Below, piece by piece: positions 1 through 64,000 of a stretch of 64,000 bases of DNA (position 1 is its first letter; every line of letters begins with the position of its first letter). The stretch is from Isoptericola halotolerans (lineage in GTDB: Bacteria > Actinomycetota > Actinomycetes > Actinomycetales > Cellulomonadaceae): the NCBI RefSeq assembly GCF_003003075.1, contig NZ_PVTX01000002.1, positions 124,001-188,000 of the forward strand, written 5' to 3'. The translations under genes and the position numbers were made by a program. The notes below the pieces were generated by a model. The model had not been told where the DNA came from and made no database searches. It was given only the letters and a program-made list of their open reading frames with translations.

Positions 1-1002
1 AAGTCGGCGGTGGCCGCCACGGTCGCGTGGGCGCTCGCCGAGATGGTGCTCGGCCTGGAGCAGGCGTTCCTGGCGCCCTGGATGGCGCTGCTCACCGTGC
101 ACGCCACGGTGTACCGGACCGTCTGGCGCGGCGCCCAGACCGTCATCGCCGTGGCAGCGGGCATCCTGGTCTCGCTCGTCGTCGTCGAGCTCTTCGCGGC
201 GACCGTCTGGTCGTTCGGGCTGGCGATCCTGGTCGGCCTCGTCCTGGGGCGGGTCAAGGCGGTGCGGGACGAGGGGATCACCGTCGCGACCACCATCCTG
301 TTCGTCATCACCTCGGGCTACGGCGTCCCGGACCAGCAGGCGATCGACCTGCTGCCGGACCGGCTCCTCGCCACCGCCGTCGGCGTCGTCGTCGCCGTGC
401 TGGTCAACCTCGTCGTGTTCCCGCCGCTGAACGACCGCAGCGCCCAGCACCAGATCGACGACGTCGACCAGCGCCTCGGCCGGCTGCTCAGCGACATGGC
501 CGTACAGATGCGCCGGTCGACGGAGTCGCAGGAGGAGGACGACTGGATCGAGCGCACCCGCTCGATCTCCGGCGACGTCGAGCACGCCTGGTCGCTCGTG
601 CGCGGAGCGGAAGAGGCCGGGCAGTGGAACCCCCGCCGGCGGAACCACCCGGACGACGAGGTCCACGACTATCCGCGCGTCCTCGTCCGGCTCGAGGAGG
701 GGGTGGCGCAGGCGCGGAGCATCGCGCGCCACGTGCGCCGCTCGCACCACGACGCCCAGGAGTGGGACCCCCGGTTCCGCGACCGGTTCATCGAGCTGCT
801 CGACGAGACCGGACGCCGGGTGGCGGATCCTGACGCCTCGGTCGCGGAGCTGCGCTCCGACCTCAGCCGCCTGGCGGACGACCTCTCCGACGAAGACCTC
901 TCAGGCCGGTACTGGCCGCTCTACGGCGCGCTCATCGCGAACCTGATGGCCATCGTCGACGTCGTGGACGACGTCGCGACGGCACGGCCGGTGCGTACCT
1001 GA
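1..1002 (+). CDS. FUSC family protein (aromatic-acid-exporter type), 5' truncated by window edge
   Basis: The reading frame is open to the first base, so the true start lies upstream and only the distal part is seen. About 140 residues of strongly hydrophobic sequence form roughly four membrane segments in the FUSC/aromatic acid exporter style (repeats ending in short charged turns such as GRVKAVRDEG). A hydrophilic, arginine- and aspartate-rich cytoplasmic tail of about 190 residues follows and contains a predicted helical region. Members of this family are thought to export aromatic acids or related small molecules across the cytoplasmic membrane; the substrate here cannot be inferred. The gene ends convergently with the ornithine cyclodeaminase gene. 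A GTG at position 10 could act as a start, but the upstream codons continue the same membrane helix, so truncation is the better reading. Confidence 0.75.
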   Translation, partial: KSAVAATVAWALAEMVLGLEQAFLAPWMALLTVHATVYRTVWRGAQTVIAVAAGILVSLVVVELFAATVWSFGLAILVGLVLGRVKAVRDEGITVATTILFVITSGYGVPDQQAIDLLPDRLLATAVGVVVAVLVNLVVFPPLNDRSAQHQIDDVDQRLGRLLSDMAVQMRRSTESQEEDDWIERTRSISGDVEHAWSLVRGAEEAGQWNPRRRNHPDDEVHDYPRVLVRLEEGVAQARSIARHVRRSHHDAQEWDPRFRDRFIELLDETGRRVADPDASVAELRSDLSRLADDLSDEDLSGRYWPLYGALIANLMAIVDVVDDVATARPVRT

Positions 1003-1024
1003 CCCGGCCGCGCCGTCGGCGCCG

Positions 1025-2092
1025 TCACACCAGAGGCTGCAGCACCTCCGCGGAGACCAGGGACCACAGGTCCTTGGGGTCGGTCGGCTCGGCGATCAGG
1101 TCGACCTGCTGCAGCAGCCCGCGGGCCGCCGGGTCGGCGAGCATCGCCGCGTGCACGTAGCGCAGCGCGGTCCAGTCCTCGACGGCGAACCCCACGGAGT
1201 CGAACACGGTGACCTGGTCGGGGCTGGTGCGTCCGGGGGCGTCACCGGTGAGGATCTGCCACAGCTCGGTGATCTCGGAGTCCGGCGGGAGCTGCTGGAT
1301 CTCGCCCTCGATCCGCGTCTGCGGCTCGTACTCGACGACGACGGCGGTGCCCGGCGCGGCGAGGATGCTCGCCTCGAGCTCGGTCTTGCCGGGGCAGTCG
1401 CCGCCGATGGCGTTGACGTGCACGCCCGGTGCGGCGTCGGCGAGCATGTCGGCGGTGAGCACGGTGGCGTTGCGCTTGTCGGCCGTGCAGGTGGTGACGA
1501 CGTCGGCGCCGCGGACGGCGTCGGCGCCGCTGGTCGCCTCGTGCACCTCGAAGCCGAGGCTGCGGGCGTTGCGCACGAGCTTCTCGCGCGCGGCGGGGTC
1601 CACGTCCCAGGCCCGCACGTGGGTGATGCCGAGGGCGGAGCGCATGCCGAGCGCCTGGAACTCCGCCTGCGTGCCGGTGCCGATCAGCGCGAGCGTCCGG
1701 GAGTCCGGCCGGGCCAGGGCGCGGGCGGCGAGCGCCGAGGTCGCGGCCGTGCGCAGCGCGGTGAGCAGCGTCATCTCGGCGAGGAACGTCGGGTAACCGT
1801 TGTGCACGTCGGCGAGCACGCCGAACGCGGTGACGGTCTGGAAGCCGCGCAGCGGGTTCACCGGGTGGCCGTTGACGTACTTGAAGCCGTACGTGACGCC
1901 GTCGGAGGTGGGCATGAGCTCGATGACGCCCTCGGCGGAGTGCGAGGCGACGCGGGGGCGCTTGTCGAGCTCGGGCCAGCGGCGGAAGTCGGTCGCGAGG
2001 GCGTCGGTGAGCTCGGCGATGATCCGCTCGGGGCCGCGGGCGGCGATCCAGCGGGCGGCGGCGGGGACGTCCAGCAGGTCCACGGTGGTCAT
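1025..2092 (-). CDS. ocd: Ornithine cyclodeaminase (ornithine to proline plus ammonia)
   Basis: 355 residues, the usual length for the ornithine cyclodeaminase/mu-crystallin family. Visible landmarks are the substrate-loop segment YGFKYVNGHPVNPLRG, the helix RTAATSALAARALAR, the Rossmann motif IGTGTQAEFQALG that binds NAD+, and NAIGGDCPGKTEL, whose Asp is the catalytic residue that separates true cyclodeaminases from alanine or other amino-acid dehydrogenases of the fold. The ATG at 2092 was chosen because it lies two bases past the dimethylargininase stop (TGA GC ATG), which implies translational coupling. Upstream codons in this frame overlap the neighbour and do not look coding. With the upstream gene it probably forms a cytoplasmic arginine/methylarginine-to-proline catabolic unit under the divergent Lrp-type regulator. 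Citrulline-to-ornithine conversion is not encoded here. Confidence 0.9.
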   Translation of the reverse strand: MTTVDLLDVPAAARWIAARGPERIIAELTDALATDFRRWPELDKRPRVASHSAEGVIELMPTSDGVTYGFKYVNGHPVNPLRGFQTVTAFGVLADVHNGYPTFLAEMTLLTALRTAATSALAARALARPDSRTLALIGTGTQAEFQALGMRSALGITHVRAWDVDPAAREKLVRNARSLGFEVHEATSGADAVRGADVVTTCTADKRNATVLTADMLADAAPGVHVNAIGGDCPGKTELEASILAAPGTAVVVEYEPQTRIEGEIQQLPPDSEITELWQILTGDAPGRTSPDQVTVFDSVGFAVEDWTALRYVHAAMLADPAARGLLQQVDLIAEPTDPKDLWSLVSAEVLQPLV

Positions 2093-2094
2093 GC

Positions 2095-3048
2095 TCAGGC
2101 CTCCTTCGCGGGCGTCGGGACGGCGGCGCTCGGGGCGGGCCGCAGCTCGAGGGTGCAGCACTTCACCGAGCCGCCGCCCTTGAGCAGCTCGGACAGGTCG
2201 ATGCCCACGGGCTCGAAGCCACGCTCGCGCAGGGCGGCGTGCATGCCGGTGGCGCGGTCGGTGAGGAACACGTGCCGTCCGTCGCTGACGGCGTTGAGCC
2301 CGAGCACGGCGGCGTCGGCCTCGGTCGCCTCGATGGCGTCGGGGTACCGCTCGCGCAGCACCGCCTGGGACTCCGGGGTGAAGGCCGCCGGGAAGTACGC
2401 GATCTCGGCGCGAGGTCCGCCGTCGGGCCCGCTGCCGGCGGTGCTGAGCACCGTCAGCGCCGTGTCGAGGTGGTAGAAGCGCGGGTCGACGAGCTCGAGC
2501 GTGAGGACCTCGACACCGAGCTTCTCCGCGACCTCGGCGTGGGCGCCGCGCGTGGTGCGGAAGCCGGTGCCGGCGAGCATGACCTCGCCGTCCCACAGCA
2601 GGTCGCCCTCGCCCTCGTTGCGCTCGGCCGCCTGGCCGAGGCTGGTCAGTCCGCGCGCCGGGCCGGCGTCGCGGAGCCATGCCTCGTACGCGACGCCCTC
2701 GGGCTGACGCTCGGGGAACGTGAAGCGTGCGGCGAGAGCCTTGCCGCCGACGACGACGCCGCCGTTGGCCGCGTAGACCATGTCCGGCAGGCCGGGGACG
2801 GGAGAGATGACGTCGACCGTGTGGCCGTGGGACTCGTAGGCCGCCTTGAGGGCCTGCCACTGGACGACGGCGTACCCGGCGTCGACGGGGACGGTGACGT
2901 CCATCCAGGGGTTGATCGCGTAGACCACGTCGAAGTGGACGGGCGGGCACATGAGGAAGTGGCGCGGGGTCGCGGTGCGGTGCGTCGCGGTGGTCTCGGG
3001 CAGCGGCGCGGGCGCCGCGGGAGCGGCGGAAGGTGTGATCAACGTCAT
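2095..3048 (-). CDS. ddaH: Dimethylargininase / arginine deiminase-like amidinotransferase-fold hydrolase
   Basis: 317 residues from the ATG at 3048. Guanidino-group-modifying enzymes hydrolyse dimethylarginine or arginine to citrulline through a Cys/His pair. Here the His is H193 in FYHLDTALTVL, and the nucleophile is C297 in the C-terminal GGGSVKCCTLEL, where two adjacent cysteines occur. Substrate-gripping acidic residues are seen in NEGEGDLLW (about 144-152). The first roughly 25 residues are alanine/proline-rich and may be dispensable; an upstream in-frame ATG at 3138 would run through the regulatory inverted repeat and is unlikely. The gene is the first of a two-gene operon with ornithine cyclodeaminase. 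A similar arrangement, an AsnC-family regulator next to a dimethylargininase and ornithine enzymes, is known from mycobacteria. Arginine itself could be the physiological substrate. Confidence 0.85.
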   Translation of the reverse strand: MTLITPSAAPAAPAPLPETTATHRTATPRHFLMCPPVHFDVVYAINPWMDVTVPVDAGYAVVQWQALKAAYESHGHTVDVISPVPGLPDMVYAANGGVVVGGKALAARFTFPERQPEGVAYEAWLRDAGPARGLTSLGQAAERNEGEGDLLWDGEVMLAGTGFRTTRGAHAEVAEKLGVEVLTLELVDPRFYHLDTALTVLSTAGSGPDGGPRAEIAYFPAAFTPESQAVLRERYPDAIEATEADAAVLGLNAVSDGRHVFLTDRATGMHAALRERGFEPVGIDLSELLKGGGSVKCCTLELRPAPSAAVPTPAKEA

Positions 3049-3087
3049 GCGGCGACGGTAGGGGGCGAGCCGTTGCCCCGAACGTTC

Positions 3088-3125
3088 CGAATCCTGCGCA
3101 TCCATGGCCACTCTTGCAGGATTCG
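3088..3125. promoter_or_regulatory. Perfect 10-bp inverted repeat between divergent ddaH and Lrp-type regulator genes
   Basis: CGAATCCTGC at 3088-3097 is repeated in inverted form as GCAGGATTCG at 3116-3125, with an 18-bp spacer, so the centres of the two arms lie 28 bp apart. It sits inside the 123-bp gap between the start codons of the dimethylargininase operon (left) and the Lrp/AsnC gene (right). It is the only clear symmetric element there. Lrp-family dimers and octamers bind such dyads and usually autoregulate, so this is the natural candidate operator. The assignment is inferred from position and symmetry. Confidence 0.55.
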
Positions 3126-3171
3126 ATACTGTGATCACAACGAATCACCGCATCGACGCCGAGGACGGGCC

Positions 3172-3627
3172 GTGGACGACACCAACCGCAAGATCGTGGG
3201 CCTGCTGCTGCGCGACGGGCGCGCCTCCTACGCGGAGATCGGCGAGGCCGTGGGCCTGTCGGCACCCGCGGTGAAGCGACGCGTCGACCGCATGCAGGCC
3301 CGCGGCGAGATCTCCGGCTTCACCGTGCGGGTCTCCCCCGAGCAGCTCGGCTGGCGCATCGAGGCCTACGTCGAGGTGTTCTGCCGCGGCAACATCTCCC
3401 CCGCCGCCCTGGAGCGGGACTTCGGCTCCATCCCCGAGGTGGTGCGCGTGGACACCGTCACCGGCGAGGCGGACGCGCTGGTGCAGATCATGGCGGACTC
3501 GATGGCCGACGTGGAACGCATCGTCGAGTCGTTCCGGGTGGGCGCGCGCGTGGACAAGACGCGCACCGCGATCGTCATGTCCCGGGTGATCGACCGCCCG
3601 GCCCGCGCCGACGCGGGGTCGGTGTGA
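3172..3627 (+). CDS. Lrp/AsnC family transcriptional regulator
   Basis: 151 residues, standard for the family. The N-terminal winged helix-turn-helix is DDTNRKIVGLLLRDGRASYAEIGEAV followed by recognition helix SAPAVKRRVDRM (about 2-45). A C-terminal RAM/ligand-binding alpha-beta domain follows, ending ALVQIMADSMADVERIVESF. The GTG at 3172 is used; in-frame codons upstream lack a start before the inverted repeat. The regulator is transcribed divergently from the arginine/ornithine catabolic operon, so control of that operon by an amino acid effector (arginine, ornithine or proline) is likely. Its stop overlaps the GTG start of the following lipoprotein-like gene by four bases. Confidence 0.9.
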   Translation: MDDTNRKIVGLLLRDGRASYAEIGEAVGLSAPAVKRRVDRMQARGEISGFTVRVSPEQLGWRIEAYVEVFCRGNISPAALERDFGSIPEVVRVDTVTGEADALVQIMADSMADVERIVESFRVGARVDKTRTAIVMSRVIDRPARADAGSV

Positions 3628-4526
3628 CGGTCGGGCGTCGCCCCGCCCGTGCGGCCGCCGCGCTTGCCGCGGCCGTGGCGATCACGGCCGCGACGGCGGC
3701 GTGCACCCCGGACGAGCCACCGGCCACGGTGCCCGACGACGTCGCCTCGGGCCTGCAGGTCGAGGTCCGTCAGGACCGCACCCAGTACGCCGACGGCACC
3801 GCGAAGCTGCACGTGACCAACGGCTCCACCGAGACGCTCACGCTCCTGTCCGGACGGCTGGAGGCCAGCGGGTTCGGGCCGAGCGGCCCGGACGGCTCCG
3901 CGCAGCCGGCGACGCTGCAGCCAGGAGGGGCGCGGGACGTGCGGATCGCCCTCGGCGAGGTGGACTGCGACGCCGCACCTCCGGCGTCGGGCACCGTCGC
4001 GGTGAGCGTGACGGTCGCGCTCGGCGAGGCCGCCGCGCCGGGGCCGTCGCGGCAGGTGGCGCTCACCGCGACCGATCCGCACGGGCGTCTCGCCGCCGTC
4101 CACACCCAGGAGTGCGCACGGCGGCTCGTGGCGTCGGGCGCCGACCTGCGGGTGCTGCCGGACCTGGCGACCGAGCGGCGCGGGGACCGCCTCGTGCTGC
4201 TGCTGCGCGTGCGCGTGGAGCCGGTGCCCGGCGGCCCGGTGGTCAGGCTGGACCGGGTCACCGGCACCACGCTCATGGCCCCTGCCGACGGAGCCGCGGC
4301 GTGGACCGGCGAGGCCCTGGCGCCGGACGACGCGGGTGACGTCGTCCTCGACGTCGCCCCGCAGCGGTGCGACCCGCACGCCGTGGCCGAGGACAAGCGC
4401 GGCACGTTCGTGCCCGTCCTGGCCACGGTGGACGGCGCCGAGCAGCCCCCGGTCTACCTGCCGATGCCCGAGGAGGCGCAGCCGGCGTTCTTCGACTGGC
4501 TCGGCGAGGCCTGCGGCTGGGACTGA
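3624..4526 (+). CDS. Putative secreted lipoprotein, function unknown
   Basis: 300 residues starting at a GTG that overlaps the Lrp-gene stop (GTGTGA), so translation is probably coupled. The N-terminus RRPARAAAALAAAVAITAATAACTP is a signal peptide ending in a lipobox-like TAAC with a cysteine near residue 27; the -3 residue is Thr rather than Leu, so lipidation is likely but not certain. The mature part is beta-rich and has four further cysteines (VDCDAAP, TQECARR, PQRCDPH and EACGWD), which could form disulfides. I do not recognise a named domain. The gene ends convergently with the nucleotidase 11 bases away. Its link to the regulator upstream is positional only. Confidence 0.7.
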   Translation: MTVGRRPARAAAALAAAVAITAATAACTPDEPPATVPDDVASGLQVEVRQDRTQYADGTAKLHVTNGSTETLTLLSGRLEASGFGPSGPDGSAQPATLQPGGARDVRIALGEVDCDAAPPASGTVAVSVTVALGEAAAPGPSRQVALTATDPHGRLAAVHTQECARRLVASGADLRVLPDLATERRGDRLVLLLRVRVEPVPGGPVVRLDRVTGTTLMAPADGAAAWTGEALAPDDAGDVVLDVAPQRCDPHAVAEDKRGTFVPVLATVDGAEQPPVYLPMPEEAQPAFFDWLGEACGWD

Positions 4527-4537
4527 CGCGACCCAGC

Positions 4538-6841
4538 TCAGCCGGCGAGCTGCCAGGGGCCCCACGGCGAGCCGCCGGGCTCCTGGTTCCGCGTCCACCA
4601 CTGCGCCTCGTAGGTGGCGCCGTCGTGCTCGACGACGTCACCGGCGGTGAAGACCCGCGAGGACGTCCACACGGCGGTGCCGTCGGAGGTCTCGGCGATC
4701 TCCTGCCACGAGCCCCACGGCGAGGCGCCCGGGGTCTCGGTGGTCCACCACATGGCCTCGAAGAGGCGGCCGTCCAGGGTCACCTGGTCCCCGGCCGTGT
4801 ACACCGAGCCCGGCGTCCACTCCGGCTTGCCGCCCTGGGCCTCGACCTCGCCGACGACGACCTCGGTGCCCGTGCTGGGGCCGACGAGCGTGAGCGTGCC
4901 CGCCTGCTTCTTCGGCAGGGTCAGCTCCACGGCCGCGGCCCCGACCTCGTCGAAGGGCTCGCTGCCCACGGTGCTGTCGACGGCGAACCGGCCGATCTCC
5001 TCGCCGTCGAGCTCGACGACCAGCTCGTCGTCCGTGACGTCGGCGGCGGTGGACATCGACCAGGACGAGACGTCGAACGCCGTCTTCTTGCCCGCCTTCA
5101 GCGCCTCGTTCTTGCTGAACGACACCCCGACGGCCCGCTGGCTCGCGTCGACCTCGAGCGGCTCGTCCGTGGCTTGCTCGGCCATGTAGTCGACGAACGC
5201 CGTCAGGTCGATCTTGCCCGTGTCGCGCGCGTCGGCACCCTCGGCGAAGACCCGGAAGTTGTCGCCGCCGGCGGCCAGGAACGAGTTCACCGTGACGGAG
5301 TACGAGGCGTCGAGGTCGATCGCCTCACCGTCGAGCCACATGCCGGTGATCCGGTCGCCCTCGGCGAGCGCCGGGTCGTAGGTGTAGGTGAAGCCCTCGG
5401 AGACGCCGAGCCGCAGGAACGGCCGCGACGGGACGTTGCCGGCGGCGTCGCGCTGCCACTGCTGCTCGAGCGCCGTCTTGATCTGCTCGCCGGTGAGCTG
5501 CATGTTGACCAGCGTGTTGGCGAACGGCTGCACCACGGCGGCCTGCTGGTAGGTCAGCGTGCGCGGCAGCTCGGACTCCGGGTCGCCGGTCAGGTCGGCG
5601 CGCAGGCCGCCCGGGTTCATGAACGCGATCTGCGCGGAGCCGGCCTCCTCCGTCTCGGTGGCCCACTGCTGCACCTCGGCCACGAGGTTGCCCAGGGTGG
5701 ACTCGCCACCACGGTTCTCGACGAGCACCTCCTCGCCGGTCTCGGAGTCCACGCCCCAGCGCTGCGCGCGGTTGTGGACGCCGGCGACCTCGCCGAGCGG
5801 CTCGGCACCGAGCTCGGCCGCGACGTCCTCGGCGTCGTCGACGATCTGCTGGACCTCGGGGTCGGCCGGGTAGTTGCCGAGCAGCGGCAGCACGTCGGTC
5901 TCGAGTCCGAGCACGTCGCCCGTGTCCGGGTCGACGGTGTAGACGAGCTGGTTGAGGTTCACGCCGTACTGCCCTGCCGAGACGACGGGCCGCTCGGTGA
6001 CGGCCTCGCCCGCCCACTCGGCGACGGGGACCCGGCAGTCGTACTCCAGGTGGGTGTGGCCGGAGACGATCGCGTCGACGTCGCCGTCGAGCCCGGTGAC
6101 GATCTCGCCGAACGCGCCGTCGGTGACGCTCGCGCAGTCGCTCGACGTGGCGCCCTCGTGCACCAGCAGGACGACGACGTCGACGCCCTCGGCGCGCAGG
6201 GCGTCCGCCTCGGCGTTGGCCGAGTCGACGATGTCGGTGACCTCGATGTCCTCGATGCCGGACGGGCTGACGAGGAACGGCAGGTCCTCGGTCACCGCGC
6301 CGACGAACCCGATCTCGACCCCGCCCTGGGAGGAGATGTACGAGGCGGGGACGGCGTCGTCGCCGGTGGCCCGCATCTTGAGGTTGGCCGCGACGTACTC
6401 CCACTCGGCGCCGCCGTAGGGGTTGGTCTCGGGGTCGAAGTCACCGAGGACGCGGTCGACCAGGTCGCTGTAGCCGCCGTCGAGCTCGTGGTTGCCCACC
6501 GCCGAGACGTCGAGGCCCGCGGCGTTGAGGGCGTCGATGGTCGGCTTGTCCTGCTGGATGAACGACTCGAAGGTCGAGGCGCCGATGAGGTCGCCCGCGG
6601 CGGCGAAGACCGTGTTCGGGTTCTCGCCGCGCAGCTCCTGCACCGCGCCCGCGAGCACGGCGGCGCCGGCGCTGCCGTTGAACGAGTCCTCGAGGATGCG
6701 GCCGTGGAAGTCGTTGGTGGCCAGGATCTGGATGTCGACCGGGTCGGCGGCCTGGGCCGGCAGGGTGCCCACGGTGACGACACCGGCGAGCGCGAGGCCG
6801 AGCGTCGTGGCTCCGGCCACCTGCTTGCGCGTGGTGTGCAT
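4538..6841 (-). CDS. Secreted 5'-nucleotidase / UDP-sugar hydrolase with two C-terminal CBM5/12-type modules
   Basis: 767 residues. Residues 1-32 form a Sec signal peptide (TRK, hydrophobic core, AQAAD cleavage region). The metallophosphoesterase domain follows with metal ligands in ATNDFHGR (D44, H46), AAGDLIGAST (D84) and AVGNHELDGG (N117, H118), and the GHTHLEYDC motif further on. The 5'-nucleotidase C-terminal domain (roughly 350-560) contains FMNPGGLRADL and a TYQQAAVVQPFANTL-type substrate-binding region. After a beta-rich linker, two repeats of about 42 residues each (about 675-716 and 725-765) carry the W-x-P/S...Y/FTAGDxV...WWT...SPWGxW pattern of CBM5/12 chitin-binding modules. The enzyme is exported, hydrolyses extracellular nucleotides to nucleosides and phosphate, and may be held on chitin or cell-wall glycans. 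A good Shine-Dalgarno (GGGAGA) precedes the ATG. Confidence 0.9.
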   Translation of the reverse strand: MHTTRKQVAGATTLGLALAGVVTVGTLPAQAADPVDIQILATNDFHGRILEDSFNGSAGAAVLAGAVQELRGENPNTVFAAAGDLIGASTFESFIQQDKPTIDALNAAGLDVSAVGNHELDGGYSDLVDRVLGDFDPETNPYGGAEWEYVAANLKMRATGDDAVPASYISSQGGVEIGFVGAVTEDLPFLVSPSGIEDIEVTDIVDSANAEADALRAEGVDVVVLLVHEGATSSDCASVTDGAFGEIVTGLDGDVDAIVSGHTHLEYDCRVPVAEWAGEAVTERPVVSAGQYGVNLNQLVYTVDPDTGDVLGLETDVLPLLGNYPADPEVQQIVDDAEDVAAELGAEPLGEVAGVHNRAQRWGVDSETGEEVLVENRGGESTLGNLVAEVQQWATETEEAGSAQIAFMNPGGLRADLTGDPESELPRTLTYQQAAVVQPFANTLVNMQLTGEQIKTALEQQWQRDAAGNVPSRPFLRLGVSEGFTYTYDPALAEGDRITGMWLDGEAIDLDASYSVTVNSFLAAGGDNFRVFAEGADARDTGKIDLTAFVDYMAEQATDEPLEVDASQRAVGVSFSKNEALKAGKKTAFDVSSWSMSTAADVTDDELVVELDGEEIGRFAVDSTVGSEPFDEVGAAAVELTLPKKQAGTLTLVGPSTGTEVVVGEVEAQGGKPEWTPGSVYTAGDQVTLDGRLFEAMWWTTETPGASPWGSWQEIAETSDGTAVWTSSRVFTAGDVVEHDGATYEAQWWTRNQEPGGSPWGPWQLAG

Positions 6842-6896
6842 GTGTGATGTCTCCCACTGTTCGAGATGGATGGCATCACACTAGCCAGCACCACCG

Positions 6897-6917
6897 ACCC
6901 GCGGGCACCGGGCGGGT
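6897..6917 (-). terminator. Short GC-rich hairpin between DUF3817 gene and nucleotidase gene
   Basis: ACCCGC at 6897-6902 pairs with GCGGGT at 6912-6917 across a nine-base loop. It lies 15-35 bases past the DUF3817 stop on the minus strand and ahead of the nucleotidase promoter region. No T-run follows, as is common for actinobacterial terminators. The stem is short, so the call is tentative. Confidence 0.35.
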
Positions 6918-6931
6918 AACGATCGGGGAAA

Positions 6932-7342
6932 CTACGGACGGCGGTCCGGCGCGCCGGGGATCTGCGGGGGCGCGACGAGGTGCCCGGTGCGGCGCAGCCA
7001 CCACTCGGCGAGGAGCGTGGTCAGGGGCGGGACAGCGGCGGCCAGCGCCACGAGGGTGCGCCAGATCCCCCAGCGATACCGGACGGCCACGATCAGCGCG
7101 ACGATCCCGTACGCCACGAACGCCCCGCCGTGCAGCCGCCCGAACAGCCAGACCCCCGCCTCGGTGGTCTCGGTGACGTACTTGAGGAACATCCCGACGA
7201 GCAGGCCGGCCCAGGTGAAGGCCTCGATCCAGGCGACGACGACGTAGAGCCGGCCGAGGCCGGTCGGCCGGGTCGGGGCGGTGGCGCGCGGGGCGACGGC
7301 GGGCCGGGCGTCGGCAGGCTGGGTGTCGGCGGGCGCGGGCAT
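6932..7342 (-). CDS. DUF3817 domain-containing integral membrane protein
   Basis: 136 residues from the ATG at 7342. A proline/alanine-rich N-terminus of about 28 residues precedes the DUF3817 domain, which has three predicted membrane helices: LYVVVAWIEAFTWAGLLVGMFLKY, a GRLHGGAFVAYGIVALIVAV helix carrying the family's conserved LHGG, and WRTLVALAAAVPPLTTLLAEWW. Members are small actinobacterial membrane proteins of unknown biochemical function. It is the upstream neighbour of the nucleotidase on the same strand, with a 90-bp gap and a possible terminator between them, so an operon is not implied. It is divergent from the small membrane protein at 7524. Confidence 0.85.
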   Translation of the reverse strand: MPAPADTQPADARPAVAPRATAPTRPTGLGRLYVVVAWIEAFTWAGLLVGMFLKYVTETTEAGVWLFGRLHGGAFVAYGIVALIVAVRYRWGIWRTLVALAAAVPPLTTLLAEWWLRRTGHLVAPPQIPGAPDRRP

Positions 7343-7523
7343 GCGGGTGTCCTTCCGGGACGGGTGGGGTCGCCGGGTCCAACGCGCGACCGGTCGTCCG
7401 GGTTCCCCGGGGTGTCCGCCGCCGACGTCGGTCGCTAGGTTGTCGAGTGGCCGGTCGCTCGAGCCGCCGGCCCCGTCACGAACGGTCGACCGGTGCGTCC
7501 GGTCGACGCCCGGAGGTTCGCCC

Positions 7524-7925
7524 ATGCCCGGATCCCGTCTGCTCCCGGTGGCGCGCGGCGTCGCCGTCGCGGTCAGCGTCCCGACGTTCGCCTACCTGTT
7601 CCTCCGCGACAACGCGCACCTCGGCAACCCGTTCTTCGTGCCCGACGTCGTGCTGTGCGCCGTGCTCCTGGTGGGTGCGTCCCTCCCGGCACGGGCGGCA
7701 CGCCCGGCCCTCACCTTCGGCTTCGTCTTCGCGGCGGGCGTGGTGTCGACGGCCGTCTTCGACTACGTGGCCCGCGACTCCTTCAACGGGCTCACTCTGA
7801 TCGTCGCGGTGGCGTGCCTGGTGATGGGCGTGCTGCTGATCGCGGCCGGGACGGCGACGACCCGCAGCACGACGGGAGGGCGCCGGGTCAGCGCTGCGCC
7901 GCGGGTCGCACGACGATCTCGTTGA
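7524..7925 (+). CDS. Small four-helix membrane protein, function unknown
   Basis: 133 residues with four predicted transmembrane helices (about residues 8-27, 41-57, 63-81 and 91-110) and a short arginine-rich tail. The ATG at 7524 is preceded by a strong GGAGG at 7512-7516, which decides the start over longer in-frame options. I do not recognise the family. The last 38 bases overlap the 3' end of the convergent SDR gene. The overlap region encodes the basic tail, where sequence constraint is presumably low. Confidence 0.65.
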   Translation: MPGSRLLPVARGVAVAVSVPTFAYLFLRDNAHLGNPFFVPDVVLCAVLLVGASLPARAARPALTFGFVFAAGVVSTAVFDYVARDSFNGLTLIVAVACLVMGVLLIAAGTATTRSTTGGRRVSAAPRVARRSR

Positions 7926-8655
7926 CGTCGACGTCGGCGGGCTGCCCGACGGCGAAGGCGACGGCCCGCGCGACGGCGTCCGCCGGGATGCTCGCCGCCC
8001 TGTAGGTCTCCATCGCCGAGGCGGCGAGCGGGTCCGTGATGTGGTCCGCCAGCTCGCTCGCCACGACGCCGGGCGAGATCGTCGTCACCCGGATGCTCGG
8101 GTCGGACTCCTGCCGCAGCCCTTCGGTCAGCGCCCAGGCCGCGTACTTGGTGGCGGAGTACACCGCCGAGGTGGGGACGACCTCGTGGGCGCCGATGGAG
8201 GCGACGGTCACCACGTGCCCGCCGCCCTGGGCGCGAAAGTGCGGCAGGACGGCCGCGATGCCGTGCAGGAGCCCCCGGACGTTGACGTCGAGCATGCGGT
8301 CCCACTCGTCGACCAGCAGCGCGTCGAGCCGGGACAGCAGCATCACGCCGGCGTTGCCGACCAGGACGTCGAGGCGGCCGCGGTCGGCGACCACGGCGTC
8401 CACCAGCGTGCTCACCGCGGTCCGGTCGGTCACGTCGAGGCCGCGGGCCTCGGCGCTGTGTCCCTGGTCGCGCAGCTGCGCCACCACGGTGTCGAGCCGG
8501 TCGGTGCGCCGGGCGGTCAGGACCACGTGGTGCCCGTCCGCGGCGAGGCGGCGGGCGGTCGCCTCGCCGATCCCGCTGCTGGCCCCCGTCACGAGGACGG
8601 TCTTGCCGGTCGAGGTCTCGGTCGTGCTCGTCGTGTTCGTCGTGTGGGTCGTCAT
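7888..8655 (-). CDS. SDR family NAD(P)-dependent oxidoreductase
   Basis: 255 residues, a classical short-chain dehydrogenase. The cofactor glycine motif TGASSGIG is at 23-30, NAG at 101-103, and the catalytic triad Ser153, Tyr166, Lys170 is in VASIG...VYSATKYA. RRTDRL after beta-2 suggests NADP preference. A threonine-rich leader (MTTHTTNTTSTTETSTG) precedes the Rossmann fold. The ATG at 8655 fits the family length; upstream codons are antisense to the divergent regulator. The gene is transcribed away from an XRE-type regulator 102 bases off, a common pairing in which the regulator represses the oxidoreductase. The substrate is unknown. Confidence 0.9.
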   Translation of the reverse strand: MTTHTTNTTSTTETSTGKTVLVTGASSGIGEATARRLAADGHHVVLTARRTDRLDTVVAQLRDQGHSAEARGLDVTDRTAVSTLVDAVVADRGRLDVLVGNAGVMLLSRLDALLVDEWDRMLDVNVRGLLHGIAAVLPHFRAQGGGHVVTVASIGAHEVVPTSAVYSATKYAAWALTEGLRQESDPSIRVTTISPGVVASELADHITDPLAASAMETYRAASIPADAVARAVAFAVGQPADVDVNEIVVRPAAQR

Positions 8656-8744
8656 GCCGTCGACCCTCCTCGCCGCTCGCCGGCCCCGGAAGGACGTGCC
8701 GTGCCTGGGAGCGGCGCACCCTCCCTCACGAGCCCGGCCCGACC

Positions 8745-8757
8745 TAGCATCGGGACC
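8745..8757 (+). promoter_or_regulatory. -10 element for leaderless XRE-regulator transcript
   Basis: TAGCAT at 8745-8750 lies seven bases before the ATG at 8758, and no Shine-Dalgarno sequence precedes that ATG. This spacing puts the transcription start at the A of the start codon. The same geometry recurs at many other plus-strand genes in the window (for example 13162, 53568, 56306, 59911 and 61649). Confidence 0.6.
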
Positions 8758-9627
8758 ATGGCCTCGACCCCGCTCGGCGACTTCCTCCGCGGCCGGCGCG
8801 CCCGCGTGACCCCGCACGCGGCCGGGGTGCCGGTCGTGGGGGTGCGCCGCGTGCCGGGCCTGCGGCGCGAGGAGGTCGCGATGCTGGCCGGGATGAGCGT
8901 CGACTACTACGTCCGCCTCGAGCAGGGCCGCGAGCGCCACCCGTCGGCACAGGTGCTGGACGCGCTGAGCCAGGTGCTGCAGCTCGACGACGACGCCCGG
9001 CTGCACCTGTACCGGATCGCCGGTCTCGCCCCCGCACCGGGACGGTCGACGCTGCCCGAGCAGGTCGACGCCGGGCTGGCCGACCTGCTGGACCGGTGGC
9101 CGGACACTCCCGCGATCGTCGTCGGCCGCGCCTACGACGTGCTGGCCACCAACGCCCTGGCCGGCGCGCTCTTCGACGGCTTCGACGACGGCGCGAACCT
9201 GGTCCTCGCGGTGTTCCTCGATCCCGCGGCACGCACGTTCTACCCGGACTGGGACGAGGTGGCGAGCAGGACGGTCGCGGGCTTCCGGCTCCTGCACGGA
9301 GCCTTCCCCCACGATCCGCGGATCGGCGAGGTGCTGCGCACCGTGACCGCGCAGAGCACCGAGTTCGCCGACCGGTGGGCACGCCACGACGCGCGCGGCA
9401 AGGGGCACGGCACCAAGCGGTTCCACCACCCGGACGTCGGCGGGCTCACGCTGCGCATGCAGACCTTCGACGTCCCCGCGAGCCCCGGTCAGCAGCTCGT
9501 GGTCTACCACGCCCACGACGAGTCGAGCGCGGAGGCCCTCCGGCTGCTGGGGTCGCTCGCCGCCACCCGCAGCGCGTCGCAGGCCTGGGCCCCGCCGGGC
9601 CGGCCGCCGTCGGGCGGTCTGCCATGA
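8758..9627 (+). CDS. XRE-type helix-turn-helix regulator with MmyB-like ligand-binding domain
   Basis: 289 residues. The N-terminal domain (about 5-80) holds the characteristic GVRRVPGLRREEVAMLAGMSVDYY...LEQGRERHPSAQVLDALSQVL, an HTH of the actinobacterial XRE/MmyB class. The C-terminal 190 residues (ARLHLYRIAGL onward, with RAYDVLATNALAGALF and an FYPDWDEVASRTVAGFR stretch) match the MmyB-like domain thought to bind fatty-acyl or other hydrophobic ligands. It is divergent from the SDR gene, which is its probable target. The transcript appears leaderless (TAGCAT box seven bases upstream). The tail is proline/glycine-rich and ends next to the lysozyme gene. Confidence 0.9.
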   Translation: MASTPLGDFLRGRRARVTPHAAGVPVVGVRRVPGLRREEVAMLAGMSVDYYVRLEQGRERHPSAQVLDALSQVLQLDDDARLHLYRIAGLAPAPGRSTLPEQVDAGLADLLDRWPDTPAIVVGRAYDVLATNALAGALFDGFDDGANLVLAVFLDPAARTFYPDWDEVASRTVAGFRLLHGAFPHDPRIGEVLRTVTAQSTEFADRWARHDARGKGHGTKRFHHPDVGGLTLRMQTFDVPASPGQQLVVYHAHDESSAEALRLLGSLAATRSASQAWAPPGRPPSGGLP

Positions 9628-9634
9628 TCGCCCG

Positions 9635-10381
9635 GTGAGCGAGCGCAGCGGACGACGTCGGTGGTGGGCCCTGGGTGCGCTGGCGGTGGGTGTGCTGGTG
9701 GTCGCCGTCGCGGCCGCCCTGGTCTGGGAGGGCGTCCTGTGGCCGAACCGGCTCGCCGCGGACGGCTACGACGTGCGCGGCGTCGACGTCTCTGCCTACC
9801 AGGGTAAGATCGACTGGCCGGTCCTGGCCGCGCAGGACCTCGACTTCGCGTTCATCAAGGCGACCGAGGGGTCGAGCCACGTGGACGAGCGGTTCGCCGC
9901 GAGCTGGGCCGGCGCGCAGGAGACGGACCTGCTGGTGGGCGCCTACCACTTCCTCAGCTTCGAGAGCCCGGGCGCGGGCCAGGCGGCGCACCTGATCGAG
10001 CAGGTGCCGGCGACCCCGGGCACGCTGCCACCCGTCGTCGACGTCGAGTACTACGGCGACTTCGCGGCGGACCCGCCGTCGGTGACCGAGCTGCGCGGCA
10101 TCCTGGACCCGATGCTCGACGCGCTCGAGGAGCACTACGGTGCACCGCCCATCATCTACACGACCCAGGAGGTGCGGGAGGTCTACCTCGGTGCGGAGTA
10201 CGACCGCTACCCCCTGTGGATCCGCTCGGTGGCGCTCACCCCGGAGGTGCCGCGCCGCGTCTGGGAGTTCTGGCAGTACTCCGACCGCGACGTGCTCGAC
10301 GGGTACGCCGGCGAGGAGACGCACATCGACATGAACGTGTTCGACGGCTCCCTGGAGGACCTGCGCGCCCTGGCCCTCTGA
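9635..10381 (+). CDS. GH25 family lysozyme-like muramidase, membrane-anchored or secreted
   Basis: 248 residues from a GTG eight bases after the regulator stop. RRRWWALGALAVGVLVVAVAAALVW (9-33) is an N-terminal membrane anchor or uncleaved signal. The GH25 barrel follows: GVDVSAYQGKIDW with D51, FAFIKATEGSS, GAYHFL, and the catalytic pair in VVDVEYYG (D136, E138). IIYTTQ, PLWIRS and WEFWQYSD complete the barrel. These enzymes cleave the N-acetylmuramic acid to N-acetylglucosamine bond of peptidoglycan outside the cytoplasmic membrane. No separate wall-binding repeats are present. A CATGAT box at 9623-9628 suggests its own leaderless promoter inside the end of the previous gene. Confidence 0.9.
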   Translation: MSERSGRRRWWALGALAVGVLVVAVAAALVWEGVLWPNRLAADGYDVRGVDVSAYQGKIDWPVLAAQDLDFAFIKATEGSSHVDERFAASWAGAQETDLLVGAYHFLSFESPGAGQAAHLIEQVPATPGTLPPVVDVEYYGDFAADPPSVTELRGILDPMLDALEEHYGAPPIIYTTQEVREVYLGAEYDRYPLWIRSVALTPEVPRRVWEFWQYSDRDVLDGYAGEETHIDMNVFDGSLEDLRALAL

Positions 10382-10390
10382 GTCCCCGGC

Positions 10391-12379
<1,989 letters not shown>

Positions 12380-12469
12380 GTCACCACGCTACGTGCTGCC
12401 GCGACCCGCCCGGGGCCGGGGGCGCTCCCGCAGGGTGATGGGGGCCGGCTCGGGTTAGGGTTCGTCACC

Positions 12470-13039
12470 GTGACCGAGGTGACCCCGCCGCCGCCAGCTC
12501 TCCTGCCCGTCAGGACGAGCCGGCTCGTGCTGCGCACCTACCGGGACGACGACATCGACGCGCTGCTCGACTACTACGCCGACCCGGAGGTCGCCCGGTT
12601 CCTCCTCGAGGAGCCGTGGACGCGCGAGGTCGCCGAGACCCAGCTCGCGCTGCGCAAGCTGCGCACCGGCGTCGACGGGCCGGCGTCCGCGCTGGCGCTC
12701 GTCGTCGAGCACGAGGGGGCGGTCGTGGGCGACATCTCCCTGTGGACCACCGGGGACACCGTCTCCCGCGGCGAGGTCGGGTGGGCGTTCCACCCGGAGC
12801 ACGGCGGGCGCGGGTTCGCGACCGAGGCGCTGCGCTCGCTGCTCGGCATCGCGTTCGACCGGTACCGGATGCACCGGGTGGTCGCCCAGCTCGACGCCCG
12901 CAACGAGGCGTCCGCGCGGCTCTGCGAACGGGTCGGGATGGTGCGCGAGGGCAAGCTGCGCGCCGACTGGTGGTCGAAGGGCGAGTGGACCGACACCCTC
13001 GTCTACGGGATGCTCGCCCGCGAGTGGCAGCGGCCCTGA
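12470..13039 (+). CDS. GNAT family N-acetyltransferase (RimJ/RimL type)
   Basis: 189 residues from the GTG at 12470, with TAGGGT at 12456-12461 in leaderless position. The RimJ-like acetyltransferase_3 pattern is clear: RTSRLVLRTYRDDDIDALLDYYADPEVARFL, then VGWAFHPEHGGRGFATEALRSLL (acetyl-CoA loop Q/RxxGxG/A variant GGRGFA), RMHRVVAQLDARNEASARLCERVGMVREG and a C-terminal W...YGML. Such enzymes acetylate protein N-termini, antibiotics or small amines; the substrate is not predictable. The upstream neighbour is divergent, and a long palindrome follows 10 bases after the stop. Confidence 0.85.
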   Translation: MTEVTPPPPALLPVRTSRLVLRTYRDDDIDALLDYYADPEVARFLLEEPWTREVAETQLALRKLRTGVDGPASALALVVEHEGAVVGDISLWTTGDTVSRGEVGWAFHPEHGGRGFATEALRSLLGIAFDRYRMHRVVAQLDARNEASARLCERVGMVREGKLRADWWSKGEWTDTLVYGMLAREWQRP

Positions 13040-13049
13040 GCCGTCTGGT

Positions 13050-13105
13050 CGTCACTTCGTGTTCTGTCCGGCAGTCCGGACTGCCGAACAGAACACGAAG
13101 TGACG
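13050..13105. repeat. 56-bp near-perfect palindrome without spacer
   Basis: The arms 13050-13077 and 13078-13105 are reverse complements over 28 bases with a single mismatch (C at 13068 against the partner of A at 13087). The left arm begins CGTCACTTCGTGTTCTG and the right arm ends CAGAACACGAAGTGACG. It lies between the GNAT stop and the MFS start. As RNA it would form a 28-bp stem with practically no loop beyond the base turn, so it could act as a bidirectional terminator. Its length and loop-free symmetry are also compatible with a dispersed palindromic element. No T-run follows. Confidence 0.8.
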
Positions 13106-13174
13106 AAGAGAGCCGGAGGACGGCCGTCGCACAAGGGCGGGACGCCCCCGCTCGGCACGCATAGAATCGTTTCG

Positions 13175-14401
13175 ATGAACACCGTCGGCCCTGCCGTCGA
13201 CGCCCGCCGCGCCACGATCATCCTCGTCGCGCTGGCCGCCTCGACGTTCCTCTTCGTGACCGTGGAGTCACTGCCCTCGGGCCTGCTCACCCTCATGGCG
13301 CCGGACCTCGACCGACCGACCTCCCAGATCGGCCTGCTGGTCACCGCCTACGCCCTCGTGGTGCTGGTCAGCTCCGTGCCGCTCGCGCACGTCACCCGGA
13401 GCATCCCCCGGCGGTGGGTGCTCTCCGCCTGCGCCGGCGTCGCCGCCGTCGCCACGCTGTGGGCCGCGCTGACGCCGTCGTACGAGCAGCTCATGATCGC
13501 CCGCGTGGTGACCGCGCTCGCCCAGGCGCTGTTCTGGGTGGCCGTGGTGCCCGCCACCGCCGGGCTGTTCCCGCCGGGACAGCGCGGCAAGGCCATGGCC
13601 CGGCTCGCGATCGGCAACTCGCTCGCCCCTGTGCTGGGCGTGCCGGCCGGGACCTGGCTCGGCGAGCTCACCTCGTGGCGGGTCACCTTCGTCGCCGTCG
13701 CGGTGCTGTCCACGATCATCACCGTCATCGTCATCGCCCTGTTCCCTTCCGTGGCGCCGTCGGCCGGCGGGGCGAGCGAGGCGCCGTTCCCGTCGGGACG
13801 GCGGTTCGGGTTCCTCATGGTCACCACGGTGCTGGTGGTCACCGGCGCGTTCGGCGTGATCACGTTCGTCACCCAGTACCTGCAGGACGTCGCGGGCTAC
13901 ACGCAGTCCGACATCCCGGCCCTGCTCCTGCTGCAGGGCGGTGCGGGCGTGGTGGGCGCCGTCGTCGTCGGCCGGTTCCTCGACAAGCGCCCCGTGGGCG
14001 CCTACCTCGTCGGGGCCACGGTGCTGGTCGTCGCGCTGGTGGGCCTGTGGGCCGTCGGCGAGTCGCCGGTGGGGGCCGTGGCGTGCCTGGCCCTCTTCGG
14101 GTTCGCGTTCTCCACCGTGCCGCCCGTGCTGTCCCACCGCGTGCTGCTGGTCGCGCCCCGCGGGACCAACATGGGGCAGGCGATCTCGTCGTCGCTGTTC
14201 AACCTGGGGATCGCGGCCGGCTCCGGACTCGGGGCGCTGCTGGTGTCGATGGTCGGCGTACGGGCCGTGCCGCTGGTCAGCGCGGGGTTGGTGCTGCTGG
14301 CGCTCGCTGTCGCGCTGGTCGAGAAGCGGATGTGCGCACCGCTCGACTCGGTGGCACGGCGGGCCGTCGACGAGGTCGTCGCGGAGGACCTCTCCGCGTG
14401 A
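13175..14401 (+). CDS. MFS transporter (DHA1-type drug/sugar efflux)
   Basis: 408 residues with about 12 predicted membrane helices. The N-terminal half shows TVESLPSGLLTLMAPDL, the DHA1-type loop SIPRRWVLSACAG in place of the usual GxLaDrxGrr, and motif C-like ALAQALFWVAVVPATAGLF...GKAMARLAIGNSLAPVLGVPAGTWLGE, which marks antiporters such as chloramphenicol or arabinose exporters. The ATG at 13175 is preceded by TAGAAT at 13162-13167, a near-consensus -10 box in leaderless position. Proton-driven efflux of a small hydrophobic compound is likely; the substrate is unknown. It ends ten bases from the convergent hydrolase gene. Confidence 0.88.
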   Translation: MNTVGPAVDARRATIILVALAASTFLFVTVESLPSGLLTLMAPDLDRPTSQIGLLVTAYALVVLVSSVPLAHVTRSIPRRWVLSACAGVAAVATLWAALTPSYEQLMIARVVTALAQALFWVAVVPATAGLFPPGQRGKAMARLAIGNSLAPVLGVPAGTWLGELTSWRVTFVAVAVLSTIITVIVIALFPSVAPSAGGASEAPFPSGRRFGFLMVTTVLVVTGAFGVITFVTQYLQDVAGYTQSDIPALLLLQGGAGVVGAVVVGRFLDKRPVGAYLVGATVLVVALVGLWAVGESPVGAVACLALFGFAFSTVPPVLSHRVLLVAPRGTNMGQAISSSLFNLGIAAGSGLGALLVSMVGVRAVPLVSAGLVLLALAVALVEKRMCAPLDSVARRAVDEVVAEDLSA

Positions 14402-14411
14402 CCGCCGCCGC

Positions 14412-16001
14412 TCACAGGCCGGCGAGCAGAGCGGCGATCTCGGCGCGCACCGCAGGCTCGCCCGCGTACGACGAGTGGTCGCAGCGGACGTGGAGCGCGG
14501 TGACGTCCCGGCCGGCGGTCGCCGAGGCGACGGCGACCACACGGTCGTTCGCCCCGTCGAAGAGGCCACGGAAGAACCCCGGGAACGCACCCCACGAGTC
14601 GCCGCCGACGCCGTCCGGGGCCACCGACCCGGCCGCGGCCACGAACGGCGGGCCCGGCGTGGCGCGCAACCGCCCGAGGCAGCTCGACCGGGCGTGCATG
14701 TCACGGATCCCCTCCGGCAGCTGAGACCGCAGCTCGCGCAGCACCGCCCGCGTGAGGACGTCGACGACCGGACCCGACGTCGACCGCAGGGCGGCGAGAC
14801 CGGCGGCCAGCCCGCGGCGGCCACGCTCCGTCACGTCGATGACCGGGGTGCCGCCGAACGGTGCGCCGAGGGTGAGCGTGCGCACCGTGACGCCGTCGGC
14901 GGCCAGCAGGATCCCGGCGTCCCGCGCGACGAGGCCGCCGCGGGAGTGCCCGACCAGCAGCACGGACGCCGCCCCGAGCGCTCGCACCCCGGCGACCAGC
15001 TCGTCCACGCTCTCCCAGATCGGCAGCCAGGTGTCGTGCTCGAACCGCAGCACGGGCACGTCGACCCCCGCGGCGCCCACGACGTCGAGCACGGTCTCCG
15101 CCAACGGGATCGCGCAGCTCATCGTGCCGTGCACGACGACGACGGCCCGGTCGTGGGGACCGGCGTCGGCGAGCTCGGGCGTCGCCGCCGCGACGTGCGG
15201 CAGCGCCCGGCGGTGCCGCGCCAGGCGGGCGCTGCGGCTCGGGTCCCGCGAGCCGGTGAAGGTGCTGCCCGACCTCCGCCGCAGCAGACGGCCCACCAGG
15301 TAGCCGGCCCGGCCCCCGACGGACAACGGCACGTCCACGCGCGCGTCGCCGGGATGGACGGTCGCATCACCGTCGGTCACCGCGGTGCCGGTGCCCACGT
15401 AGGTGCGCCAGGCGACGGCGACGTCGCCGTCGTCCACCCAGGGGCCGTCCCACCCGCGTCTCATCGCCACCTCGACCGCCTCCTGGACGAACGGGCCGTC
15501 GGGGTCGGCGTCCTCCGTGAGGTCCAGGGTGACGCCGGTCGTCCCGGGCGGCAGCACCGCGACGAACGCGTCGGGGGCATAGATCGTCACACCGCTGCGG
15601 GTGGTCTCCGTGTCGAGCAGGCGGGTCCACAGCCAGCCGTCGTGGGACTCCGCGTCGAACCACAGGTCCCCCGTGCGGTGCAGGACGTCCTGGATCGGCT
15701 GGAGCGCGCCGCGGGACGGCAGCTCCGTGGAACCGAGCGGGCTCCAGGTCTCCGGGCTCTCCCCCAGCACGACGTGCGAGTCGGCTGCCTCCCGGAGGAG
15801 CCGCTCGGTCAGTGCGCGGGACGGAGGCTCTCCCCGGACCTGGCCGAGGAGCTCCGCGAGCGCCCCCGCGGCCTCTTCCGGGACCATCTGGCGGGCGAGC
15901 ACGCCCGCCACGCCCTCGGCCGGCATGCGGGACTCGTCGCCCCACCACAGCAGCGGGACGGTGCGCTCGCGGCCCTCGACCTGCGCACGCACCCGGACCA
16001 T
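14412..16001 (-). CDS. Alpha/beta hydrolase (lipase/esterase-like) with N-terminal extension
   Basis: 529 residues. The C-terminal half is an alpha/beta-hydrolase: oxyanion-side VVVVHGTMS, nucleophile elbow GHSRGG with Ser353, LTLGAPFGG after it, a DRVVAVASA segment with the probable acid, and a late His in VRCDHSSYAGEP. The N-terminal 200 residues (a CHAT/effector-like segment with VTIYAPDAFVAVLPPGTTG and a jelly-roll-like stretch) have no family I can name. No signal peptide is visible, so a cytoplasmic location is expected. The ATG at 16001 gives the first coherent reading. It is divergent from the YchJ gene. Confidence 0.75.
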   Translation of the reverse strand: MVRVRAQVEGRERTVPLLWWGDESRMPAEGVAGVLARQMVPEEAAGALAELLGQVRGEPPSRALTERLLREAADSHVVLGESPETWSPLGSTELPSRGALQPIQDVLHRTGDLWFDAESHDGWLWTRLLDTETTRSGVTIYAPDAFVAVLPPGTTGVTLDLTEDADPDGPFVQEAVEVAMRRGWDGPWVDDGDVAVAWRTYVGTGTAVTDGDATVHPGDARVDVPLSVGGRAGYLVGRLLRRRSGSTFTGSRDPSRSARLARHRRALPHVAAATPELADAGPHDRAVVVVHGTMSCAIPLAETVLDVVGAAGVDVPVLRFEHDTWLPIWESVDELVAGVRALGAASVLLVGHSRGGLVARDAGILLAADGVTVRTLTLGAPFGGTPVIDVTERGRRGLAAGLAALRSTSGPVVDVLTRAVLRELRSQLPEGIRDMHARSSCLGRLRATPGPPFVAAAGSVAPDGVGGDSWGAFPGFFRGLFDGANDRVVAVASATAGRDVTALHVRCDHSSYAGEPAVRAEIAALLAGL

Positions 16002-16115
16002 GGAGCCCCCCGTCGACGGAACTGCTCCCAGGTCTACTGCACCGCCCGGGGTCGCGCACCGAACCGGCGACGAGTTCACCCAGGTGAACAACGGGCCTGC
16101 GGCATCATGGTCGCC

Positions 16116-16577
16116 ATGGACGACGCCGCGCGCTGCCCCTGCCTGACCGGCCTGCCGTACGGCGAGTGCTGCGGGCCGCTGCACGCCGGCGCACGGACGG
16201 CCGGCACCGCCGAGGCGCTGATGCGGTCGCGGTACGCGGCCTTCGCCGTCGGCGACGCGGCGTATCTGCTGCAGACGTGGCACCCGACCACGAGGCCGTC
16301 GTCGCTCACGTTGGACCCGGACCAGCAGTGGCGCCGGCTCGACGTCCTGGCCACGCGCGGCGGTGGCCCGTTCGACGACGACGGCGAGGTGGAGTTCGTC
16401 GCGACGTTCCGGTCGGCGGTGGGTGCTGGCGCGGGTGCCGGTGCTGGTGCTGGCGCGGGTGCGGGTGCGGCTGGCGGTGTGGACGGGCCCTCGGCGCGCG
16501 GGCGGCTGCACGAGGTGAGCCGGTTCGTCCGCGAGGACGGCCGGTGGTTCTACGTGGACGGGGACGTCGCGGGGTGA
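16116..16577 (+). CDS. YchJ family protein (UPF0225, SEC-C-type zinc motif)
   Basis: 153 residues from the ATG at 16116; a nearby in-frame ATG at 16107 is possible. CATCAT at 16103-16108 fits a leaderless start at 16116. The N-terminus CPC...YGECCGPLHAG is the zinc-binding cysteine cluster, followed by TAEALMRSRYAAFAVGDAAYLLQTWHPTTRP and the NTF2-like core with WRRLDVLATRGG...GEVEFVATF. The C-terminus HEVSRFVREDGRWFYVDGD completes the family. Function is unknown; the fold suggests a zinc-dependent binding protein. An alanine-glycine run (GAGAGAGAGAGAGAGAA) encoded by tandem hexamers interrupts the loop before HEVSRF, where relatives usually have a short turn. Confidence 0.9.
   Translation: MDDAARCPCLTGLPYGECCGPLHAGARTAGTAEALMRSRYAAFAVGDAAYLLQTWHPTTRPSSLTLDPDQQWRRLDVLATRGGGPFDDDGEVEFVATFRSAVGAGAGAGAGAGAGAGAAGGVDGPSARGRLHEVSRFVREDGRWFYVDGDVAG
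16422..16469 (+). repeat. Tandem 6-bp repeat (GGNGCN) x 8 inside the YchJ gene
   Basis: Eight consecutive hexamers of the form GGTGCT, GGCGCG or GGTGCC encode a Gly-Ala run. The unit is a multiple of three, so slippage would change loop length without shifting frame. Confidence 0.8.
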
Positions 16578-16683
16578 AATGACGGGCGGTGGGTAGTTCT
16601 GCCCGTGGACGCCCCTTCCGCCCTGGTCGGCGGCTCGGTACGGTCAGCATCCCGCCACCAACCACCACCAAGGGGACAAATCC

Positions 16684-18594
16684 GTGACCGACCACCCGCC
16701 GCCGTACCCCGGCACGCCCGCCGAACCGCCGACCGACGACTCTGCTGAGCCCGCGACGCCTGCCGAGGGCTCGGCGCCTGCAGCGGACTCGGCGCCCGCC
16801 GAGGCCGCAGCCGCGGCGCCCGTGCGGCGCTCGCGCAAGGGCCTCGTGATCGGCGGCTCGATCGCCGCCGGGCTCCTCGTGCTCGGCGGCGCGGGCGCTG
16901 CCGCCTACGCCATGCTGGACGGCGGTGGCGCTCAGCCCGAGGCGGCCCTGCCGGCGTCCACCATCGGGTACGTGCGCGTTGACCTCGACCCGTCCGCCGA
17001 GCAGAAGATCAACCTGCTGCGGCTGGCCGACCGGCTGCCGGATCTCTCCGCGGACCTGGGCGTCGAGATCGACGAGGACTCCGACCTCAAGCAGGTCATC
17101 GCCGAGGCGGTCACCGCGAGCGGCGAGTGCGACCTCGACTACGACGCCGACATCGCCCCGTGGATCGGGGACCGCGGCGCGCTCGCCGCAGTCCCGGGCG
17201 ACGACGGCGAGCCGCAGCCGGTGTGGGTGCTGGCCGTGACCGACGAGGACGCCGCGCGGCCCGCGCTCGAGTCCGGCCTGGGATGCGGCGAGACGATCGG
17301 CGCCGACCAGGTCGCCTTCACCGAGGGGTACGCGATCGTCACCGACGGCGTGCCCGCCGCCGACGTCGTGGCCGACACCGAGCAGGGCTCGCTCGCGGAC
17401 GACGCGACCTTCGCCGCGGACATGGCAGCGCTCGGTGACCCGGGGCTCGTGTCCTTCTGGGCCGACGCCGAGGCCGCCCTCGACTGGTCGCTCGCCGCGA
17501 TCCCGGAGCTGACCGACGGCGCGCTGCCCGAGAACGACCTGAAGAACCTCGAAGCCCTCACCACCGCGGCCGGCGCCCTGCGCGTCAACCCGGACGGGAT
17601 CGAGCTCGAGACCCTCTCCGCCGGGGACGAGGCCGTCGTCGCGCCGTACCGGGCGAGCGGCACCTCGGTGACCACCGCGCTGCCCGAGACCACCCTGCTG
17701 GCGCTCGGGGGCTCGACCACGCCGGACGCCGTCGACGACGCCTGGGAGCAGTTCCGCGAGCTGTACGACTCGATGGGGTCGTCGCTCGGTGGCGGCGCGC
17801 TGATGTCGAGCACCGGCGCCGGCGTCACCGCACCGACGGGCCGGACCGCGCCGACGGGGCCGGTCGGCGGTGACGTCGACCCGTTGGAGGAGTACTGCCT
17901 GGAGGCGTCCAAGGAGAGCCTCGGGATCACCGGCGACGACCTCTCGGACGACGAGCAGATGATGATCGACGTCTTCATGGACGCCTGCACGGGCGCGGCG
18001 GCCGAGGAGCCGGCGACCGTCGCGGACGACCCCTGGGGCGGGGCCGGCCAGCCGGACTTCGACGGCATGGTGGCGCTCCTCGAGGAGGAGTACGACCTCC
18101 GCCTGCCCGACGACCTCAAGACGCTCGTCGGCGAGCAGGTCGTGCTCGCCGTCGACTCCCGCGGGCTGGAGTCGCTCGACGCGGTCGAGGGCATGGACGA
18201 CGTCTCGGCGGGCTTGCGCACCGTCGGCGACACGGATGCCCTGCAGGACCTCTCCGGCCGGATCGACAGCCTCCTGACCGAGTCGGACATGGACCCGCTG
18301 GCCACGTCGCCCGCCGACGACGGGTTCGTGTTCGCCACGAACGGCGCGTACGCCGACGAGCTGGCCGGCGACGGCGGCCTCGGGTCCACCGACGCCTACC
18401 GCAGCGTCGTCAGCCCCGAGGACGTGAGCGGCGTGATGTACGTGGACGTCGACCGGCTCACGGAGGTGCTGCGACCCGTCCTGGAGTCCGACCCGACGGC
18501 CCTCGGCTACCTCGAGCCGCTGCGCGCGGCCGGCATGACCACCAGCGCCGACGACACGTACGCGAAGGCGACGTTCCGCGTCAGCTTCGACTGA
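16684..18594 (+). CDS. DUF3352 domain-containing protein, single-pass membrane protein
   Basis: 636 residues from a GTG with AGGGGA seven bases upstream; a TACGGT box at 16639-16644 gives a plausible leadered promoter, unlike the leaderless neighbours. The first roughly 55 residues are a proline/alanine-rich cytoplasmic segment. RRSRKG and one membrane helix (IGGSIAAGLLVLGGAGAAAYAML) follow, and then a large acidic extracytoplasmic domain with the DUF3352 start PASTIGYVRVDLDPSAEQKINLLRLADRLP. An internal insert is rich in acidic residues and contains two cysteines (EEYCLEA, MDACTGA). The C-terminus returns to the family's VMYVDVDRL...LRAAGMTT. Function is unknown; members are common in Actinobacteria. 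Confidence 0.85.
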   Translation: MTDHPPPYPGTPAEPPTDDSAEPATPAEGSAPAADSAPAEAAAAAPVRRSRKGLVIGGSIAAGLLVLGGAGAAAYAMLDGGGAQPEAALPASTIGYVRVDLDPSAEQKINLLRLADRLPDLSADLGVEIDEDSDLKQVIAEAVTASGECDLDYDADIAPWIGDRGALAAVPGDDGEPQPVWVLAVTDEDAARPALESGLGCGETIGADQVAFTEGYAIVTDGVPAADVVADTEQGSLADDATFAADMAALGDPGLVSFWADAEAALDWSLAAIPELTDGALPENDLKNLEALTTAAGALRVNPDGIELETLSAGDEAVVAPYRASGTSVTTALPETTLLALGGSTTPDAVDDAWEQFRELYDSMGSSLGGGALMSSTGAGVTAPTGRTAPTGPVGGDVDPLEEYCLEASKESLGITGDDLSDDEQMMIDVFMDACTGAAAEEPATVADDPWGGAGQPDFDGMVALLEEEYDLRLPDDLKTLVGEQVVLAVDSRGLESLDAVEGMDDVSAGLRTVGDTDALQDLSGRIDSLLTESDMDPLATSPADDGFVFATNGAYADELAGDGGLGSTDAYRSVVSPEDVSGVMYVDVDRLTEVLRPVLESDPTALGYLEPLRAAGMTTSADDTYAKATFRVSFD

Positions 18595-18603
18595 CCGTCG
18601 CCC

Positions 18604-18641
18604 GGTCGTGGAGCGGTCCTGGACGGGGCCGTTCCACGACC
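18604..18641 (+). terminator. Intrinsic hairpin after DUF3352 gene
   Basis: GGTCGTGGAGCGG (18604-18616) pairs with CCGTTCCACGACC (18629-18641) over 13 bases with one G:U-type position and a 12-base loop. It starts ten bases after the DUF3352 stop and ends before the next promoter. It has no U-tract, as usual in high-GC actinobacteria. Confidence 0.65.
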
Positions 18642-18666
18642 TGGCCCGCTGAGAGACACTGGCCTC

Positions 18667-20043
18667 ATGGCGCAGGCCCTGGAGACCGACTACCTCGTGA
18701 TCGGCGCGGGGGCCGCCGGCATGGCGTTCACCGACGCGGTGCTGGACCACAGCGACGCGCACGTCACGCTCGTCGACCGGCGTGACGACGTCGGCGGCCA
18801 CTGGCGCGACGCCTACCCGTTCGTCCGGCTGCACCAGGCGTCGCCGTTCTACGGGGTGGCGTCCACGCCGTTCGGCGGGGCGATCCAGACGTCCGGCCCG
18901 GAGGCCGGCCTGCGCGAGCGCGCCACGGGCGCCGAGGTCTGCGCCTACTACGAGCGCGTGCGGCGCGAGCGGTTCGAGCCCAGCGGGCGGTTCACCTTCC
19001 TCGGCGGCCATGACGTGTCCGACGACGGACGGGTGGTCGCGCTCGGATCCGGCGCCGAGCGGGACGTGCGCGTCCGGCGGCGCGTCGTCGACGCCCGGTA
19101 CCTGTCGCCACGCATCCCCGCGCTGGAGCCGCCGCCCTTCGAGGTGTCCGACGGCGTGACGTGCGTGCCGGTGGGCGAGCTGCCGTCGGTCGTGTCGGCC
19201 GAGTCGTTCGTGGTGGTCGGGTCGGGGAAGACGGCGACCGATGCCATCGTGTGGCTGCTCGGGCGCGGGGTGTCTGCGGACGCGATCTGCTGGGTGCGGC
19301 CGCGCGACCCGTGGATGCTCGACCGGGCCGTGGTGCAGCCGGACCCGGCGATCTTCCTGGGGATGGCGGCGTCGATGATGGAGGCGGGGGCCGCGGCGGC
19401 CTCGGTGGACGAGTTCTTCCTGCGACTCGAGGACGACGGCGTGATGCTGCGTCTTGATCGTGGGGTCCTGCCGACCATGGCGCGCGTGCCGACGCTCGCG
19501 CGCTGGGAGCTCGAGCTGCTGCGGACCGTGGAGAACGTGGTGCGGCTCGGGCACGTGCGGCGGGTGTCGCCGGGGCTGGTGTCGCTCGAGCGCGGGGACG
19601 TGCGGGTCGGGGCGGGCGCCGTCGCCGTGCACTGTGCGGCGAAGGGGTTGCGGCAGCGGCCCGCCGTGCCGATCTGGTCCGACGGGCGGATGGTGCTGCA
19701 GCCCGTGCGGGCGGGGTTCCCGTGCTTCGGGGCGGCGCTGGTGGGGTACGTCGAGGCGACGCGGCCGGCGTGGAGCGACGCGGAGCTCAACGCAGTGTGT
19801 CGCTCCACCCCGCTGTTCTCGACTCCGTCCGAGTGGGTCGGCATCCAGGCGGCCGGAGCCCTGGCGACGGCGGCCTACATGGCCGAGCCGGACGTGGCGG
19901 CGTGGTCGCACTCGACGTCGCTGAACCCCACGCGGGTGACGGCGGCTGATCGGGAGCGGGACGAGGTGGTCGCGGCGATCGCGCGGTTCAAGGCGGTGTC
20001 GGAGGCCGGGGTGCGGGGGATGGTGCGGCTCGGCCGGGCCTGA
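18667..20043 (+). CDS. FAD/NAD(P)-binding flavoprotein, monooxygenase-like
   Basis: 458 residues. The N-terminal dinucleotide-binding motif is DYLVIGAGAAGMAF (G14-x-G-x-x-G19). VTLVDRRDDVGGHWRDAYPFVRLHQASPFYGV resembles the flavin-containing monooxygenase style in which a Trp/Tyr-rich loop follows the FAD fold. A second Rossmann motif, FVVVGSGKTATDAIVWLLGRG, would bind NADPH. The C-terminal region ends in a helix and lacks cysteine pairs of the disulfide reductases. It is probably a soluble cytoplasmic oxidoreductase; the substrate is unknown. It is the last gene before composition changes and the accessory island begins. Confidence 0.8.
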   Translation: MAQALETDYLVIGAGAAGMAFTDAVLDHSDAHVTLVDRRDDVGGHWRDAYPFVRLHQASPFYGVASTPFGGAIQTSGPEAGLRERATGAEVCAYYERVRRERFEPSGRFTFLGGHDVSDDGRVVALGSGAERDVRVRRRVVDARYLSPRIPALEPPPFEVSDGVTCVPVGELPSVVSAESFVVVGSGKTATDAIVWLLGRGVSADAICWVRPRDPWMLDRAVVQPDPAIFLGMAASMMEAGAAAASVDEFFLRLEDDGVMLRLDRGVLPTMARVPTLARWELELLRTVENVVRLGHVRRVSPGLVSLERGDVRVGAGAVAVHCAAKGLRQRPAVPIWSDGRMVLQPVRAGFPCFGAALVGYVEATRPAWSDAELNAVCRSTPLFSTPSEWVGIQAAGALATAAYMAEPDVAAWSHSTSLNPTRVTAADRERDEVVAAIARFKAVSEAGVRGMVRLGRA

Positions 20044-20385
20044 GGTGCGTGGCCGGCGATCGCTGCGGATTGGCGAGAATCATCGTGCAGAACGGCGAGA
20101 ACGCCGATGACCTGGCAAGACGCCGGCCGCGCAGCAGTACGAGCGCCTCGCACGAGTCCCTGCATCTGGTCCACAGACTGAACGTGAGGCCGTCGCCGTC
20201 GGCGAATGCATCCGGCGCTGCCGACCTACGCTCTCTGGCGATGGCGTTGAAGCACGTCAGCGGCCGATGCCGACCCGAACGGTGACCTCGGCTCGGCGAG
20301 GCGTCGAGTCGCTCGGGTAAGAAAAGTTCAGTAGGAAGCGTCAGAAACGTTGACTAGAACTGGTTGAGAAGGTTGCATAGACGGC
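20044..20385. other. Intergenic stretch at left border of the accessory island
   Basis: 342 bases with no convincing gene on either strand; short frames here lack start signals and recognisable motifs. GC falls towards the right (AAGAAAAGTTCAGTAGGAAG around 20320), which marks the change from backbone to island. No tRNA, integrase or clear attachment repeat was seen. Confidence 0.6.
20350..20379 (+). promoter_or_regulatory. Sigma-70-type promoter for the DUF4143 ATPase gene
   Basis: TTGACT at 20350-20355 is a good -35 box. A weak -10 (TTGCAT or TGCATA, 20373-20379) follows after 17 or 18 bases. Transcription would start at or close to the GTG at 20386, which has no Shine-Dalgarno sequence. 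Confidence 0.5.
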
Positions 20386-21669
20386 GTGAGCAGCCAGTAC
20401 GCGCGGCGCGTCGTGGACAGCTTCCTCGACGACTTTCAGCCTCACCTGCGGGCTCTTGCCCTGCAGGGCCCCAAGGCGGTGGGCAAGACCGCCACCGCGA
20501 GCCAACGGGCCCGTACGGTCTACGACCTCTCCGATGACCAGGTTCGCGAGATCGTCGCCGCCGACCCCGGTGTGTTGACCAGCGCGCCCGGCCCGGTACT
20601 GGTCGACGAGTGGCAGCGATTGCCTGCCGTGTGGGACATGGTCAAACGCGCCGTGGACGCTGGCAGCCCGCCCGGACACTTCATCCTTGCGGGGTCCTCG
20701 GTCCCCCAGGGCGCGCAGATCCACTCCGGAGCCGGACGCATCGTGCCGCTGCGCATGCGCCCGCTGAGCCTCGCCGAGCGCAGACTCCAGGAACCATCCG
20801 TGTCCTTGGCCGACCTGCTCGAGGGCGGAGCCGGACTGGCGGGGGCCACCGAAGTGATCCTGCGTGACTACGTCCGGGAGATCACCGCGTCCGGACTGCC
20901 CCACCTGCGCACTCTGCCCGCCCCAGTGCGGGAGATCGAGCTCGACGCCTACCTCGACAACGTCGTGACCAAGGAGTTCCCCGAGCAGGGGTATACCGTG
21001 CGTCGGCCCGCCGCCCTGATGTCCTGGCTGACGGCCTACGCGGCGGCGACTTGCACGCAGACCGACTACACAAAGATCGTCGCTGCGGCGGCGTTCGCCA
21101 AGGACTCCCAGCCTTCCAAGAACACCATCATCGCGTGGCGCGAGGCCCTGGAGAGCCTGTGGCTGCTCGAGCCGGTACCTGCCTGGCCCGGACATCCGGC
21201 CCTACCTGCTCTGGCCTCGAAGGAGACCCACCAGCTGACCGACACGGCCCTGGCGACCCGCCTGCTGCACCTGGACGAGGCCCGCCTGCTGCGCGGCGAG
21301 TCGGGCTCCACGACCCTGCCTCCGGTCAAGGGGGCGACCAAGTCCGTCCTCGGCCGACTGTTCGAGAACCTCGTGACATCCAGCGTGCGCACATATTCCG
21401 ACGCCGCACGTGCGCAGGTGTTTCACCTGCGCACCGCCAAGGGCGACCATGAGGTTGACATCATCATCCAGCGGCCAGACGGCAAGGTTCTGGCGATCGA
21501 GGTCAAGCTGGCGACCACCGTGGACGCCGACGACGCTCGACACCTGCGCTGGTTGCGCGAGAAGCTCGGCGACGACCTGGTCGACGCCGTCGTCGTGACC
21601 ACTGGTTCACATGCCTACCGCCGCCCGGACGGGGTCGGTGTCGTTCCGGTGGCGCTGCTCGGGCCTTGA
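20386..21669 (+). CDS. ATP-binding protein with DUF4143 (AAA ATPase plus PD-(D/E)xK-like domain)
   Basis: 427 residues. The N-terminal AAA_14-type ATPase has Walker A GPKAVGKT (28-35) and Walker B PVLVDEWQRLP (D74, E75). The FILAGSSVPQ sensor and RIVPLRMRPLSLAER match the family. The C-terminal DUF4143 domain ends in EVDIII...VLAIEVK (D358, E372, K374), a PD-(D/E)xK nuclease signature. Members are abundant in bacteria and archaea, often near toxin-antitoxin and defence genes, but their function is largely unproven. It is the first gene of the island and is followed by the Fic gene after a 150-base gap. Confidence 0.88.
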   Translation: MSSQYARRVVDSFLDDFQPHLRALALQGPKAVGKTATASQRARTVYDLSDDQVREIVAADPGVLTSAPGPVLVDEWQRLPAVWDMVKRAVDAGSPPGHFILAGSSVPQGAQIHSGAGRIVPLRMRPLSLAERRLQEPSVSLADLLEGGAGLAGATEVILRDYVREITASGLPHLRTLPAPVREIELDAYLDNVVTKEFPEQGYTVRRPAALMSWLTAYAAATCTQTDYTKIVAAAAFAKDSQPSKNTIIAWREALESLWLLEPVPAWPGHPALPALASKETHQLTDTALATRLLHLDEARLLRGESGSTTLPPVKGATKSVLGRLFENLVTSSVRTYSDAARAQVFHLRTAKGDHEVDIIIQRPDGKVLAIEVKLATTVDADDARHLRWLREKLGDDLVDAVVVTTGSHAYRRPDGVGVVPVALLGP

Positions 21670-21763
21670 CGCAACTCCCAACCGCGACCGAAACACGGGG
21701 AGCGGCGCGTCAGGCGTTGATACCGCCCAGGTGGGCCAGCCGGGTGGTGGGCCGAACGCAGGA

Positions 21764-21830
21764 TGACACTATGACTTAATCATTGCGTCATCGGGAGCGG
21801 CCGTGACACTATGATTAAGTCATCGTGTCA
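21764..21830. promoter_or_regulatory. Tandem 27-bp palindromic operators upstream of Fic gene
   Basis: Two imperfect palindromes, 21764-21790 and 21804-21830, both begin TGACACTATGA and end in GCGTCA or GTGTCA. The cores ATGACTTAATCAT (21771-21783) and ATGATTAAGTCAT (21811-21823) are exact reverse complements of one another. The centres are 40 bp apart, close to four helical turns, so bound dimers would face the same side. A TATGAT -10 candidate (21810-21815) lies inside the second site, so occupancy would block transcription. The likely ligand is the winged-helix C-terminus of the Fic protein or an unlinked regulator. Confidence 0.7.
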
Positions 21831-21845
21831 CGCGAGGAGCGGATC

Positions 21846-23003
21846 GTGCCCACCATCTACCGGACGCCCGAGATCGACATCGAGGACACCGGAGTCGTCG
21901 CCGAGATCCAGGATCTCCGCGACTCCCTCGCTTTAATGCTCCGCACACCGCGCCGCTGGACGAGCGGTATGCGCCGCACCACGCAGGCACGCGCCATCCA
22001 AGGGTCCAACACCATCGAGGGCTACACCGTGTCGGACCAAGACGCTCTGGCCGCTGTCGACGACGAGCCTCCCCTGACAGCAGACCAGCGCACCTGGTCC
22101 GAGATCCTGGGCTACCGCCGGATGATGACGTACATCCTGAGGATGGCGCCCGAGCCCGGATTCGCCGTGGACTCCCAGACCTTGCGGTCGTTGCACTTCA
22201 TGCTGATGGAACACGACCTGTCGGTCGATCCGGGACGGTTCCGGCCGGGATCGATCTACGTGCGCGACGACGCGGCCGATGTCACCGTCTACGAGGGACC
22301 GCCGTCAGAGACAGTGACGGAGCTCGTTGACGAGCTGGTGGGCTCGTTGCGGACGGACGGGACCGACACCCTGGTCGACGCCGCCATGGCACACCTCAAC
22401 CTCGTGATGATCCACCCGTTCAAGGACGGCAACGGGCGGATGGCACGCGCGCTGCAGACGCTGGTGCTCGCCCAGGACCGTGTGCTGGAACCGACGTTTT
22501 CCAGCATCGAGGAATGGCTCGGCAAGAACACCGACGACTACTACCGCGTCCTGGCGGTGACCGGCGCCGGCGCCTGGAATCCGCAGAACGATGCCGGACT
22601 GTGGATCAAGTTCAACCTCCGCGCCCACCACATGCAGGCACAGACGCTGCAGCGCCGATTCGACGAGGCCGACCGAACGTGGGTGGCGCTCGACGAGCTC
22701 ATCACGCGGTTCAGCCTGCATTCCCGCGTCGCTGATGCCCTGTTCGACGCCGTCCGCGGGTTGCGCGTCGTTCGACCGACCTATGTGAAGCAGAGCGGGG
22801 TCGAGGAGCAGACGGCGAGCCGCGACCTGCGAGGGCTGGTTTCGGCGGGCCTGCTCGAAGCCCACGGGCAGACGCGGGGGCGCTACTACACGGCGAGCGG
22901 GGCGTTGCGAGAGCTCGGGGAGGAGATCAGGGCTGACCGGCCAGCGCTGGCGGATCCGTATCCGTGGTTGATCGTGGAGTTGCGGCGGCGGGCCGGGAGG
23001 TAG
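21846..23003 (+). CDS. Fic family protein (AMP-transferase type) with C-terminal winged helix
   Basis: 385 residues. The Fic core contains the catalytic motif HPFKDGNGRMAR (H190-R201), which transfers AMP or another nucleotide moiety to target hydroxyls. An N-terminal inhibitory helix SNTIEG (S54-G59, the S/TxxxEG motif) marks the self-inhibited class in which Glu58 obstructs ATP positioning. The last roughly 110 residues include a winged helix (YVKQSGVEEQTASRDLRGLVSAGLLEAHGQTRGRYY) that suits DNA binding. The GTG at 21846 was chosen because GAGGAG at 21834-21839 is well placed; an earlier GTG at 21825 lies inside the operator. Codon 30 is the rare leucine codon TTA (21933). It stands alone between 94-base and 108-base gaps. 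Confidence 0.9.
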   Translation: MPTIYRTPEIDIEDTGVVAEIQDLRDSLALMLRTPRRWTSGMRRTTQARAIQGSNTIEGYTVSDQDALAAVDDEPPLTADQRTWSEILGYRRMMTYILRMAPEPGFAVDSQTLRSLHFMLMEHDLSVDPGRFRPGSIYVRDDAADVTVYEGPPSETVTELVDELVGSLRTDGTDTLVDAAMAHLNLVMIHPFKDGNGRMARALQTLVLAQDRVLEPTFSSIEEWLGKNTDDYYRVLAVTGAGAWNPQNDAGLWIKFNLRAHHMQAQTLQRRFDEADRTWVALDELITRFSLHSRVADALFDAVRGLRVVRPTYVKQSGVEEQTASRDLRGLVSAGLLEAHGQTRGRYYTASGALRELGEEIRADRPALADPYPWLIVELRRRAGR

Positions 23004-23111
23004 AACGACGCCCACACTTGTACGCAGGTAGCTGATCTGCAGTGGGTCGCGACCCCGAGAGCTCATTCACGCGAGTGGCCTGCGCCCCTCCGAGCTGCCA
23101 AGCTCGGGCCC

Positions 23112-23354
23112 ATGGCAGACAAGCACATCCTTCGGGAGTGGGTCCTGGAGGCGCTCGAGGAGCTCAACGGTCGTGGCACGGTCGTCGAGGTCTCGCAGGT
23201 GGTGTGGCGACGCCATGAGTCTGACCTTCGAGCTGCAGGAAGCCTCTTCTACACCTGGCAGTACGACATCCGCTGGGCCGCCCAGCAGCTTCGCAACGAA
23301 GGGCTCCTTCGAAAGACGGCACCCCGCAGCCGGGATCCCTGGAGCCTGCCCTGA
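23112..23354 (+). CDS. Small winged-helix protein (Mrr N-terminal-like), partner of HNH nuclease
   Basis: 80 residues: ILREWVLEALEELNGRGTVVEVSQVVWRRHESDLR...LFYTWQYDIRWAAQQLRNEGLLRK. This is the wHTH found at the N-terminus of Mrr-type restriction proteins, usually fused to a nuclease domain, but here it is a free-standing protein. It is followed after 28 bases by an HNH endonuclease gene with its own GGAGG site, so the two probably act together, with the small protein supplying DNA or modified-DNA recognition. No methyltransferase is adjacent. Confidence 0.7.
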   Translation: MADKHILREWVLEALEELNGRGTVVEVSQVVWRRHESDLRAAGSLFYTWQYDIRWAAQQLRNEGLLRKTAPRSRDPWSLP

Positions 23355-23382
23355 GTGGCACGAGCCGAACCGGAGGTCGCCG

Positions 23383-24372
23383 ATGGCATTCACTCAGGCG
23401 GACTACTTCGACCTGACGCAAGCGCAGGCAGCTCAGCAATGGCAGGACATCCTCGCGCGTTCGTGGCCGGTGGCCGGCAAGCAGGTCCCGTTCGTGCCGG
23501 TGGAAACACTCCTCTGCCTCGCGGCGATGTTCGTCGTGGAACACTCCAGGTTCGGGAGTAGCAGTGCCCACCGAGCTCCCGAGCCGGTCCAGTCGCTCGC
23601 GCGCCTCGTGAAGCGCCCGCCGACCAGCATCATCGCAAAGATGAACAATCTGGACGGGTCCCGATCGCACGGTGCCAGTAACGACCTTCTGGTCGGATCT
23701 GTCCTCCGGACGGACCCACGTGCGATGGCTGACCTCTATCGAGTCATCCTCGCCGCAGGGCGCACGGCAGGCATCGACAGCGCGACGCTTCCCGACTTCC
23801 TGGACGTGGAGAGCGGGCGCGATCTGGAGCTTCTGGGCCAAGATGAGCTTGCGGGCGGCGCGCTCGAGTCCGTGGTCGAGCGCGAGATCCACGAGTGGCT
23901 GGTCGACGATGTCGAGGAACGCGTGACGGAGCGTCTTATCCTCGCTTCGCTGAGGGTGGGCCAGCATCGGTTCGCTACCTCGGTCCTTGATTCCTGGTCC
24001 CACGAATGCGCCTTCTGTGGCTTCGCTATGCACGATGAGGTGCGCCCGACCCTTCTCCGCGCCAGCCACATCAAGCCATGGCGGGACTCCAAGGCTCGTG
24101 AGCGGCTCGATGCCTCGAACGGGTTCGCTGCGTGCCCGGTCCACGATGCGGCGTTTGACGCCGGGTTGCTGACTGTCACTGACGATCTGGACGTTCGGGT
24201 CTCCGACCGGTTGACACGCACGATCGATGCGAACCCTCCCGCGCGCGTCTACTTCACCGCGCCGCAGCTCCGAGGTCGCGTAGCGGTTCCGCACAACGGA
24301 CGCCCTCCGGGTAAGTCCTATATGGAGTGGCATCGCACCAGAGTGTTCGTGAACACGCCAGCCTCTGCGTGA
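23383..24372 (+). CDS. HNH endonuclease (restriction-type)
   Basis: 329 residues from the ATG at 23383, with GGAGG at 23372-23376. The N-terminal 200 residues are helical and include PVETLLCLAAMFVVEHSRFG and KRPPTSIIAKMNNLDG, a fold shared by HNH proteins annotated as restriction endonucleases. The C-terminal HNH domain has a zinc-binding C209-x2-C212, H229 in ASHIKPW, N246 and C251-x2-H254 in NGFAACPVHDAAFDAGLLTV. It probably cuts DNA directed by the winged-helix neighbour. Codon use is less GC-biased than in the backbone, in line with recent acquisition. A 200-base gap with only spacer sequence follows. Confidence 0.85.
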   Translation: MAFTQADYFDLTQAQAAQQWQDILARSWPVAGKQVPFVPVETLLCLAAMFVVEHSRFGSSSAHRAPEPVQSLARLVKRPPTSIIAKMNNLDGSRSHGASNDLLVGSVLRTDPRAMADLYRVILAAGRTAGIDSATLPDFLDVESGRDLELLGQDELAGGALESVVEREIHEWLVDDVEERVTERLILASLRVGQHRFATSVLDSWSHECAFCGFAMHDEVRPTLLRASHIKPWRDSKARERLDASNGFAACPVHDAAFDAGLLTVTDDLDVRVSDRLTRTIDANPPARVYFTAPQLRGRVAVPHNGRPPGKSYMEWHRTRVFVNTPASA

Positions 24373-24574
24373 AGGAGGTTCTGGGCGTCCGCCGGACGCA
24401 GCGAGGCGGCCGACTTCACCCACCGCGCCGGTCACTTTGCCTACATTTGACGGCTACGCTTCCCGTGCCAGGAGCAACGGATCCTCCCGCTGGGGCGAAG
24501 GAGGCACTCGGCGTCCCGGGCGGCGAGAATGGGCGCACCCCGCCACGTAGCAAGCACCACCGAGAGGTACACGC

Positions 24575-27500
24575 GTGACAGCACCGACGACGGCGCCACG
24601 GACCACCGAGCTCGACGCCGCTCCCGGATCCACGGTCGTCATCCGCGACGAGGAGTGGCTCGTCACGCAGGTGGAGCCGACGGCGGACGGCCACTTCGTT
24701 CATGTGGTCGGCCTCTCAGGCCTGGTCCGGGACACGGAGGCCGTGTTCTCCACCGCGATCGAAGACGTCGCCGTCGCGGACCCGGCCGACGCCGCCGTCG
24801 TGGCGGACGAGTCCCCGCGCTACCGCGAGTCCCGTCTCTGGCTGGAGGCGATGCTGCGCAAGACGCCGGTCCCGGTCACGGAGGACGCGCTGACGACGGC
24901 GCACCGCGCACTGGCCGACCCGCTGCCGTACCAGTTCGAGGCGGTGCGCAAGGCCCTCCACCCGGACAACCTGCGCCCCCGCATCCTGCTGGCTGACGCC
25001 GTCGGCCTGGGCAAGACGCTCGAGATCGGCATGATCCTCTCCGAGCTGGCCCGCCGGGGCCGTGGTGAGCGGATCCTGGTGGTGACGCCCAAGCACGTGC
25101 TGGAGCAGATGCAGTTCGAGCTGTGGACCCGCTTCGCGCTGCCGTTCGTGCGCCTCGACTCCACGGGCATCCAGCGCATCCGCCAGAAGCTCCCGGCGAA
25201 CCGCAACCCGTTCGCGTTCTTCAAGCGCGTCATCATCTCGATCGACACCCTCAAGAGCGACAAGTACGTGGCGCACCTGCGCCGTCACCGGTGGGACGCC
25301 GTCGTCATCGACGAGTCGCACAACGTCACGAACTCCTCGACCCAGAACTTCCGCCTCGCCTCGATGCTGGCCCGGCAGACGGACGCCATGGTCCTGGCCT
25401 CGGCCACGCCTCACAACGGCGACCCGCGGTCGTTCGCGGCGCTGGTCCGCATGCTCGAGCCGTCGGCAGTGAAGCCCGACGGCGTCGAGCTGGACGAGGA
25501 GCAGGTCAAGCGCCTCATCGTGCGCCGCCACCGGCACTCGCCCGAGGTCGCCTCGGTGGTGGGCGCGGACTGGGCGGAGCGCAAGGAGCCGCAGAACGTC
25601 CTGGTGACCCCTTCGCCGCTCGAGGAGGAGATCGCCGTCGAGCTGGAGGACATCTGGCTCTGGCCCACGCGCGGCACTTCCCCGTACTCGGGCCGCGGCG
25701 GTGCCACGCTGTTCCCCTGGACCCTCGCCAAGGCGTTCCTCTCGTCGCCCGCCGCGCTGGAGGAGTCCGTGCGCAAGCGCCTGCGCGCGCTCGACGCAGG
25801 CACCGAGACCTCCGACGACGACGAGTCGCTCGTCACGCCGGACGCAGCCGAAGGCGGCACCCCGGACGAGCGAGCCACCGCGGGCACCGGGACCCGTGCC
25901 ACCGAGCGCACCGCCCTGGCCCGCCTGCACGACCTCGCGGCCCGCTCGCTCACCGAGCGCTCGGCGAAGTACGACGCGCTGCGCGACCATCTACGCGGCA
26001 TCGGCGTCGGCAAGGGCTCCGACATGCGCGCGGTGGTCTTCGCCGAGCGCGTCGCGACGCTGGGCTGGCTGCAGGGCCGGCTGGTCACGGACCTCGGCCT
26101 CAAGCCGGAGAACGTGGCCGTGCTGCACGGCGGGCTCTCCGACGTCGACCAGCAGCGGATCGTCGAGTCCTTCAAGCTCGCCTCCTCCCCCATCCGCGTA
26201 CTCGTCACCGGCGACGTGGCGTCAGAGGGCGTGAACCTCCACAGCCACTGCCACCACCTGGTGCACTACGACATCCCGTGGTCCCTCATCCGGATCGAGC
26301 AGCGCAACGGCCGCATCGACCGGTACGGGCAGAAGAACGCGCCGCAGATCACGACGCTGCTGCTGGACCCGCAGCGCACGCGCCGGTTCGGCGGCGACCT
26401 GCGCGTCCTGACGCGCCTCGTCGAGCGTGAGCACCATGCCCACCACGCGCTCGGGGACACCGCCTCGCTCATGGGCCAGTACTCGGTGGCGGCCGAGGAG
26501 AAGTCGATCGCCGACGTCCTCCGCCAGGCTCGCTCCCTGGAGAGCGTCGTCAAGGAGGTCGAGGAGGTCGTGGCGGACGACGGCCCTGCCGGCCTGCTCG
26601 CCCGGCTCATGAACCTCGGCGCGAGCACCGAGGCACCGCCCGCACCAGCAGCGGCCCCCACCGGCGGACGCACCGGGGTGTACGACGATGACCTCGCGTT
26701 CCTCGAGGACGCCCTCACGCAGATCTACACCACACCCGGGCAGGAGCCCTCGAACGGTGTGGCGTGGAAGAAGGCCGCGAACGCCTCGGTCGCCTCTCTC
26801 AAGCCCCCGCGGGACCTGCGGCAGCGCCTCGAGGTGCTCCCGCAGTCCTACCTCGCGGACCGACGCGTCACCGAGGTGCTCCGGTTGGCGACGACGACGG
26901 CGCAGGGCACCCGCGAGCTCGCCAATGCCCGCAGCGCGGAGTCGACGTCGGTGTGGCCGGAGGCCCACTTCCTCGGCCCCCTGCACCCCGTCGTCGAGTG
27001 GGCGTCGGACCGGGCGCTCGCGTCGCTGGGCCGCAACCAGGTCTTCGCCGTCCGTGGCGACCTCGAGGAGTTGACGGTGCTCATCCAGGCCGCGCTGTAC
27101 AACGTGCGCGGGCAGGTGGTGGCGACGTCGTACCAGACGGTGGCGTTCCCGAACCTCGACAACCCGGGCTTCGCGCTCCCGCAGCCGCACGAGTCCGCCG
27201 CAGCGGCGATCGAGGCGCTGCACCTCGGTGCCACGAACAAGGGCGGCGTCGCCGGGGCATCGGGCCTCCAGCCGTACGTGCGCCAGGCCGTGCGCTCGGC
27301 GGAGAGCGCGGTGGGCGACCAGGTCACCTCGATCGAGTTCGCCGCGCAGCAGCGGGTCGAGGCCTGGTTGAAACGCAGTCAGCACTGGCGCATGGAGGCG
27401 ACCGCACTCATCAGCCGTGAGGTGGGGGCCGCCCGGACCGGCATCACGAACCGGCAGTCCGACATCGACGAGGAGTCGCGCCTGGCGCGCGAGATGCTGC

Positions 27501-27601
27501 CGGAGCGCACCCTGCTCCGCCCGCTGCTCGTCGTCGTCCCGCCCGGCCTCGACCTTCCCGAGCCGGAAGCCGAGCCGCACAGCACCGAGGAGAACAACTG
27601 A
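24575..27601 (+). CDS. SNF2-family DEAD/DEAH helicase, DrmD-like
   Basis: 1008 residues from a GTG with GAGAGG seven bases upstream. SNF2/RapA-type motifs are in order: Walker A ADAVGLGKT (140-148), DESH (246-249), LASATPHNG, and in the second RecA lobe motif V GDVASEGVNLHSHCHHLVHYD and motif VI RIEQRNGRIDRYGQ (573-586). The C-terminal 330 residues are helical and poorly characterised. In class 1 DISARM an SNF2-like helicase (DrmD) lies beside a large adenine methylase, exactly the adjacency seen here. The stop overlaps the methylase start by one base (TGATG), so both are translated as a unit. It is an ATP-driven DNA translocase, probably cytoplasmic and part of restriction. Confidence 0.85.
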   Translation: MTAPTTAPRTTELDAAPGSTVVIRDEEWLVTQVEPTADGHFVHVVGLSGLVRDTEAVFSTAIEDVAVADPADAAVVADESPRYRESRLWLEAMLRKTPVPVTEDALTTAHRALADPLPYQFEAVRKALHPDNLRPRILLADAVGLGKTLEIGMILSELARRGRGERILVVTPKHVLEQMQFELWTRFALPFVRLDSTGIQRIRQKLPANRNPFAFFKRVIISIDTLKSDKYVAHLRRHRWDAVVIDESHNVTNSSTQNFRLASMLARQTDAMVLASATPHNGDPRSFAALVRMLEPSAVKPDGVELDEEQVKRLIVRRHRHSPEVASVVGADWAERKEPQNVLVTPSPLEEEIAVELEDIWLWPTRGTSPYSGRGGATLFPWTLAKAFLSSPAALEESVRKRLRALDAGTETSDDDESLVTPDAAEGGTPDERATAGTGTRATERTALARLHDLAARSLTERSAKYDALRDHLRGIGVGKGSDMRAVVFAERVATLGWLQGRLVTDLGLKPENVAVLHGGLSDVDQQRIVESFKLASSPIRVLVTGDVASEGVNLHSHCHHLVHYDIPWSLIRIEQRNGRIDRYGQKNAPQITTLLLDPQRTRRFGGDLRVLTRLVEREHHAHHALGDTASLMGQYSVAAEEKSIADVLRQARSLESVVKEVEEVVADDGPAGLLARLMNLGASTEAPPAPAAAPTGGRTGVYDDDLAFLEDALTQIYTTPGQEPSNGVAWKKAANASVASLKPPRDLRQRLEVLPQSYLADRRVTEVLRLATTTAQGTRELANARSAESTSVWPEAHFLGPLHPVVEWASDRALASLGRNQVFAVRGDLEELTVLIQAALYNVRGQVVATSYQTVAFPNLDNPGFALPQPHESAAAAIEALHLGATNKGGVAGASGLQPYVRQAVRSAESAVGDQVTSIEFAAQQRVEAWLKRSQHWRMEATALISREVGAARTGITNRQSDIDEESRLAREMLPERTLLRPLLVVVPPGLDLPEPEAEPHSTEENN

Positions 27602-30600
27602 TGGCCGCCAGTGACGCGATCGTCGTCGGCGAGGACTGGATCAGCGAGCACTACTTCTCCACGGACGGCAAGCAGTCGTTCCAGGCGAAGGTCCTGGAAC
27701 GGCGCAAGGCATGGGACGACGGCGGCACGGACGCGCCGTCGACCCGCACGCGCTTCGTCGCGGCCCGGGCGGAATCGCTCTCGACGCTCGCCGGGCTCGG
27801 CGAGGAGGGCGGCCGGTTCGCCGTGCTGCCCGAGCTGTACGAGCGGCTGCGCGCCGTCCTTGGCTACACGACGGCGGCCCTGCAGGCCAAGCGCGAGGGC
27901 CCGGTCGAGTGGGTGCACGCGACGGGGCTGGAGGCGAAGGCACCGCTGGTGCTCGTCGAGGCGGTGGCGGTCAAGGACGTCGAGTCGCTGCTCGCCAAGG
28001 GCGACCCGGCCAAGCCCGCACGGGGTGACCGGACCCTGCTGGAGCCGTACCAGGCTGACGAGAAGACCCAGATCTACTCGGTGGCCCGGCTGCTCTCGCA
28101 CCTGTTCGTCCAGGACGAGGGGCCGGACTACGCGCTCGTGCTGGCTGGCGGCTGGCTGCTGGTGGCAGAGAAGGCCCGCTGGGCCGAGGGCCGGTACCTG
28201 GCCGTCGACCTGCAGCTCGTCGCCGAGCGCGCCGACGACAAGCGCGGTGGCGAGACCGACCGCGCGCTGACGTGCGTCGAGGCGGCCTCGCTCGCCCCGG
28301 ACCCCGAGGGCAACCTCTGGTGGCCCGGTGTGCTCGAGGAGTCGGTCAAGCACACCGTGGGCGTCTCGAAGGACCTGCGCGAGGGCGTGCGCCTGTCCAT
28401 CGAGATCATCGCCAACGAGGTGGTCCGCCGCCGTGCCGCCCAGGGGCTCGAGCCGCTGCCGCAGGCGGAGGCGCAGAACCTCGCGCGGCAGTCGTTGCGC
28501 TACCTGTACCGCGTGCTGTTCCTGCTGTACGCGGAGGCCTCCCCCGAGCTCGGCGTGCTGCCCGTCGGCGCGCCGGTCTACGAGCGCGGCTACAGCCTCG
28601 ACCGCCTGCGCGAGCTGACGCTGGTCGAGCTCCCCGGCCCGGCGGCCGAGCACGGCACGCACCTGTACGCCTCGCTCGGCACGCTGTTCCGCATGGTCGA
28701 CACGGGGCACGACGGCGGCGGCACCGGCCCCGAGGCGGGCGATGCCGGGCTGACCTTCACCCCGCTCAAGGCCGACCTGTTCCGACCGGAGGCGACGGCG
28801 CTGATCGACGCCGTCGGGCTCGGGAACGCGGCCCTGCAGCAGGTGCTGCGCCACCTGCTGCTAAGCAAGGAGTCGCGGGGCAAGGACCGCGGGTTCATCT
28901 CGTACGCCGAGCTCGGCATCAACCAGCTCGGCGCGGTGTACGAGGGCCTCATGAGTTACACGGGCTTCTTCGCCACGGAGGACCTGCACGAGGTCGCCAA
29001 GGACGGCAACGCCGAGAAGGGCTCCTGGGTGGTCCCGGTCGTGCGGTCACAGGGCATCGCCCCGAAGGACTTTGTGACGTTCGACGACCCGGTGACCGGC
29101 GAGCCGAAGCCCGTGGTGCACGAGCAGGGCACGTTCGTGTTCCGGCTCGCGGGGCGCGAGCGGCAGCAGTCGGCGTCGTACTACACGCCCGAGGTGCTGA
29201 CCCGGTTCACCGTCTCCCAAGCGCTCGTCGAGCTCATCGGGCCGGACGACCCGGACCCCGAGTCCGTGGAATGGAAGGGCCGTGAGATCCCGCGCAAGCT
29301 CTCGGCTCGCGAGATCCTCGACCTCACCGTCTGCGAGCCGGCCCTCGGGTCCGGCGCATTCGCCATCGAGGCGGTGCGCCAGCTCGCTGCTGCGTACCTC
29401 CGGCGCCGCCAGGCCGAGACCGGCGTGAAGATCGAGCCGGACGAGTACGCGCGCGAGCTGCAGAAGGTCAAGGCGTACATCGCCCTGCACAACGTGTACG
29501 GGGTGGACCTCAACGGCACCGCCGTGGAGCTCGCCGAGATCTCCCTGTGGCTCGACACCATGGGCAAGGGGCTTAGCGCCCCCTGGTTCGGCCTGCACCT
29601 GCGGCGCGGCAACTCCCTCATCGGCGCACGGCGGGCCGTGTACCGGCGCGACCAGCTCGCCAAGAAGGCGTGGCTCCAGTCCGTGCCCGCGGACGTCCCG
29701 CTCGCGCCGTCCGACGGCGATCGTGCGGCCGGGCGCACCAGCTCGCTCGGCGTCGTGGGCGGCCGGATCCACCACTTCCTGCTGCCCGCCGCAGGATGGG
29801 GCAGCGCCGTCGAGGCCAAGGAAGCCAAGGAGCTCGCCCCCGAGGCGCTCGCGCGGCTCAAGGCCTGGCGCAAGTCCGTGCTCGTCACTCCGTCGAAGAA
29901 GCAGGCCGACGAGCTGGTGAAGCTCGGCCACCGGGTCGAGGTGCTCTGGGACCTCGCGCACCGACGCCTCGAGATCGCCGAGCAGCAGATCCGGCGGTCG
30001 CTCGATGTCTGGGGCGCCGATGACCTGCCCGTCGGCGGCGAGGTGACCCGCGAGCAGATCGAGGCGGCGCTTGCCGATGCTCGGGGTGCTTACCGGCGGT
30101 TGCGGTTGGTGATGGACGCCTGGTGCGCGCTGTGGTTCTGGCCGCTGACGGAGGGGTTAACCCGGGTTAACCCCGCCGGGGACTCGGCTGAGGCCGGCGT
30201 CGTGGAGCCGCCGAACCTGGACGAGTGGACCGCCGGGCTCCGCGCTGTGCTCGGCGTCCACACCGAGACCGGTGCTACCGGTCACGGCAAGGCGTGGCGC
30301 GGTGGCGACCAGACGTTCGCCTCCACGGCGGACTGGGACCAGCTCAACGAGACCGAGGAACTTGAGCTCTCCTTCGCCGGCGCGGTCGCGCCCGAGCGGG
30401 TGCTGGCTGACCATCCGTGGCTACGCGTGTGCCAGCAGGTGGCCGAGCGGCAGGGCTTCTTCCACTGGGAGCTCGACTTCGCGCCGGTGTTCGCCGCGCG
30501 GGGCGGCTTCGACCTGCAAGTGGGCAACCCGCCGTGGGTGCGGCCGGACTTCGACGAGGCGGCGTCGCTCGCCGAGTACGAGATCGCCTTCGCGCTAGAG

Positions 30601-32517
30601 GGCAAGATCGCGACCGCCCGCGCCAACGAGCTGCGATCCACAACGCTCGCGAACGCGGCGGCGCGAGATTTCTACCTCGACTCGCTCATCGCCACGATCG
30701 GTACGCGCGAGGCGGCATCTAGCGTTCCCGACTTTCCGCACCTCGCGGGTCTCCGTCCCGATCTCTACCGCTGCTTCATGGAGCAGACCTGGCGTCACCA
30801 CTCGGCATCCGGGGCGGTCGGACTCATCCACCCGGAGACGCATTTCACGGACGAGAAGGCCGGACCGCTCCGAGGTGCGGCCTACGGACGCTTGCGTCGG
30901 CACTGGCAGTTCATCAACGAACTGCAGCTCTTCGAGATTCACCACCTCGTCAGCTACGGGATACACGTCTACGGTGCCGAGCGAACTCCTCACTTCCTCC
31001 AGGCGGCATCTCTCTATCACCCCGACACAGTCGACCGCTCGGCTATGCACGACGGCACCGGTGAGGAACCTGGCCTGAAGGACCCGGACGGCCGCTGGGA
31101 TGTGCGGCCGCACCGCGACCGAATCATCAGCGTCGACAAGACGGTGCTCAGCACCTGGCACGCCGTCCTGGAAAACGCGAACGTGCCGATGACCCAGACC
31201 CGCATGGTCTATGCGGTCAACCGCGCGACGATCTCGGTGCTCGACAAGGTCGCCGAGGCGCCGCGCATCGGATCGCTCGCCCTCGAGTTTTCCCAGGGCT
31301 GGAACGAGACCACGGACTTCAAGAAGGGCTACTTCGGGAAGGAGTGGGATATCGCGGACTCGTGGGGCGATGCCATCCTTCAAGGCCCCCACCTGCACGT
31401 GGCGAACCCCGCCTACAAGACGCCCAACGAGTCGATGAAGAGCAACCTCGACTGGTCGGTGGTCGACCTCGAGGAGCTCGCGCCTCGCGCGATCCCGGCG
31501 ACGTCGTACAAGCCGCGAGGCGACCGGGCTGCCTACGACGCGGCGTACACGCACTGGACCCGCGACGTCGTGCTCGGTCCGGACGGCAACCCCGTCGATG
31601 ACATCCCTGCGGTCGACCCGAAGTACATCTGCGACGTCGAGACCGCCACCCTCGCCGACGGCACCGCCGTCCGCACCGAAACCATCTCGTCAAGGGCATT
31701 TTATCGGATCGCCTGGCGGAAGATGGCTGCAAACACCGGTGAGCGAACCTTAATCCCGGCAATCATCCCGCGAGACTGTGCGCCCACACACGGCCTGACT
31801 TGCGTGGGTTCTCCGCGCGGCAGCCAACGTGATCTCGTCGTGTGTGCAGGGTCTCTGGCTTCGCTCCTCTCGGACTTCACGGTCCGTGTCGCACCCAAGG
31901 CCAACATCCTGATGTCGACGGTTTCAGCCCTGGCCGAGGTCGTTAGCGGCCCTTGGGGAATGGCGATCGCACTCCGTGCCCTACGCCTCAACTGCGTCAC
32001 CGATGCCTATGCCGATCTGTGGGCCGAGTGCTACGAATCGACGTTCCGAGAGGACTTGTGGACCGGTCTACCGGAGCGCACCGGCTGGGTCGACCTCGGC
32101 GATGTCGGGCCGGAGTGGACCCCGGACATGCCGCTGCGCCGGGCCGAGGACCGCCGTCAGGCGATGCTGGAGATCGACGCCCTGGTCGCCCTCTCCCTGG
32201 GCCTGACCGCCGACGAGCTGTGCACGATCTACCGCACCCAGTTCCCGGTGCTTTACGGCTACGACCGCAACCGCGACCACTACGACGCCAACGGCCGCAT
32301 CGTCCCCAACACCGTGCTGACCACGTGGCGCAAGCGCGGCGGCAACGACGGCCGCTACTCCGACGAGGACCTCACCGCCACCCACCCTGGCAGCGGCGTC
32401 GACTACTCCTACGAGCTCCCCTTCGAGACCCTCGACCGCGAGGCCCACATGCGCCAGGCCTATGCCGCCTTCGAGTCCCGCCTCGCTGGCTCGTCGACTG
32501 ACGAGGCGAAGGCATGA
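27601..32517 (+). CDS. Eco57I-type adenine-specific DNA methyltransferase, DrmMI-like (very large)
   Basis: 1638 residues. SAM-binding motif I is CEPALGSGAF (578-587), and the catalytic motif IV is NPPW (976-979) in LQVGNPPWVRPDF, so the spacing between them is unusually wide (about 390 residues). YYTPEVLTRFTVSQALVE just before motif I is typical of type IIG/Eco57I and BREX/DISARM-type N6-adenine methylases. The N-terminal 530 residues and the C-terminal 600 residues are probably target recognition and scaffolding. No clear PD-(D/E)xK nuclease motif was found, so it is more likely a self-marking methylase than a complete restriction enzyme. Rare TTA codons occur at 853 and 1384. A perfect 22-bp palindrome lies within the gene. 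It is translationally coupled to the helicase. Confidence 0.87.
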   Translation: MAASDAIVVGEDWISEHYFSTDGKQSFQAKVLERRKAWDDGGTDAPSTRTRFVAARAESLSTLAGLGEEGGRFAVLPELYERLRAVLGYTTAALQAKREGPVEWVHATGLEAKAPLVLVEAVAVKDVESLLAKGDPAKPARGDRTLLEPYQADEKTQIYSVARLLSHLFVQDEGPDYALVLAGGWLLVAEKARWAEGRYLAVDLQLVAERADDKRGGETDRALTCVEAASLAPDPEGNLWWPGVLEESVKHTVGVSKDLREGVRLSIEIIANEVVRRRAAQGLEPLPQAEAQNLARQSLRYLYRVLFLLYAEASPELGVLPVGAPVYERGYSLDRLRELTLVELPGPAAEHGTHLYASLGTLFRMVDTGHDGGGTGPEAGDAGLTFTPLKADLFRPEATALIDAVGLGNAALQQVLRHLLLSKESRGKDRGFISYAELGINQLGAVYEGLMSYTGFFATEDLHEVAKDGNAEKGSWVVPVVRSQGIAPKDFVTFDDPVTGEPKPVVHEQGTFVFRLAGRERQQSASYYTPEVLTRFTVSQALVELIGPDDPDPESVEWKGREIPRKLSAREILDLTVCEPALGSGAFAIEAVRQLAAAYLRRRQAETGVKIEPDEYARELQKVKAYIALHNVYGVDLNGTAVELAEISLWLDTMGKGLSAPWFGLHLRRGNSLIGARRAVYRRDQLAKKAWLQSVPADVPLAPSDGDRAAGRTSSLGVVGGRIHHFLLPAAGWGSAVEAKEAKELAPEALARLKAWRKSVLVTPSKKQADELVKLGHRVEVLWDLAHRRLEIAEQQIRRSLDVWGADDLPVGGEVTREQIEAALADARGAYRRLRLVMDAWCALWFWPLTEGLTRVNPAGDSAEAGVVEPPNLDEWTAGLRAVLGVHTETGATGHGKAWRGGDQTFASTADWDQLNETEELELSFAGAVAPERVLADHPWLRVCQQVAERQGFFHWELDFAPVFAARGGFDLQVGNPPWVRPDFDEAASLAEYEIAFALEGKIATARANELRSTTLANAAARDFYLDSLIATIGTREAASSVPDFPHLAGLRPDLYRCFMEQTWRHHSASGAVGLIHPETHFTDEKAGPLRGAAYGRLRRHWQFINELQLFEIHHLVSYGIHVYGAERTPHFLQAASLYHPDTVDRSAMHDGTGEEPGLKDPDGRWDVRPHRDRIISVDKTVLSTWHAVLENANVPMTQTRMVYAVNRATISVLDKVAEAPRIGSLALEFSQGWNETTDFKKGYFGKEWDIADSWGDAILQGPHLHVANPAYKTPNESMKSNLDWSVVDLEELAPRAIPATSYKPRGDRAAYDAAYTHWTRDVVLGPDGNPVDDIPAVDPKYICDVETATLADGTAVRTETISSRAFYRIAWRKMAANTGERTLIPAIIPRDCAPTHGLTCVGSPRGSQRDLVVCAGSLASLLSDFTVRVAPKANILMSTVSALAEVVSGPWGMAIALRALRLNCVTDAYADLWAECYESTFREDLWTGLPERTGWVDLGDVGPEWTPDMPLRRAEDRRQAMLEIDALVALSLGLTADELCTIYRTQFPVLYGYDRNRDHYDANGRIVPNTVLTTWRKRGGNDGRYSDEDLTATHPGSGVDYSYELPFETLDREAHMRQAYAAFESRLAGSSTDEAKA
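30153..30174. repeat. Perfect 22-bp palindrome inside the methylase gene
   Basis: GGGGTTAACCC at 30153-30163 is followed directly by GGGTTAACCCC at 30164-30174, two HpaI-type GTTAAC cores 11 bp apart. It encodes GLTRVNP and includes a rare TTA leucine codon (30157). Coding need alone would not require it. Confidence 0.85.
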
Positions 32518-32554
32518 GCCGCCCGAAACTCCTGATGACGGCGGCGGCATCTAT

Positions 32555-32572
32555 CTCCGATGATGGTCGGAG
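32555..32572 (+). terminator. Small hairpin in the 100-bp gap before the helicase-nuclease-Lsr2 gene
   Basis: CTCCGA (32555-32560) pairs with TCGGAG (32567-32572) around a six-base loop. It could be a weak attenuator or only chance. It is the one symmetric element in the gap, which otherwise carries the GAAGGA ribosome site (32605-32610) of the next gene. Confidence 0.25.
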
Positions 32573-32617
32573 AGCGAATCACTCGAGCACGATGAGAACA
32601 GCACGAAGGACATACCC

Positions 32618-35600
32618 GTGAGCCAGACGAACACTGACGCGCACTACCGGGTGGTCGATCAGAGTTCCCGCCTGTTGGCCTACCTGTCAGCCGTCGCGCG
32701 TGAGGTCGGCCCTGCGCCCGTCCGGGACGTGCGACATCACGAGTTCACCCTCTGGCCGGCCGACGTACCGTCCCACCGCGCGGTCCTGGCGGGGCCGACG
32801 CAGGAGCGACTCTCGTGGCTGCAGGTGAAGCGCGTTCCTCAACCTGCGCAGGTGACGGTTCCCGAGGACCTCCAGCCACTCCTGGACGCCAGGTCGATCG
32901 CTGAACCAACGGACCAGCCACGACTTCGACCCGAAGCTGTCGACGCATGGCTCCGCGCGCAGGTCCCGGACCCGGACGAGGAAGCGCAGCTCGACGCAGA
33001 TGCCCAGGAACCGGAAGCGCGGCCCGACCTTGAAGCCGAGGACGAGGACGAGCCCGCCACCGAAGTCCCCGACGTCGACGAGCAGCGGGCGATCCTCCGA
33101 GAAGAGCTCGACGAGAAGTTCTCTGCATGGCTCTCGACCACGTGGCAGAACTGGGTCGCGGTCGTCACACCAGACCTCGCCGCACGAGCCCTCTACGGCA
33201 AGCTCTACGGCCTCCACCTGCGTGCCGAGGCGGAGCAGGACCAGTACGAGGTGGTCTGGGGCCACTCAGTCATCTCCTACCGAGGAGAAGGGGTCGGCGT
33301 CGTCGCACCGTTGCTGACCGCTCCGGTCGTCGTCGAGATGGACGACAACGACGGCTCGATCCGGGTCACGCCAGAACGTACCGTCGAGCTGGAGCTCGAT
33401 GCCCTCGAGGGCACCGGCCTCAGCGGCTTCGAAGGGCTCGTCGCCCTCCGTGCCAAGGTGCAGGAGACTCCGCCGGACCCTTGGTCTCCTGAAGAGATCG
33501 CTGGTGTCCGGGGACAGATCGTCTTTCCTCTCGGTCAGGACGCGACGCTCAGTAGCAGCACCGATCCTGCGCCCGCCACAGGCAAGCCGGTCCTCAACGA
33601 GGGCTGGGTCCTGATGCTTCGCAAACGCCCACTACGTCAGGAGCGGTTCTACGACGAGCTCTCCGACAAGCTTCGCGAGACAGAGCGGGTGCCGGACGCT
33701 CTGGCATCCGTCGTCGCCGACAAGGACATCGTCGATCATGCGCTGCGCGCCCTCGGGCACGACGTCGACACCGATGACGGCACGGCCCGCCGTCTGCTCA
33801 TGCCGCTGCCGACGAACGAGGACCAGGAACGGATCGCGCGCCAGCTCTCGCACTCACGCGGTGTGACCGTGCAGGGCCCGCCCGGAACCGGCAAGTCGCA
33901 CACGATCGTCAACCTTCTCTCGCACCTCGTGGCGCAGGGCAAGCGCGTACTGGTGACGGCCCAGAACGATCAAGCCCTGCGGGTGCTGCGGGACAAGATC
34001 CCCGAACAGCTTCGTGACCTCTCCGTCGCCGTCCTCGGATCGACACCCGCCGCCATGGAGGACCTCCGCAGCTCAGCCCAATCCATGCAGGACTCCCTCT
34101 CGTCGATCGACCCGCGGCGCGAGGAGAAGCGGATCTCCGAGCTGGGCGACAAGATCGACCAGGTTCGCGAGAACCTGCGCCGAACGGACCTGGCACTCAT
34201 CGAGGCCCTACGCAGCGAGCAGCGCGAGTACCCGCTTCCCGCCGGGCCCGTGCGCGCGCCCCAGCTTGCCGAGTGGGTCACCTCGCGGCGCGGCATCGAC
34301 GTGATCCCCGACCGGGTGCCGGCGCAGTCGCGCATCCCGCTCAACCCGGACGAGCTGATCGAGCTGCAGGACCTCGCCCAGACGATCGACCCTGGGGACG
34401 CCGAGCGCGCGGGTCTCGACCTACCGGACGAGAACTGGTTGCCCGCAGGCGCTCAGCTGCGTCAGCTCTTCGACCGTATCGACGAGCTCCAGACGACGGT
34501 CACGTCCCTCGAATCCGGTGGTCTGCGCATCGAAGCCGTCGACCGCCTGAGCCACTCGGCCCTCGAAGCCACCGCTCAGTCTGCGCGCCAGGAGGCGCAG
34601 GCGCTCGAGACCTTGGGCGGGGACTGGGAGACACGACTTGCTCAGGGGATCCTCCACGGCAACCCGGCGGTGGCCTTCACGATTGAGCACAACCACGCCG
34701 TGGGTGCGAAGCTCGCCGAGGCGCGCGCCATGAAGTCACAGACCGCAGGACACGAGATCGAGGTCCCTGACGGGGACCCTCACATCCAGCTTCCCCTCCT
34801 CCGGCAGTGGTCCGAACGGCTCGCCGCCGGAAAGAAGCTCCCTCTGGTCGGCGCACGGGACCTCAAGGAGCTCAGCAACCAGGTCAAGGTCAGCGGATAC
34901 CCCGTGAGAACAGCCCAACAGGTCGATCTCGTCGCCTGGGCTGTTCGCCTCCGCGCCATGCTGGTCGAGGTGCGGCGACTCATGGCCAGCGCCTACGAAC
35001 CCTTCAACATCCCCCTCCCCGACCAGGGGACGGCCTTCCAGTTCGAAGCAGAGCAGCTCGCGCAACGCGTGGTGTCCGTCCACCGGTGGTGGAGCTCCGT
35101 CCATCCAGGACTGGCCGGGACGCTCGCCCCGCTGACGTCCTTTGCCGATCCGGCGGGTTCGGTGCAGTCGTTGCAGCGAACAGGGGAACTCCTGTCGTCG
35201 GCGGCAGCGCGCCTGGAAGAGCGCGAGCTCAGCGCTCGACTCCACCAGCTGGCGGTCGACCTTGACCAGCGCTCCACCCAGGAGAAGTCCTCGGAGCTCT
35301 GGGGAGCCCTCGGATCAGCTCTAGCGGCCAGAGAGCCGGGCCGCTGGGAACAAGTTCAGGCCGAATCGAGCAGGCTCCTGACAGTCCGCCCTCGCGTCCA
35401 CCGCCGCGCCGAGCTCCTCACCCGCCTGGCGGATGCTGGAGCACCCTTGTGGGCCCGCTCGATCCTCGCCTCCGCCGGTGACACCTCCGTCGTCGGCGAC
35501 CCGCATGATGCCGCCTCGGCCTGGACCGTCGCTGCCGCAAGATCATGGTTGACGACCCTGCACAGCGAGTCGGACGTCTCGCGCCTGATGGAACGCGCTC

Positions 35601-37789
35601 ACGAGGAGGCCGCCGACCTCCGCCTGCTCATCATTGATCTCGCCAGCAGGTCAGCGCGGCTCCGCCTCATGCAGAACACCAAGGACCGCCAGCGCAAGGC
35701 GCTCGGCACGTGGCTCGAGGCCACCCGCCGCGCCGGCAAAGGTACGGGGAAGAACGCGCCACGATTCCTCGCCCAGGCCCGGGCAGCGCTGCCCGAGGCT
35801 ATGGGCTCGGTTCCGGTCTGGATCATGCCGATCTATCGCGTGCTGGAGAACTTCGACCCCAGGGTCTCCGAACCGTTCGACGTCGTCATCGTCGACGAGT
35901 CGTCCCAGTGCGACCTGCTCTCCCTGGGAGTGCTCGCGCTCGGTGAGAAGTCCGTCGTCGTCGGCGACGACAAGCAGACCTCGCCCCAGGCTGTGGGCGT
36001 GAAGACCGACCGCATCTTCGACCTGCAGAGCCAGTTCATCGCGGACCTGCACGACAAGTCGCTGCTCACGATGGACGAGTCCCTCTACTCCATCTCCGGC
36101 CGCGCCTTCCCGTCCACGATCCTCCTGCGTGAGCACTTCCGCTGCGTGCCGGAGATCATCTCGTTCTCCAACCGCTACTACAACGGCAAGGTGCTGCCCC
36201 TGCGTGAGGTCACCGTTCCGCAGATCGGTGGGCCCCTCCGGGCCGTCCACGTGGCTGACGGAGCGTCCGTGCGCACCGGCTCGCACCGGACCAACCGAAG
36301 AGAGGCCGAAGTCCTGGTCGAGCAGATCGCCGAGTGCTCCGCCGACCCGCACTACGACGGCCTCACGTTCGGCGTCGTAACGATGATGAGCGGTCCACAG
36401 GCTCAGATCATCGAGAGCATGCTGGTCGAGCGCCTCGGCACAGAAGAGTACGAGCGTCGGCACCTACGGGTCGGCAACCCTCCGGTGTTCCAGGGCGACG
36501 AACGCAACATCGTCTTCATCTCGGTCGTCGCCGACGACGACTCCTTCGCCGCCACACGGACGATGCACGAGCAGTGGGCAAACGTCGCAGCGTCACGAGC
36601 CCAGGACCAGCTGTGGGTCTTCTACAGCGTCGACCCGTCGACGCTCAACCACAACGATCAACGGCGCCACCTCGTCGAGCACGTACGGGACGCGGGACGG
36701 CGTGTCGACCCGACCGACCTGTACGAGCTCACCGAGTCAAAGTTCGAGCGTGACGTCCTCGCTCAGATGCTCGAACGGGGCTATGACGTCGCTCCTCAGC
36801 ACAAGGTCGGCGCCTACCGCATCGACTTCATGGTGACCGTCGGCGAGGGGGAACGGCTCGCCGTCGAGTGCGACGGCGACTCGTTCCACGGCCCCGACAA
36901 GTGGGACGAGGACGTTCGACGCCAACGAGTGCTCGAGCGACTCGGCTGGAGCTTCTGGCGGGTTCGGGCCTCTGCCTACTACCTCGACCCCGATGCTGCC
37001 ATGCAGCCCCTCTGGGAGCGTCTCGACGGGATGAAGGAGCGCGCCGTGGAGAACGAGGAGCGGCGCCGTGCTCAGGACGCGAAGCGCGCGGCCGAACGAC
37101 TTGCTCAGCTGGAACGCGAGGCAGAGCAGGCAGCCGAATCTGCTCCGACCAAGCGGAGCGACAGTGAAGATGTCGCCGCGGCAGAGGATCCGAAGAGTCC
37201 GAACTCCGAGGAACCACACAACATCGCAGTGGCATCCGCTGCGCCCTCTCGTAGCCCGAGCGCTCGCACGTCCTCGGCGTCGGCCGAGGTGCCGCCATCC
37301 GTCATCCGACAGTGGGCACGCGCGAACGGGGTCGCCGTCGGTGACCGTGGTCGCCTCTCTCCGGAGGTCCGGCGAGCTTACGACGAGGCCCACGCCCGGC
37401 GATCGGAACAGGTTTCTACGGAGGCCCAGGAGCCCCTCGCCCTTCCCGACAACTCGGTGGCACAGAGAACGGCACCCGACCTTGCGGCAACGACTCCCCC
37501 GTCGCTCGCCGAGATCGAGAACGCCTGGCACACCGGTCAGCGCTACCAGCTCGACTACACGGGTTCCGTACGCCCCCGGGACGGTGGCGTGGACCTTGAG
37601 TCGGCGATCGGTGAGGTCGCCGCACGCCCTGTCATCGAGGCTATGCGACGCGCACGGCCCAGCGGCGGCACGTTCAAGATCGACGACTCGGGCATTCTCG
37701 TCACGTACCAGGACAGAGTCCCCGCGTTCGTGATGCGCGTGGCACCCGAAAACTGGTTCCCCGGCCACTTGCGGTCAGCGCAACGATGA
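32618..37789 (+). CDS. SF1 helicase fused to Vsr/MTES_1575-type nuclease and Lsr2-type DNA-binding motif
   Basis: 1723 residues. After an N-terminal acidic, Asp/Glu-rich stretch (about 115-160), the SF1 ATPase core has Walker A GPPGTGKS (420-427), Walker B DESSQ (D1093, E1094), GDDKQTSPQ, EHFRCVPEIISFSNRYYN and NVAASRAQDQLW. The two halves are separated by about 650 residues of mainly helical insert. A nuclease domain follows (about 1372-1460) with E1377, D1403 in YRIDFMV and E1417-C-D1419 in AVECDGDSFH, the MTES_1575/Vsr fold. After a charged linker, residues 1560-1593 (IRQWARANGVAVGDRGRLSPE) copy the C-terminal DNA-binding motif of Lsr2, including the AT-hook-like RGR at 1577-1579. About 130 further residues are unassigned. 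It probably acts in the cytoplasm as a sensor and cutter of AT-rich foreign DNA. Confidence 0.85.
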   Translation: MSQTNTDAHYRVVDQSSRLLAYLSAVAREVGPAPVRDVRHHEFTLWPADVPSHRAVLAGPTQERLSWLQVKRVPQPAQVTVPEDLQPLLDARSIAEPTDQPRLRPEAVDAWLRAQVPDPDEEAQLDADAQEPEARPDLEAEDEDEPATEVPDVDEQRAILREELDEKFSAWLSTTWQNWVAVVTPDLAARALYGKLYGLHLRAEAEQDQYEVVWGHSVISYRGEGVGVVAPLLTAPVVVEMDDNDGSIRVTPERTVELELDALEGTGLSGFEGLVALRAKVQETPPDPWSPEEIAGVRGQIVFPLGQDATLSSSTDPAPATGKPVLNEGWVLMLRKRPLRQERFYDELSDKLRETERVPDALASVVADKDIVDHALRALGHDVDTDDGTARRLLMPLPTNEDQERIARQLSHSRGVTVQGPPGTGKSHTIVNLLSHLVAQGKRVLVTAQNDQALRVLRDKIPEQLRDLSVAVLGSTPAAMEDLRSSAQSMQDSLSSIDPRREEKRISELGDKIDQVRENLRRTDLALIEALRSEQREYPLPAGPVRAPQLAEWVTSRRGIDVIPDRVPAQSRIPLNPDELIELQDLAQTIDPGDAERAGLDLPDENWLPAGAQLRQLFDRIDELQTTVTSLESGGLRIEAVDRLSHSALEATAQSARQEAQALETLGGDWETRLAQGILHGNPAVAFTIEHNHAVGAKLAEARAMKSQTAGHEIEVPDGDPHIQLPLLRQWSERLAAGKKLPLVGARDLKELSNQVKVSGYPVRTAQQVDLVAWAVRLRAMLVEVRRLMASAYEPFNIPLPDQGTAFQFEAEQLAQRVVSVHRWWSSVHPGLAGTLAPLTSFADPAGSVQSLQRTGELLSSAAARLEERELSARLHQLAVDLDQRSTQEKSSELWGALGSALAAREPGRWEQVQAESSRLLTVRPRVHRRAELLTRLADAGAPLWARSILASAGDTSVVGDPHDAASAWTVAAARSWLTTLHSESDVSRLMERAHEEAADLRLLIIDLASRSARLRLMQNTKDRQRKALGTWLEATRRAGKGTGKNAPRFLAQARAALPEAMGSVPVWIMPIYRVLENFDPRVSEPFDVVIVDESSQCDLLSLGVLALGEKSVVVGDDKQTSPQAVGVKTDRIFDLQSQFIADLHDKSLLTMDESLYSISGRAFPSTILLREHFRCVPEIISFSNRYYNGKVLPLREVTVPQIGGPLRAVHVADGASVRTGSHRTNRREAEVLVEQIAECSADPHYDGLTFGVVTMMSGPQAQIIESMLVERLGTEEYERRHLRVGNPPVFQGDERNIVFISVVADDDSFAATRTMHEQWANVAASRAQDQLWVFYSVDPSTLNHNDQRRHLVEHVRDAGRRVDPTDLYELTESKFERDVLAQMLERGYDVAPQHKVGAYRIDFMVTVGEGERLAVECDGDSFHGPDKWDEDVRRQRVLERLGWSFWRVRASAYYLDPDAAMQPLWERLDGMKERAVENEERRRAQDAKRAAERLAQLEREAEQAAESAPTKRSDSEDVAAAEDPKSPNSEEPHNIAVASAAPSRSPSARTSSASAEVPPSVIRQWARANGVAVGDRGRLSPEVRRAYDEAHARRSEQVSTEAQEPLALPDNSVAQRTAPDLAATTPPSLAEIENAWHTGQRYQLDYTGSVRPRDGGVDLESAIGEVAARPVIEAMRRARPSGGTFKIDDSGILVTYQDRVPAFVMRVAPENWFPGHLRSAQR

Positions 37790-37799
37790 AGGAGCAGCG

Positions 37800-40058
37800 A
37801 TGAAGGCAGACGCTCTTACCCCGCGCCAGCTGTTCGACGGGAAGATGCACTACGAGATCCCGTCGTTCCAGCGCCCCTACGTCTGGAACGAGGAGGACCA
37901 GTGGGCGCCGCTGTGGGAGGACATCCTCCGCGTAGCGGTGAGCTACATCCCGCCCGCGTCCGGGGCCGCGGTCGACCCGGAGCGACACTTCCTCGGCGCG
38001 ATCGTCTACGAGTCGCGGCCGCCCGTCGTCGGCGACGTCACCCGTCACCTCGTGATCGACGGCCAGCAGCGCACCACGACGCTCCAGCTCGTCATCGACG
38101 CCGTGCAGTCCGCCATCTCGACGCGTGAACACGAGACGCTCGCCGAAGACCTCGAAGACCTCGCCCTGAACAAGTCCGCGGCATTCCGCGGCAAGCCCGA
38201 GCGCTTCAAGCTCTGGCCGTCCCGCCAGGACCGCGTCGCGTTCGAGCAGGCCATGGACGACAGTCAGCCGTCCGACGGCGAGCACCGAGTGCTCGAGGCC
38301 CACCGATTCTTCAGCGGCGAGGCCAGTGCGTGGCTCGAGGGCAAGCCCGACGAGGACGGCAATCTCCCACCCGGCACCGAGGAGCAACGCGCCTGGGCCT
38401 TGACTTCGACCCTGCAGGACGGCCTCTACGTCGTCGCGATCAACCTCACCGGGCATGACGACTCCCAGCTCATCTTCGAAACCCTCAACGACCGCGGCAC
38501 ACCCCTGCTCAAGGCCGACCTCATCAAGAACTGGGTCTACAAGGTCGGCACCGACGTCGGGGCTGACGTCGACAAGTGGCCCGACACCCACTGGGTCGAC
38601 TTCGACGACGAGTGGTGGCGCGCGGAGATCACCCAGGGACGGCAGATGCGGTCCCGCATCGACATCTTCCTGCAGTACTGGCTCACCATGCGGATGCAGA
38701 ACGAGGTGAAGACCGAGCAGGTCTTCCGCACCTTCACCCAGTACGCCAAGCCGCACATGGCGGATGCGACAGGCGCAGAGGAGTTCCTCGGTGCGATGCG
38801 ACGCGACGCCGACACCTACCGGCAGCTCACGCAGCTCGATCCGACCTCGCCCGAGGGCTCCTTCCACTCGCGCGTCGTGGAGACGATGGAGCTCGCGGCC
38901 ACCAGTCCGCTCCTGCTGTGGTTCGTCTCCGAGAACCATGAGGTCCCCGCCTCGCAGGTCGCCGTAGGGCTCAACGCGCTGGAGAGCTGGGTCATCCGTC
39001 GCACCCTCGCCCGCGCCACCATGAAGGGCGTCAACCAGCTCATGGTCGCCATCCTGAAGGTCGTGGCCGACGCGCCCGTGGACACTGCTGGTGACGCCGT
39101 TCGCGACTACCTCGCCAGGCAGTCTGCGGACGCCCGGTACTGGCCGACAGACGAGCAGATGCACGCCGTGCTGCCCGGCCTCCGCCTCTACGGCAACATC
39201 CGGCAGTCGCGCATCGCCGAGGTCCTGTGGGCCATCGAGACGAGCCTGCGGACCAAGTTCAACGAGGACCTTCCCCAGCCGCCGAAGCTCCAGGTGGAGC
39301 ACGTCATGCCGCAGGGCTGGCGCACCCACTGGGACGATGAACCACCCCTCGACCCCGAAGCGGCCGCGAATCGCGACCAGCTCGTCAACACCCTGGGAAA
39401 CCTCACCCTCGTCACCCAGCCGCTCAATGGGTCCCTCTCCCACCGGCCGTGGACCGATGACGAGGCGACCGGAATAAAGTCCGGAGGCATGGCCGGGCGC
39501 GGCAAGCGCGGCCTCCTGGAGGAGTTCGCCCTGCTCGTTCTCACCAAGCAGATCGTCACCCCGCACCCTCACGCCTGGACCGACGACGACATCCGTACCA
39601 GGTCGTCCGTGCTCACCGAGGCGATCTGCGGCGTCTGGCCAGGACCGCCTCCCGTCGAGCCCGACCTCGAATTGCAAGAAGGCCACTCGGAGATCCCGTC
39701 CACCTCCGAGTCGTCAGGGCACGCCGAGGTTCCGTGGACCGCCGACGAGCTCATCGACCTCTCCGGCAGGCTCGCCCCGACCACGCTCGCCGTCCTGGAC
39801 CACGTCGCCACCGAGCACGCCGGGGACTTGCTCCGCGGCACCGACTTCGCCCCGATGGACCTCACCTCGTCGCAGATCGCCGGAGTCTCCGGCGCGCTGG
39901 CACGGATGGTCTACACCCGCTACGAGCGGTCCAACCCGCCGCTCGGCTTTGTCAACGTCGGTGGGCAGTGGCACTACCGCATGGAGACCGCCGTCGCCGA
40001 AACGTGGCAGCGCGTGCGCGAGTGTCACGCCGCTCAAGAGGACGCGGTCGATCGATGA
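37800..40058 (+). CDS. GmrSD-type protein: DUF262 plus DUF1524 (HNH-like), single chain
   Basis: 752 residues, starting ten bases after the helicase-nuclease stop with AGGAG between, so it belongs to the same operon. The DUF262 (GmrS-like) domain has SFQRPYVW (22-29) and DGQQR (D87-R91), linked in the family to nucleotide hydrolysis. The DUF1524 (GmrD-like) nuclease domain has VEHVMPQ (499-505) and N...LGNLTLVTQPLN (about 530-542), an HNH-like His-Asn site. The C-terminal 130 residues form a winged-helix-like domain ending VNVGGQWHYRME. Single-chain GmrSD/BrxU proteins are type IV restriction factors that cut glucosylated or otherwise modified phage DNA. Placed in this array, it would cover phages that evade base-specific restriction. 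Confidence 0.87.
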   Translation: MKADALTPRQLFDGKMHYEIPSFQRPYVWNEEDQWAPLWEDILRVAVSYIPPASGAAVDPERHFLGAIVYESRPPVVGDVTRHLVIDGQQRTTTLQLVIDAVQSAISTREHETLAEDLEDLALNKSAAFRGKPERFKLWPSRQDRVAFEQAMDDSQPSDGEHRVLEAHRFFSGEASAWLEGKPDEDGNLPPGTEEQRAWALTSTLQDGLYVVAINLTGHDDSQLIFETLNDRGTPLLKADLIKNWVYKVGTDVGADVDKWPDTHWVDFDDEWWRAEITQGRQMRSRIDIFLQYWLTMRMQNEVKTEQVFRTFTQYAKPHMADATGAEEFLGAMRRDADTYRQLTQLDPTSPEGSFHSRVVETMELAATSPLLLWFVSENHEVPASQVAVGLNALESWVIRRTLARATMKGVNQLMVAILKVVADAPVDTAGDAVRDYLARQSADARYWPTDEQMHAVLPGLRLYGNIRQSRIAEVLWAIETSLRTKFNEDLPQPPKLQVEHVMPQGWRTHWDDEPPLDPEAAANRDQLVNTLGNLTLVTQPLNGSLSHRPWTDDEATGIKSGGMAGRGKRGLLEEFALLVLTKQIVTPHPHAWTDDDIRTRSSVLTEAICGVWPGPPPVEPDLELQEGHSEIPSTSESSGHAEVPWTADELIDLSGRLAPTTLAVLDHVATEHAGDLLRGTDFAPMDLTSSQIAGVSGALARMVYTRYERSNPPLGFVNVGGQWHYRMETAVAETWQRVRECHAAQEDAVDR

Positions 40059-40241
40059 AGTCGTTGTAGCTACTGCTACCTACCAACCTCCTGTGCTGCT
40101 GCGGGCAGTGGCGCGAGCAGCCCGCCCGGTCTGATCCGAAGGACTTCACCCGGCACGAAACACTCATAACACCCCAATCGCCCTCGGATGCAGATAGCGT
40201 CCTCGCTGTTCACAGCGCTAGGAACGAGAGGGAGCGGGCGA

Positions 40242-40910
40242 GTGAAGATCGGCGTCGGGGGCAGCATCGGCCCATTGCGTGGGGGAGTCAGCAACCGTGG
40301 CGCAGGGATCGGTGTCGGCCCGTTCAGCGTCGCCGCATCCAACCGCGACATGCAGGGTTTCGTCGTCTTCCTCGTCGGCGCCGCCCTCGTAGGAGCGGTC
40401 GCTGTCGGCCCGTACTTCCTCGGCAAGTGGGTTGCGGGGCTCTGCGGCGCAGCGCCGGACTCGACGGCACGGTTCGTCACGGGCTGGATCTTCGAGGGCG
40501 TCTACCTCGCCGTGATCGCGCTGGTGCTCACCGTCCTGTTCACCCAGGCCGTCGCGCGGGTCGTCGTGGCTGCCGTCGGGGTCTGGCTCGCGCCCTTCGC
40601 GACGGGAGGCCACCTCCGCCTCGCGAGCGTCGACGACGACTTCTGGATCGTCGCACTTCTCGTGGTGCTCTTGGCCGTCGGCATGAACTTCTTCACGCTC
40701 GGCGCCGTAATCAGGGTGGAGGGCGCCCTACCGCTGGCACTCGTCTCTCTCTTTCTGAACAGCTTCCTTCTCTACTGCGTCGAAGCATCGACGGCACCGG
40801 ACGGATCCGCTTGGGACGCGGGGAGGTTCGGCTGGGTCGTTCTGGTCGCGGCATTGATCGCAGTCGGCCAGGCATTGGCCTCAGCAGCGATCGCCCACCT
40901 GCAGGAGTAG
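40242..40910 (+). CDS. Multi-pass membrane protein with DUF4236-like N-terminus
   Basis: 222 residues from the GTG at 40242, chosen for the AGGGAG just upstream; an upstream ATG at 40188 is in frame but lacks a ribosome site. The first 30 residues, KIGVGGSIGPLRGGVSNRG followed by AGIGVGPFSVA, have the glycine-rich pattern of DUF4236 (a GPxRxxxxxRGxGxxVG run). Five or six hydrophobic helices follow (for example FVVFLVGAALVGAVAVGPYFL, YLAVIALVLTVLFTQAVA and WIVALLVVLLAVGMNFFTLGAVI). I cannot assign a biochemical role. Its place inside a defence array makes a membrane effector or anchor possible. The gap from GmrSD is 183 bases. Confidence 0.6.
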   Translation: MKIGVGGSIGPLRGGVSNRGAGIGVGPFSVAASNRDMQGFVVFLVGAALVGAVAVGPYFLGKWVAGLCGAAPDSTARFVTGWIFEGVYLAVIALVLTVLFTQAVARVVVAAVGVWLAPFATGGHLRLASVDDDFWIVALLVVLLAVGMNFFTLGAVIRVEGALPLALVSLFLNSFLLYCVEASTAPDGSAWDAGRFGWVVLVAALIAVGQALASAAIAHLQE

Positions 40911-41558
40911 CGGAGGGCGGTCCGATCTCCCGCGGGACTGCACTCGGCAGGGGCAGCTATGGCCAACGTGATGCGCGACTGCGATGTCGCCGGGTTGGAA
41001 GAGACCGCGAGGAGGTCGTGAGTGCGAACGCAACGCTGGAGTCGCAGCCAGGCCGTGAGCGCGGCGTCACTGGCCGTCGCCGCATGGTCGTCGCCTGGCA
41101 GGACCCGCGACCCGTCGCGTCGTCCCCGTCGAGATGCGGTCACGCCGGGAGCATCCGGTGCTCCTTCCTCGTTCACGGAACGCGCCACGTCGCGGCGAGG
41201 CGATGGTCCGTCAAGGCGTGGCGCATTCCGTCGCACCCGATCAGCTCTCCACGCTCGCCAGAGGTCAGGAGCTTCGGCTTGAGCCCACGAACCCGTGGAG
41301 CCCGGAAGCCGTACTCGTGACGTAAAGGTCCGGGTCCAGGAGTTGAACGGCCCTGACGCTCCCTCCCACAGCTCGGGCTCGCGGAGCTGTCGGCCGGCGG
41401 CGTCGCTCTCTGGCCGCGTGCTCGGGCGGAGCTCGTCTCCCTCGTCCCGCCGGTGGCGGGCAAGAGCCTCAGCCTGCCGATGGCCATGGACATCACGGAA
41501 GCCGACATCGCCCGCCCGGCCGACGGGTAGGCCACTTCCCCGAACCGCTGCGAAACTC
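40911..41558. other. Gene-poor stretch between the two halves of the array
   Basis: 648 bases without an intact gene. Both strands contain frames without good starts. Two pieces of plausible coding sequence in different frames are described separately as a decayed gene. No tRNA, mobile element or repeat was recognised. Confidence 0.6.
41134..41530 (+). pseudogene. Possible decayed gene with HIRAN-like fragment
   Basis: The frame 41134-41325 ends APDQLSTLARGQELRLEPTN and then PWSPEAVLVT, which resembles a piece of a HIRAN DNA-binding domain (L..GxxVxLxxEPxNPxDPxAVxV). After its stop, a second frame (about 41358-41530) reads QLGLAELSAGGVALWPRARA and then ELVSLVPPVAGKSLSLPMAM, ending in a stop at 41530, with coding-like GC bias. 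The two pieces lie in the same direction but in different frames, as expected of a frameshifted relic. The HIRAN match is by eye and short. Confidence 0.3.
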
Positions 41559-42776
41559 TCATGCGGCGCGAGAAGGCCTGGCAAACTTGACGTAGTACCT
41601 GAGCACCTGCTGAGCCGTCGGCCCGTATTCCTTCCACGCCTTCTCGACGTCGTCGAGGTTCACCTTCTTGGTGTGGACGGCCTCGCAGAGCCGCATCCAG
41701 GACTGCCCGGTGACGTAAGTGATGGCGCCGGCGACCGCCGCGTTGATGAGCGACCCGATGCCGGGTACGAGTTTAACGAGACTCCGTGCCGTCGCCCTGC
41801 CTGCGTACTGGATTCCCAGCTGCGACAGCGCTTGCGCCGACAGCATGACCTTGAAGTCGATCCGGTAGGCGGCGGCGACCTTACCCATCATGGTCAGCTG
41901 GATGGGTGCGAGTGCCACCGCGTCGGCGAAAGGGATCGGGGTCGCCGCGATCCCCATGGCGGAGGCGGCCGCCGCGTTGATGTATCGGAGCGCCAGTTCG
42001 CGCCTGAGAGGGAGGGAAAGTTCCTGGACGACCCGGAGCGCGTCCTGGTTCTCCTCAGGTGCGGTCGCCAGTGTCAGTGCGAGCAGGTCTTCGAGGCCGT
42101 GCCTCGGGCCGCCGAACTTTCCCTGGTCGACGGCAGCGGTCATGACGGCTCCGGCGACGGGGAGGTCGATCGGGTCACCGTTCTCGTCACGAGGGTCCTG
42201 GAGGAACTCGAGCATCTCCACTGCTTGGCCGGACGGGACCCACGGACCCGCGATGCGATCCTTGGCACGCTGCACCTTGGTGAGCACGAGGATGACGTGC
42301 AACCCCTGGGCCGCGAACGTCCTGATGAGGCGGACGTCGTTCTCGGTCAGGCGGCCGGACGACGCGAGGATGCAGTACCAGACCACCGCGATCTGCTGCT
42401 CGCGCGGACCTGCGGCGATCTTGCTCAGCCCGTCGGAGACATGCTGTTCAGGCGTCTTGACCGAGCCCGCCTCGAACCCCTCGAAGTCCCAGATGCCGAG
42501 CGATCCGTCGGGGTTCAGGTGGTAGTCGATCCCCTTGGTCACGGGCATCCCCACGCCGGTGGGCGCGCTGTCTTTGCCGAAGATCGCGTTGATCAGGGAG
42601 GACTTGCCGACACCGGTGCCGCCGACGACCGCCAGGTTGAACCGGCCGATCTTGGCGCGCTGCTCGCGCTCCGCGTCGATGATCGGGGTCGGGTCGAAGC
42701 CGCGGTCCTCGCCCTCGCTCCCTGGCTGTCCGGGGGTTCCACCCTGCCGTCGGCGCCCCTGATCGGTCCGGCTCAT
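41559..42776 (-). CDS. Dynamin/Era-like GTPase with DUF697-type C-terminal region
   Basis: 405 residues. The GTPase has G1 GGTGVGKSS (52-60), G3 WDFEGFE (96-102) and a G4-like LTKVQ (165-169) in which the usual Asp is Gln, so base specificity may be relaxed. The C-terminal 150 residues contain AAAASAMGIAATPIPFADAVALAPIQLTMMGKVAAAY, the helical DUF697/YcjF-type membrane-associating pair, and a second hydrophobic segment (LINAAVAGAITYVTG). It is read opposite to all other genes of the array and has a strong AGAGGAG site. Similar GTPases sense stress or form membrane assemblies. A role in abortive infection is possible here, or the gene may be a later insertion. Confidence 0.82.
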   Translation of the reverse strand: MSRTDQGRRRQGGTPGQPGSEGEDRGFDPTPIIDAEREQRAKIGRFNLAVVGGTGVGKSSLINAIFGKDSAPTGVGMPVTKGIDYHLNPDGSLGIWDFEGFEAGSVKTPEQHVSDGLSKIAAGPREQQIAVVWYCILASSGRLTENDVRLIRTFAAQGLHVILVLTKVQRAKDRIAGPWVPSGQAVEMLEFLQDPRDENGDPIDLPVAGAVMTAAVDQGKFGGPRHGLEDLLALTLATAPEENQDALRVVQELSLPLRRELALRYINAAAASAMGIAATPIPFADAVALAPIQLTMMGKVAAAYRIDFKVMLSAQALSQLGIQYAGRATARSLVKLVPGIGSLINAAVAGAITYVTGQSWMRLCEAVHTKKVNLDDVEKAWKEYGPTAQQVLRYYVKFARPSRAA

Positions 42777-42948
42777 CTCACAGCTCCTCTTGGTATGTCG
42801 AGGCGACGATAGCGGGCTGACGCGGCCTCGGTCCGGTCGCGAAGGTCAAGTTCACCCGCAACCGATCAGGTGTGCCGGCGGGTGAAGTCTTGGCCTCCCA
42901 CCCACCCGGACGTGGGGAATCGCCCGGGGAGTCTGAAACGATACGCAC

Positions 42949-45900
42949 GTGAGCGAGCTCCTCCCCGTCGTCCAGGCCGAGTCCCTGCGCACCGCTCTGC
43001 TCGAGTACCTGGGCACGACGTTCGCTCTCGCGGATGCCAGCACCCGGGCCTCGCTCGAGGAGTTCCTCGCCTCGCCGTCGACGGGCCTGTTCCGCGGCCC
43101 GTACGTGCGCCTGCGGCTGCCGTTCCGCCCGGCCGAGGACGGCTGGCGGGGCGCCCTCGACTGGTACGGCGGCTATCCGAAGCCCTACGGCCACCAGGCG
43201 GCGGCCTTCCAACGGCTCTCTTCGCTCGGCCCCGACGGGTCGATGCGCCGCCCGGACCCGACGCTCGTCACGACGGGTACCGGGTCCGGCAAGACGGAGT
43301 CGTTCCTCTACCCGATCCTCGATCACGTGCTCCGCGCCCGCCGCGCCGGGATCGGCGGCACCAAGGCGATCATCTTGTACCCGATGAACGCCCTGGCCAA
43401 CGACCAGGCCAAGCGCCTCACCGAGCTGCTCACGGGCGACCCGGAGCTCGGCGGCGTCACCGCCGCGCTCTACACCGGCCAGCAGGGTCCCGAGCGCACC
43501 AAGGTCTCCCCCGCCGGGCTGATCACCGACCGCTCGGTCATCCGGGACTCGCCGCCCGACATCCTGCTCACCAACTACAAGATGCTCGACCAGCTGCTGC
43601 TTCGGGACACGGACGCGAAGATCTGGTCGTCCTCGGCCCGGTCGCTGCAGTACCTGGTGCTGGACGAGTTCCACACCTACGACGGCGCCCAGGGCACCGA
43701 CGTCGCCATGCTGATCCGGCGGCTCGGGCTGGCCCTCAAGTCGCACTGGCCCACGGGCACGGACGCACCTGCGGAGGCCGGACTCACCGAGGACGACGTG
43801 GCCCGCCCGCTCGGCGCCGTCACCCCGGTCGCGACCTCCGCCACCCTCGGGGACAAGGGCGACCCGACGGCGATGCTGGCGTTCGCGCGCACGGTGTTCG
43901 GCGAGGAGGTCACCGAGGACGCGGTGGTCACCGAGTCACGGCTGCCGCTGGCCGAGTGGGTCGGAGACGCGGGCGAGATCGCGGCGGCCCGCGGCCTCGC
44001 GCCGATCGACCCCGAACCGCTGGTGGTCGACGCGCTCGGTGACGACCTCGGGGGGTGGGACGGCGACGCTCTGCCCCGCCTGCGCGACGTCGAACCGGCC
44101 ACGCTGACCCGCGCCGTCGTGGGCCACCTGTTCCGCGAGCGCCCGGCCTCCGCCGAGCCGGACGACGTCGTCGAGCCCGGGTGGGCGCGACCGGACCTGG
44201 CCGGTGACGACGCCGAGGACCTCCTGACGTTGCTCAAGGCGCATCCGCTCGTCTCGTGGCTGATCACCGAGACCTCCGACGCCAGCGACCTCGCCGCCCT
44301 GGCACGCACGCTGCCGGGCCTGCCGAACGACCCGGCCCGCACCGCACGCACCGAGGCGCTGCTCGCCGCCGTGCTGTCCGCGCTCTCGCACCTGCGCAAG
44401 GTCTGCGGCCGCTCCGCGCTCTCGGTGGACGTCCACCTGTGGATCCGTGAGCTCACCCGCCTCTACCGCACGACGGCGGGCGCCGCGCAGTTCGGCTGGC
44501 AGGACGAGGGCGTCGGCGACGACCCCGACGACGCCGGGACGGAAGACCGCACGTTCCCGGCGCTGTACTGCCGGCACTGCGGCCGCTCCGGCTGGGGCGT
44601 GGCCCTGGCGCCCACGGGCACCGACCTGGACACGCACGACCACGACATCCGCGGCCGGCACCTGCGCGGGGACGACCGCTTCCGCACGCTCATCCACGCC
44701 CCGGCCGAGGGCGAGCGGGCCGAGGGCGGCGAGAAGGTCGAGGGGCTCTGGTGGTTCCTCGTCGGGCAGCGACGGCTCGTCACGTCCGCGCCCTCCGAGG
44801 AGGACGCCGACGGCGGTGTCCTGCCGGTGCTGGCCCACCCGATGGACGACGCCGGCGGCAAGCCGTCCAAGGGCGACGACTGCCCGTCGTGCGGGCAGAA
44901 GGACGGCATCCGGTTCCTCGGCTCGGCGATCGCGACGTTGCTGTCCGTGTCGCTGTCCAGCCTGTTCGGGACGGCGGGCCTCGACGCCGCCGAGAAGAAG
45001 GCGCTGGTCTTCACCGACTCGGTGCAGGACGCCGCCCACCGCGCCGGGTTCGTCCAGTCCCGCTCGCACGCCCTGACGCTGCGCGCCGTGCTGCGGCACG
45101 CCGTCGGCGACGAACCCGTCGACCTGGAGACGGTCGTCGACCGGATGATCGCCGAGGCGGGCGACGACGGCAGGCGGCGCCACCGCCTGCTGCCGCCCGA
45201 CCTGTCCGAGCGGGAGAAGTTCGCCGCCTTCTGGCAGAAGAAGACCTGGGCCCAGGTGCACCACAGCGTGCGCCGCCGGGTCCGCCGTCGCCTGCTGCTC
45301 GACGTGCTCCTGGAGCACGGCCTGCGCTCCGCCGTCGGGCGCACGCTGGAGGCCACGGGCACCGTGGTGGCCGAGGTGCGGGCCGAACCGGGCGTGCTGC
45401 TCTCAGCGGCACGCGCCACCCTGGCCGAGGTGGACCGCCAGGGTGTGCTCGAGGGTTTCGAGCCCACGGAGGCCGAGCTGCTCGGCTGGGTGCGCGGGGT
45501 GCTCGAGCACATGCGGCTGCGGGGCGCGATCGACCACGAGTGGTTCCAGAAGTTCCGCGAGGAGGACGGCAACCGGTGGTGGATCACCGGTGGTCGCAAG
45601 CGGCACGAGGGCATGCCCGGGTTCGGCAAGGGGTCCAGCGCCCCCGGGTTCCCGCGCGTCGGCGGTGCCGTGACGACGGTGGGCGCAAAGTCCCAGGCCG
45701 CCGGCGAGGACCTCGAGCCCGTCGCCTCCCCGCGCGGCTGGTACGCCTCCTGGACCGTGAAGTGCCTGCGGACCGACACCACCGAGGCCGCGACCCTCGC
45801 CCGCCTGCTCCTGGCGCAGCTCGCGCGCCTCGACGTCGTCGGTTCGCTGCTGTCCTCCTCCGGCGCCACCACCTACCACCTGTCCCCGCGCGACGTCGTC

Positions 45901-48900
45901 GTGCAGGGCGCAGACCTCGATGCTCTCGTCGCCGGGGACCTCTGCCTCGAGTGCTCCGACTGCGGCTCCGCCGTGCCCGCCTCGGGCGCCGTCGTCGACC
46001 AGCTCGACGGCGCCCCGTGCCTCGTCGCCCGGTGCACGGGACGGCTGCGCCGGCACGCGCTCGCCGACAACTTCTACCGGAGCATGTACGGCGACTCCGA
46101 CCCCGCCCGCGTCGTCGCGCGCGAGCACACGAGCATGCTCGAGGACGAGGTCCGGCTCGCCTACGAGACGGCGTTCAAGTCGAGCGACCCCGAGCCCGAC
46201 GCCCCCAACGTCCTCGTCGCGACGCCGACGCTCGAGATGGGCATCGACATCGGCGACCTCTCGACCGTGATGCTGTCCTCCCTGCCGCGCACGGTCGCCT
46301 CCTACACCCAGCGCGTCGGCCGGGCCGGCCGCCTCACCGGCAACGCGCTCGCGCTCGCCTACGTCACCGCGCGCGGTGACCAGCTCCCCCGGTTCTCCGA
46401 CCCGACGAGCGTGGTCAACGGCGCCGTCCGCCCCCCGGCGACCTACCTCGACGCCGAGGAGATCCTGCGCCGCCAGTACTTCGCCTCCATCGCCGACGAG
46501 CTGGCAAGGCGCCCGGATGCGCCCCACCCCCGCACGGCAGCCGACGCCCTCGGCTCCAGCGAGCCCGGCACGTTCCTCGGCGAGCTCCTCGCGGTGTCCG
46601 AGGCGGAGGGCCCGGCGCTGCTCAACCGGTTCCTCGCCGGGTTCCCCGAGGTCTCCACCGCCGTGGCGGACCGGCTGCGGACCTGGGCTCTTCCGTCTGT
46701 CGAACCCAGCTCCGGAGAGGCCGTGCCCTCCGAGCTGGCCGCGCGCGCGCACGCCGCGTCGATCACCTGGCGCACCCGTATGGAGACGCTCGCCCACCGC
46801 GAGACGGACATCCTGTCAGCGATCAACGCCCCCGACGGGCTGCGGGTCAAGGCCGAGTCCACGGCGGCCACCAGTGACGACGAGCGCGCGCTGCGGACGG
46901 CGCAGGCGGCGCTCCGCCTCACCCAGCACCAGCGCGGCCAGGCGTCGTCCGAGCACTGGGTCGGCGTGCTGGAGGAGCACGGCCTGCTGCCCAACTACAC
47001 GCTGCTCGACGACTCGGTGGCGCTCGAGGTTTCGCTGTCCTGGATCGACCCCGACTCGCGCGACTACCGCACCGAGCACCTGGAGCTCAGCCGCGGCTCG
47101 GCCCAGGCCCTGCGCGACTTCGCCCCCGGGTCGACGTTCTACGCCCGCGGGTACGCCATCGCCATCGACGCGCTCGACCTCGGGCGCGGCGACGACGCCG
47201 TACGGACCTGGGCCTGCTGCCCGGCCTGCGGGTACTCCGCGGACGTGACCGACGCCGGCGCCCCCGGTGCCGAGACCGCACCGACGTCGTGCCCCCGCTG
47301 CGGGGACGACGGCATCAGCGACATCGCCCAGCAGGTGGAGGTGGTCAAGCTCCAGCGCGTCTCGTCCGTCATCCGCCGCGAGGAGGCGACGATCGACGAC
47401 CGCAGCGACGAGCGCGAGCGCGAGCGGTACACCATCCGAACCCTCGCCGACGTCGACCCCGCCGGCGTCGCCAAGCAGTGGTTCGTCGAGGACTACGGGT
47501 TCGGCGCCCGCTACCAGCGGCAGATGCACATCCGCTGGCTCAACCTCGGCAAGGCGTCGGCGCAGGGCGCGACGGTCGAGATCGCCGGGCAGCCGCACGA
47601 CGTGGCGATGTTCCGCGTCTGCGAGCAGTGCGGCAAGCTGGACACCTCCACCGGCGCCAACCGGGCGTCCGAGCACCGGCCCTGGTGCCCGCTCCGCAAG
47701 GCCAGCACCGAGCAGGTGCGCACCGTGGCCCTCGCTCGGTCGCTCACCACCGAAGGTCTCGTGCTGCGCCTGCCCGAGTCCGTCACCCTGGGCGACGACT
47801 TCTCGCTGCCGTCGCTGCGCGCGGCGCTCCTGCTGGCGCTGCGGCTGCGGATCGGCGGTGACCCCGACCATCTCGAGGTCACGAACGTCATCGACCCCAG
47901 CCCCGCCGCCGGGAGCCCGGCCGAGGCGCTCCTGCTGCACGACGTGGTCCGTGGCGGCACCGGCTACCTTGCCGAGCTCGCGGACCACGAGGCGGTCTGG
48001 ACCATGCTGCGCGACGCGTGGTCCCACCTGGAGGACTGCCACTGCCAGCAGGACGGCCGCCTCTCGTGCGAGCGCTGTCTGCTGCCGCACGCCGGTCTGC
48101 ACGAGGTCGACCACGTCTCCCGCGCCGCGGCGGCGCGGCACCTCAAGTCGATCCTGCTCGGTCGCTCGCAGGGCGGAGCGGAGGACGAGGTCCCGTCCTC
48201 GAGTCCGTGGTCGGTCACTGTGGACGAGCCCGCCACCACCGACCCCGAGTCCCACATCGAGCTGCTGTTCCGCCAGGTGCTGCGCGAGCGGCTCCAGACC
48301 CTGGGCGCGACCCTCACCGAGAAGCCGGGCCCGAACGGCAGCACGTGGTCGGTCACCATGCCCGGCGGTGCGCACTGGCGGCTCGAGCCGCAGGTGCTCG
48401 TCCCCGGCGCGGGGACCAAGCCCGACTTCATCCTGCGCAGCGACCGTCCCGGCATCCCGCCGACGGCGATCTTCACCGACGGCTGGCGGTACCACGCGTC
48501 GCCAGCCGTCAACCGCCTGGCCGACGACGCCGCCAAGCGGCAGGCACTGCGCCAGGTCGGCTACCAGGTGCTCGCTCTGACCTGGGACGACCTCGACGGA
48601 GCGTCCGCCGCCACAGGGGCGCCGTGGCTGCATCCTCAGGCGACGGCAGCGGTGCTGAACGAGGCGAAGGACAGGCTCTCGCCGGCGACCCTCGCGCTCG
48701 CGGGTCGTCCCGCACTCGACCTCCTGCTCGACTGGATCGAGCGACCTGACCTGGCGGCGCGCGAGGAGCTCGCGCGCTGGATGCCGATGCTCGTCGCCCC
48801 GTCCCTCACCGGCGGCGTGATCTCGACGGACGCCGGCATCGACCAGGTCGCCCTCGACGTGCTCGACGGCGCGCCACTGCCTCCCGGCACCAAGTTCGGC

Positions 48901-49473
48901 GGCGTCTGGCACCACGACGGGCTCGCGATCGGCGTCCGCGACTTCGCGCTGGGCGCCTACGAGATCGCCGTGGTGCTCGACGACGCCACCGACGTGCTCG
49001 GACCGGACCACAAGGCCTCCTGGCGCGAGTGGCTGCGTCTGTCCAACCTGCTCAACTTCCGCAGCGACCTCCCGCTCAGCATCGTCACGCGGACGATGCT
49101 CGAGGGCGCAGGGCCGCAGGCTGCCCCCTCGGGCGACGCCGCGACGGCCGCCGAAGAGGCGAGCCGGGTCGAGGACGCCCTCCAGGCGCGGCTCGACGAG
49201 CACCCGCGGTGGCGGCAGGTCGCCCGTCTCGCCACCGAGCTGGAGCACCAGCTCCTCGTCGAGGTCCTCGACGTCGCCGCCCACGGCGTCGAGGCACCGA
49301 CGATCGGCGACGAGGTGGGCGACGGAGTGCCGCTCTCGCTGTCGTGGCCGGACCGTAGGGTGACCGTGCGGTCCGACGACCTGGACCCGACGACCACCGC
49401 AGACCTCGTCGCCGAGGGCTGGACCATCCTCGAACCCGACGCCGCCGCCATCCGCGCAGCCCTCACCCACTGA
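42949..49473 (+). CDS. Giant DEAD/DEAH helicase with DUF1998 and C-terminal nuclease-like domain, DruE-like
   Basis: 2174 residues from the GTG at 42949. Walker A is TGTGSGKTE (109-117), DEFH is at 239-242, and the helicase-C motifs are TPTLEMGIDIGDLSTVMLSS and QRVGRAGR (about 1092-1130). Zinc-ribbon-like cysteines occur around residues 540-555 (LYCRHCGRSGWG), at 1005-1030 and at C1424-x2-C1427. The DUF1998 region (about 1640-1725) ends in C1697-x-C1699-x7-C1707-x2-C1710. A PD-(D/E)xK/Vsr-like domain follows (E1771, D1826 in KPDFIL, D1844 in FTDGWRYHA). Size and order match DruE of Druantia; DISARM splits similar functions between DrmA and DrmB. The C-terminal roughly 270 residues are unassigned. 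It probably translocates on DNA and recruits or performs cleavage. The UvrD gene follows 19 bases on. Confidence 0.87.
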   Translation: MSELLPVVQAESLRTALLEYLGTTFALADASTRASLEEFLASPSTGLFRGPYVRLRLPFRPAEDGWRGALDWYGGYPKPYGHQAAAFQRLSSLGPDGSMRRPDPTLVTTGTGSGKTESFLYPILDHVLRARRAGIGGTKAIILYPMNALANDQAKRLTELLTGDPELGGVTAALYTGQQGPERTKVSPAGLITDRSVIRDSPPDILLTNYKMLDQLLLRDTDAKIWSSSARSLQYLVLDEFHTYDGAQGTDVAMLIRRLGLALKSHWPTGTDAPAEAGLTEDDVARPLGAVTPVATSATLGDKGDPTAMLAFARTVFGEEVTEDAVVTESRLPLAEWVGDAGEIAAARGLAPIDPEPLVVDALGDDLGGWDGDALPRLRDVEPATLTRAVVGHLFRERPASAEPDDVVEPGWARPDLAGDDAEDLLTLLKAHPLVSWLITETSDASDLAALARTLPGLPNDPARTARTEALLAAVLSALSHLRKVCGRSALSVDVHLWIRELTRLYRTTAGAAQFGWQDEGVGDDPDDAGTEDRTFPALYCRHCGRSGWGVALAPTGTDLDTHDHDIRGRHLRGDDRFRTLIHAPAEGERAEGGEKVEGLWWFLVGQRRLVTSAPSEEDADGGVLPVLAHPMDDAGGKPSKGDDCPSCGQKDGIRFLGSAIATLLSVSLSSLFGTAGLDAAEKKALVFTDSVQDAAHRAGFVQSRSHALTLRAVLRHAVGDEPVDLETVVDRMIAEAGDDGRRRHRLLPPDLSEREKFAAFWQKKTWAQVHHSVRRRVRRRLLLDVLLEHGLRSAVGRTLEATGTVVAEVRAEPGVLLSAARATLAEVDRQGVLEGFEPTEAELLGWVRGVLEHMRLRGAIDHEWFQKFREEDGNRWWITGGRKRHEGMPGFGKGSSAPGFPRVGGAVTTVGAKSQAAGEDLEPVASPRGWYASWTVKCLRTDTTEAATLARLLLAQLARLDVVGSLLSSSGATTYHLSPRDVVVQGADLDALVAGDLCLECSDCGSAVPASGAVVDQLDGAPCLVARCTGRLRRHALADNFYRSMYGDSDPARVVAREHTSMLEDEVRLAYETAFKSSDPEPDAPNVLVATPTLEMGIDIGDLSTVMLSSLPRTVASYTQRVGRAGRLTGNALALAYVTARGDQLPRFSDPTSVVNGAVRPPATYLDAEEILRRQYFASIADELARRPDAPHPRTAADALGSSEPGTFLGELLAVSEAEGPALLNRFLAGFPEVSTAVADRLRTWALPSVEPSSGEAVPSELAARAHAASITWRTRMETLAHRETDILSAINAPDGLRVKAESTAATSDDERALRTAQAALRLTQHQRGQASSEHWVGVLEEHGLLPNYTLLDDSVALEVSLSWIDPDSRDYRTEHLELSRGSAQALRDFAPGSTFYARGYAIAIDALDLGRGDDAVRTWACCPACGYSADVTDAGAPGAETAPTSCPRCGDDGISDIAQQVEVVKLQRVSSVIRREEATIDDRSDERERERYTIRTLADVDPAGVAKQWFVEDYGFGARYQRQMHIRWLNLGKASAQGATVEIAGQPHDVAMFRVCEQCGKLDTSTGANRASEHRPWCPLRKASTEQVRTVALARSLTTEGLVLRLPESVTLGDDFSLPSLRAALLLALRLRIGGDPDHLEVTNVIDPSPAAGSPAEALLLHDVVRGGTGYLAELADHEAVWTMLRDAWSHLEDCHCQQDGRLSCERCLLPHAGLHEVDHVSRAAAARHLKSILLGRSQGGAEDEVPSSSPWSVTVDEPATTDPESHIELLFRQVLRERLQTLGATLTEKPGPNGSTWSVTMPGGAHWRLEPQVLVPGAGTKPDFILRSDRPGIPPTAIFTDGWRYHASPAVNRLADDAAKRQALRQVGYQVLALTWDDLDGASAATGAPWLHPQATAAVLNEAKDRLSPATLALAGRPALDLLLDWIERPDLAAREELARWMPMLVAPSLTGGVISTDAGIDQVALDVLDGAPLPPGTKFGGVWHHDGLAIGVRDFALGAYEIAVVLDDATDVLGPDHKASWREWLRLSNLLNFRSDLPLSIVTRTMLEGAGPQAAPSGDAATAAEEASRVEDALQARLDEHPRWRQVARLATELEHQLLVEVLDVAAHGVEAPTIGDEVGDGVPLSLSWPDRRVTVRSDDLDPTTTADLVAEGWTILEPDAAAIRAALTH

Positions 49474-49492
49474 ACCGGAAGAAGCAGCACCG

Positions 49493-51751
49493 ATGCCGCA
49501 GATCATCCTCGGACCGTCGTTCGGCAAGCTCGACGGCGCCGTGCGCAAGGCCGCCTTCGCGTTCCTCGAGAAGCTCCAGGAGAGCGACGCGACGCCGGGC
49601 CTCCACATCGAGCCGATCAACGGCTCCGCGGACCCCCGCATCCGCACCGGCCGGGTCAACGATTTCTGGCGAGCCGTGCTGGTCAAGGTCCAGGGTCAGG
49701 CCGCCGAGGCGCACTACGTCTACCTCGGCACCTACCAGCACGACGACGCGATCTCCTACGCGAAGTCGGCCGTCGTGCGGATCAACCCTCGCAACGGCAT
49801 CGCCGAGCTCGTCAAGGCCGACCAGCTCGACGCGCCGACCCTCGAAGAGCGGGTCACCAAGGTCCCGGCCAAGCAGAAGCCCAAGCCGGACGACGTCGAC
49901 CTCGCCACGTACCCGCTGCTGCAGACCCAGGGCATCGCCGTCGCTGATCTCCTCGACCTCGGGATCGACCCGGACACCGCCGTCGACGCGGCTGTCGCCG
50001 AGACCGAGGACCAGATGCTCGCGGTGGCACAGCGGGCGCCCGCCGCCTGGCAGGGCGACGCACTGCTGGACCTCTCGATCGGCACCGGCCTCGCCACCGT
50101 CAAGGAGAAGCTCGGCCTGAGCGCCCCGGCAGCCGAGCCCGACCCGCAGAGCGACGAGCAGCTGCTCACCGCGCTCAAGCAGCCCGCCGCACAGATGGAC
50201 TTCGCGTTCATCGAGGACGACGCCGAGCTGCGTGCCGCGATCGAGGACGGCAACTTCGGCCGGTGGCGGGTCTTCCTGCACCCCGAGCAGCGCGACTACG
50301 CGTTCCGGCCGCGCAACGGCTCCTTCCGGCTCTCCGGGGGCGCCGGGACCGGCAAGACGGTCGTCCTGCTGCACCGTGCGCGGCACCTCGCCCGGACGAA
50401 CCCCGATGCCCGGGTCGTCCTCACGACGTTCAACAGAACCCTCGCTGCCTCGCTCCGCGAGACGTTGCGACTCCTCGACCCGGACCTGCCTCTCGCCAAG
50501 GAGCTCGGCGACCCCGGCGTCTACATCGCCGGCGTGGACGCCATCGCCCGTCGCGTCCTGGCGACCGCGGAGTCGGTGCACGCGGCGTCCCAGGCATGGG
50601 GTGAGACGGTCGCGTCGGTGCTGGGAGCTCGTTCGCCCTACGTCCTGGAGCCCACCGCGGCGGCGCGTTGGGACGCCGCCATCTCGACGCACGGGGCGGA
50701 CCTCGCACCGGAGCTGCGCAGCCAGGCCTTCTTCGTGGCCGAGTACGCGACCGTCGTCGTGCCGAACAGGATCGTCAGCCGCGACGACTACCTGCGGGTG
50801 CGCCGTCCAGGTCGCGGTGTCCCCCTCAGCCGCGCCCAGCGCGTCGCCGTTTGGAACGTCGTCGCGGCGTACCGCGCCTCCGCGGACGCGGCCGGGTCGA
50901 CCGACTGGGACGAGAAGGCGATGATCGCCGCCGCACACCTCGACACCGTCGCGGCCGCCGGCACCGCGCGCCTCGCCGATCACGTCCTCGTCGACGAGGG
51001 GCAGGACCTCGCGCCGTCGAGACTCGTCCTGCTCCGTGCGCTCGCCGCGCAAGGACCCGACGACCTCTTCCTCGCCGAGGACTCCCAGCAGCGCATCTAC
51101 GGCCAGAAGGTCGTGCTGTCCCGCTACGGCATCAACGTGCGCGGCCGCTCCCGCCGGCTGACCCTCAACTACCGGACCACGGCGCAGGTGCTCCGGTACG
51201 CCGTCGGGGTGCTCTCCGGCGAGGAGTGGGTCGACATGGAGGCCGACGACGCGACCGTCACGGGCTACCGCTCCGCACGCACCGGCCCTGCGCCCGTCGA
51301 GGTGGGCGCCACCTCGCTCGTCGACGAGTACGAGAGCGCTGGTGCCGTCGTCGGGAAGTGGCTCGACCAGGGGGATGCTCCCGAGACCCTCGGCGTGCTG
51401 GTCCGCACCAAGACCATCGGCGACAAGGTCGTCCACGCGCTCAGCGAGCGCAAGGTAAAGGCGAAGTTCGTCCAGGACGACGCAGCCACCGGCACCGGCA
51501 GCGTGCTCGTCATGACCATGCACCGTTCCAAGGGCATGGAGTTCAAGCGCGTCGTGCTGTTCGGCGTCTCGCCGGACGAGGGCGGCTGGGGCGTCGGCCA
51601 GTCCTCGCTGCCCGAGGCTGACCGCGCGGACGCCGAGCTGCGCGAACGATCCCTGCTCTACGTGGCAGCGACCCGGGCACGCGACGAGCTGGCGGTGCTG
51701 TGGAACGGACGGCGGAGCGGGCTGCTGCCGGCAGCTGCGAGCGCGGGGTAG
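49493..51751 (+). CDS. UvrD/Rep-type SF1 helicase with RelE/ParE-like N-terminal domain
   Basis: 752 residues, beginning 19 bases after the DruE-like stop with a GGAAGAAG ribosome site. Residues 1-95 (INGSADPRIRTGRVNDFWRA then YVYLGTYQHDDAISYA) have the pattern of RelE/ParE-type toxins, a domain known to cap some actinobacterial UvrD helicases. The helicase core has Walker A GGAGTGKT (282-289), motif II VDEGQDLAPS (D501, E502), LTLNYRTTAQVLR and the late motifs VLVMTMHRSKGMEFKRVVLFG and LLYVAATRARDEL. No nuclease motif is evident. It should unwind or strip DNA 3' to 5' alongside the giant helicase. Confidence 0.88.
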   Translation: MPQIILGPSFGKLDGAVRKAAFAFLEKLQESDATPGLHIEPINGSADPRIRTGRVNDFWRAVLVKVQGQAAEAHYVYLGTYQHDDAISYAKSAVVRINPRNGIAELVKADQLDAPTLEERVTKVPAKQKPKPDDVDLATYPLLQTQGIAVADLLDLGIDPDTAVDAAVAETEDQMLAVAQRAPAAWQGDALLDLSIGTGLATVKEKLGLSAPAAEPDPQSDEQLLTALKQPAAQMDFAFIEDDAELRAAIEDGNFGRWRVFLHPEQRDYAFRPRNGSFRLSGGAGTGKTVVLLHRARHLARTNPDARVVLTTFNRTLAASLRETLRLLDPDLPLAKELGDPGVYIAGVDAIARRVLATAESVHAASQAWGETVASVLGARSPYVLEPTAAARWDAAISTHGADLAPELRSQAFFVAEYATVVVPNRIVSRDDYLRVRRPGRGVPLSRAQRVAVWNVVAAYRASADAAGSTDWDEKAMIAAAHLDTVAAAGTARLADHVLVDEGQDLAPSRLVLLRALAAQGPDDLFLAEDSQQRIYGQKVVLSRYGINVRGRSRRLTLNYRTTAQVLRYAVGVLSGEEWVDMEADDATVTGYRSARTGPAPVEVGATSLVDEYESAGAVVGKWLDQGDAPETLGVLVRTKTIGDKVVHALSERKVKAKFVQDDAATGTGSVLVMTMHRSKGMEFKRVVLFGVSPDEGGWGVGQSSLPEADRADAELRERSLLYVAATRARDELAVLWNGRRSGLLPAAASAG

Positions 51752-51875
51752 CGAGATGGGCGTCAGCGAGCCGCCTGCTCGTTCTGATTTCACCCGCGGA
51801 GCTCGGGAGAAATCCCACCAGGGCGCTTCAGATCTCCATAGGGTCGAGCGGTCGCCGAACGAATGAGGAGTCTCG

Positions 51876-52799
51876 ATGGTTGCCGTCTTGATGACATGGA
51901 ACCCTGCCCGATATCCACAGTTCGGCGACAACTGGGACGACGAGCTCGCCGCAACCGAGGCAGGCGGCCTCACCGAGGGCCAATGGTCAGTAGGGAACCG
52001 GAGAAGTATCCCCCTCGGACAGCGGGCATACCTCCTCCGACAAGGGCCCGAGCCACGGGGCATCATCGCGAGCGGCTGGACCACGACTGAGGTCTTCGAG
52101 GAAGAGCACTACGACGACCCCTCACGGCAGGCGCACTATGTCGAGGTCGTCTGGGACCAACTCACGCCCCTGGACGACCCGCTCCCGACGGCTGATCTCC
52201 TCGCCAAGGTTCCTGAGGTGAGCTGGAACAACCTCATGCGTTCGGGCGTCGACGCGCCTGATTCCGCGGTCATCACCATCGACGAACTGTGGAACGCTCA
52301 CCTGCGTCGGACTGCTCGCATGCATCGGCCCGACAGGTTGGCCTCGAGGCCACAGCGCACGGACGGCCAGGGTTTCGAAGCTCTTGGCGAGGCACGGATG
52401 TCCGTGGAGAACTATGCGCAGGAACTCGTCGAGGAGCACTTCCGTCAGGACGGCTGGGAGGTGGAGGACACCCGGATCGGCCACCCTTACGACGCGGTGG
52501 CGCGACGCGACGGCGAGATCCGATACCTCGAGGCCAAGGGTACGCAGGGCAACGGACAGAAGGTCATGGTGACGGCAGGGGAGGTCCAGTTCGCCATCGA
52601 CCACCCCGGCCGGTGCGTCATGGGTGTCGTCTCGCAGATCGCGCTCGGCGCGGACGGCGAAGTAGTCGCCGGGAGCGGCCTCCTCGAGGTCTTCGATTGG
52701 AACCCCGACGAAGGCGACCTCTTTCCGGTCACCCTGCGTTGGACCCCACCTCGCCACGCCGTCAGCGACGAGGCGACACCAGAAATTGACGCCTCATGA
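51876..52799 (+). CDS. EVE-like domain plus DUF3883 nuclease-like protein
   Basis: 307 residues from the ATG at 51876, with GAGGAG five bases upstream. The N-terminal roughly 110 residues (MTWNPARYP, IPLGQRAYLLRQGPEPRGII, ASGWTTT, HYVEVVWDQL) have the PUA/EVE-like layout used to flip out and read modified bases. The C-terminal DUF3883 domain starts SVENYAQELVEEHFRQDGWEV and contains D206 and E219-A-K221 in YDAVARRDGEIRYLEAKGT, the PD-(D/E)xK active-site pattern. A reader-plus-nuclease layout suggests modification-dependent restriction. It overlaps the DUF6308 gene by four bases (ATGA), so the pair is co-translated. The EVE assignment is by pattern only. Confidence 0.75.
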   Translation: MVAVLMTWNPARYPQFGDNWDDELAATEAGGLTEGQWSVGNRRSIPLGQRAYLLRQGPEPRGIIASGWTTTEVFEEEHYDDPSRQAHYVEVVWDQLTPLDDPLPTADLLAKVPEVSWNNLMRSGVDAPDSAVITIDELWNAHLRRTARMHRPDRLASRPQRTDGQGFEALGEARMSVENYAQELVEEHFRQDGWEVEDTRIGHPYDAVARRDGEIRYLEAKGTQGNGQKVMVTAGEVQFAIDHPGRCVMGVVSQIALGADGEVVAGSGLLEVFDWNPDEGDLFPVTLRWTPPRHAVSDEATPEIDAS

Positions 52800-53470
52800 C
52801 GACCCCACATGACCAGCTGGCTGCCCACACCGCAACGACAGTCCCCCTGCCGTCGATTCTCAGCGACTCTCGCCGAGCGGAGGCTATTGACCACCTCCAC
52901 CGGTACTTCGGCCGGTTGACGAACGACTCCGGATGGGCAGGTAGCCGCTTCGAGAGGTTTCTCGGCGGGGGTGACGAGATCGCTGTGGCCGATCGATTCG
53001 TCCCTGCCGACCTCGTCGCCGTCACTCTGCTTTCGGTCCAGGTGCCCCCGCGTGCAGCGCTCCAGTTGCTCGAGGATCGTCAGAGGGAGTTCGCCACCCT
53101 TCTCTCGAGGGTGCCCCGAGCCCTCGACCTCGTGGACGTCGATCCGTCGCTCATTGACGAGGACTGGCCCGCATGGCAGCTCTGGTCGCAACTGAAGAGG
53201 CTGCCCGGGGTGGGCTGGGTCACGGCGGGAAAGCTCCTCGCCCGAAAACGTCCCAGACTCGTGCCCGTCTACGACTCCGTCGTCCGAGACGCCGTCTCCC
53301 CGGACGGCTCCTTCTGGACATGGCTCGCCAACGCTCTCCGTGCCGATGAATGCGCACTTCATCGGCACCTCCTCTCACTGCGCCGCGAGGCGGGCATCGG
53401 GGACGACATCTCCGCGTTGCGAGTCTTCGACGTTGTGGTGTGGATGGAACACCGGTACCGCCAGTCGTAG
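52796..53470 (+). CDS. DUF6308 family protein (helix-hairpin-helix-like)
   Basis: 224 residues. A central LWSQLKRLPGVGWVTAGKLLARKRPRLVPVYDSVV resembles the HhH-GPD hairpin of DNA glycosylase-fold proteins, with the family-typical KRPRLVPVYD; no glycosylase Lys/Asp pair is certain. The N-terminal half is helical (RRAEAIDHLHRYF, SRFERFLGGGDEIAVADRFV). The start overlaps the DUF3883 stop, implying a stable partnership such as DNA binding in support of the reader-nuclease. DUF6308 proteins are actinobacterial and of unproven function. Confidence 0.8.
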   Translation: MTTPHDQLAAHTATTVPLPSILSDSRRAEAIDHLHRYFGRLTNDSGWAGSRFERFLGGGDEIAVADRFVPADLVAVTLLSVQVPPRAALQLLEDRQREFATLLSRVPRALDLVDVDPSLIDEDWPAWQLWSQLKRLPGVGWVTAGKLLARKRPRLVPVYDSVVRDAVSPDGSFWTWLANALRADECALHRHLLSLRREAGIGDDISALRVFDVVVWMEHRYRQS

Positions 53471-53579
53471 CAGAACCAGACACGGAGTGGTCTTCGACCG
53501 GCTGGTCTCGGCCGTCGTCAGGACAGCCTCGGCAATGCCTCGTAGAGCGCTGCCGGGCGATGCCCTCTAGCGTTCCCAC

Positions 53580-55238
53580 ATGACGCCAGGTCACCTCTTC
53601 GTCGTCCACGGCAGGCTCGAAGTTCTCAGTGCGGATGCACGCGTCATCCCGACAGACTCCCGGTTCTCGGTGGGTGACTGGTGGCGTCCGGCGGCCGAGC
53701 TCGACGAATCCACGCCCTGGGAGTACCTGAGGCCAGACGCCTGGGGACAAGACGCCGTTGAACGCTCCCGACATCGGCTGAACGATGACGCGACCCCGGA
53801 AATCTGGTTCTTCGACTCCATCGCATCGACCCCGCAGGGTGTCGGCGAGAAGGCTCGGCGCGCCGTCGAGACGATCGTGAGCAAGGGCGGGCAGGCCCTG
53901 CGACGTGGTGCCCACCATGCCGGGCGCGAGCTTCCCCTCATCGCGATCCCTGTCATCGGCACCGGCCGTGGTGGCCATCGGCTCGTCCGCGGACAGGTGA
54001 TCGGCTCCCTGCTCGAGTCTCTCGATGCGACCGCTCGTCGCGAAGGTGTGGACATCGCAGTGGTCGCATCGGACTCCCGGGACTACTCGGCACTCCAGTA
54101 CCGCCGTCGGGCGCTCGGCATCGCCGACGGGCTGTCATCGCCGTTGGCGACTCAGGCTCGCGATCTGGGTCGGCGCGTAGCGGCCGGCGACGTCGCGTTC
54201 TTCTTCGGCGCAGGTGTCAGCATCGCCGCGGGAATGCCGTCGTGGAAGGACCTGCTGTCCGAGCTCGTGACCACCCTCGGCCTGGAGGACATGAGGGATC
54301 AGATCAACCGGCTCGGCCCTCTCGAGCAGGCCGAACTCATCCAGGTCACCGTCGCAGATCGCTCCACGCTCGAGCCGGCCGCATCTCAGTTGGCACTGGG
54401 ACAGCACGTCGTCGAGGTCCTTCGCCGTCGGGCGCCTCGACCGAGTCTCAGTCATGCGCTGATGGCGAGCATGCACGTGACCGAGGCCGCCACGACCAAC
54501 TACGACCAGCTGTACGAGGCCGCGGTGTCGGCAGCGCATCGAGAGGAGGAGGCGGAAGCACCGATCCGTGTTCTCCCCTGGGATCGCGTGACACCGGGGC
54601 GGCCGTGGTTGCTGAAGATGCATGGCGATGTGGACCATCCAGCCTCGATCGTGCTCTCGCGGAGTTCCTTCGTCCACTACGACAGCCGTTGGAAGCCGGT
54701 CGGTTCCCTGGTCCAGTCCCTCATGATGACGAAGCACCTCGTCGTGATCGGGGCCTCCATGACCGACGAGAACTTGCTGCGCTTCGCTTACGAGGTGGCA
54801 GGACTGCGCGCCTCGATCGAGTCACCGGGCAAGCCGACGTCAGCGATCGGCACGTTGGTCCATCTCTTCGACGATGCTGCCTTCAGCAAGCTCTGGCAGG
54901 GCCGGTTCGACGTCGTCGTGCCGAGCTTGGAAGGCGGCGATGCAGAGTCAGCGCCGCGGACGCGCCCTGAGGACCAGGAGCTCCGGCAGCCCGACGACAA
55001 CGTGCAGACCCGCCGAGCCGCCCGGGCGCTGACCGTCTTCCTCGACGTGATGGCGATGCATGCCGTCGAGGAGACACCGTTCCTCCTCGACCAGCGCTAC
55101 GTCGAGGAACGCAGCGACGAAGCTACTCGGCTGGTGATCGATCTCAACGATGCCGCACGCCGTGCACGGGAGCTCTCTGCCGGCGACGACGCGTGGTCGG
55201 GGCTGGCAACTCTCCTGGAACGGCACGGGGCACGCTAG
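53580..55238 (+). CDS. SIR2 family NAD-consuming protein with N-terminal macro-like domain
   Basis: 552 residues. The transcript looks leaderless: TAGCGT at 53568-53573 before the ATG. Residues 1-185 include LFVVHGRLEVLSADARVIPT and LPLIAIPVIGTGRGG with a helix after it, the layout of a macro (ADP-ribose-binding) domain. The SIR2 domain has FFFGAGVSIAAGMPSWKDLL (G210-A-G212), TTNYD (T305-D309) and the catalytic His348 in LKMHGDVDHPASIVL. Bacterial SIR2 effectors in defence (Thoeris, SIR2-pAgo, Dsr) deplete NAD+ on infection, which suggests that this is the abortive arm of the locus. The remaining C-terminus is helical. It is the last gene of the island and is separated by a terminator from the next, convergent gene. 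Confidence 0.85.
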   Translation: MTPGHLFVVHGRLEVLSADARVIPTDSRFSVGDWWRPAAELDESTPWEYLRPDAWGQDAVERSRHRLNDDATPEIWFFDSIASTPQGVGEKARRAVETIVSKGGQALRRGAHHAGRELPLIAIPVIGTGRGGHRLVRGQVIGSLLESLDATARREGVDIAVVASDSRDYSALQYRRRALGIADGLSSPLATQARDLGRRVAAGDVAFFFGAGVSIAAGMPSWKDLLSELVTTLGLEDMRDQINRLGPLEQAELIQVTVADRSTLEPAASQLALGQHVVEVLRRRAPRPSLSHALMASMHVTEAATTNYDQLYEAAVSAAHREEEAEAPIRVLPWDRVTPGRPWLLKMHGDVDHPASIVLSRSSFVHYDSRWKPVGSLVQSLMMTKHLVVIGASMTDENLLRFAYEVAGLRASIESPGKPTSAIGTLVHLFDDAAFSKLWQGRFDVVVPSLEGGDAESAPRTRPEDQELRQPDDNVQTRRAARALTVFLDVMAMHAVEETPFLLDQRYVEERSDEATRLVIDLNDAARRARELSAGDDAWSGLATLLERHGAR

Positions 55239-55301
55239 TCACCGGCCGCTCCTGGCCGAGGCGATCTGTCCACGAGCAGCGATACCGATCGCAACCGCCC
55301 G

Positions 55302-55335
55302 GCGTCGGCCCCGGAGTCTCTCCCAGGGCCGACGC
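55302..55335. terminator. Bidirectional terminator between SIR2 gene and DUF4352 gene
   Basis: GCGTCGGCCC (55302-55311) and GGGCCGACGC (55326-55335) form a perfect 10-bp stem with a 14-base loop. It lies between two convergent stop codons (55238 and 55359), so it can end both transcripts. It marks the right end of the accessory island. Confidence 0.75.
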
Positions 55336-55358
55336 GGCACGGCCGCCCGCGCACGCGA

Positions 55359-56144
55359 TCACTCCACCGCCACCTCGACGCCGTCGGAGAACATCGAGTC
55401 GTGCAGCTCGAGCGTCGCCGGGGTGGCCTTCTTCGGCAGGTCGAACACGACCACACCCTCCACGGAGTTGCCGGGGTTGATCTCGTTGAGGAAGCTGTTC
55501 GAGTCGTCGAGGTAGATCGCCGCCCCGGTGTCCGCGGAGTGGGTCCGACCCTTGGTGTCGACGAGCTCCTGGGAGTCCCCGTCGAAGTACTGCGCCTCGT
55601 CACCGATGTTCTCCACCGTCACGTGCACCAGCAGAAACCGCCCCTGGGCCTTCTCGTTGAGGAAGTCGTCGCCGATCTGCTTCACGTCGTCCTCCAGCTC
55701 GGTGACGGTGAACTCGAACTTGCCGTCGCGCACGGGGTCGCCCAGGCCCGGCAGGTCAGCCGCCTCGGGCTCCTCGGCCGCGACCTCCTCGTCGGCCGAC
55801 CCACCCTCGTCTGCCGGAGCGTCCGCCGCCGTCTCCTCGACGACCGTCACACCGTCGTCGGCCACCGTCGACTCGTCTCCGCCGCCCAGCGAGGCACCGA
55901 CGATCGAGATGCCGACGAGCGCGCCGAGGCCGGTGAGCACCTTGTGCCGGGCGAACCAGTTCTTGCGCTTCTCGGGCGCCGGCGGCTGCGGGGCCCAACC
56001 CTGCGGCGCCTGGCCGTACGGCGGCTGCTGGCCGTACGGCGGCTGGGGGCCCGACGGCGTGGCACCGCCGGGCGCGGAGCCGGCAGGCGGCGGGCCGAAG
56101 GACGAGGGCTGCTGCTGCGACGGGTCGGGGTGCTGCATGGACAT
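55359..56144 (-). CDS. DUF4352 domain-containing single-pass membrane protein
   Basis: 261 residues from the ATG at 56144, with GGGAGA upstream on the minus strand. The N-terminal 65 residues are rich in Pro, Gln and Gly (PYGQQPPYGQAPQGWAPQ), a disordered cytoplasmic tail. KRKNWFARHKVL and one helix (TGLGALVGISIVGASLGG) follow, then an acidic linker. The C-terminal DUF4352/telokin-like Ig fold (about 130-260) has GKFEFTVTELEDD, RFLLVHVTVENIGDEAQYF and a V..VFDLP strand. It is probably extracytoplasmic; the function is unknown. The gene is divergent from the sensor kinase. Confidence 0.85.
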   Translation of the reverse strand: MSMQHPDPSQQQPSSFGPPPAGSAPGGATPSGPQPPYGQQPPYGQAPQGWAPQPPAPEKRKNWFARHKVLTGLGALVGISIVGASLGGGDESTVADDGVTVVEETAADAPADEGGSADEEVAAEEPEAADLPGLGDPVRDGKFEFTVTELEDDVKQIGDDFLNEKAQGRFLLVHVTVENIGDEAQYFDGDSQELVDTKGRTHSADTGAAIYLDDSNSFLNEINPGNSVEGVVVFDLPKKATPATLELHDSMFSDGVEVAVE

Positions 56145-56317
56145 GATGTCTCCCTGAGCGGTGTGGTCGGTGGCGAACGGCACGATCCTGCGCCGTACCA
56201 CCCCGGCCACGGATCCCCCGATCAGGTCGACCCACCGAGCCGAACGGTGGAGCCCGCACGGCCGGACCGACCCGGACAGCGGACGCCGGCGTCGGAGGTG
56301 TCTCGTACGCTCACCGC

Positions 56318-57697
56318 ATGCACCCGCCACCGCCCCCGTCCCCGCCCGGCGGACCACCGCCCGGGGCCGGTGGCTGGACGGGATACGGCGCCCCGCCGCC
56401 GCTCCCGCCGCCCGGATCGCACCCGATCCCGGGCCTGGCCGTCCCGTACCGGCCCGCGCGTCGGCCGGGCCGCACCGTCCGGAACGTGCTCGGCACCGTC
56501 GGCGCCGTCGTCGTCACCTGGTTCTGCGCGGTCACCGGCTGGGCCATGGCTGCGCCCGACGTCATGACGGGCGCCGGGCTGGCGGTCGAGGTCCTGTGGT
56601 TCTTCGTGGCCGGCGGCGTGGCGACGGCGATGGTGTGGCGGCAGCGGTACCCCGTCGTGGTGTGCCTCGCGACGGCCGTGGTCGGCATCGTGAGCCCGCT
56701 CGGCGCCGTCGCCCCGCTGATCGCGCTGCCCTGGGTGGTGGCTCGCACCGACTGGCGTCGCAGCCTGCTGTGCGGCGCGGCTACCGCGGCCGCGCTGGTC
56801 GCCACGTTCTGGCGTGACGGCTCGCGCACCGCGGAGAACGTCATCTTCTCGGCGACCCTCGAGGACGGCGGCCCGACGACGTACATGTCGCCGCTCGGCT
56901 ACACGATCCTCGGGGCGCTCGCCCTGGGCCTCGCGGTGGGCGTCGGCCTCCTGCGGCGCCTGGCGACCCGCGCCGACGCCGACGCCGACGCCGCGCGCGC
57001 CGTGGCCGCTGCCGAGGCCGGCCGGGCCGCCACCTGGCAGCAGCAGTCGCAGTCGCTGCAGACGGAACTCACCCGCCAGGAGGAACGCGAACTCATCGCC
57101 CGGGAGATGCACGACACGGTCGCCCACCAGCTCTCGCTGATGTCGTTGCAGGCCTCGGTGCTCGAGGTGTCCTCCGACGACGGCGAGGTCGGGGACGCCG
57201 CCCGGTCGATGCGGGCCTCGGCGCACCACGCGCTGGAGGAGATGCGCACGCTCATCACCTCGCTGCGTGAGGGAGCGGACGACTACGGTGCCCGCTCATG
57301 GTCGCTCGACGACCTCGGCGACCTGCTCGAGTCGGCCCGGGAGCGCGGCGTCGACCTGGTGGCGACGGTCTTCGTCTCCGACGGGGACGACGCACCGGCG
57401 ACACTCACCCGCACCGTGTACCGGGTGGTCCAGGAGTCGCTGACGAACGCCACCAAGCACGCGCCAGGCACCCGGGTCGCGGTGCAGGTCCGGGCCAGGC
57501 CGCGGGACGGCATCGACATCACGGTGCGCAACCCGCCGGCGTCGGCGCTCACCCCCGACGCCGTGCCGGGCAGCGGCGCCGGGATCGTCGGGATGCGCGA
57601 ACGCTGCGAGGCGCTCGACGGCAGCTTCGACGCCGGATGGCAGGACGACGGCACGTTCCTGGTGCGTGCCCATCTGCCGTGGGTCCCGGCCCCGTAG
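56318..57697 (+). CDS. Sensor histidine kinase, NarL/DesK type
   Basis: 459 residues. TACGCT at 56306-56311 indicates a leaderless start at the ATG. The N-terminus is proline-rich (about 1-48), followed by six or so membrane helices to about residue 213. HisKA_3 dimerisation helices carry the phospho-acceptor His265 in REMHDTVAHQLSLM. The HATPase_c domain shows VQESLTNATKHAPG (N box) and GSGAGIVGMRERCEALDGSF (G box). It phosphorylates the response regulator encoded immediately downstream. The signal is unknown; the membrane-embedded sensor lacks a recognisable extracellular domain. Confidence 0.9.
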   Translation: MHPPPPPSPPGGPPPGAGGWTGYGAPPPLPPPGSHPIPGLAVPYRPARRPGRTVRNVLGTVGAVVVTWFCAVTGWAMAAPDVMTGAGLAVEVLWFFVAGGVATAMVWRQRYPVVVCLATAVVGIVSPLGAVAPLIALPWVVARTDWRRSLLCGAATAAALVATFWRDGSRTAENVIFSATLEDGGPTTYMSPLGYTILGALALGLAVGVGLLRRLATRADADADAARAVAAAEAGRAATWQQQSQSLQTELTRQEERELIAREMHDTVAHQLSLMSLQASVLEVSSDDGEVGDAARSMRASAHHALEEMRTLITSLREGADDYGARSWSLDDLGDLLESARERGVDLVATVFVSDGDDAPATLTRTVYRVVQESLTNATKHAPGTRVAVQVRARPRDGIDITVRNPPASALTPDAVPGSGAGIVGMRERCEALDGSFDAGWQDDGTFLVRAHLPWVPAP

Positions 57698-57753
57698 ACC
57701 GTCCTGCGGGCTCTGCCGGTGCGATGTCGCAGGTGGGCAGTACCGTCGGTCCC

Positions 57754-58392
57754 GTGGTGAGGGTGCTGGTCGTCGACGACGACACGATGGTCCGGAGCTT
57801 CCTGCGGCAGATCCTGACGAAGCGCGGGATCGACGTGGTCGCAGAGGCCTCCGACGGCGACGAGGTGGTGCCGGCGGTGCAGGCGCACCACCCCGACGTC
57901 GTGCTCATGGACCTGCGCATGGAGCGTATGGACGGGGTGCGCGCCACGGCGGCCGTCGTCGCGCTGCCGGACCCGCCCGGCGTCGTCGCCATGACGTCGT
58001 TCGACACCGAGTCCACGATCCTCGACGCCGTGCACGCCGGTGCCGCCGGCTTCCTCGCCAAGGACGCCGGGCCCGACGAGCTCGTCGCCGCCGTCCAGGC
58101 GGTGGCCTCCGGTGACGGCGCGCTGTCCGCCCGCGCGGCCCGCGTGGTGATGGAGCAGGTGGCGGCGGCCCCGACGGCGCGCGGCCAGCGCGAGGCACAA
58201 GAGATGCTGGCCCGGCTGACCGACCGCGAGCTGGAGATCGCGCACTGCGCGGCCGAGGGCCTGTCCAACATCGAGATCGCGGCGCGGCTGTTCATGGGCG
58301 AGGCGACGGTGAAGACCCACCTGAGCAAGGCCTGCCAGAAGCTGGGGACGAACCGCGTCCGCCTGGCCGTGCTCGTGGACCGCGCGGGTTGA
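57754..58392 (+). CDS. LuxR/NarL-family response regulator
   Basis: 212 residues from the GTG at 57754, preceded by TACCGT at 57741-57746 in leaderless position; an ATG at 57724 would add ten residues (MSQVGSTVGP) and is the alternative start. The receiver domain begins VRVLVVDDDTMVRSFLRQIL, with the phospho-acceptor Asp53 in VVLMDLRM and Lys in AGFLAKDAGPDEL. The GerE-type HTH (about 150-210) reads LTDRELEIAHCAAEGLSNIEIAARLFMGEATVKTHLSKACQKL. It pairs with the upstream kinase, 56 bases away. The targets are unknown; the divergent DUF4352 gene is a candidate. Confidence 0.9.
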   Translation: MVRVLVVDDDTMVRSFLRQILTKRGIDVVAEASDGDEVVPAVQAHHPDVVLMDLRMERMDGVRATAAVVALPDPPGVVAMTSFDTESTILDAVHAGAAGFLAKDAGPDELVAAVQAVASGDGALSARAARVVMEQVAAAPTARGQREAQEMLARLTDRELEIAHCAAEGLSNIEIAARLFMGEATVKTHLSKACQKLGTNRVRLAVLVDRAG

Positions 58393-58425
58393 TCCAGGCG
58401 CGAGGCTTCCAGATATGAGACTATC

Positions 58426-58453
58426 AACTTTGGAAGTATCACGTCCGAAAGTT
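58426..58453. promoter_or_regulatory. AT-rich imperfect inverted repeat upstream of DUF234-type ATPase
   Basis: AACTTT (58426-58431) and AAAGTT (58448-58453) face each other; flanking GGAAG and GTCCG extend the similarity imperfectly. The 58410-58460 stretch is unusually AT-rich for this genome and contains TATCAA and TATCAC boxes. It probably holds the promoter and an operator of the ATPase gene. Confidence 0.4.
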
Positions 58454-58466
58454 TAGCGAGGTCATC

Positions 58467-59888
58467 ATGCGCTCCTTCGTCGGCCGCACCGCGGAGCTCG
58501 ACGTCCTCGACCGGCTCCTCGCCCGCACGGCCGAGGACGCCGACCGACCAGGTCGCGCGGTCCTCGTCCGGGGTCGGCGGCGCGTCGGCAAGTCGAGACT
58601 CGTCGAGGAGTTCGTCGACCGTGCCGGCGTCCCGAGCCTCTTCTTCACGGCTGCCGGCGGCCCGCCGGCCACGGACCTCGCCGACTTCACCGCTGAGCTG
58701 TCGGCGTCAGACCTTCCCGACGCCTCGGCCGCGACGCCCTCGGAACCGCCTGCGACCTGGACCGATGCCTTCCAGATGCTGGCAGCAGCGCTCCCGACAG
58801 ACCGGCCGAGCGTCGTCGTCCTCGACGAGATGCCCTCCCTCGTGCGGGCGGACCCGTCGTTCGAGGGCGCACTGCAACGCGCCTTCGACCGACTCTTCTC
58901 GCGCCTCCCGGTGCTCCTCGTCCTGGTGGGTTCGGATCTCGCGACGATGGAGCAGATCAACACGTACGGCCGACCCTTCTTTCAGCGCGCGGCCGAGATG
59001 GTCGTCCCCCCGCTCAACCCCGCCGACGTCGCGGAACTGCTCTCGCTGGGCCCGGCAGAGGCCCTCGATGCCTACCTCGTCACCGGGGGACTCCCCCTGG
59101 TCCTCGACGCCTGGCCGTCGGGCGCCGACCTGTGGGCCTACCTCGGTGAGGCGCTCACCGACGCGACATCGGCACTGATCGTGAGCGGTGAGCGGAGCCT
59201 GGCCGCGGAACTCCCCACCGAGGCGCAGGCACGCACCGTGCTCCGCGCCGTCGGGCACGGGGAACGCACGTTCACCACGATCGGCCGGGCCTCCGGACTG
59301 CCGACAGCCTCGCTCAAGCGCGCACTCGACCTCCTGATCGCACGGCGAGTCGTCGCCGCCGACACACCCCTGTCCACCCGCCCCAGCAAGGAGAAGCGCT
59401 ACCGGGTCGACGACCCGTACCTGCGCTTCTGGTTGCACTTCGTCGGCCCCGGGATACCGCTGATCGAGCGGGGCCGTGGCGACCAGCTGCTCGAACGCGT
59501 CCGCAACGGCTGGACCTCCTGGCGAGGGCGCGCCGTCGCGCCCTTGATCCGCGAAGCCCTGTGGCGCTCGGTCGGGCCCGGCCTCTTCGAGCACACCGGC
59601 GCCGTCGGCGGCTACTGGACACGCACCAACGACCCGGAGATCGACCTCGTGGGAGCGGACAGGCCAGGCGTCGCGAAGACCCTCACCTTCGTCGGCTCCG
59701 TGAAGTGGCTCGAGCACCGAGCCTTCGACCACCGCGACCTGGCACGGCTGCACCGCCATCGGGACCAGCTGCCGGGCGCCACCGAGGACACACCGCTCGT
59801 CGCCGTCTCGCGCAGCGGTGTCGACGTCGACGGCGTCACCGCCATCGGGCCCGCAGACCTGCTCAGGGCGTGGACCGCGTCCGTGTGA
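58467..59888 (+). CDS. ATP-binding protein with archaeal ATPase and DUF234 domains
   Basis: 473 residues. The archaeal-ATPase (STAND-like) domain starts with FVGRTAELDVLDRLL and has Walker A RGRRRVGKSR (36-45) and Walker B VVVLDEMPSLV (D120, E121). TGGLPLVLDAW and a winged-helix segment (TFTTIGRASGLPTASLKRALDLLIARRVV) follow. RPSKEKRYRVDDPYLRFWLHFV leads into the C-terminal DUF234 nuclease-like domain with DPEIDLVG and the GSVKW stretch; the Glu of the ExK pair is replaced by Ser. Such ATPases often accompany mobile or defence genes, so the island may once have reached this far. A GCGAGG at 58456 may serve as ribosome site. Confidence 0.85.
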   Translation: MRSFVGRTAELDVLDRLLARTAEDADRPGRAVLVRGRRRVGKSRLVEEFVDRAGVPSLFFTAAGGPPATDLADFTAELSASDLPDASAATPSEPPATWTDAFQMLAAALPTDRPSVVVLDEMPSLVRADPSFEGALQRAFDRLFSRLPVLLVLVGSDLATMEQINTYGRPFFQRAAEMVVPPLNPADVAELLSLGPAEALDAYLVTGGLPLVLDAWPSGADLWAYLGEALTDATSALIVSGERSLAAELPTEAQARTVLRAVGHGERTFTTIGRASGLPTASLKRALDLLIARRVVAADTPLSTRPSKEKRYRVDDPYLRFWLHFVGPGIPLIERGRGDQLLERVRNGWTSWRGRAVAPLIREALWRSVGPGLFEHTGAVGGYWTRTNDPEIDLVGADRPGVAKTLTFVGSVKWLEHRAFDHRDLARLHRHRDQLPGATEDTPLVAVSRSGVDVDGVTAIGPADLLRAWTASV

Positions 59889-59923
59889 CGCAGCTGTCAC
59901 ACCCCGCCGCTACCGTCGCGACC

Positions 59924-60226
59924 ATGACCTACGCCAACGTCGGCACGCTGGGTGCCGCCCCCGGGAAGCGCGACGAGCTCGTGGCCCACCTGACCGGCCG
60001 CAGCCAGGAGCTGGCCGACGCCGGCTGCCTGCTCTACGAGGTCGGCGTCCACGACGACCACCCCGACACCGTCTACGTCGCCGAGCTGTGGACGTCGACG
60101 GAGGCCCACCGCGCCTCGCTGCAGCTCGCGAGCGTCCAGGCCTCCATCGCCGCGGCACGGCCGCTGCTCTCCGGGGAGATGGGCGGGTTCGACTTCACCG
60201 TGGTCGGCTCGCCCCTGCGCGACTGA
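59924..60226 (+). CDS. Antibiotic biosynthesis monooxygenase (ABM) domain protein
   Basis: 100 residues, a complete ferredoxin-like ABM domain: GTLGAAPGKRDELVAHLTGRSQELADAGCLLYEVGVHDDHPDTVYVAELWTSTEAHRASLQ. Members are dimeric heme-degrading, quinol-oxidising or unassigned monooxygenases; nothing here picks a substrate. The ATG at 59924 has TACCGT at 59911-59916 in leaderless position. Confidence 0.88.
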   Translation: MTYANVGTLGAAPGKRDELVAHLTGRSQELADAGCLLYEVGVHDDHPDTVYVAELWTSTEAHRASLQLASVQASIAAARPLLSGEMGGFDFTVVGSPLRD

Positions 60227-60293
60227 GCCACCCGAAAGTCACCCGCTCCCCCACGCGCGTATCAGGAACCCCCGGCGCAGACTCGTTCTCGGA

Positions 60294-60305
60294 GTGACGC
60301 GTCAC
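60294..60305. promoter_or_regulatory. Perfect 12-bp palindrome upstream of ScyD/ScyE-type gene
   Basis: GTGACGCGTCAC is self-complementary and lies 120 bases before the start of the next gene. An ECF-sigma-like GGAAC (60265-60269) and CGTT (60284-60287) precede it, but at a 14-base spacing that is short for that class. It is a candidate operator. Confidence 0.3.
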
Positions 60306-60425
60306 AGCGGACGCGGCACACGCTTCGGCCCTCGGGCCGTGTCGCGCACCCGCAGCAGGATCGCGTCGAGCGCACCCGCGAGCCACCCGGCCGCGCCTAC
60401 CCCTGCGCATCCCAGGAGTCTGCTC

Positions 60426-61541
60426 ATGCGTCGCACCCTGTCCTCCTGCGCGGCCGTCGTGGCCGCGCTGGTCCTCGCCGCCACCCCCGCGGCGGCACAC
60501 GGGTCCCACGGGTCCCACGACCCTCGCCCACCGTCGTCGACGACGATCGCGTCCGGCCTGGTCACCCCGCTGAGCCTCGCCGTCGGCCCCCGTGGCACCA
60601 CGTTCGTCAGCCAGAACTTCGCCGGCCTGCTCACCGCGGTGGACCGCCGCGGCGAGGCCTCCGTGCTCTACGCCTCCGACGACGGCGCGGAGGTCGGCGG
60701 CCTCAGCTACACCCACCGCACCGTCACCTTCGCCGAGACCGGTGCCACGCAGACGGTCAAGCAGCTGCACCTCGACAAGCGCGGCAACCCCCGTGGCGAA
60801 CCGACGGTCCTCGCCGACGTGGGCGCCTACGAGGCGGCCAAGAACCCCGACGGCAGCGTCACGTACGGCTTCCGCACCGTGCCGGAGTCGTGCCTCGCCG
60901 ACGTCCCGCCCGAGATCCCCGCCCAGTACACCGGCATCGTGGAGTCCCACCCGTACGCGACCACCACCACCCACCGGGGCACCACCTACGTGGCCGACGC
61001 CGCCGCCAACGCGATCCTGTCCGTGGACCACCGCGGCAAGGTCCGCACCGCCGCCGTGCTGCCCGCGCAGCCCGTCCGCATCACCGCCGCGGCGGCCGAG
61101 GCGCAGGGTCTGCCGAGCTGCGTCGTCGGGCACAAGTACTGGTTCGAACCCGTCCCCACGGACGTCGAGGTCGGTCCGTTCGGCCTGCTCTACGTGTCGC
61201 TGCTGCCCGGCGGCCCGGAGGACGACTCCCTCGGGGCGCGCGGCTCCGTCGTCGTCGTGTCGCCGTGGAACGGCCGGGCACACACGGTGGCCGACGACCT
61301 GCTCTCGCCCACCGGGATCGCCGTGGACAAGAAGGGCACCGTCTACGTGGCCCAGCTGTTCGGCGGCGAGATCTCGAAGGTCGGCCGCCACGGCGCCACC
61401 GAGGTCGTGTCCGTCCCGCTGCCGGGCGACGTCGAGCTGCACGGTCGCGACCTGCTCGCCACCGTCAACGTCCTGCCGCCCGACGAGACGAGCCCGCCCG
61501 ACGGCCAGCTCGTCCGGTACTCCCTGTCCGGGCGTCGCTGA
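60426..61541 (+). CDS. ScyD/ScyE family secreted protein
   Basis: 371 residues from the ATG at 60426, with AGGAG at 60414-60418. A signal peptide (MRRTLSSCAAVVAALVLAATPAAAHG) is followed by a His-rich stretch and a beta-propeller-like (NHL/SMP-30-like) body with repeated GPRGTTFVSQNFAGLLTAVDRRG-type blades. ESHPYATTTTHRGTTYVADAAANAI and DVEVGPFGLLYVSLLPGGPED are typical of the ScyD/ScyE family. The protein is exported; it was named after cyanobacterial scytonemin genes, but actinobacterial members have no proven role. The next gene starts 119 bases downstream and also encodes a His-rich secreted protein. Confidence 0.82.
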   Translation: MRRTLSSCAAVVAALVLAATPAAAHGSHGSHDPRPPSSTTIASGLVTPLSLAVGPRGTTFVSQNFAGLLTAVDRRGEASVLYASDDGAEVGGLSYTHRTVTFAETGATQTVKQLHLDKRGNPRGEPTVLADVGAYEAAKNPDGSVTYGFRTVPESCLADVPPEIPAQYTGIVESHPYATTTTHRGTTYVADAAANAILSVDHRGKVRTAAVLPAQPVRITAAAAEAQGLPSCVVGHKYWFEPVPTDVEVGPFGLLYVSLLPGGPEDDSLGARGSVVVVSPWNGRAHTVADDLLSPTGIAVDKKGTVYVAQLFGGEISKVGRHGATEVVSVPLPGDVELHGRDLLATVNVLPPDETSPPDGQLVRYSLSGRR

Positions 61542-61660
61542 CGACACTGCTCCCGGGTCCGCGGTGCCGAGCGGCACCGGCCGCGCGGCACCGCGGACCC
61601 GGGACGCACTGTTCACCGCCGGTTGAGGCGGCCGTCACAGGCCGGCGCTAGCGTGACGGC

Positions 61661-62929
61661 ATGACGATGCGACGAGGCACCACCCTGTCCGCCGCCACCG
61701 CCCTCGCGGTGGCGCTGTCGGCCGCGCTCGCGCCGGCCGCCGTCGGCCACCCGGACCACCACGGCCAAGGCCACGGCCAGGGGCACGCCGGCAGCCACGG
61801 CAAGGACGAGCTCCGCGTGGCGACGTACAACCTGTCGCTCAACCGCGCCACGGCGGGCGAGCTGCAGGCCGACCTCGCCACGGGCGACGACGCGCAGGCG
61901 GCCACGGTCGCCGAGGTCATCCAGCGCGCGAATCCCGACGTGGTGCTGCTCAACGAGTTCGACTTCGACGCCGCGGGCACCGCCGTCGACCTCTTCCGCG
62001 AGAACTACCTCGAGGTGAGCCAGGGCGGCGCCGATCCGGTCACCTACCGCTACGCCTACTCCGCGCCGTCGAACACCGGGGTGCCGAGCGGGTTCGACCT
62101 CAACAACGACGGCACGGTCGGCGGCGGGGACGACGCCTTCGGCTTCGGAGCGTTCGAGGGTCAGTACGGCATGGTCGTGCTCTCGAAGTACCCGATCGCC
62201 ACGGACCGCGTGCGCACGTTCCAGCACTTCCTGTGGAAGGACATGCCGGGCGCGCTCCTGCCGGACGATCCGGCCACGCCCGCACCCGCCGACTGGTTCA
62301 GCGCCGAGGAGCTCGACGTGGTGCGCCTGTCCAGCAAGTCGCACTGGGACGTCCCGATCCGCGTCGGGCGCCAGACGGTGCACGTGCTCGCCTCGCACCC
62401 CACGCCACCCACCTTCGACGGCCCCGAGGACCGCAACGGCCGCCGCAACCACGACGAGATCCGCTTCTGGGCGGACTACGTCACCCCCGGCACGGCGTCG
62501 CGCTACATCGAGGACGACGACGGCGGCCGCGGCGGTCTGCACCCCGGCGCACCCTTCGTGATCCTCGGCGACCAGAACGCCGACCCGCACGACGGCGACT
62601 CCTACGACGTCGCGATCGACCAGCTCCTGGACCACCGGCGCATCGTCGACCCGCTGCCGACGTCGGCCGGTGCGGTCGAGGCGGCTGCGCTCCAGGGCGG
62701 CGCCAACGACGCCCACACCGGCGACCCGGCCTACGACACCGCTGACTTCGCCGACACCGCGCCCGGCAACCTGCGCGCCGACTACGTGCTGCCGTCGAAG
62801 CACCGGCTCCGGGTCCAGGACGCCGGGGTGTTCTGGCCCACCCAGGACGACCCGCTGTCCGCGCTGACCGGCACCTACCCGTTCCCGAGCAGCGACCACC
62901 GGCTGGTCTGGGTCGACCTCACGGTCTGA
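61661..62929 (+). CDS. Secreted endonuclease/exonuclease/phosphatase (EEP) family protein
   Basis: 422 residues. A signal peptide (MTMRRGTTLSAATALAVALSAALAPAAVG) precedes a His/Gly-rich linker. The EEP fold has ATYNLSLNR, a metal-binding Glu in VVLLNEFDFD, LASHPTPPTFDGPEDRNGRRNHDEIRFW, ILGDQNADPHDGDSYD (catalytic Asp-Asn) and SSDHRLVWVDL (Asp-His). Exported members act on extracellular DNA, phospholipid or phosphate esters; this one resembles the alkaline-phosphatase-like or nuclease branch annotated in Actinobacteria. TAGCGT at 61649-61654 fits a leaderless start. Confidence 0.87.
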   Translation: MTMRRGTTLSAATALAVALSAALAPAAVGHPDHHGQGHGQGHAGSHGKDELRVATYNLSLNRATAGELQADLATGDDAQAATVAEVIQRANPDVVLLNEFDFDAAGTAVDLFRENYLEVSQGGADPVTYRYAYSAPSNTGVPSGFDLNNDGTVGGGDDAFGFGAFEGQYGMVVLSKYPIATDRVRTFQHFLWKDMPGALLPDDPATPAPADWFSAEELDVVRLSSKSHWDVPIRVGRQTVHVLASHPTPPTFDGPEDRNGRRNHDEIRFWADYVTPGTASRYIEDDDGGRGGLHPGAPFVILGDQNADPHDGDSYDVAIDQLLDHRRIVDPLPTSAGAVEAAALQGGANDAHTGDPAYDTADFADTAPGNLRADYVLPSKHRLRVQDAGVFWPTQDDPLSALTGTYPFPSSDHRLVWVDLTV

Positions 62930-62940
62930 CGGCGAGCGCG

Positions 62941-63456
62941 TCAGGCGACGGCGGCCCGGGCGTCGATCCAGTACCGGCGCTTGGGCGCCTCGCCCTCGAC
63001 GGCGCGCACGTCCTCCAGCACGCCGCCGCACGCCTCGATGACGGCGGCGGACCCCGCGTTGTCCTCGTCGCACGTCACCAGCACGCGGTCCACGCCGGCG
63101 TCGGCGAGCAGCGCCACCGACTGCCGCAGCATCTCGGTGGCGTACCCCCGACGGCGGTGCGCGGGCGCGACACCGTAGCCGACGTGCCCGCCGACCTCGC
63201 GCAGGTAGTCGTTGAGCGCGTACCGGATGGAGACGCGACCCACGGGTTCGCCGTCGACCTCGGCGACGAGGAAGTCGGCCCGCACCCGGCCGGGCGGCAG
63301 GTCCGTGCCGGCGGACTCGCGCCGGACCTGCGCGAGCACCTCGTCCCACGTGCCGTCGGCCAGCAAGAACGTGAAGCCGTCGGCAGCGAGCTCGTCGTGC
63401 AGACGGCGCAGCGCGGCCTCGTCGTCAGGGCGTGGTGGGCGGAGGTGCAGCGGCAT
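62941..63456 (-). CDS. GNAT family N-acetyltransferase
   Basis: 171 residues. LHLRPPRPDDEAALRRLHDEL opens the fold. DFLVAEVDGEPVGRVSIRY, then VGYGVAPAHRRRGYATEMLRQSV with the acetyl-CoA loop RRRGYA, and VLVTCDEDNAGSAAVIEACGGVLEDV are typical of small-molecule or protein acetyltransferases. The start at 63456 has CAGGAT in leaderless -10 position on the minus strand. It lies downstream of the HxlR gene on the same strand with a hairpin between, so it is probably transcribed separately. Confidence 0.87.
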   Translation of the reverse strand: MPLHLRPPRPDDEAALRRLHDELAADGFTFLLADGTWDEVLAQVRRESAGTDLPPGRVRADFLVAEVDGEPVGRVSIRYALNDYLREVGGHVGYGVAPAHRRRGYATEMLRQSVALLADAGVDRVLVTCDEDNAGSAAVIEACGGVLEDVRAVEGEAPKRRYWIDARAAVA

Positions 63457-63464
63457 CCCCGCAT

Positions 63465-63480
63465 CCTGCCGTCCGGCAGG
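63465..63480 (-). terminator. Short hairpin between HxlR and GNAT genes
   Basis: CCTGCCG (63465-63471) and CGGCAGG (63474-63480) are reverse complements with a two-base centre. It follows the HxlR stop on the minus strand and overlaps the GNAT promoter region, so it may end the HxlR transcript or act as a binding site. Confidence 0.4.
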
Positions 63481-63517
63481 CCGACGGCGCACGTCCTTTC
63501 CGTGCAGTGGCCTGCGT

Positions 63518-63916
63518 TCACGCCTGGAGGGACCCGGCAGTCTCGGCCGCGTCGTCGAACTGCTCGCGTGCCCGCTCGATGCGAGCCCGGTGGGTGGTGA
63601 CCCAGGCGAGGACGACGTCGACCGGTTCGCGCAGGGTCTTGCCGAGGTCGCTGATCCGGTACTCGACGGCGACCGGGCGGTCCGCGACGACGCGCCGCTC
63701 CACGATCCCGTTCCGCTCCAGCCGTCGCAGCGTGGCGGTGAGCGACTTCTGCGTGATGCCCGGGATCGCCCGGCGCAGCACGTTGAACCGGCACGGCCGT
63801 TCGCACAGCTGGTCGAGGATGCTGACGGACCACTTGTCGAGCACCTGGTCGAGCACGTCCCGGTGCGAGGGGTCGATGCGCAGCTCGCCGGGTGGGGTGG
63901 CGGTGGTGTCGTCCAC
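63518..63916 (-). CDS. HxlR family winged-helix transcriptional regulator
   Basis: 132 residues from a GTG with AGGAGA upstream. The HxlR winged helix is plain: LDQVLDKWSVSILDQLCERPCRFNVLRRAIPGITQKSLTATLRRLERNGIVERRVVADRPVAVEYRISDLGKTL. It lacks the N-terminal cysteine of the redox-sensing members; the only cysteines are C48 and C52 within the HTH region. HxlR proteins typically repress a divergent oxidoreductase or transporter gene, here the one starting at the window edge. Confidence 0.9.
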   Translation of the reverse strand: MDDTTATPPGELRIDPSHRDVLDQVLDKWSVSILDQLCERPCRFNVLRRAIPGITQKSLTATLRRLERNGIVERRVVADRPVAVEYRISDLGKTLREPVDVVLAWVTTHRARIERAREQFDDAAETAGSLQA

Positions 63917-63949
63917 GAAACCTGGTCTCCTTGAAGTGTCTGTGATGTA

Positions 63950-63969
63950 CCTGGTATCCAGGGTATACC
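63950..63969. promoter_or_regulatory. Overlapping palindromes between HxlR gene and divergent edge gene
   Basis: CCTGGTATCCAGG (63950-63962) and GGTATACC (63962-63969) are both symmetric and overlap by one base, in the 81-bp gap between the two start codons. HxlR dimers bind such GTATACC-type dyads, so this is the expected operator. TATACC may also be a -10 box for the divergent gene. Confidence 0.5.
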
Positions 63970-63997
63970 TAATTGATCGCTCACCCAGGAGACCACG

Positions 63998-64000
63998 ATG
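63998..64000 (+). CDS. Start of a divergent gene cut by the right edge
   Basis: Only the ATG is inside the window. AGGAG six bases before it and the divergent HxlR regulator make a real gene likely; such neighbours are often NAD(P)H oxidoreductases or MFS exporters. The product cannot be read. Confidence 0.4.

What the first reader, a model, noticed from the sequence alone, without database searches (positions are those of the whole stretch)
21764..23003. Fic protein likely autoregulated through twin 27-bp palindromes
Two phased operators (centres 40 bp apart) cover the presumed -10 box of the fic gene, and the protein ends in a winged helix. A Fic enzyme that binds its own operator and carries an SxxxEG self-inhibition motif would be a one-gene toxin with both transcriptional and catalytic restraint.
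Basis: partly seen in the sequence, partly recalled or inferred. Interest (0 to 1): 0.6.

Follow-up and report, generated by a model that had tools for sequence, protein, structure and literature searches.

The report
Self-repressing Fic enzyme with paired operators
A bacterial gene for a self-inhibited AMP-transferring (Fic) enzyme carries two matching DNA switches at its start, and comparison with about two hundred relatives indicates that the enzyme itself reads those switches to keep its own gene turned down.

Summary
Two 27-bp palindromes (21764-21790, 21804-21830; start-to-start 40 bp) precede a class II Fic gene (GTG 21846 to 23003), and in the 3.85-Mb genome they occur nowhere else at ≤3 mismatches. 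The protein has the FIC motif, the SxxxEG inhibitory motif and a confidently modelled C-terminal winged helix (pLDDT 91).

Of 138 related fic upstreams, 113 carry such inverted repeats, against 99 of 3180 control windows. The operator sequence differs between subfamilies and tracks one residue of the Fic recognition helix: at position 322, Gln goes with TGAC half-sites, Arg or His with TGTC, Asp with TGC. This column ranks first of 366, and 26 of 26 classifiable Gln/Arg loci fetched later agree. Only 4-5 independent switches are visible on the tree, so the phylogeny-corrected test is not significant. No neighbour gene is conserved. Operators and fic travel as one block.

Autorepression by a Fic protein is already published for CccR of Yersinia pseudotuberculosis. 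This is a new member of that kind, in actinobacteria, related to the Sofic anti-phage family. DNA binding, toxicity and defence are untested.

The parts
21764..21790 (.). operator 1, 27-bp palindrome; contains TGAC-N11-GTCA (21772-21790) plus an extra TGAC half-site 8 bp further out
   Evidence: conserved in L003-L007
21804..21830 (.). operator 2, 27-bp palindrome, starts 40 bp after operator 1
   Evidence: 40-bp spacing kept in all five loci (window included) where both copies score
21810..21815 (+). TATGAT, the presumed -10 box inside operator 2 (unsupported candidate)
   Evidence: sequence only; the promoter scan found none
21834..21839 (+). GAGGAG, probable ribosome-binding site
   Evidence: sequence; six bases before GTG 21846
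21846..23003 (+). fic, class II Fic AMP-transferase with C-terminal winged helix, 385 aa
22005..22022 (+). inhibitory motif S54-NTIE-G59 (SxxxEG), N-terminal to the FIC motif
   Evidence: S54, N55, I57, E58, G59 invariant in 48 aligned sequences
22413..22448 (+). FIC motif H190-PFKDGNGRMA-R201
   Evidence: Pfam Fic E 1.7e-15; H190, D194, G195, G197, R198, R201 invariant
22722..22895 (+). winged helix-turn-helix, residues 293-350
   Evidence: AlphaFold2 model, mean pLDDT 91
22809..22811 (+). codon of Gln322, second residue of the recognition helix, which tracks the third base of the operator half-site

Best explanation
The locus is a one-gene, self-repressed class II Fic AMP-transferase. The Fic protein, probably as a dimer, docks its C-terminal winged helices on TGAC half-sites in the two operators and blocks transcription of its own gene. 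Gln322 at the start of the recognition helix contributes to reading the third base of the half-site. Meanwhile the SxxxEG helix keeps the active site closed. Shown here by sequence comparison: the operators, their conservation, the covariation with residue 322, the absence of a conserved partner gene, and the unit operator+fic. Inferred: binding, repression, dimerisation, AMPylation, toxicity, and a likely anti-phage role of the Sofic kind.
For: Operators only at fic in the genome. Among 18 genomes of the genus the pattern occurs in 6: 4 beside fic, 1 beside the remains of a decayed fic, 1 a three-mismatch hit. 113 of 138 related upstreams carry A, B or C sites against 99 of 3180 control windows, and two B sites occur in 63 of 138 against 1 of 3180. 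Residue 322 against third base over 202 loci: Gln A 60, T 1, unclear 18; Arg T 69, G 1, unclear 11; His T 5, unclear 2; Asp C 4, unclear 5. This is the top column of 366, at 0.89 of the label entropy against 0.67 for the next, residue 320 just before the same helix. Later loci: Gln to TGAC 21 of 21 and Arg to TGTC 5 of 5 classifiable. In 24 of the 33 Gln-type relatives below 50% identity that have an exact TGAC-N11-GTCA (65 such relatives examined), TTGAC is followed 17-18 bp later by TAnnnT. No neighbour family is in more than 4 of 49 loci. Homology to L061, L005 and L064 runs from about 21762 to about 23000 and ends there. CccR, a homologue over both domains (7xux, E 2.3e-14), is published as autorepressing.
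Against: No binding or expression data. The operator type changed only about five times on the tree. Independent pairs agree with Gln322 in 3.0 of 5 and 2.1 of 4, never the other way, p 0.25-0.5. Of 202 loci, 53 could not be classified, including 18 of 79 with Gln. Residues Gly, Asn, Thr, Leu and Val do not fit a simple rule. In relatives below 50% identity taken alone, 322 is not among the 12 best columns. Arg reading a T:A pair is not a textbook contact (recalled). No promoter was found in the window.
Confidence: 0.86

Rival explanations
1. Another DNA-binding protein of the cell, not Fic, binds the palindromes and controls fic.
For: Nothing here shows direct binding; many regulators bind 19-27 bp palindromes (recalled).
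Against: The operator type tracks Fic residue 322 better than any other Fic column; no regulator gene is conserved nearby; the site occurs only at fic or a fic remnant in the genus, apart from one three-mismatch hit; the site moves with fic.
Confidence: 0.07
2. The palindromes act in RNA, as hairpins or an attenuator in the fic leader.
For: As RNA the 91-nt stretch folds well (-41.9 kcal/mol, z -5.3) and each palindrome makes a hairpin.
Against: Any DNA palindrome folds so; there is no Rfam match. In 24 of 33 distant Gln-type relatives with an exact site, it sits between apparent -35 and -10 boxes, hence is not transcribed. Covariation with a DNA-binding helix is not explained.
Confidence: 0.04
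3. The paired repeats are marks of a mobile element's ends and have no role in regulating fic.
For: Homology blocks between fic-bearing genomes begin at operator 1, and fic is patchy (5 of 18 genomes of the genus).
Against: Repeats lie on one side only; homology ends at the stop codon without a matching repeat in these alignments; no recombinase family recurs beside it; in distant relatives the repeats sit at promoter boxes.
Confidence: 0.03

Closest known systems
CccR of Yersinia pseudotuberculosis (PDB 7XUX; PMC9755527, passages read)
   Same: Class II Fic with N-terminal inhibitory helix and C-terminal HTH; represses its own promoter by binding palindromic DNA as a dimer; homologous over both domains.
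   Different: Its footprint is AGATAATCAT-N26-ATGATAATCT, whereas here there are paired 27-bp sites built on TGAC. CccR is a type VI secreted effector that AMPylates FtsZ; secretion was not examined here.
Sofic / SoFic anti-phage defence protein (PADLOC SoFic; 3zcn; PMC12249575, abstract and passages read)
   Same: Full-length model match, E 1.4e-48; closest solved fold by Z; here too it lies among defence genes.
   Different: Misses NCBIfam's SoFic cut-off (59 bits, cut-off 550). The antitoxin AS1 reported downstream of E. coli Sofic has no conserved counterpart here. The CbFic2 paper says SoFic DNA binding had not been shown.
CbFic2 of Coxiella burnetii (8cil; PMC10628234, abstract and passages read)
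   Same: Class II Fic with C-terminal winged helix that binds DNA.
   Different: Tested with random DNA and reported to switch from AMPylation to deAMPylation on DNA binding; no operator was described in the passages read.

Membership tests
Class II Fic AMP-transferases | FIC motif HxFx(D/E)GNGRxxR | tested here: met
   H190-PFKDGNGRMA-R201; Pfam Fic 58 bits, cut-off 24
Class II Fic AMP-transferases | (S/T)xxxE(G/N) inhibitory motif N-terminal to the FIC motif | tested here: met
   S54-NTIE-G59; S54, E58 and G59 invariant in 48 sequences
Class II Fic AMP-transferases | AMP transfer to a protein target | not testable with these tools
   needs an enzyme assay
CccR-type autorepressing Fic | C-terminal HTH after the Fic domain | tested here: met
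CccR-type autorepressing Fic | palindromic sites upstream of its own gene | tested here: met
   the promoter itself was not identified in the window
CccR-type autorepressing Fic | direct binding and negative autoregulation | not testable with these tools
   only indirect support from covariation
CccR-type autorepressing Fic | type VI secretion | not tested
   not searched for
Sofic anti-phage defence | match to the family model | tested here: inconclusive
   PADLOC SoFic E 1.4e-48, but below NCBIfam and Pfam SoFic cut-offs
Sofic anti-phage defence | protection against phage | not testable with these tools
   needs a plaque assay
Two-gene type II toxin-antitoxin system | adjacent, conserved antitoxin gene | tested here: not met
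   no neighbour family in more than 4 of 49 loci, nor small downstream ORF family in more than 4 of 209

The most novel reading that the evidence does not exclude
The operator DNA is the antitoxin. Fic bound to its own twin operators is held as a catalytically silent (or deAMPylating) dimer, so the same DNA represses the gene and restrains the enzyme. Loss of that DNA site, for instance when a phage degrades or remodels the host chromosome, would at once derepress the gene and release the AMP-transferase. CbFic2's reported DNA-induced switch and the Sofic defence link make this possible; nothing here tests it.
Probability: 0.12. Interest if true: 0.88.

Novelty: new member of a known kind. Interest (0 to 1): 0.55.

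Why it matters
The CccR paper says that class II Fic proteins make up about 80% of the family and that nearly nothing is known of how their activity is modulated. The comparison here suggests that self-repression is the usual arrangement in this actinobacterial family, gives operators for many species at once, and names one residue whose swap should change operator choice. It also makes a direct question testable for Sofic-type phage defence: whether operator DNA controls the enzyme as well as the gene. In the searches listed no paper describing operators or a recognition rule for actinobacterial Fic proteins was seen.

Tried and rejected
RNA-level role: no Rfam match; RNA folding is good but expected of DNA palindromes. 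Antitoxin or partner gene: none conserved. Sigma-70 promoter in the window: none found. A wider regulon: none in the own genome at ≤3 mismatches. Phylogeny-corrected significance for residue 322: tried twice, too few independent switches. The automatic caller made errors that I saw: L163 was called TGTC from a chance GC-rich match, L089 was called G although a TGGCAC...GGACA site is also present, and L123 has a mixed site. These were left in the counts. Literature searches that returned nothing useful.

Rows dropped: one search reduced 165 loci to 142 distinct ones; one search used 138 of 142 (matches beginning past query residue 20 dropped, L004 kept); one search used 136; one search used 202 loci after dropping short proteins, late starts and short upstreams; the neighbour test used 49 of the 80 named loci (duplicates of other loci and short contigs dropped); control windows lie downstream of fic only. 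The type A pattern was written from the window's own sites, so its matches in near relatives, not in the window, are the evidence. One search lists many Fic structures; a family not in that list is not excluded.

Full report
What is there. The palindromes are at the stated places: 21764-21790 and 21804-21830, starting 40 bp apart. They do not occur elsewhere in the 3.85-Mb genome at up to three mismatches. The fic gene most likely starts at GTG 21846 after GAGGAG, not at GTG 21825, which lies inside operator 2. It encodes 385 residues with the FIC motif (H190-R201), the inhibitory motif SNTIEG (54-59) and a C-terminal winged helix. The AlphaFold2 model has mean pLDDT 91. The best whole-length structural match is SoFic of Shewanella (3zcn, Z 30.4, rmsd 3.3, 338 residues). 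The nearest named relatives are Isoptericola species at 85-87% identity.

Grammar of the operators. Read by eye, each 27-mer holds half-sites eight bases apart on both strands (TGA at 1 and 9, TCA at 17 and 25). In operator 1 the last 19 bases are TGAC-N11-GTCA. Relatives use the same 19-bp frame, with TGTC-N11-GACA in most, often with a further half-site eight bases out.

Conservation. In 142 distinct related upstreams, 138 were scored: 113 have a type A, B or C site, and 63 have two B sites, with spacings clustering at 40-43. In 3180 windows downstream of fic the figures are 99 and 1. All five closest orthologues (71-87% identity) keep the 27-mer at least once at up to four mismatches, and in the five loci, window included, where both copies score the spacing is exactly 40. 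Palindrome strength alone: score 9 or more in 48 of 136 upstreams against 3 of 408 shuffles, 12 of 134 downstream and 8 of 132 far-upstream stretches.

Who reads the operator. The operator type was called from DNA alone. Against 373 alignment columns, residue 322 was the best predictor (0.93 of the label entropy, next 0.68). It is the second residue of the modelled recognition helix H321-333. With 202 loci and four bases, it was again first of 366 (0.89, next 0.67 for residue 320): Gln goes with A (60, against 1 T), Arg with T (69, against 1 G), His with T (5 of 5 called), Asp with C (4 of 4 called); 53 loci were not called. Loci fetched after the rule was noticed agree in 26 of 26 classifiable Gln/Arg cases (2, 24), though many are near relatives of the first set. 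On a tree of the Fic domain only, the type changes five times. The window's Gln/TGAC clade lies inside an Arg/TGTC group, and a second Gln/TGAC group arises elsewhere. Independent pairs never contradict the rule but are too few for significance. Within relatives below 50% identity, other columns do better, as expected where one clade holds nearly all of one type.

Where it acts. Of 65 distant Gln-type relatives, 33 have an exact TGAC-N11-GTCA in the last 60 bases before the start; 24 of these show TTGAC, a 17-18 bp spacer and TAnnnT, and in 19 of the 24 the start codon follows six bases later. There the operator fills the promoter spacer, which suggests block of RNA polymerase and a leaderless message. 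In the window no promoter was recognised, so the -10 claim stays open.

Unit and neighbours. DNA similarity to L061, L005 and L064 starts at 21761-21764 and ends at 22993-23004: operators plus gene, nothing else. No ORF family within about 6 kb recurs in more than 4 of 49 loci, and no small downstream ORF family in more than 4 of 209. Within the genus, 5 of 18 genomes hold a fic of this family, one of them with a TGTC-type operator (L010, G138). One genome without an intact fic (G147) keeps a perfect operator beside a fragment of the fic C-terminus (residues 325-385).

Known relatives. CccR is a class II Fic that represses its own promoter through palindromes (PDB 7XUX) and is a sequence homologue over both domains (E 2.3e-14). 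CbFic2 binds DNA and is reported to change activity when it does. The window protein matches PADLOC's SoFic model over its length (E 1.4e-48) and lies among candidate defence genes, but misses the stricter SoFic cut-offs. Sofic is reported to act by abortive infection, with a small antitoxin AS1.

Verdict. The principle is known from CccR. New here are the actinobacterial operator family, the residue-base rule and the evidence that operator and gene form one unit. What triggers release, and whether the enzyme is toxic or defensive, is unknown.

Noticed in passing
window 20386-40058: The fic gene sits among candidate defence genes: a DUF4143 ATPase (PADLOC PDC-S01), an HNH nuclease, a DrmD-like helicase, a type IIG restriction/DrmMI-like protein and a GmrSD-type protein.
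   Followed up: partly
L255:2892-3114 (genome G147): A perfect 27-bp operator survives beside a decayed fic of which only a C-terminal piece remains.
   Followed up: partly
L208-L212, L220, L240, L248: Relatives with Asp322 carry TGC-N13-GCA-like palindromes, a third operator type.
   Followed up: partly
L110, L118, L124, L204, L206: Relatives with Gly322 have TTGACAgATnATcTGTCAA-like repeats of a different spacing that the 19-bp frame does not fit.
   Followed up: no
L190:3998-5176 (Mycobacterium phage prophiGD12-2): A prophage carries a Fic relative (47% identity) near a polymorphic toxin gene.
   Followed up: no
L129: A contig labelled Gemmatimonadota holds a fic and operator like those of Streptosporangiaceae; transfer or a binning error.
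   Followed up: no

Follow-up and report, generated by a model that had tools for sequence, protein, structure and literature searches.

The locus described here raises the question of why a helicase-nuclease of a 73% GC actinomycete, Isoptericola halotolerans, should carry the DNA-binding module of Lsr2, and whether this module could direct the enzyme to foreign DNA. All positions refer to the window, that is, the whole stretch of 64,000 nucleotides that was analysed, and all genes and domains of the window given with coordinates in the form start..stop lie on the forward strand (+).

The helicase-nuclease and its Lsr2 module

The first-pass annotation had read one polypeptide combining an SF1 helicase, a Vsr-type nuclease and an Lsr2 motif, and Pfam, motif scans and fold comparison bore this out. 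The gene (32618..37789) is a single unbroken frame starting with GTG at 32618 and stopping at 37789; it encodes 1723 aa, and orthologues of the same architecture exist. Pfam and the motif scan placed helicase domain 1A (AAA_11) at residues 400-522 (33815..34183), with the Walker A motif GPPGTGKS at residue 420, and domain 2A (AAA_12, E = 1.9e-11) at residues 1165-1335 (36110..36622). The motifs VDESSQ (1092), GDDKQ (1116), LREHFR (1170) and NVAASRA (1322) are likewise intact, and the helicase is UPF1-like. The MTES_1575 Vsr-like endonuclease domain follows at residues 1376-1469 (36743..37024; Pfam E = 3.5e-31), an assignment to which Foldseek and orthologue identity also point, and its residues SKFE (1374), RIDF (1401) and ECDGD (1417) are intact according to the motif scan. 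Among Vsr-like folds, its model matched I-Bth0305I and NGO0050, which we take to be members of this fold group. Thus AAA_11, AAA_12 and MTES_1575 are all above cut-off with their motifs intact, as in SF1 helicase-nucleases of the MTES_1575 type. In the AlphaFold model, a long helix (residues 1458-1507, 36989..37138) leads from the nuclease into a disordered linker.

The Lsr2 DNA-binding domain lies at residues 1561-1591 (37298..37390), where PF23359 (Lsr2_DNA-bd) scored 43.2 bits (E = 2.5e-11, Pfam) against a curated cut-off of 26.9 bits, and the AT-hook-like RGR motif occupies residues 1577-1579 (37346..37354). Together with its conservation in orthologues, this places the C-terminal module of Lsr2, RGR included, where residues 1560-1593 had been proposed to hold it. 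When the isolated segment was compared with PDB sequences, only Lsr2 structures were found (2kng, 6qkp and 6qkq; E = 0.0014-0.0024). AlphaFold predicted two helices (model residues 201-210 and 223-239) with RGR in the loop between them. The model of residues 1545-1723 matched 2kng, the solved Lsr2 C-domain, with a Foldseek probability of 0.96 and an rmsd of 0.8 Å over 36 columns at 42% identity; by itself, the Foldseek E-value of 1.2 does not reach significance, which is usual for a domain of this small size. The profile and structure checks proposed in the first-pass annotation therefore came out in its favour, since the Lsr2 and MTES_1575 models both match significantly and the tail and nuclease models fit 2kng and Vsr-like folds, respectively.

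Behind the module, AlphaFold predicted a C-terminal alpha/beta domain (residues 1630-1707, 37505..37738; pLDDT about 90) that matched nothing in Pfam or among plasmids and had no convincing counterpart by fold. It was seen solely behind the Lsr2 module of the helicase-nuclease.

Conservation and descent of the module

A scan of one genome per species for 84,980 species, combined with a family-level search, gave five orthologues with the module, from Oerskovia (cut by the contig end), Promicromonospora, Microbacterium (two) and Gulosibacter, with 51-71% identity over the aligned length. Of 150 other genomes of the host family, 2 had clear orthologues, and the congeners searched had none; the distribution of this accessory gene is patchy. 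The mean pairwise identity was 80% in the nuclease, 50% in the Lsr2 core and 47% in the C-terminal domain, compared with 18-20% in the linkers flanking the core. In the module, the R, W and A of R-x-W-A, a G, RGR and one further A are invariant in all six sequences. Conservation of the core with RGR and RxWA between diverged linkers indicates that the module is maintained by selection, and dN/dS of the segment was about 0.25-0.35 where it could be estimated, with synonymous sites near saturation. One Microbacterium orthologue ends directly behind the module and has no alpha/beta domain; the two tail domains are therefore separable.

Among relatives that lack the module, the nearest is a Bifidobacteriaceae protein whose tail is of another kind, and homologues on plasmids of Variovorax, Streptomyces, Tsukamurella and a Fusobacteria bacterium end soon after the nuclease. 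No relative of the whole protein was found in phage records. On the tree, the Lsr2 bearers group together (support 84/94), with a single change in 87% of the bootstrap trees. This favours one acquisition of the module, with remoter relatives devoid of it, though the fork is not beyond doubt. Apparent Lsr2 matches in helicases of two genomes (G102 and G115) run through a stop and are not Lsr2 domains.

A/T runs and the use of the module on other enzymes

In Lsr2 itself, RGR inserts into the minor groove of A/T sequence and guanine blocks its entry (PMC6212790). A count of runs of at least 6 A/T over 17 stretches of 20 kb (340 kb sampled) gave 0.21 runs per 10 kb in the host; A/T runs are nearly absent from the sampled chromosome, which is the precondition for the AT-based discrimination that had been suggested for this high-GC host. 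A tether that seeks AT would thus have few places to bind on the chromosome. Two mycobacteriophages, which infect Mycobacterium and not the Isoptericola host, had 2.5 and 16.5 such runs per 10 kb. A 71% GC plasmid from a related family had 0.4, almost as few as the host, and thus GC-rich invaders would escape. This scarcity is a necessary condition only, with which AT-directed discrimination is possible.

Our main reading, to which we give a probability of about one half, is that the protein is a single-gene defence helicase-nuclease tethered to incoming DNA by its Lsr2 module according to AT content. The UPF1-like SF1 helicase would engage DNA and the Vsr-like domain would cut it, while the module, on a flexible tether, would dock its RGR in the narrow AT-rich minor groove and thereby keep the enzyme attached to DNA in which A/T runs are frequent. 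With such runs almost absent from the sampled chromosome of the 73% GC host but found in phage DNA of lower GC, tethering would draw the enzyme preferentially to incoming DNA. We infer that the module binds DNA and prefers AT in this protein too, and that the enzyme cleaves DNA, upon some trigger, and acts against phages. A lone module per chain may bind short AT tracts weakly because the oligomerisation domain, the source of Lsr2 avidity, is absent, and host Lsr2 would be a competitor at these sites; both points count against the AT-directed role.

AT-directed cutting of invaders is also weakened by the occurrence of the module on other enzymes. When long frames were sought at the Lsr2-domain matches listed for 79 and for 84 actinomycete genomes, 24 loci had the module on a protein of no recognisable silencer character. 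These were seven ERCC4 nucleases (L073, L076, L093, L101, L102, L105 and L107), six DEDDh exonuclease proteins, several with BRCT (L074, L089, L092, L094, L096 and L097), three SbcC-like AAA_27 ATPases (L065, L066 and L103), two NAD-dependent DNA ligases (LigA; L090 and L091), one RmuC (L100), one D12 adenine methylase (L075), one SGL protein and three of no assigned type; part of the loci were grouped by blastp to a Pfam-scanned member, and start codons were assigned mechanically, which affects the lengths and not the domains. On the nucleases, exonucleases, ATPases, ligases, RmuC and methylase, the module sits at or near the C-terminus; 18 of the 24 fusions have RGR, versus all six helicase-nuclease sequences. 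For most of these enzymes, no discrimination of foreign DNA is known. The survey suggests that the module recurs as an addition to DNA enzymes of actinobacteria, and from these sequences it looks like a portable DNA-tethering module that is not dedicated to foreign DNA.

L099, L104 and L106 have long low-complexity linkers, no other Pfam match and a C-terminal Lsr2 module with RGP in place of RGR. The DEDDh-BRCT-Lsr2 protein at L074:249-1886 strongly matched the PADLOC candidate PDC-S48 (E = 3.3e-129). A tyrosine recombinase at L079:242-1810 has a weak Lsr2-like segment with TGR adjoining its catalytic domain (E = 2.7e-4, below cut-off). Candidates such as L084, L088 and L077 were rejected as fusions, since an ordinary Lsr2 N-terminal domain precedes the module and the upstream extension is unrecognisable. 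The PADLOC MTase_II model PDLC03328 has an Lsr2-like tail as well; as a source of more fusions it was rejected, with one relative in 198 genomes that matched outside the tail.

Because the ligase, RmuC and the exonucleases are repair or processing enzymes, a serious rival, and one that we hold quite possible, is that the module tethers its enzyme to any DNA, or to ends or forks, without useful discrimination of self and foreign, and that the helicase recognises the target. The range of enzymes bearing it at or near the C-terminus favours this explanation, as do the other helicase-nucleases, in which nothing or a different tail occupies this position, with DUF3320-type winged helices in the named member (PMC3710099). 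The published Ku-Lsr2 fusion of mycobacteriophages Omega and Corndog points the same way, having a C-terminal Lsr2 domain with RGR on a DNA enzyme (PMC8612146). It is, however, a phage Ku end-binding protein linked to genome circularisation and not a helicase-nuclease, and the contribution of the module was not investigated in the published work (PMC8612146). Against a general tether, RGR is kept in all six helicase-nucleases and in most of the other fusions, and a host nearly free of A/T runs would offer few chromosomal tether sites at the normal preference of Lsr2. No report of Lsr2 fused to a helicase or nuclease was found in the open-access literature, where Ku-Lsr2 was the only published fusion of the module.

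An improbable explanation is that the enzyme guards Lsr2, sharing the sites of the host protein through its module and acting where Lsr2 is displaced or relocated, for example in phage replication zones. In mycobacteria, Lsr2 departs from the foci of host replication and marks zones in which phage DNA is replicated (PMC10066036). The Isoptericola host encodes a single canonical Lsr2, whose domain is similar, but such relocation upon infection is known from Mycobacterium only.

Gene neighbourhood and known defence systems

The gene lies in a variable defence island between conserved flanks (20101..59888), in place of which a congener (G021) has about 6 kb. It is preceded by a DrmD-like SNF2 helicase (24575..27601; PADLOC E = 4.6e-97) and a type IIG-like or DrmMI-like adenine methyltransferase (27601..32517; Pfam and PADLOC), and followed by a GmrSD-type nuclease (37800..40058; Pfam). 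The shared strand and tight spacing (10 bp to GmrSD) would suit a four-gene system. In another congener (G094), however, the three neighbours are present at 89-95% DNA identity and the helicase-nuclease is absent; three short genes (TM2, DUF2510 and OGG-like) fill the slot instead, with breakpoints near the gene borders. None of the five orthologues has the DrmD-like, methyltransferase or GmrSD gene beside it. Their neighbours differ in every case, and some lie near defence genes, either Wadjet JetC or a type IIG enzyme with a Mokosh-like helicase. The different slot cargo and the unshared neighbours thus mark the helicase-nuclease as an exchangeable single-gene unit, and we infer from the gene neighbourhoods that it is independent of the operon; a four-gene system is disfavoured by the same evidence and appears very unlikely. 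Nor does the gene form a DISARM system with the DrmD-like and DrmMI-like neighbours on this evidence, the helicase-nuclease and the drm genes not being fixed to each other.

The cargo slot between the methyltransferase and GmrSD genes spans 32518-37799 in the window and L110:16674-18838 in the congener. Near the helicase-nuclease, at 41559-42776, is an IIGP/dynamin-like GTPase with DUF697, two homologues of which directly adjoin the Promicromonospora orthologue (L047:11182-13477). A DEAD/MZB helicase of 2174 aa, with a UvrD-like helicase and a NOV_C protein behind it (42949-52799), is possibly a separate defence unit, and the left end of the island holds an AAA_14/DUF4143 ATPase, a Fic protein and an HNH_2 endonuclease (20386-24372).

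Profiles of PDC-S37, Mokosh MkoC, Hhe and ProA matched the protein. The matches to Hhe, ProA and PDC-S37, which are single-gene anti-phage proteins or candidates, are significant across helicase and nuclease. The score for ProA (210.6 bits) is, however, far below its equivalog cut-off of 1500, that for Hhe is 135.4 bits against 2000, DUF4011 of Hhe is absent here according to Pfam, and the Lsr2 module is extra relative to all three. Matches to Mokosh are partial and cover the helicase region only, in place of a full-length MkoA/MkoB or MkoC. To judge from the profile matches and the island, an anti-phage or anti-plasmid function is likely. Proteins of the MTES_1575 type (PF18741) share the SF1 helicase followed, after the helicase core, by a Vsr-like nuclease (PMC3710099). 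In the described member, HEPN, transglutaminase and two winged helices (DUF3320) are present as well (PMC3710099), whereas the tail here consists of the Lsr2 module and the alpha/beta domain and has no DUF3320 match. The helicase-nuclease is an MTES_1575 protein whose tail bears the Lsr2 minor-groove module in place of the winged helices of the named member.

The module shares two helices, the RGR loop and RxWA with the Lsr2 C-terminal domain (2kng; PF23359) at about 42-50% identity. It differs from Lsr2 in being placed on a helicase-nuclease between disordered linkers, and the N-terminal dimerisation/oligomerisation domain had no Pfam match in the 1723 aa, so that the protein does not qualify as a xenogeneic silencer. 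A chance or non-functional resemblance, conceivable for a motif of merely about 31 residues, is ruled out at the sequence level by the profile E-value, the fold match and the conservation in six sequences between diverged linkers.

For gene silencing by H-NS and Lsr2, it is established that self and foreign DNA are told apart by their base composition; for DNA cleavage we know of no such case, and none was found in the literature searched. Tentatively, actinomycetes may have repeatedly fitted the minor-groove module of Lsr2 to enzymes that cut or join DNA, and in the helicase-nuclease it may serve as a sequence-independent discriminator that directs DNA destruction by AT content, not by methylation or a recognition sequence. 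The protein lets cleavage directed by base composition be probed through a single mutation of RGR. The survey in turn suggests that DNA enzymes of actinobacteria use the module more widely than is generally noticed, which would alter the reading of 'Lsr2 family protein' annotations and of the biology of Lsr2.
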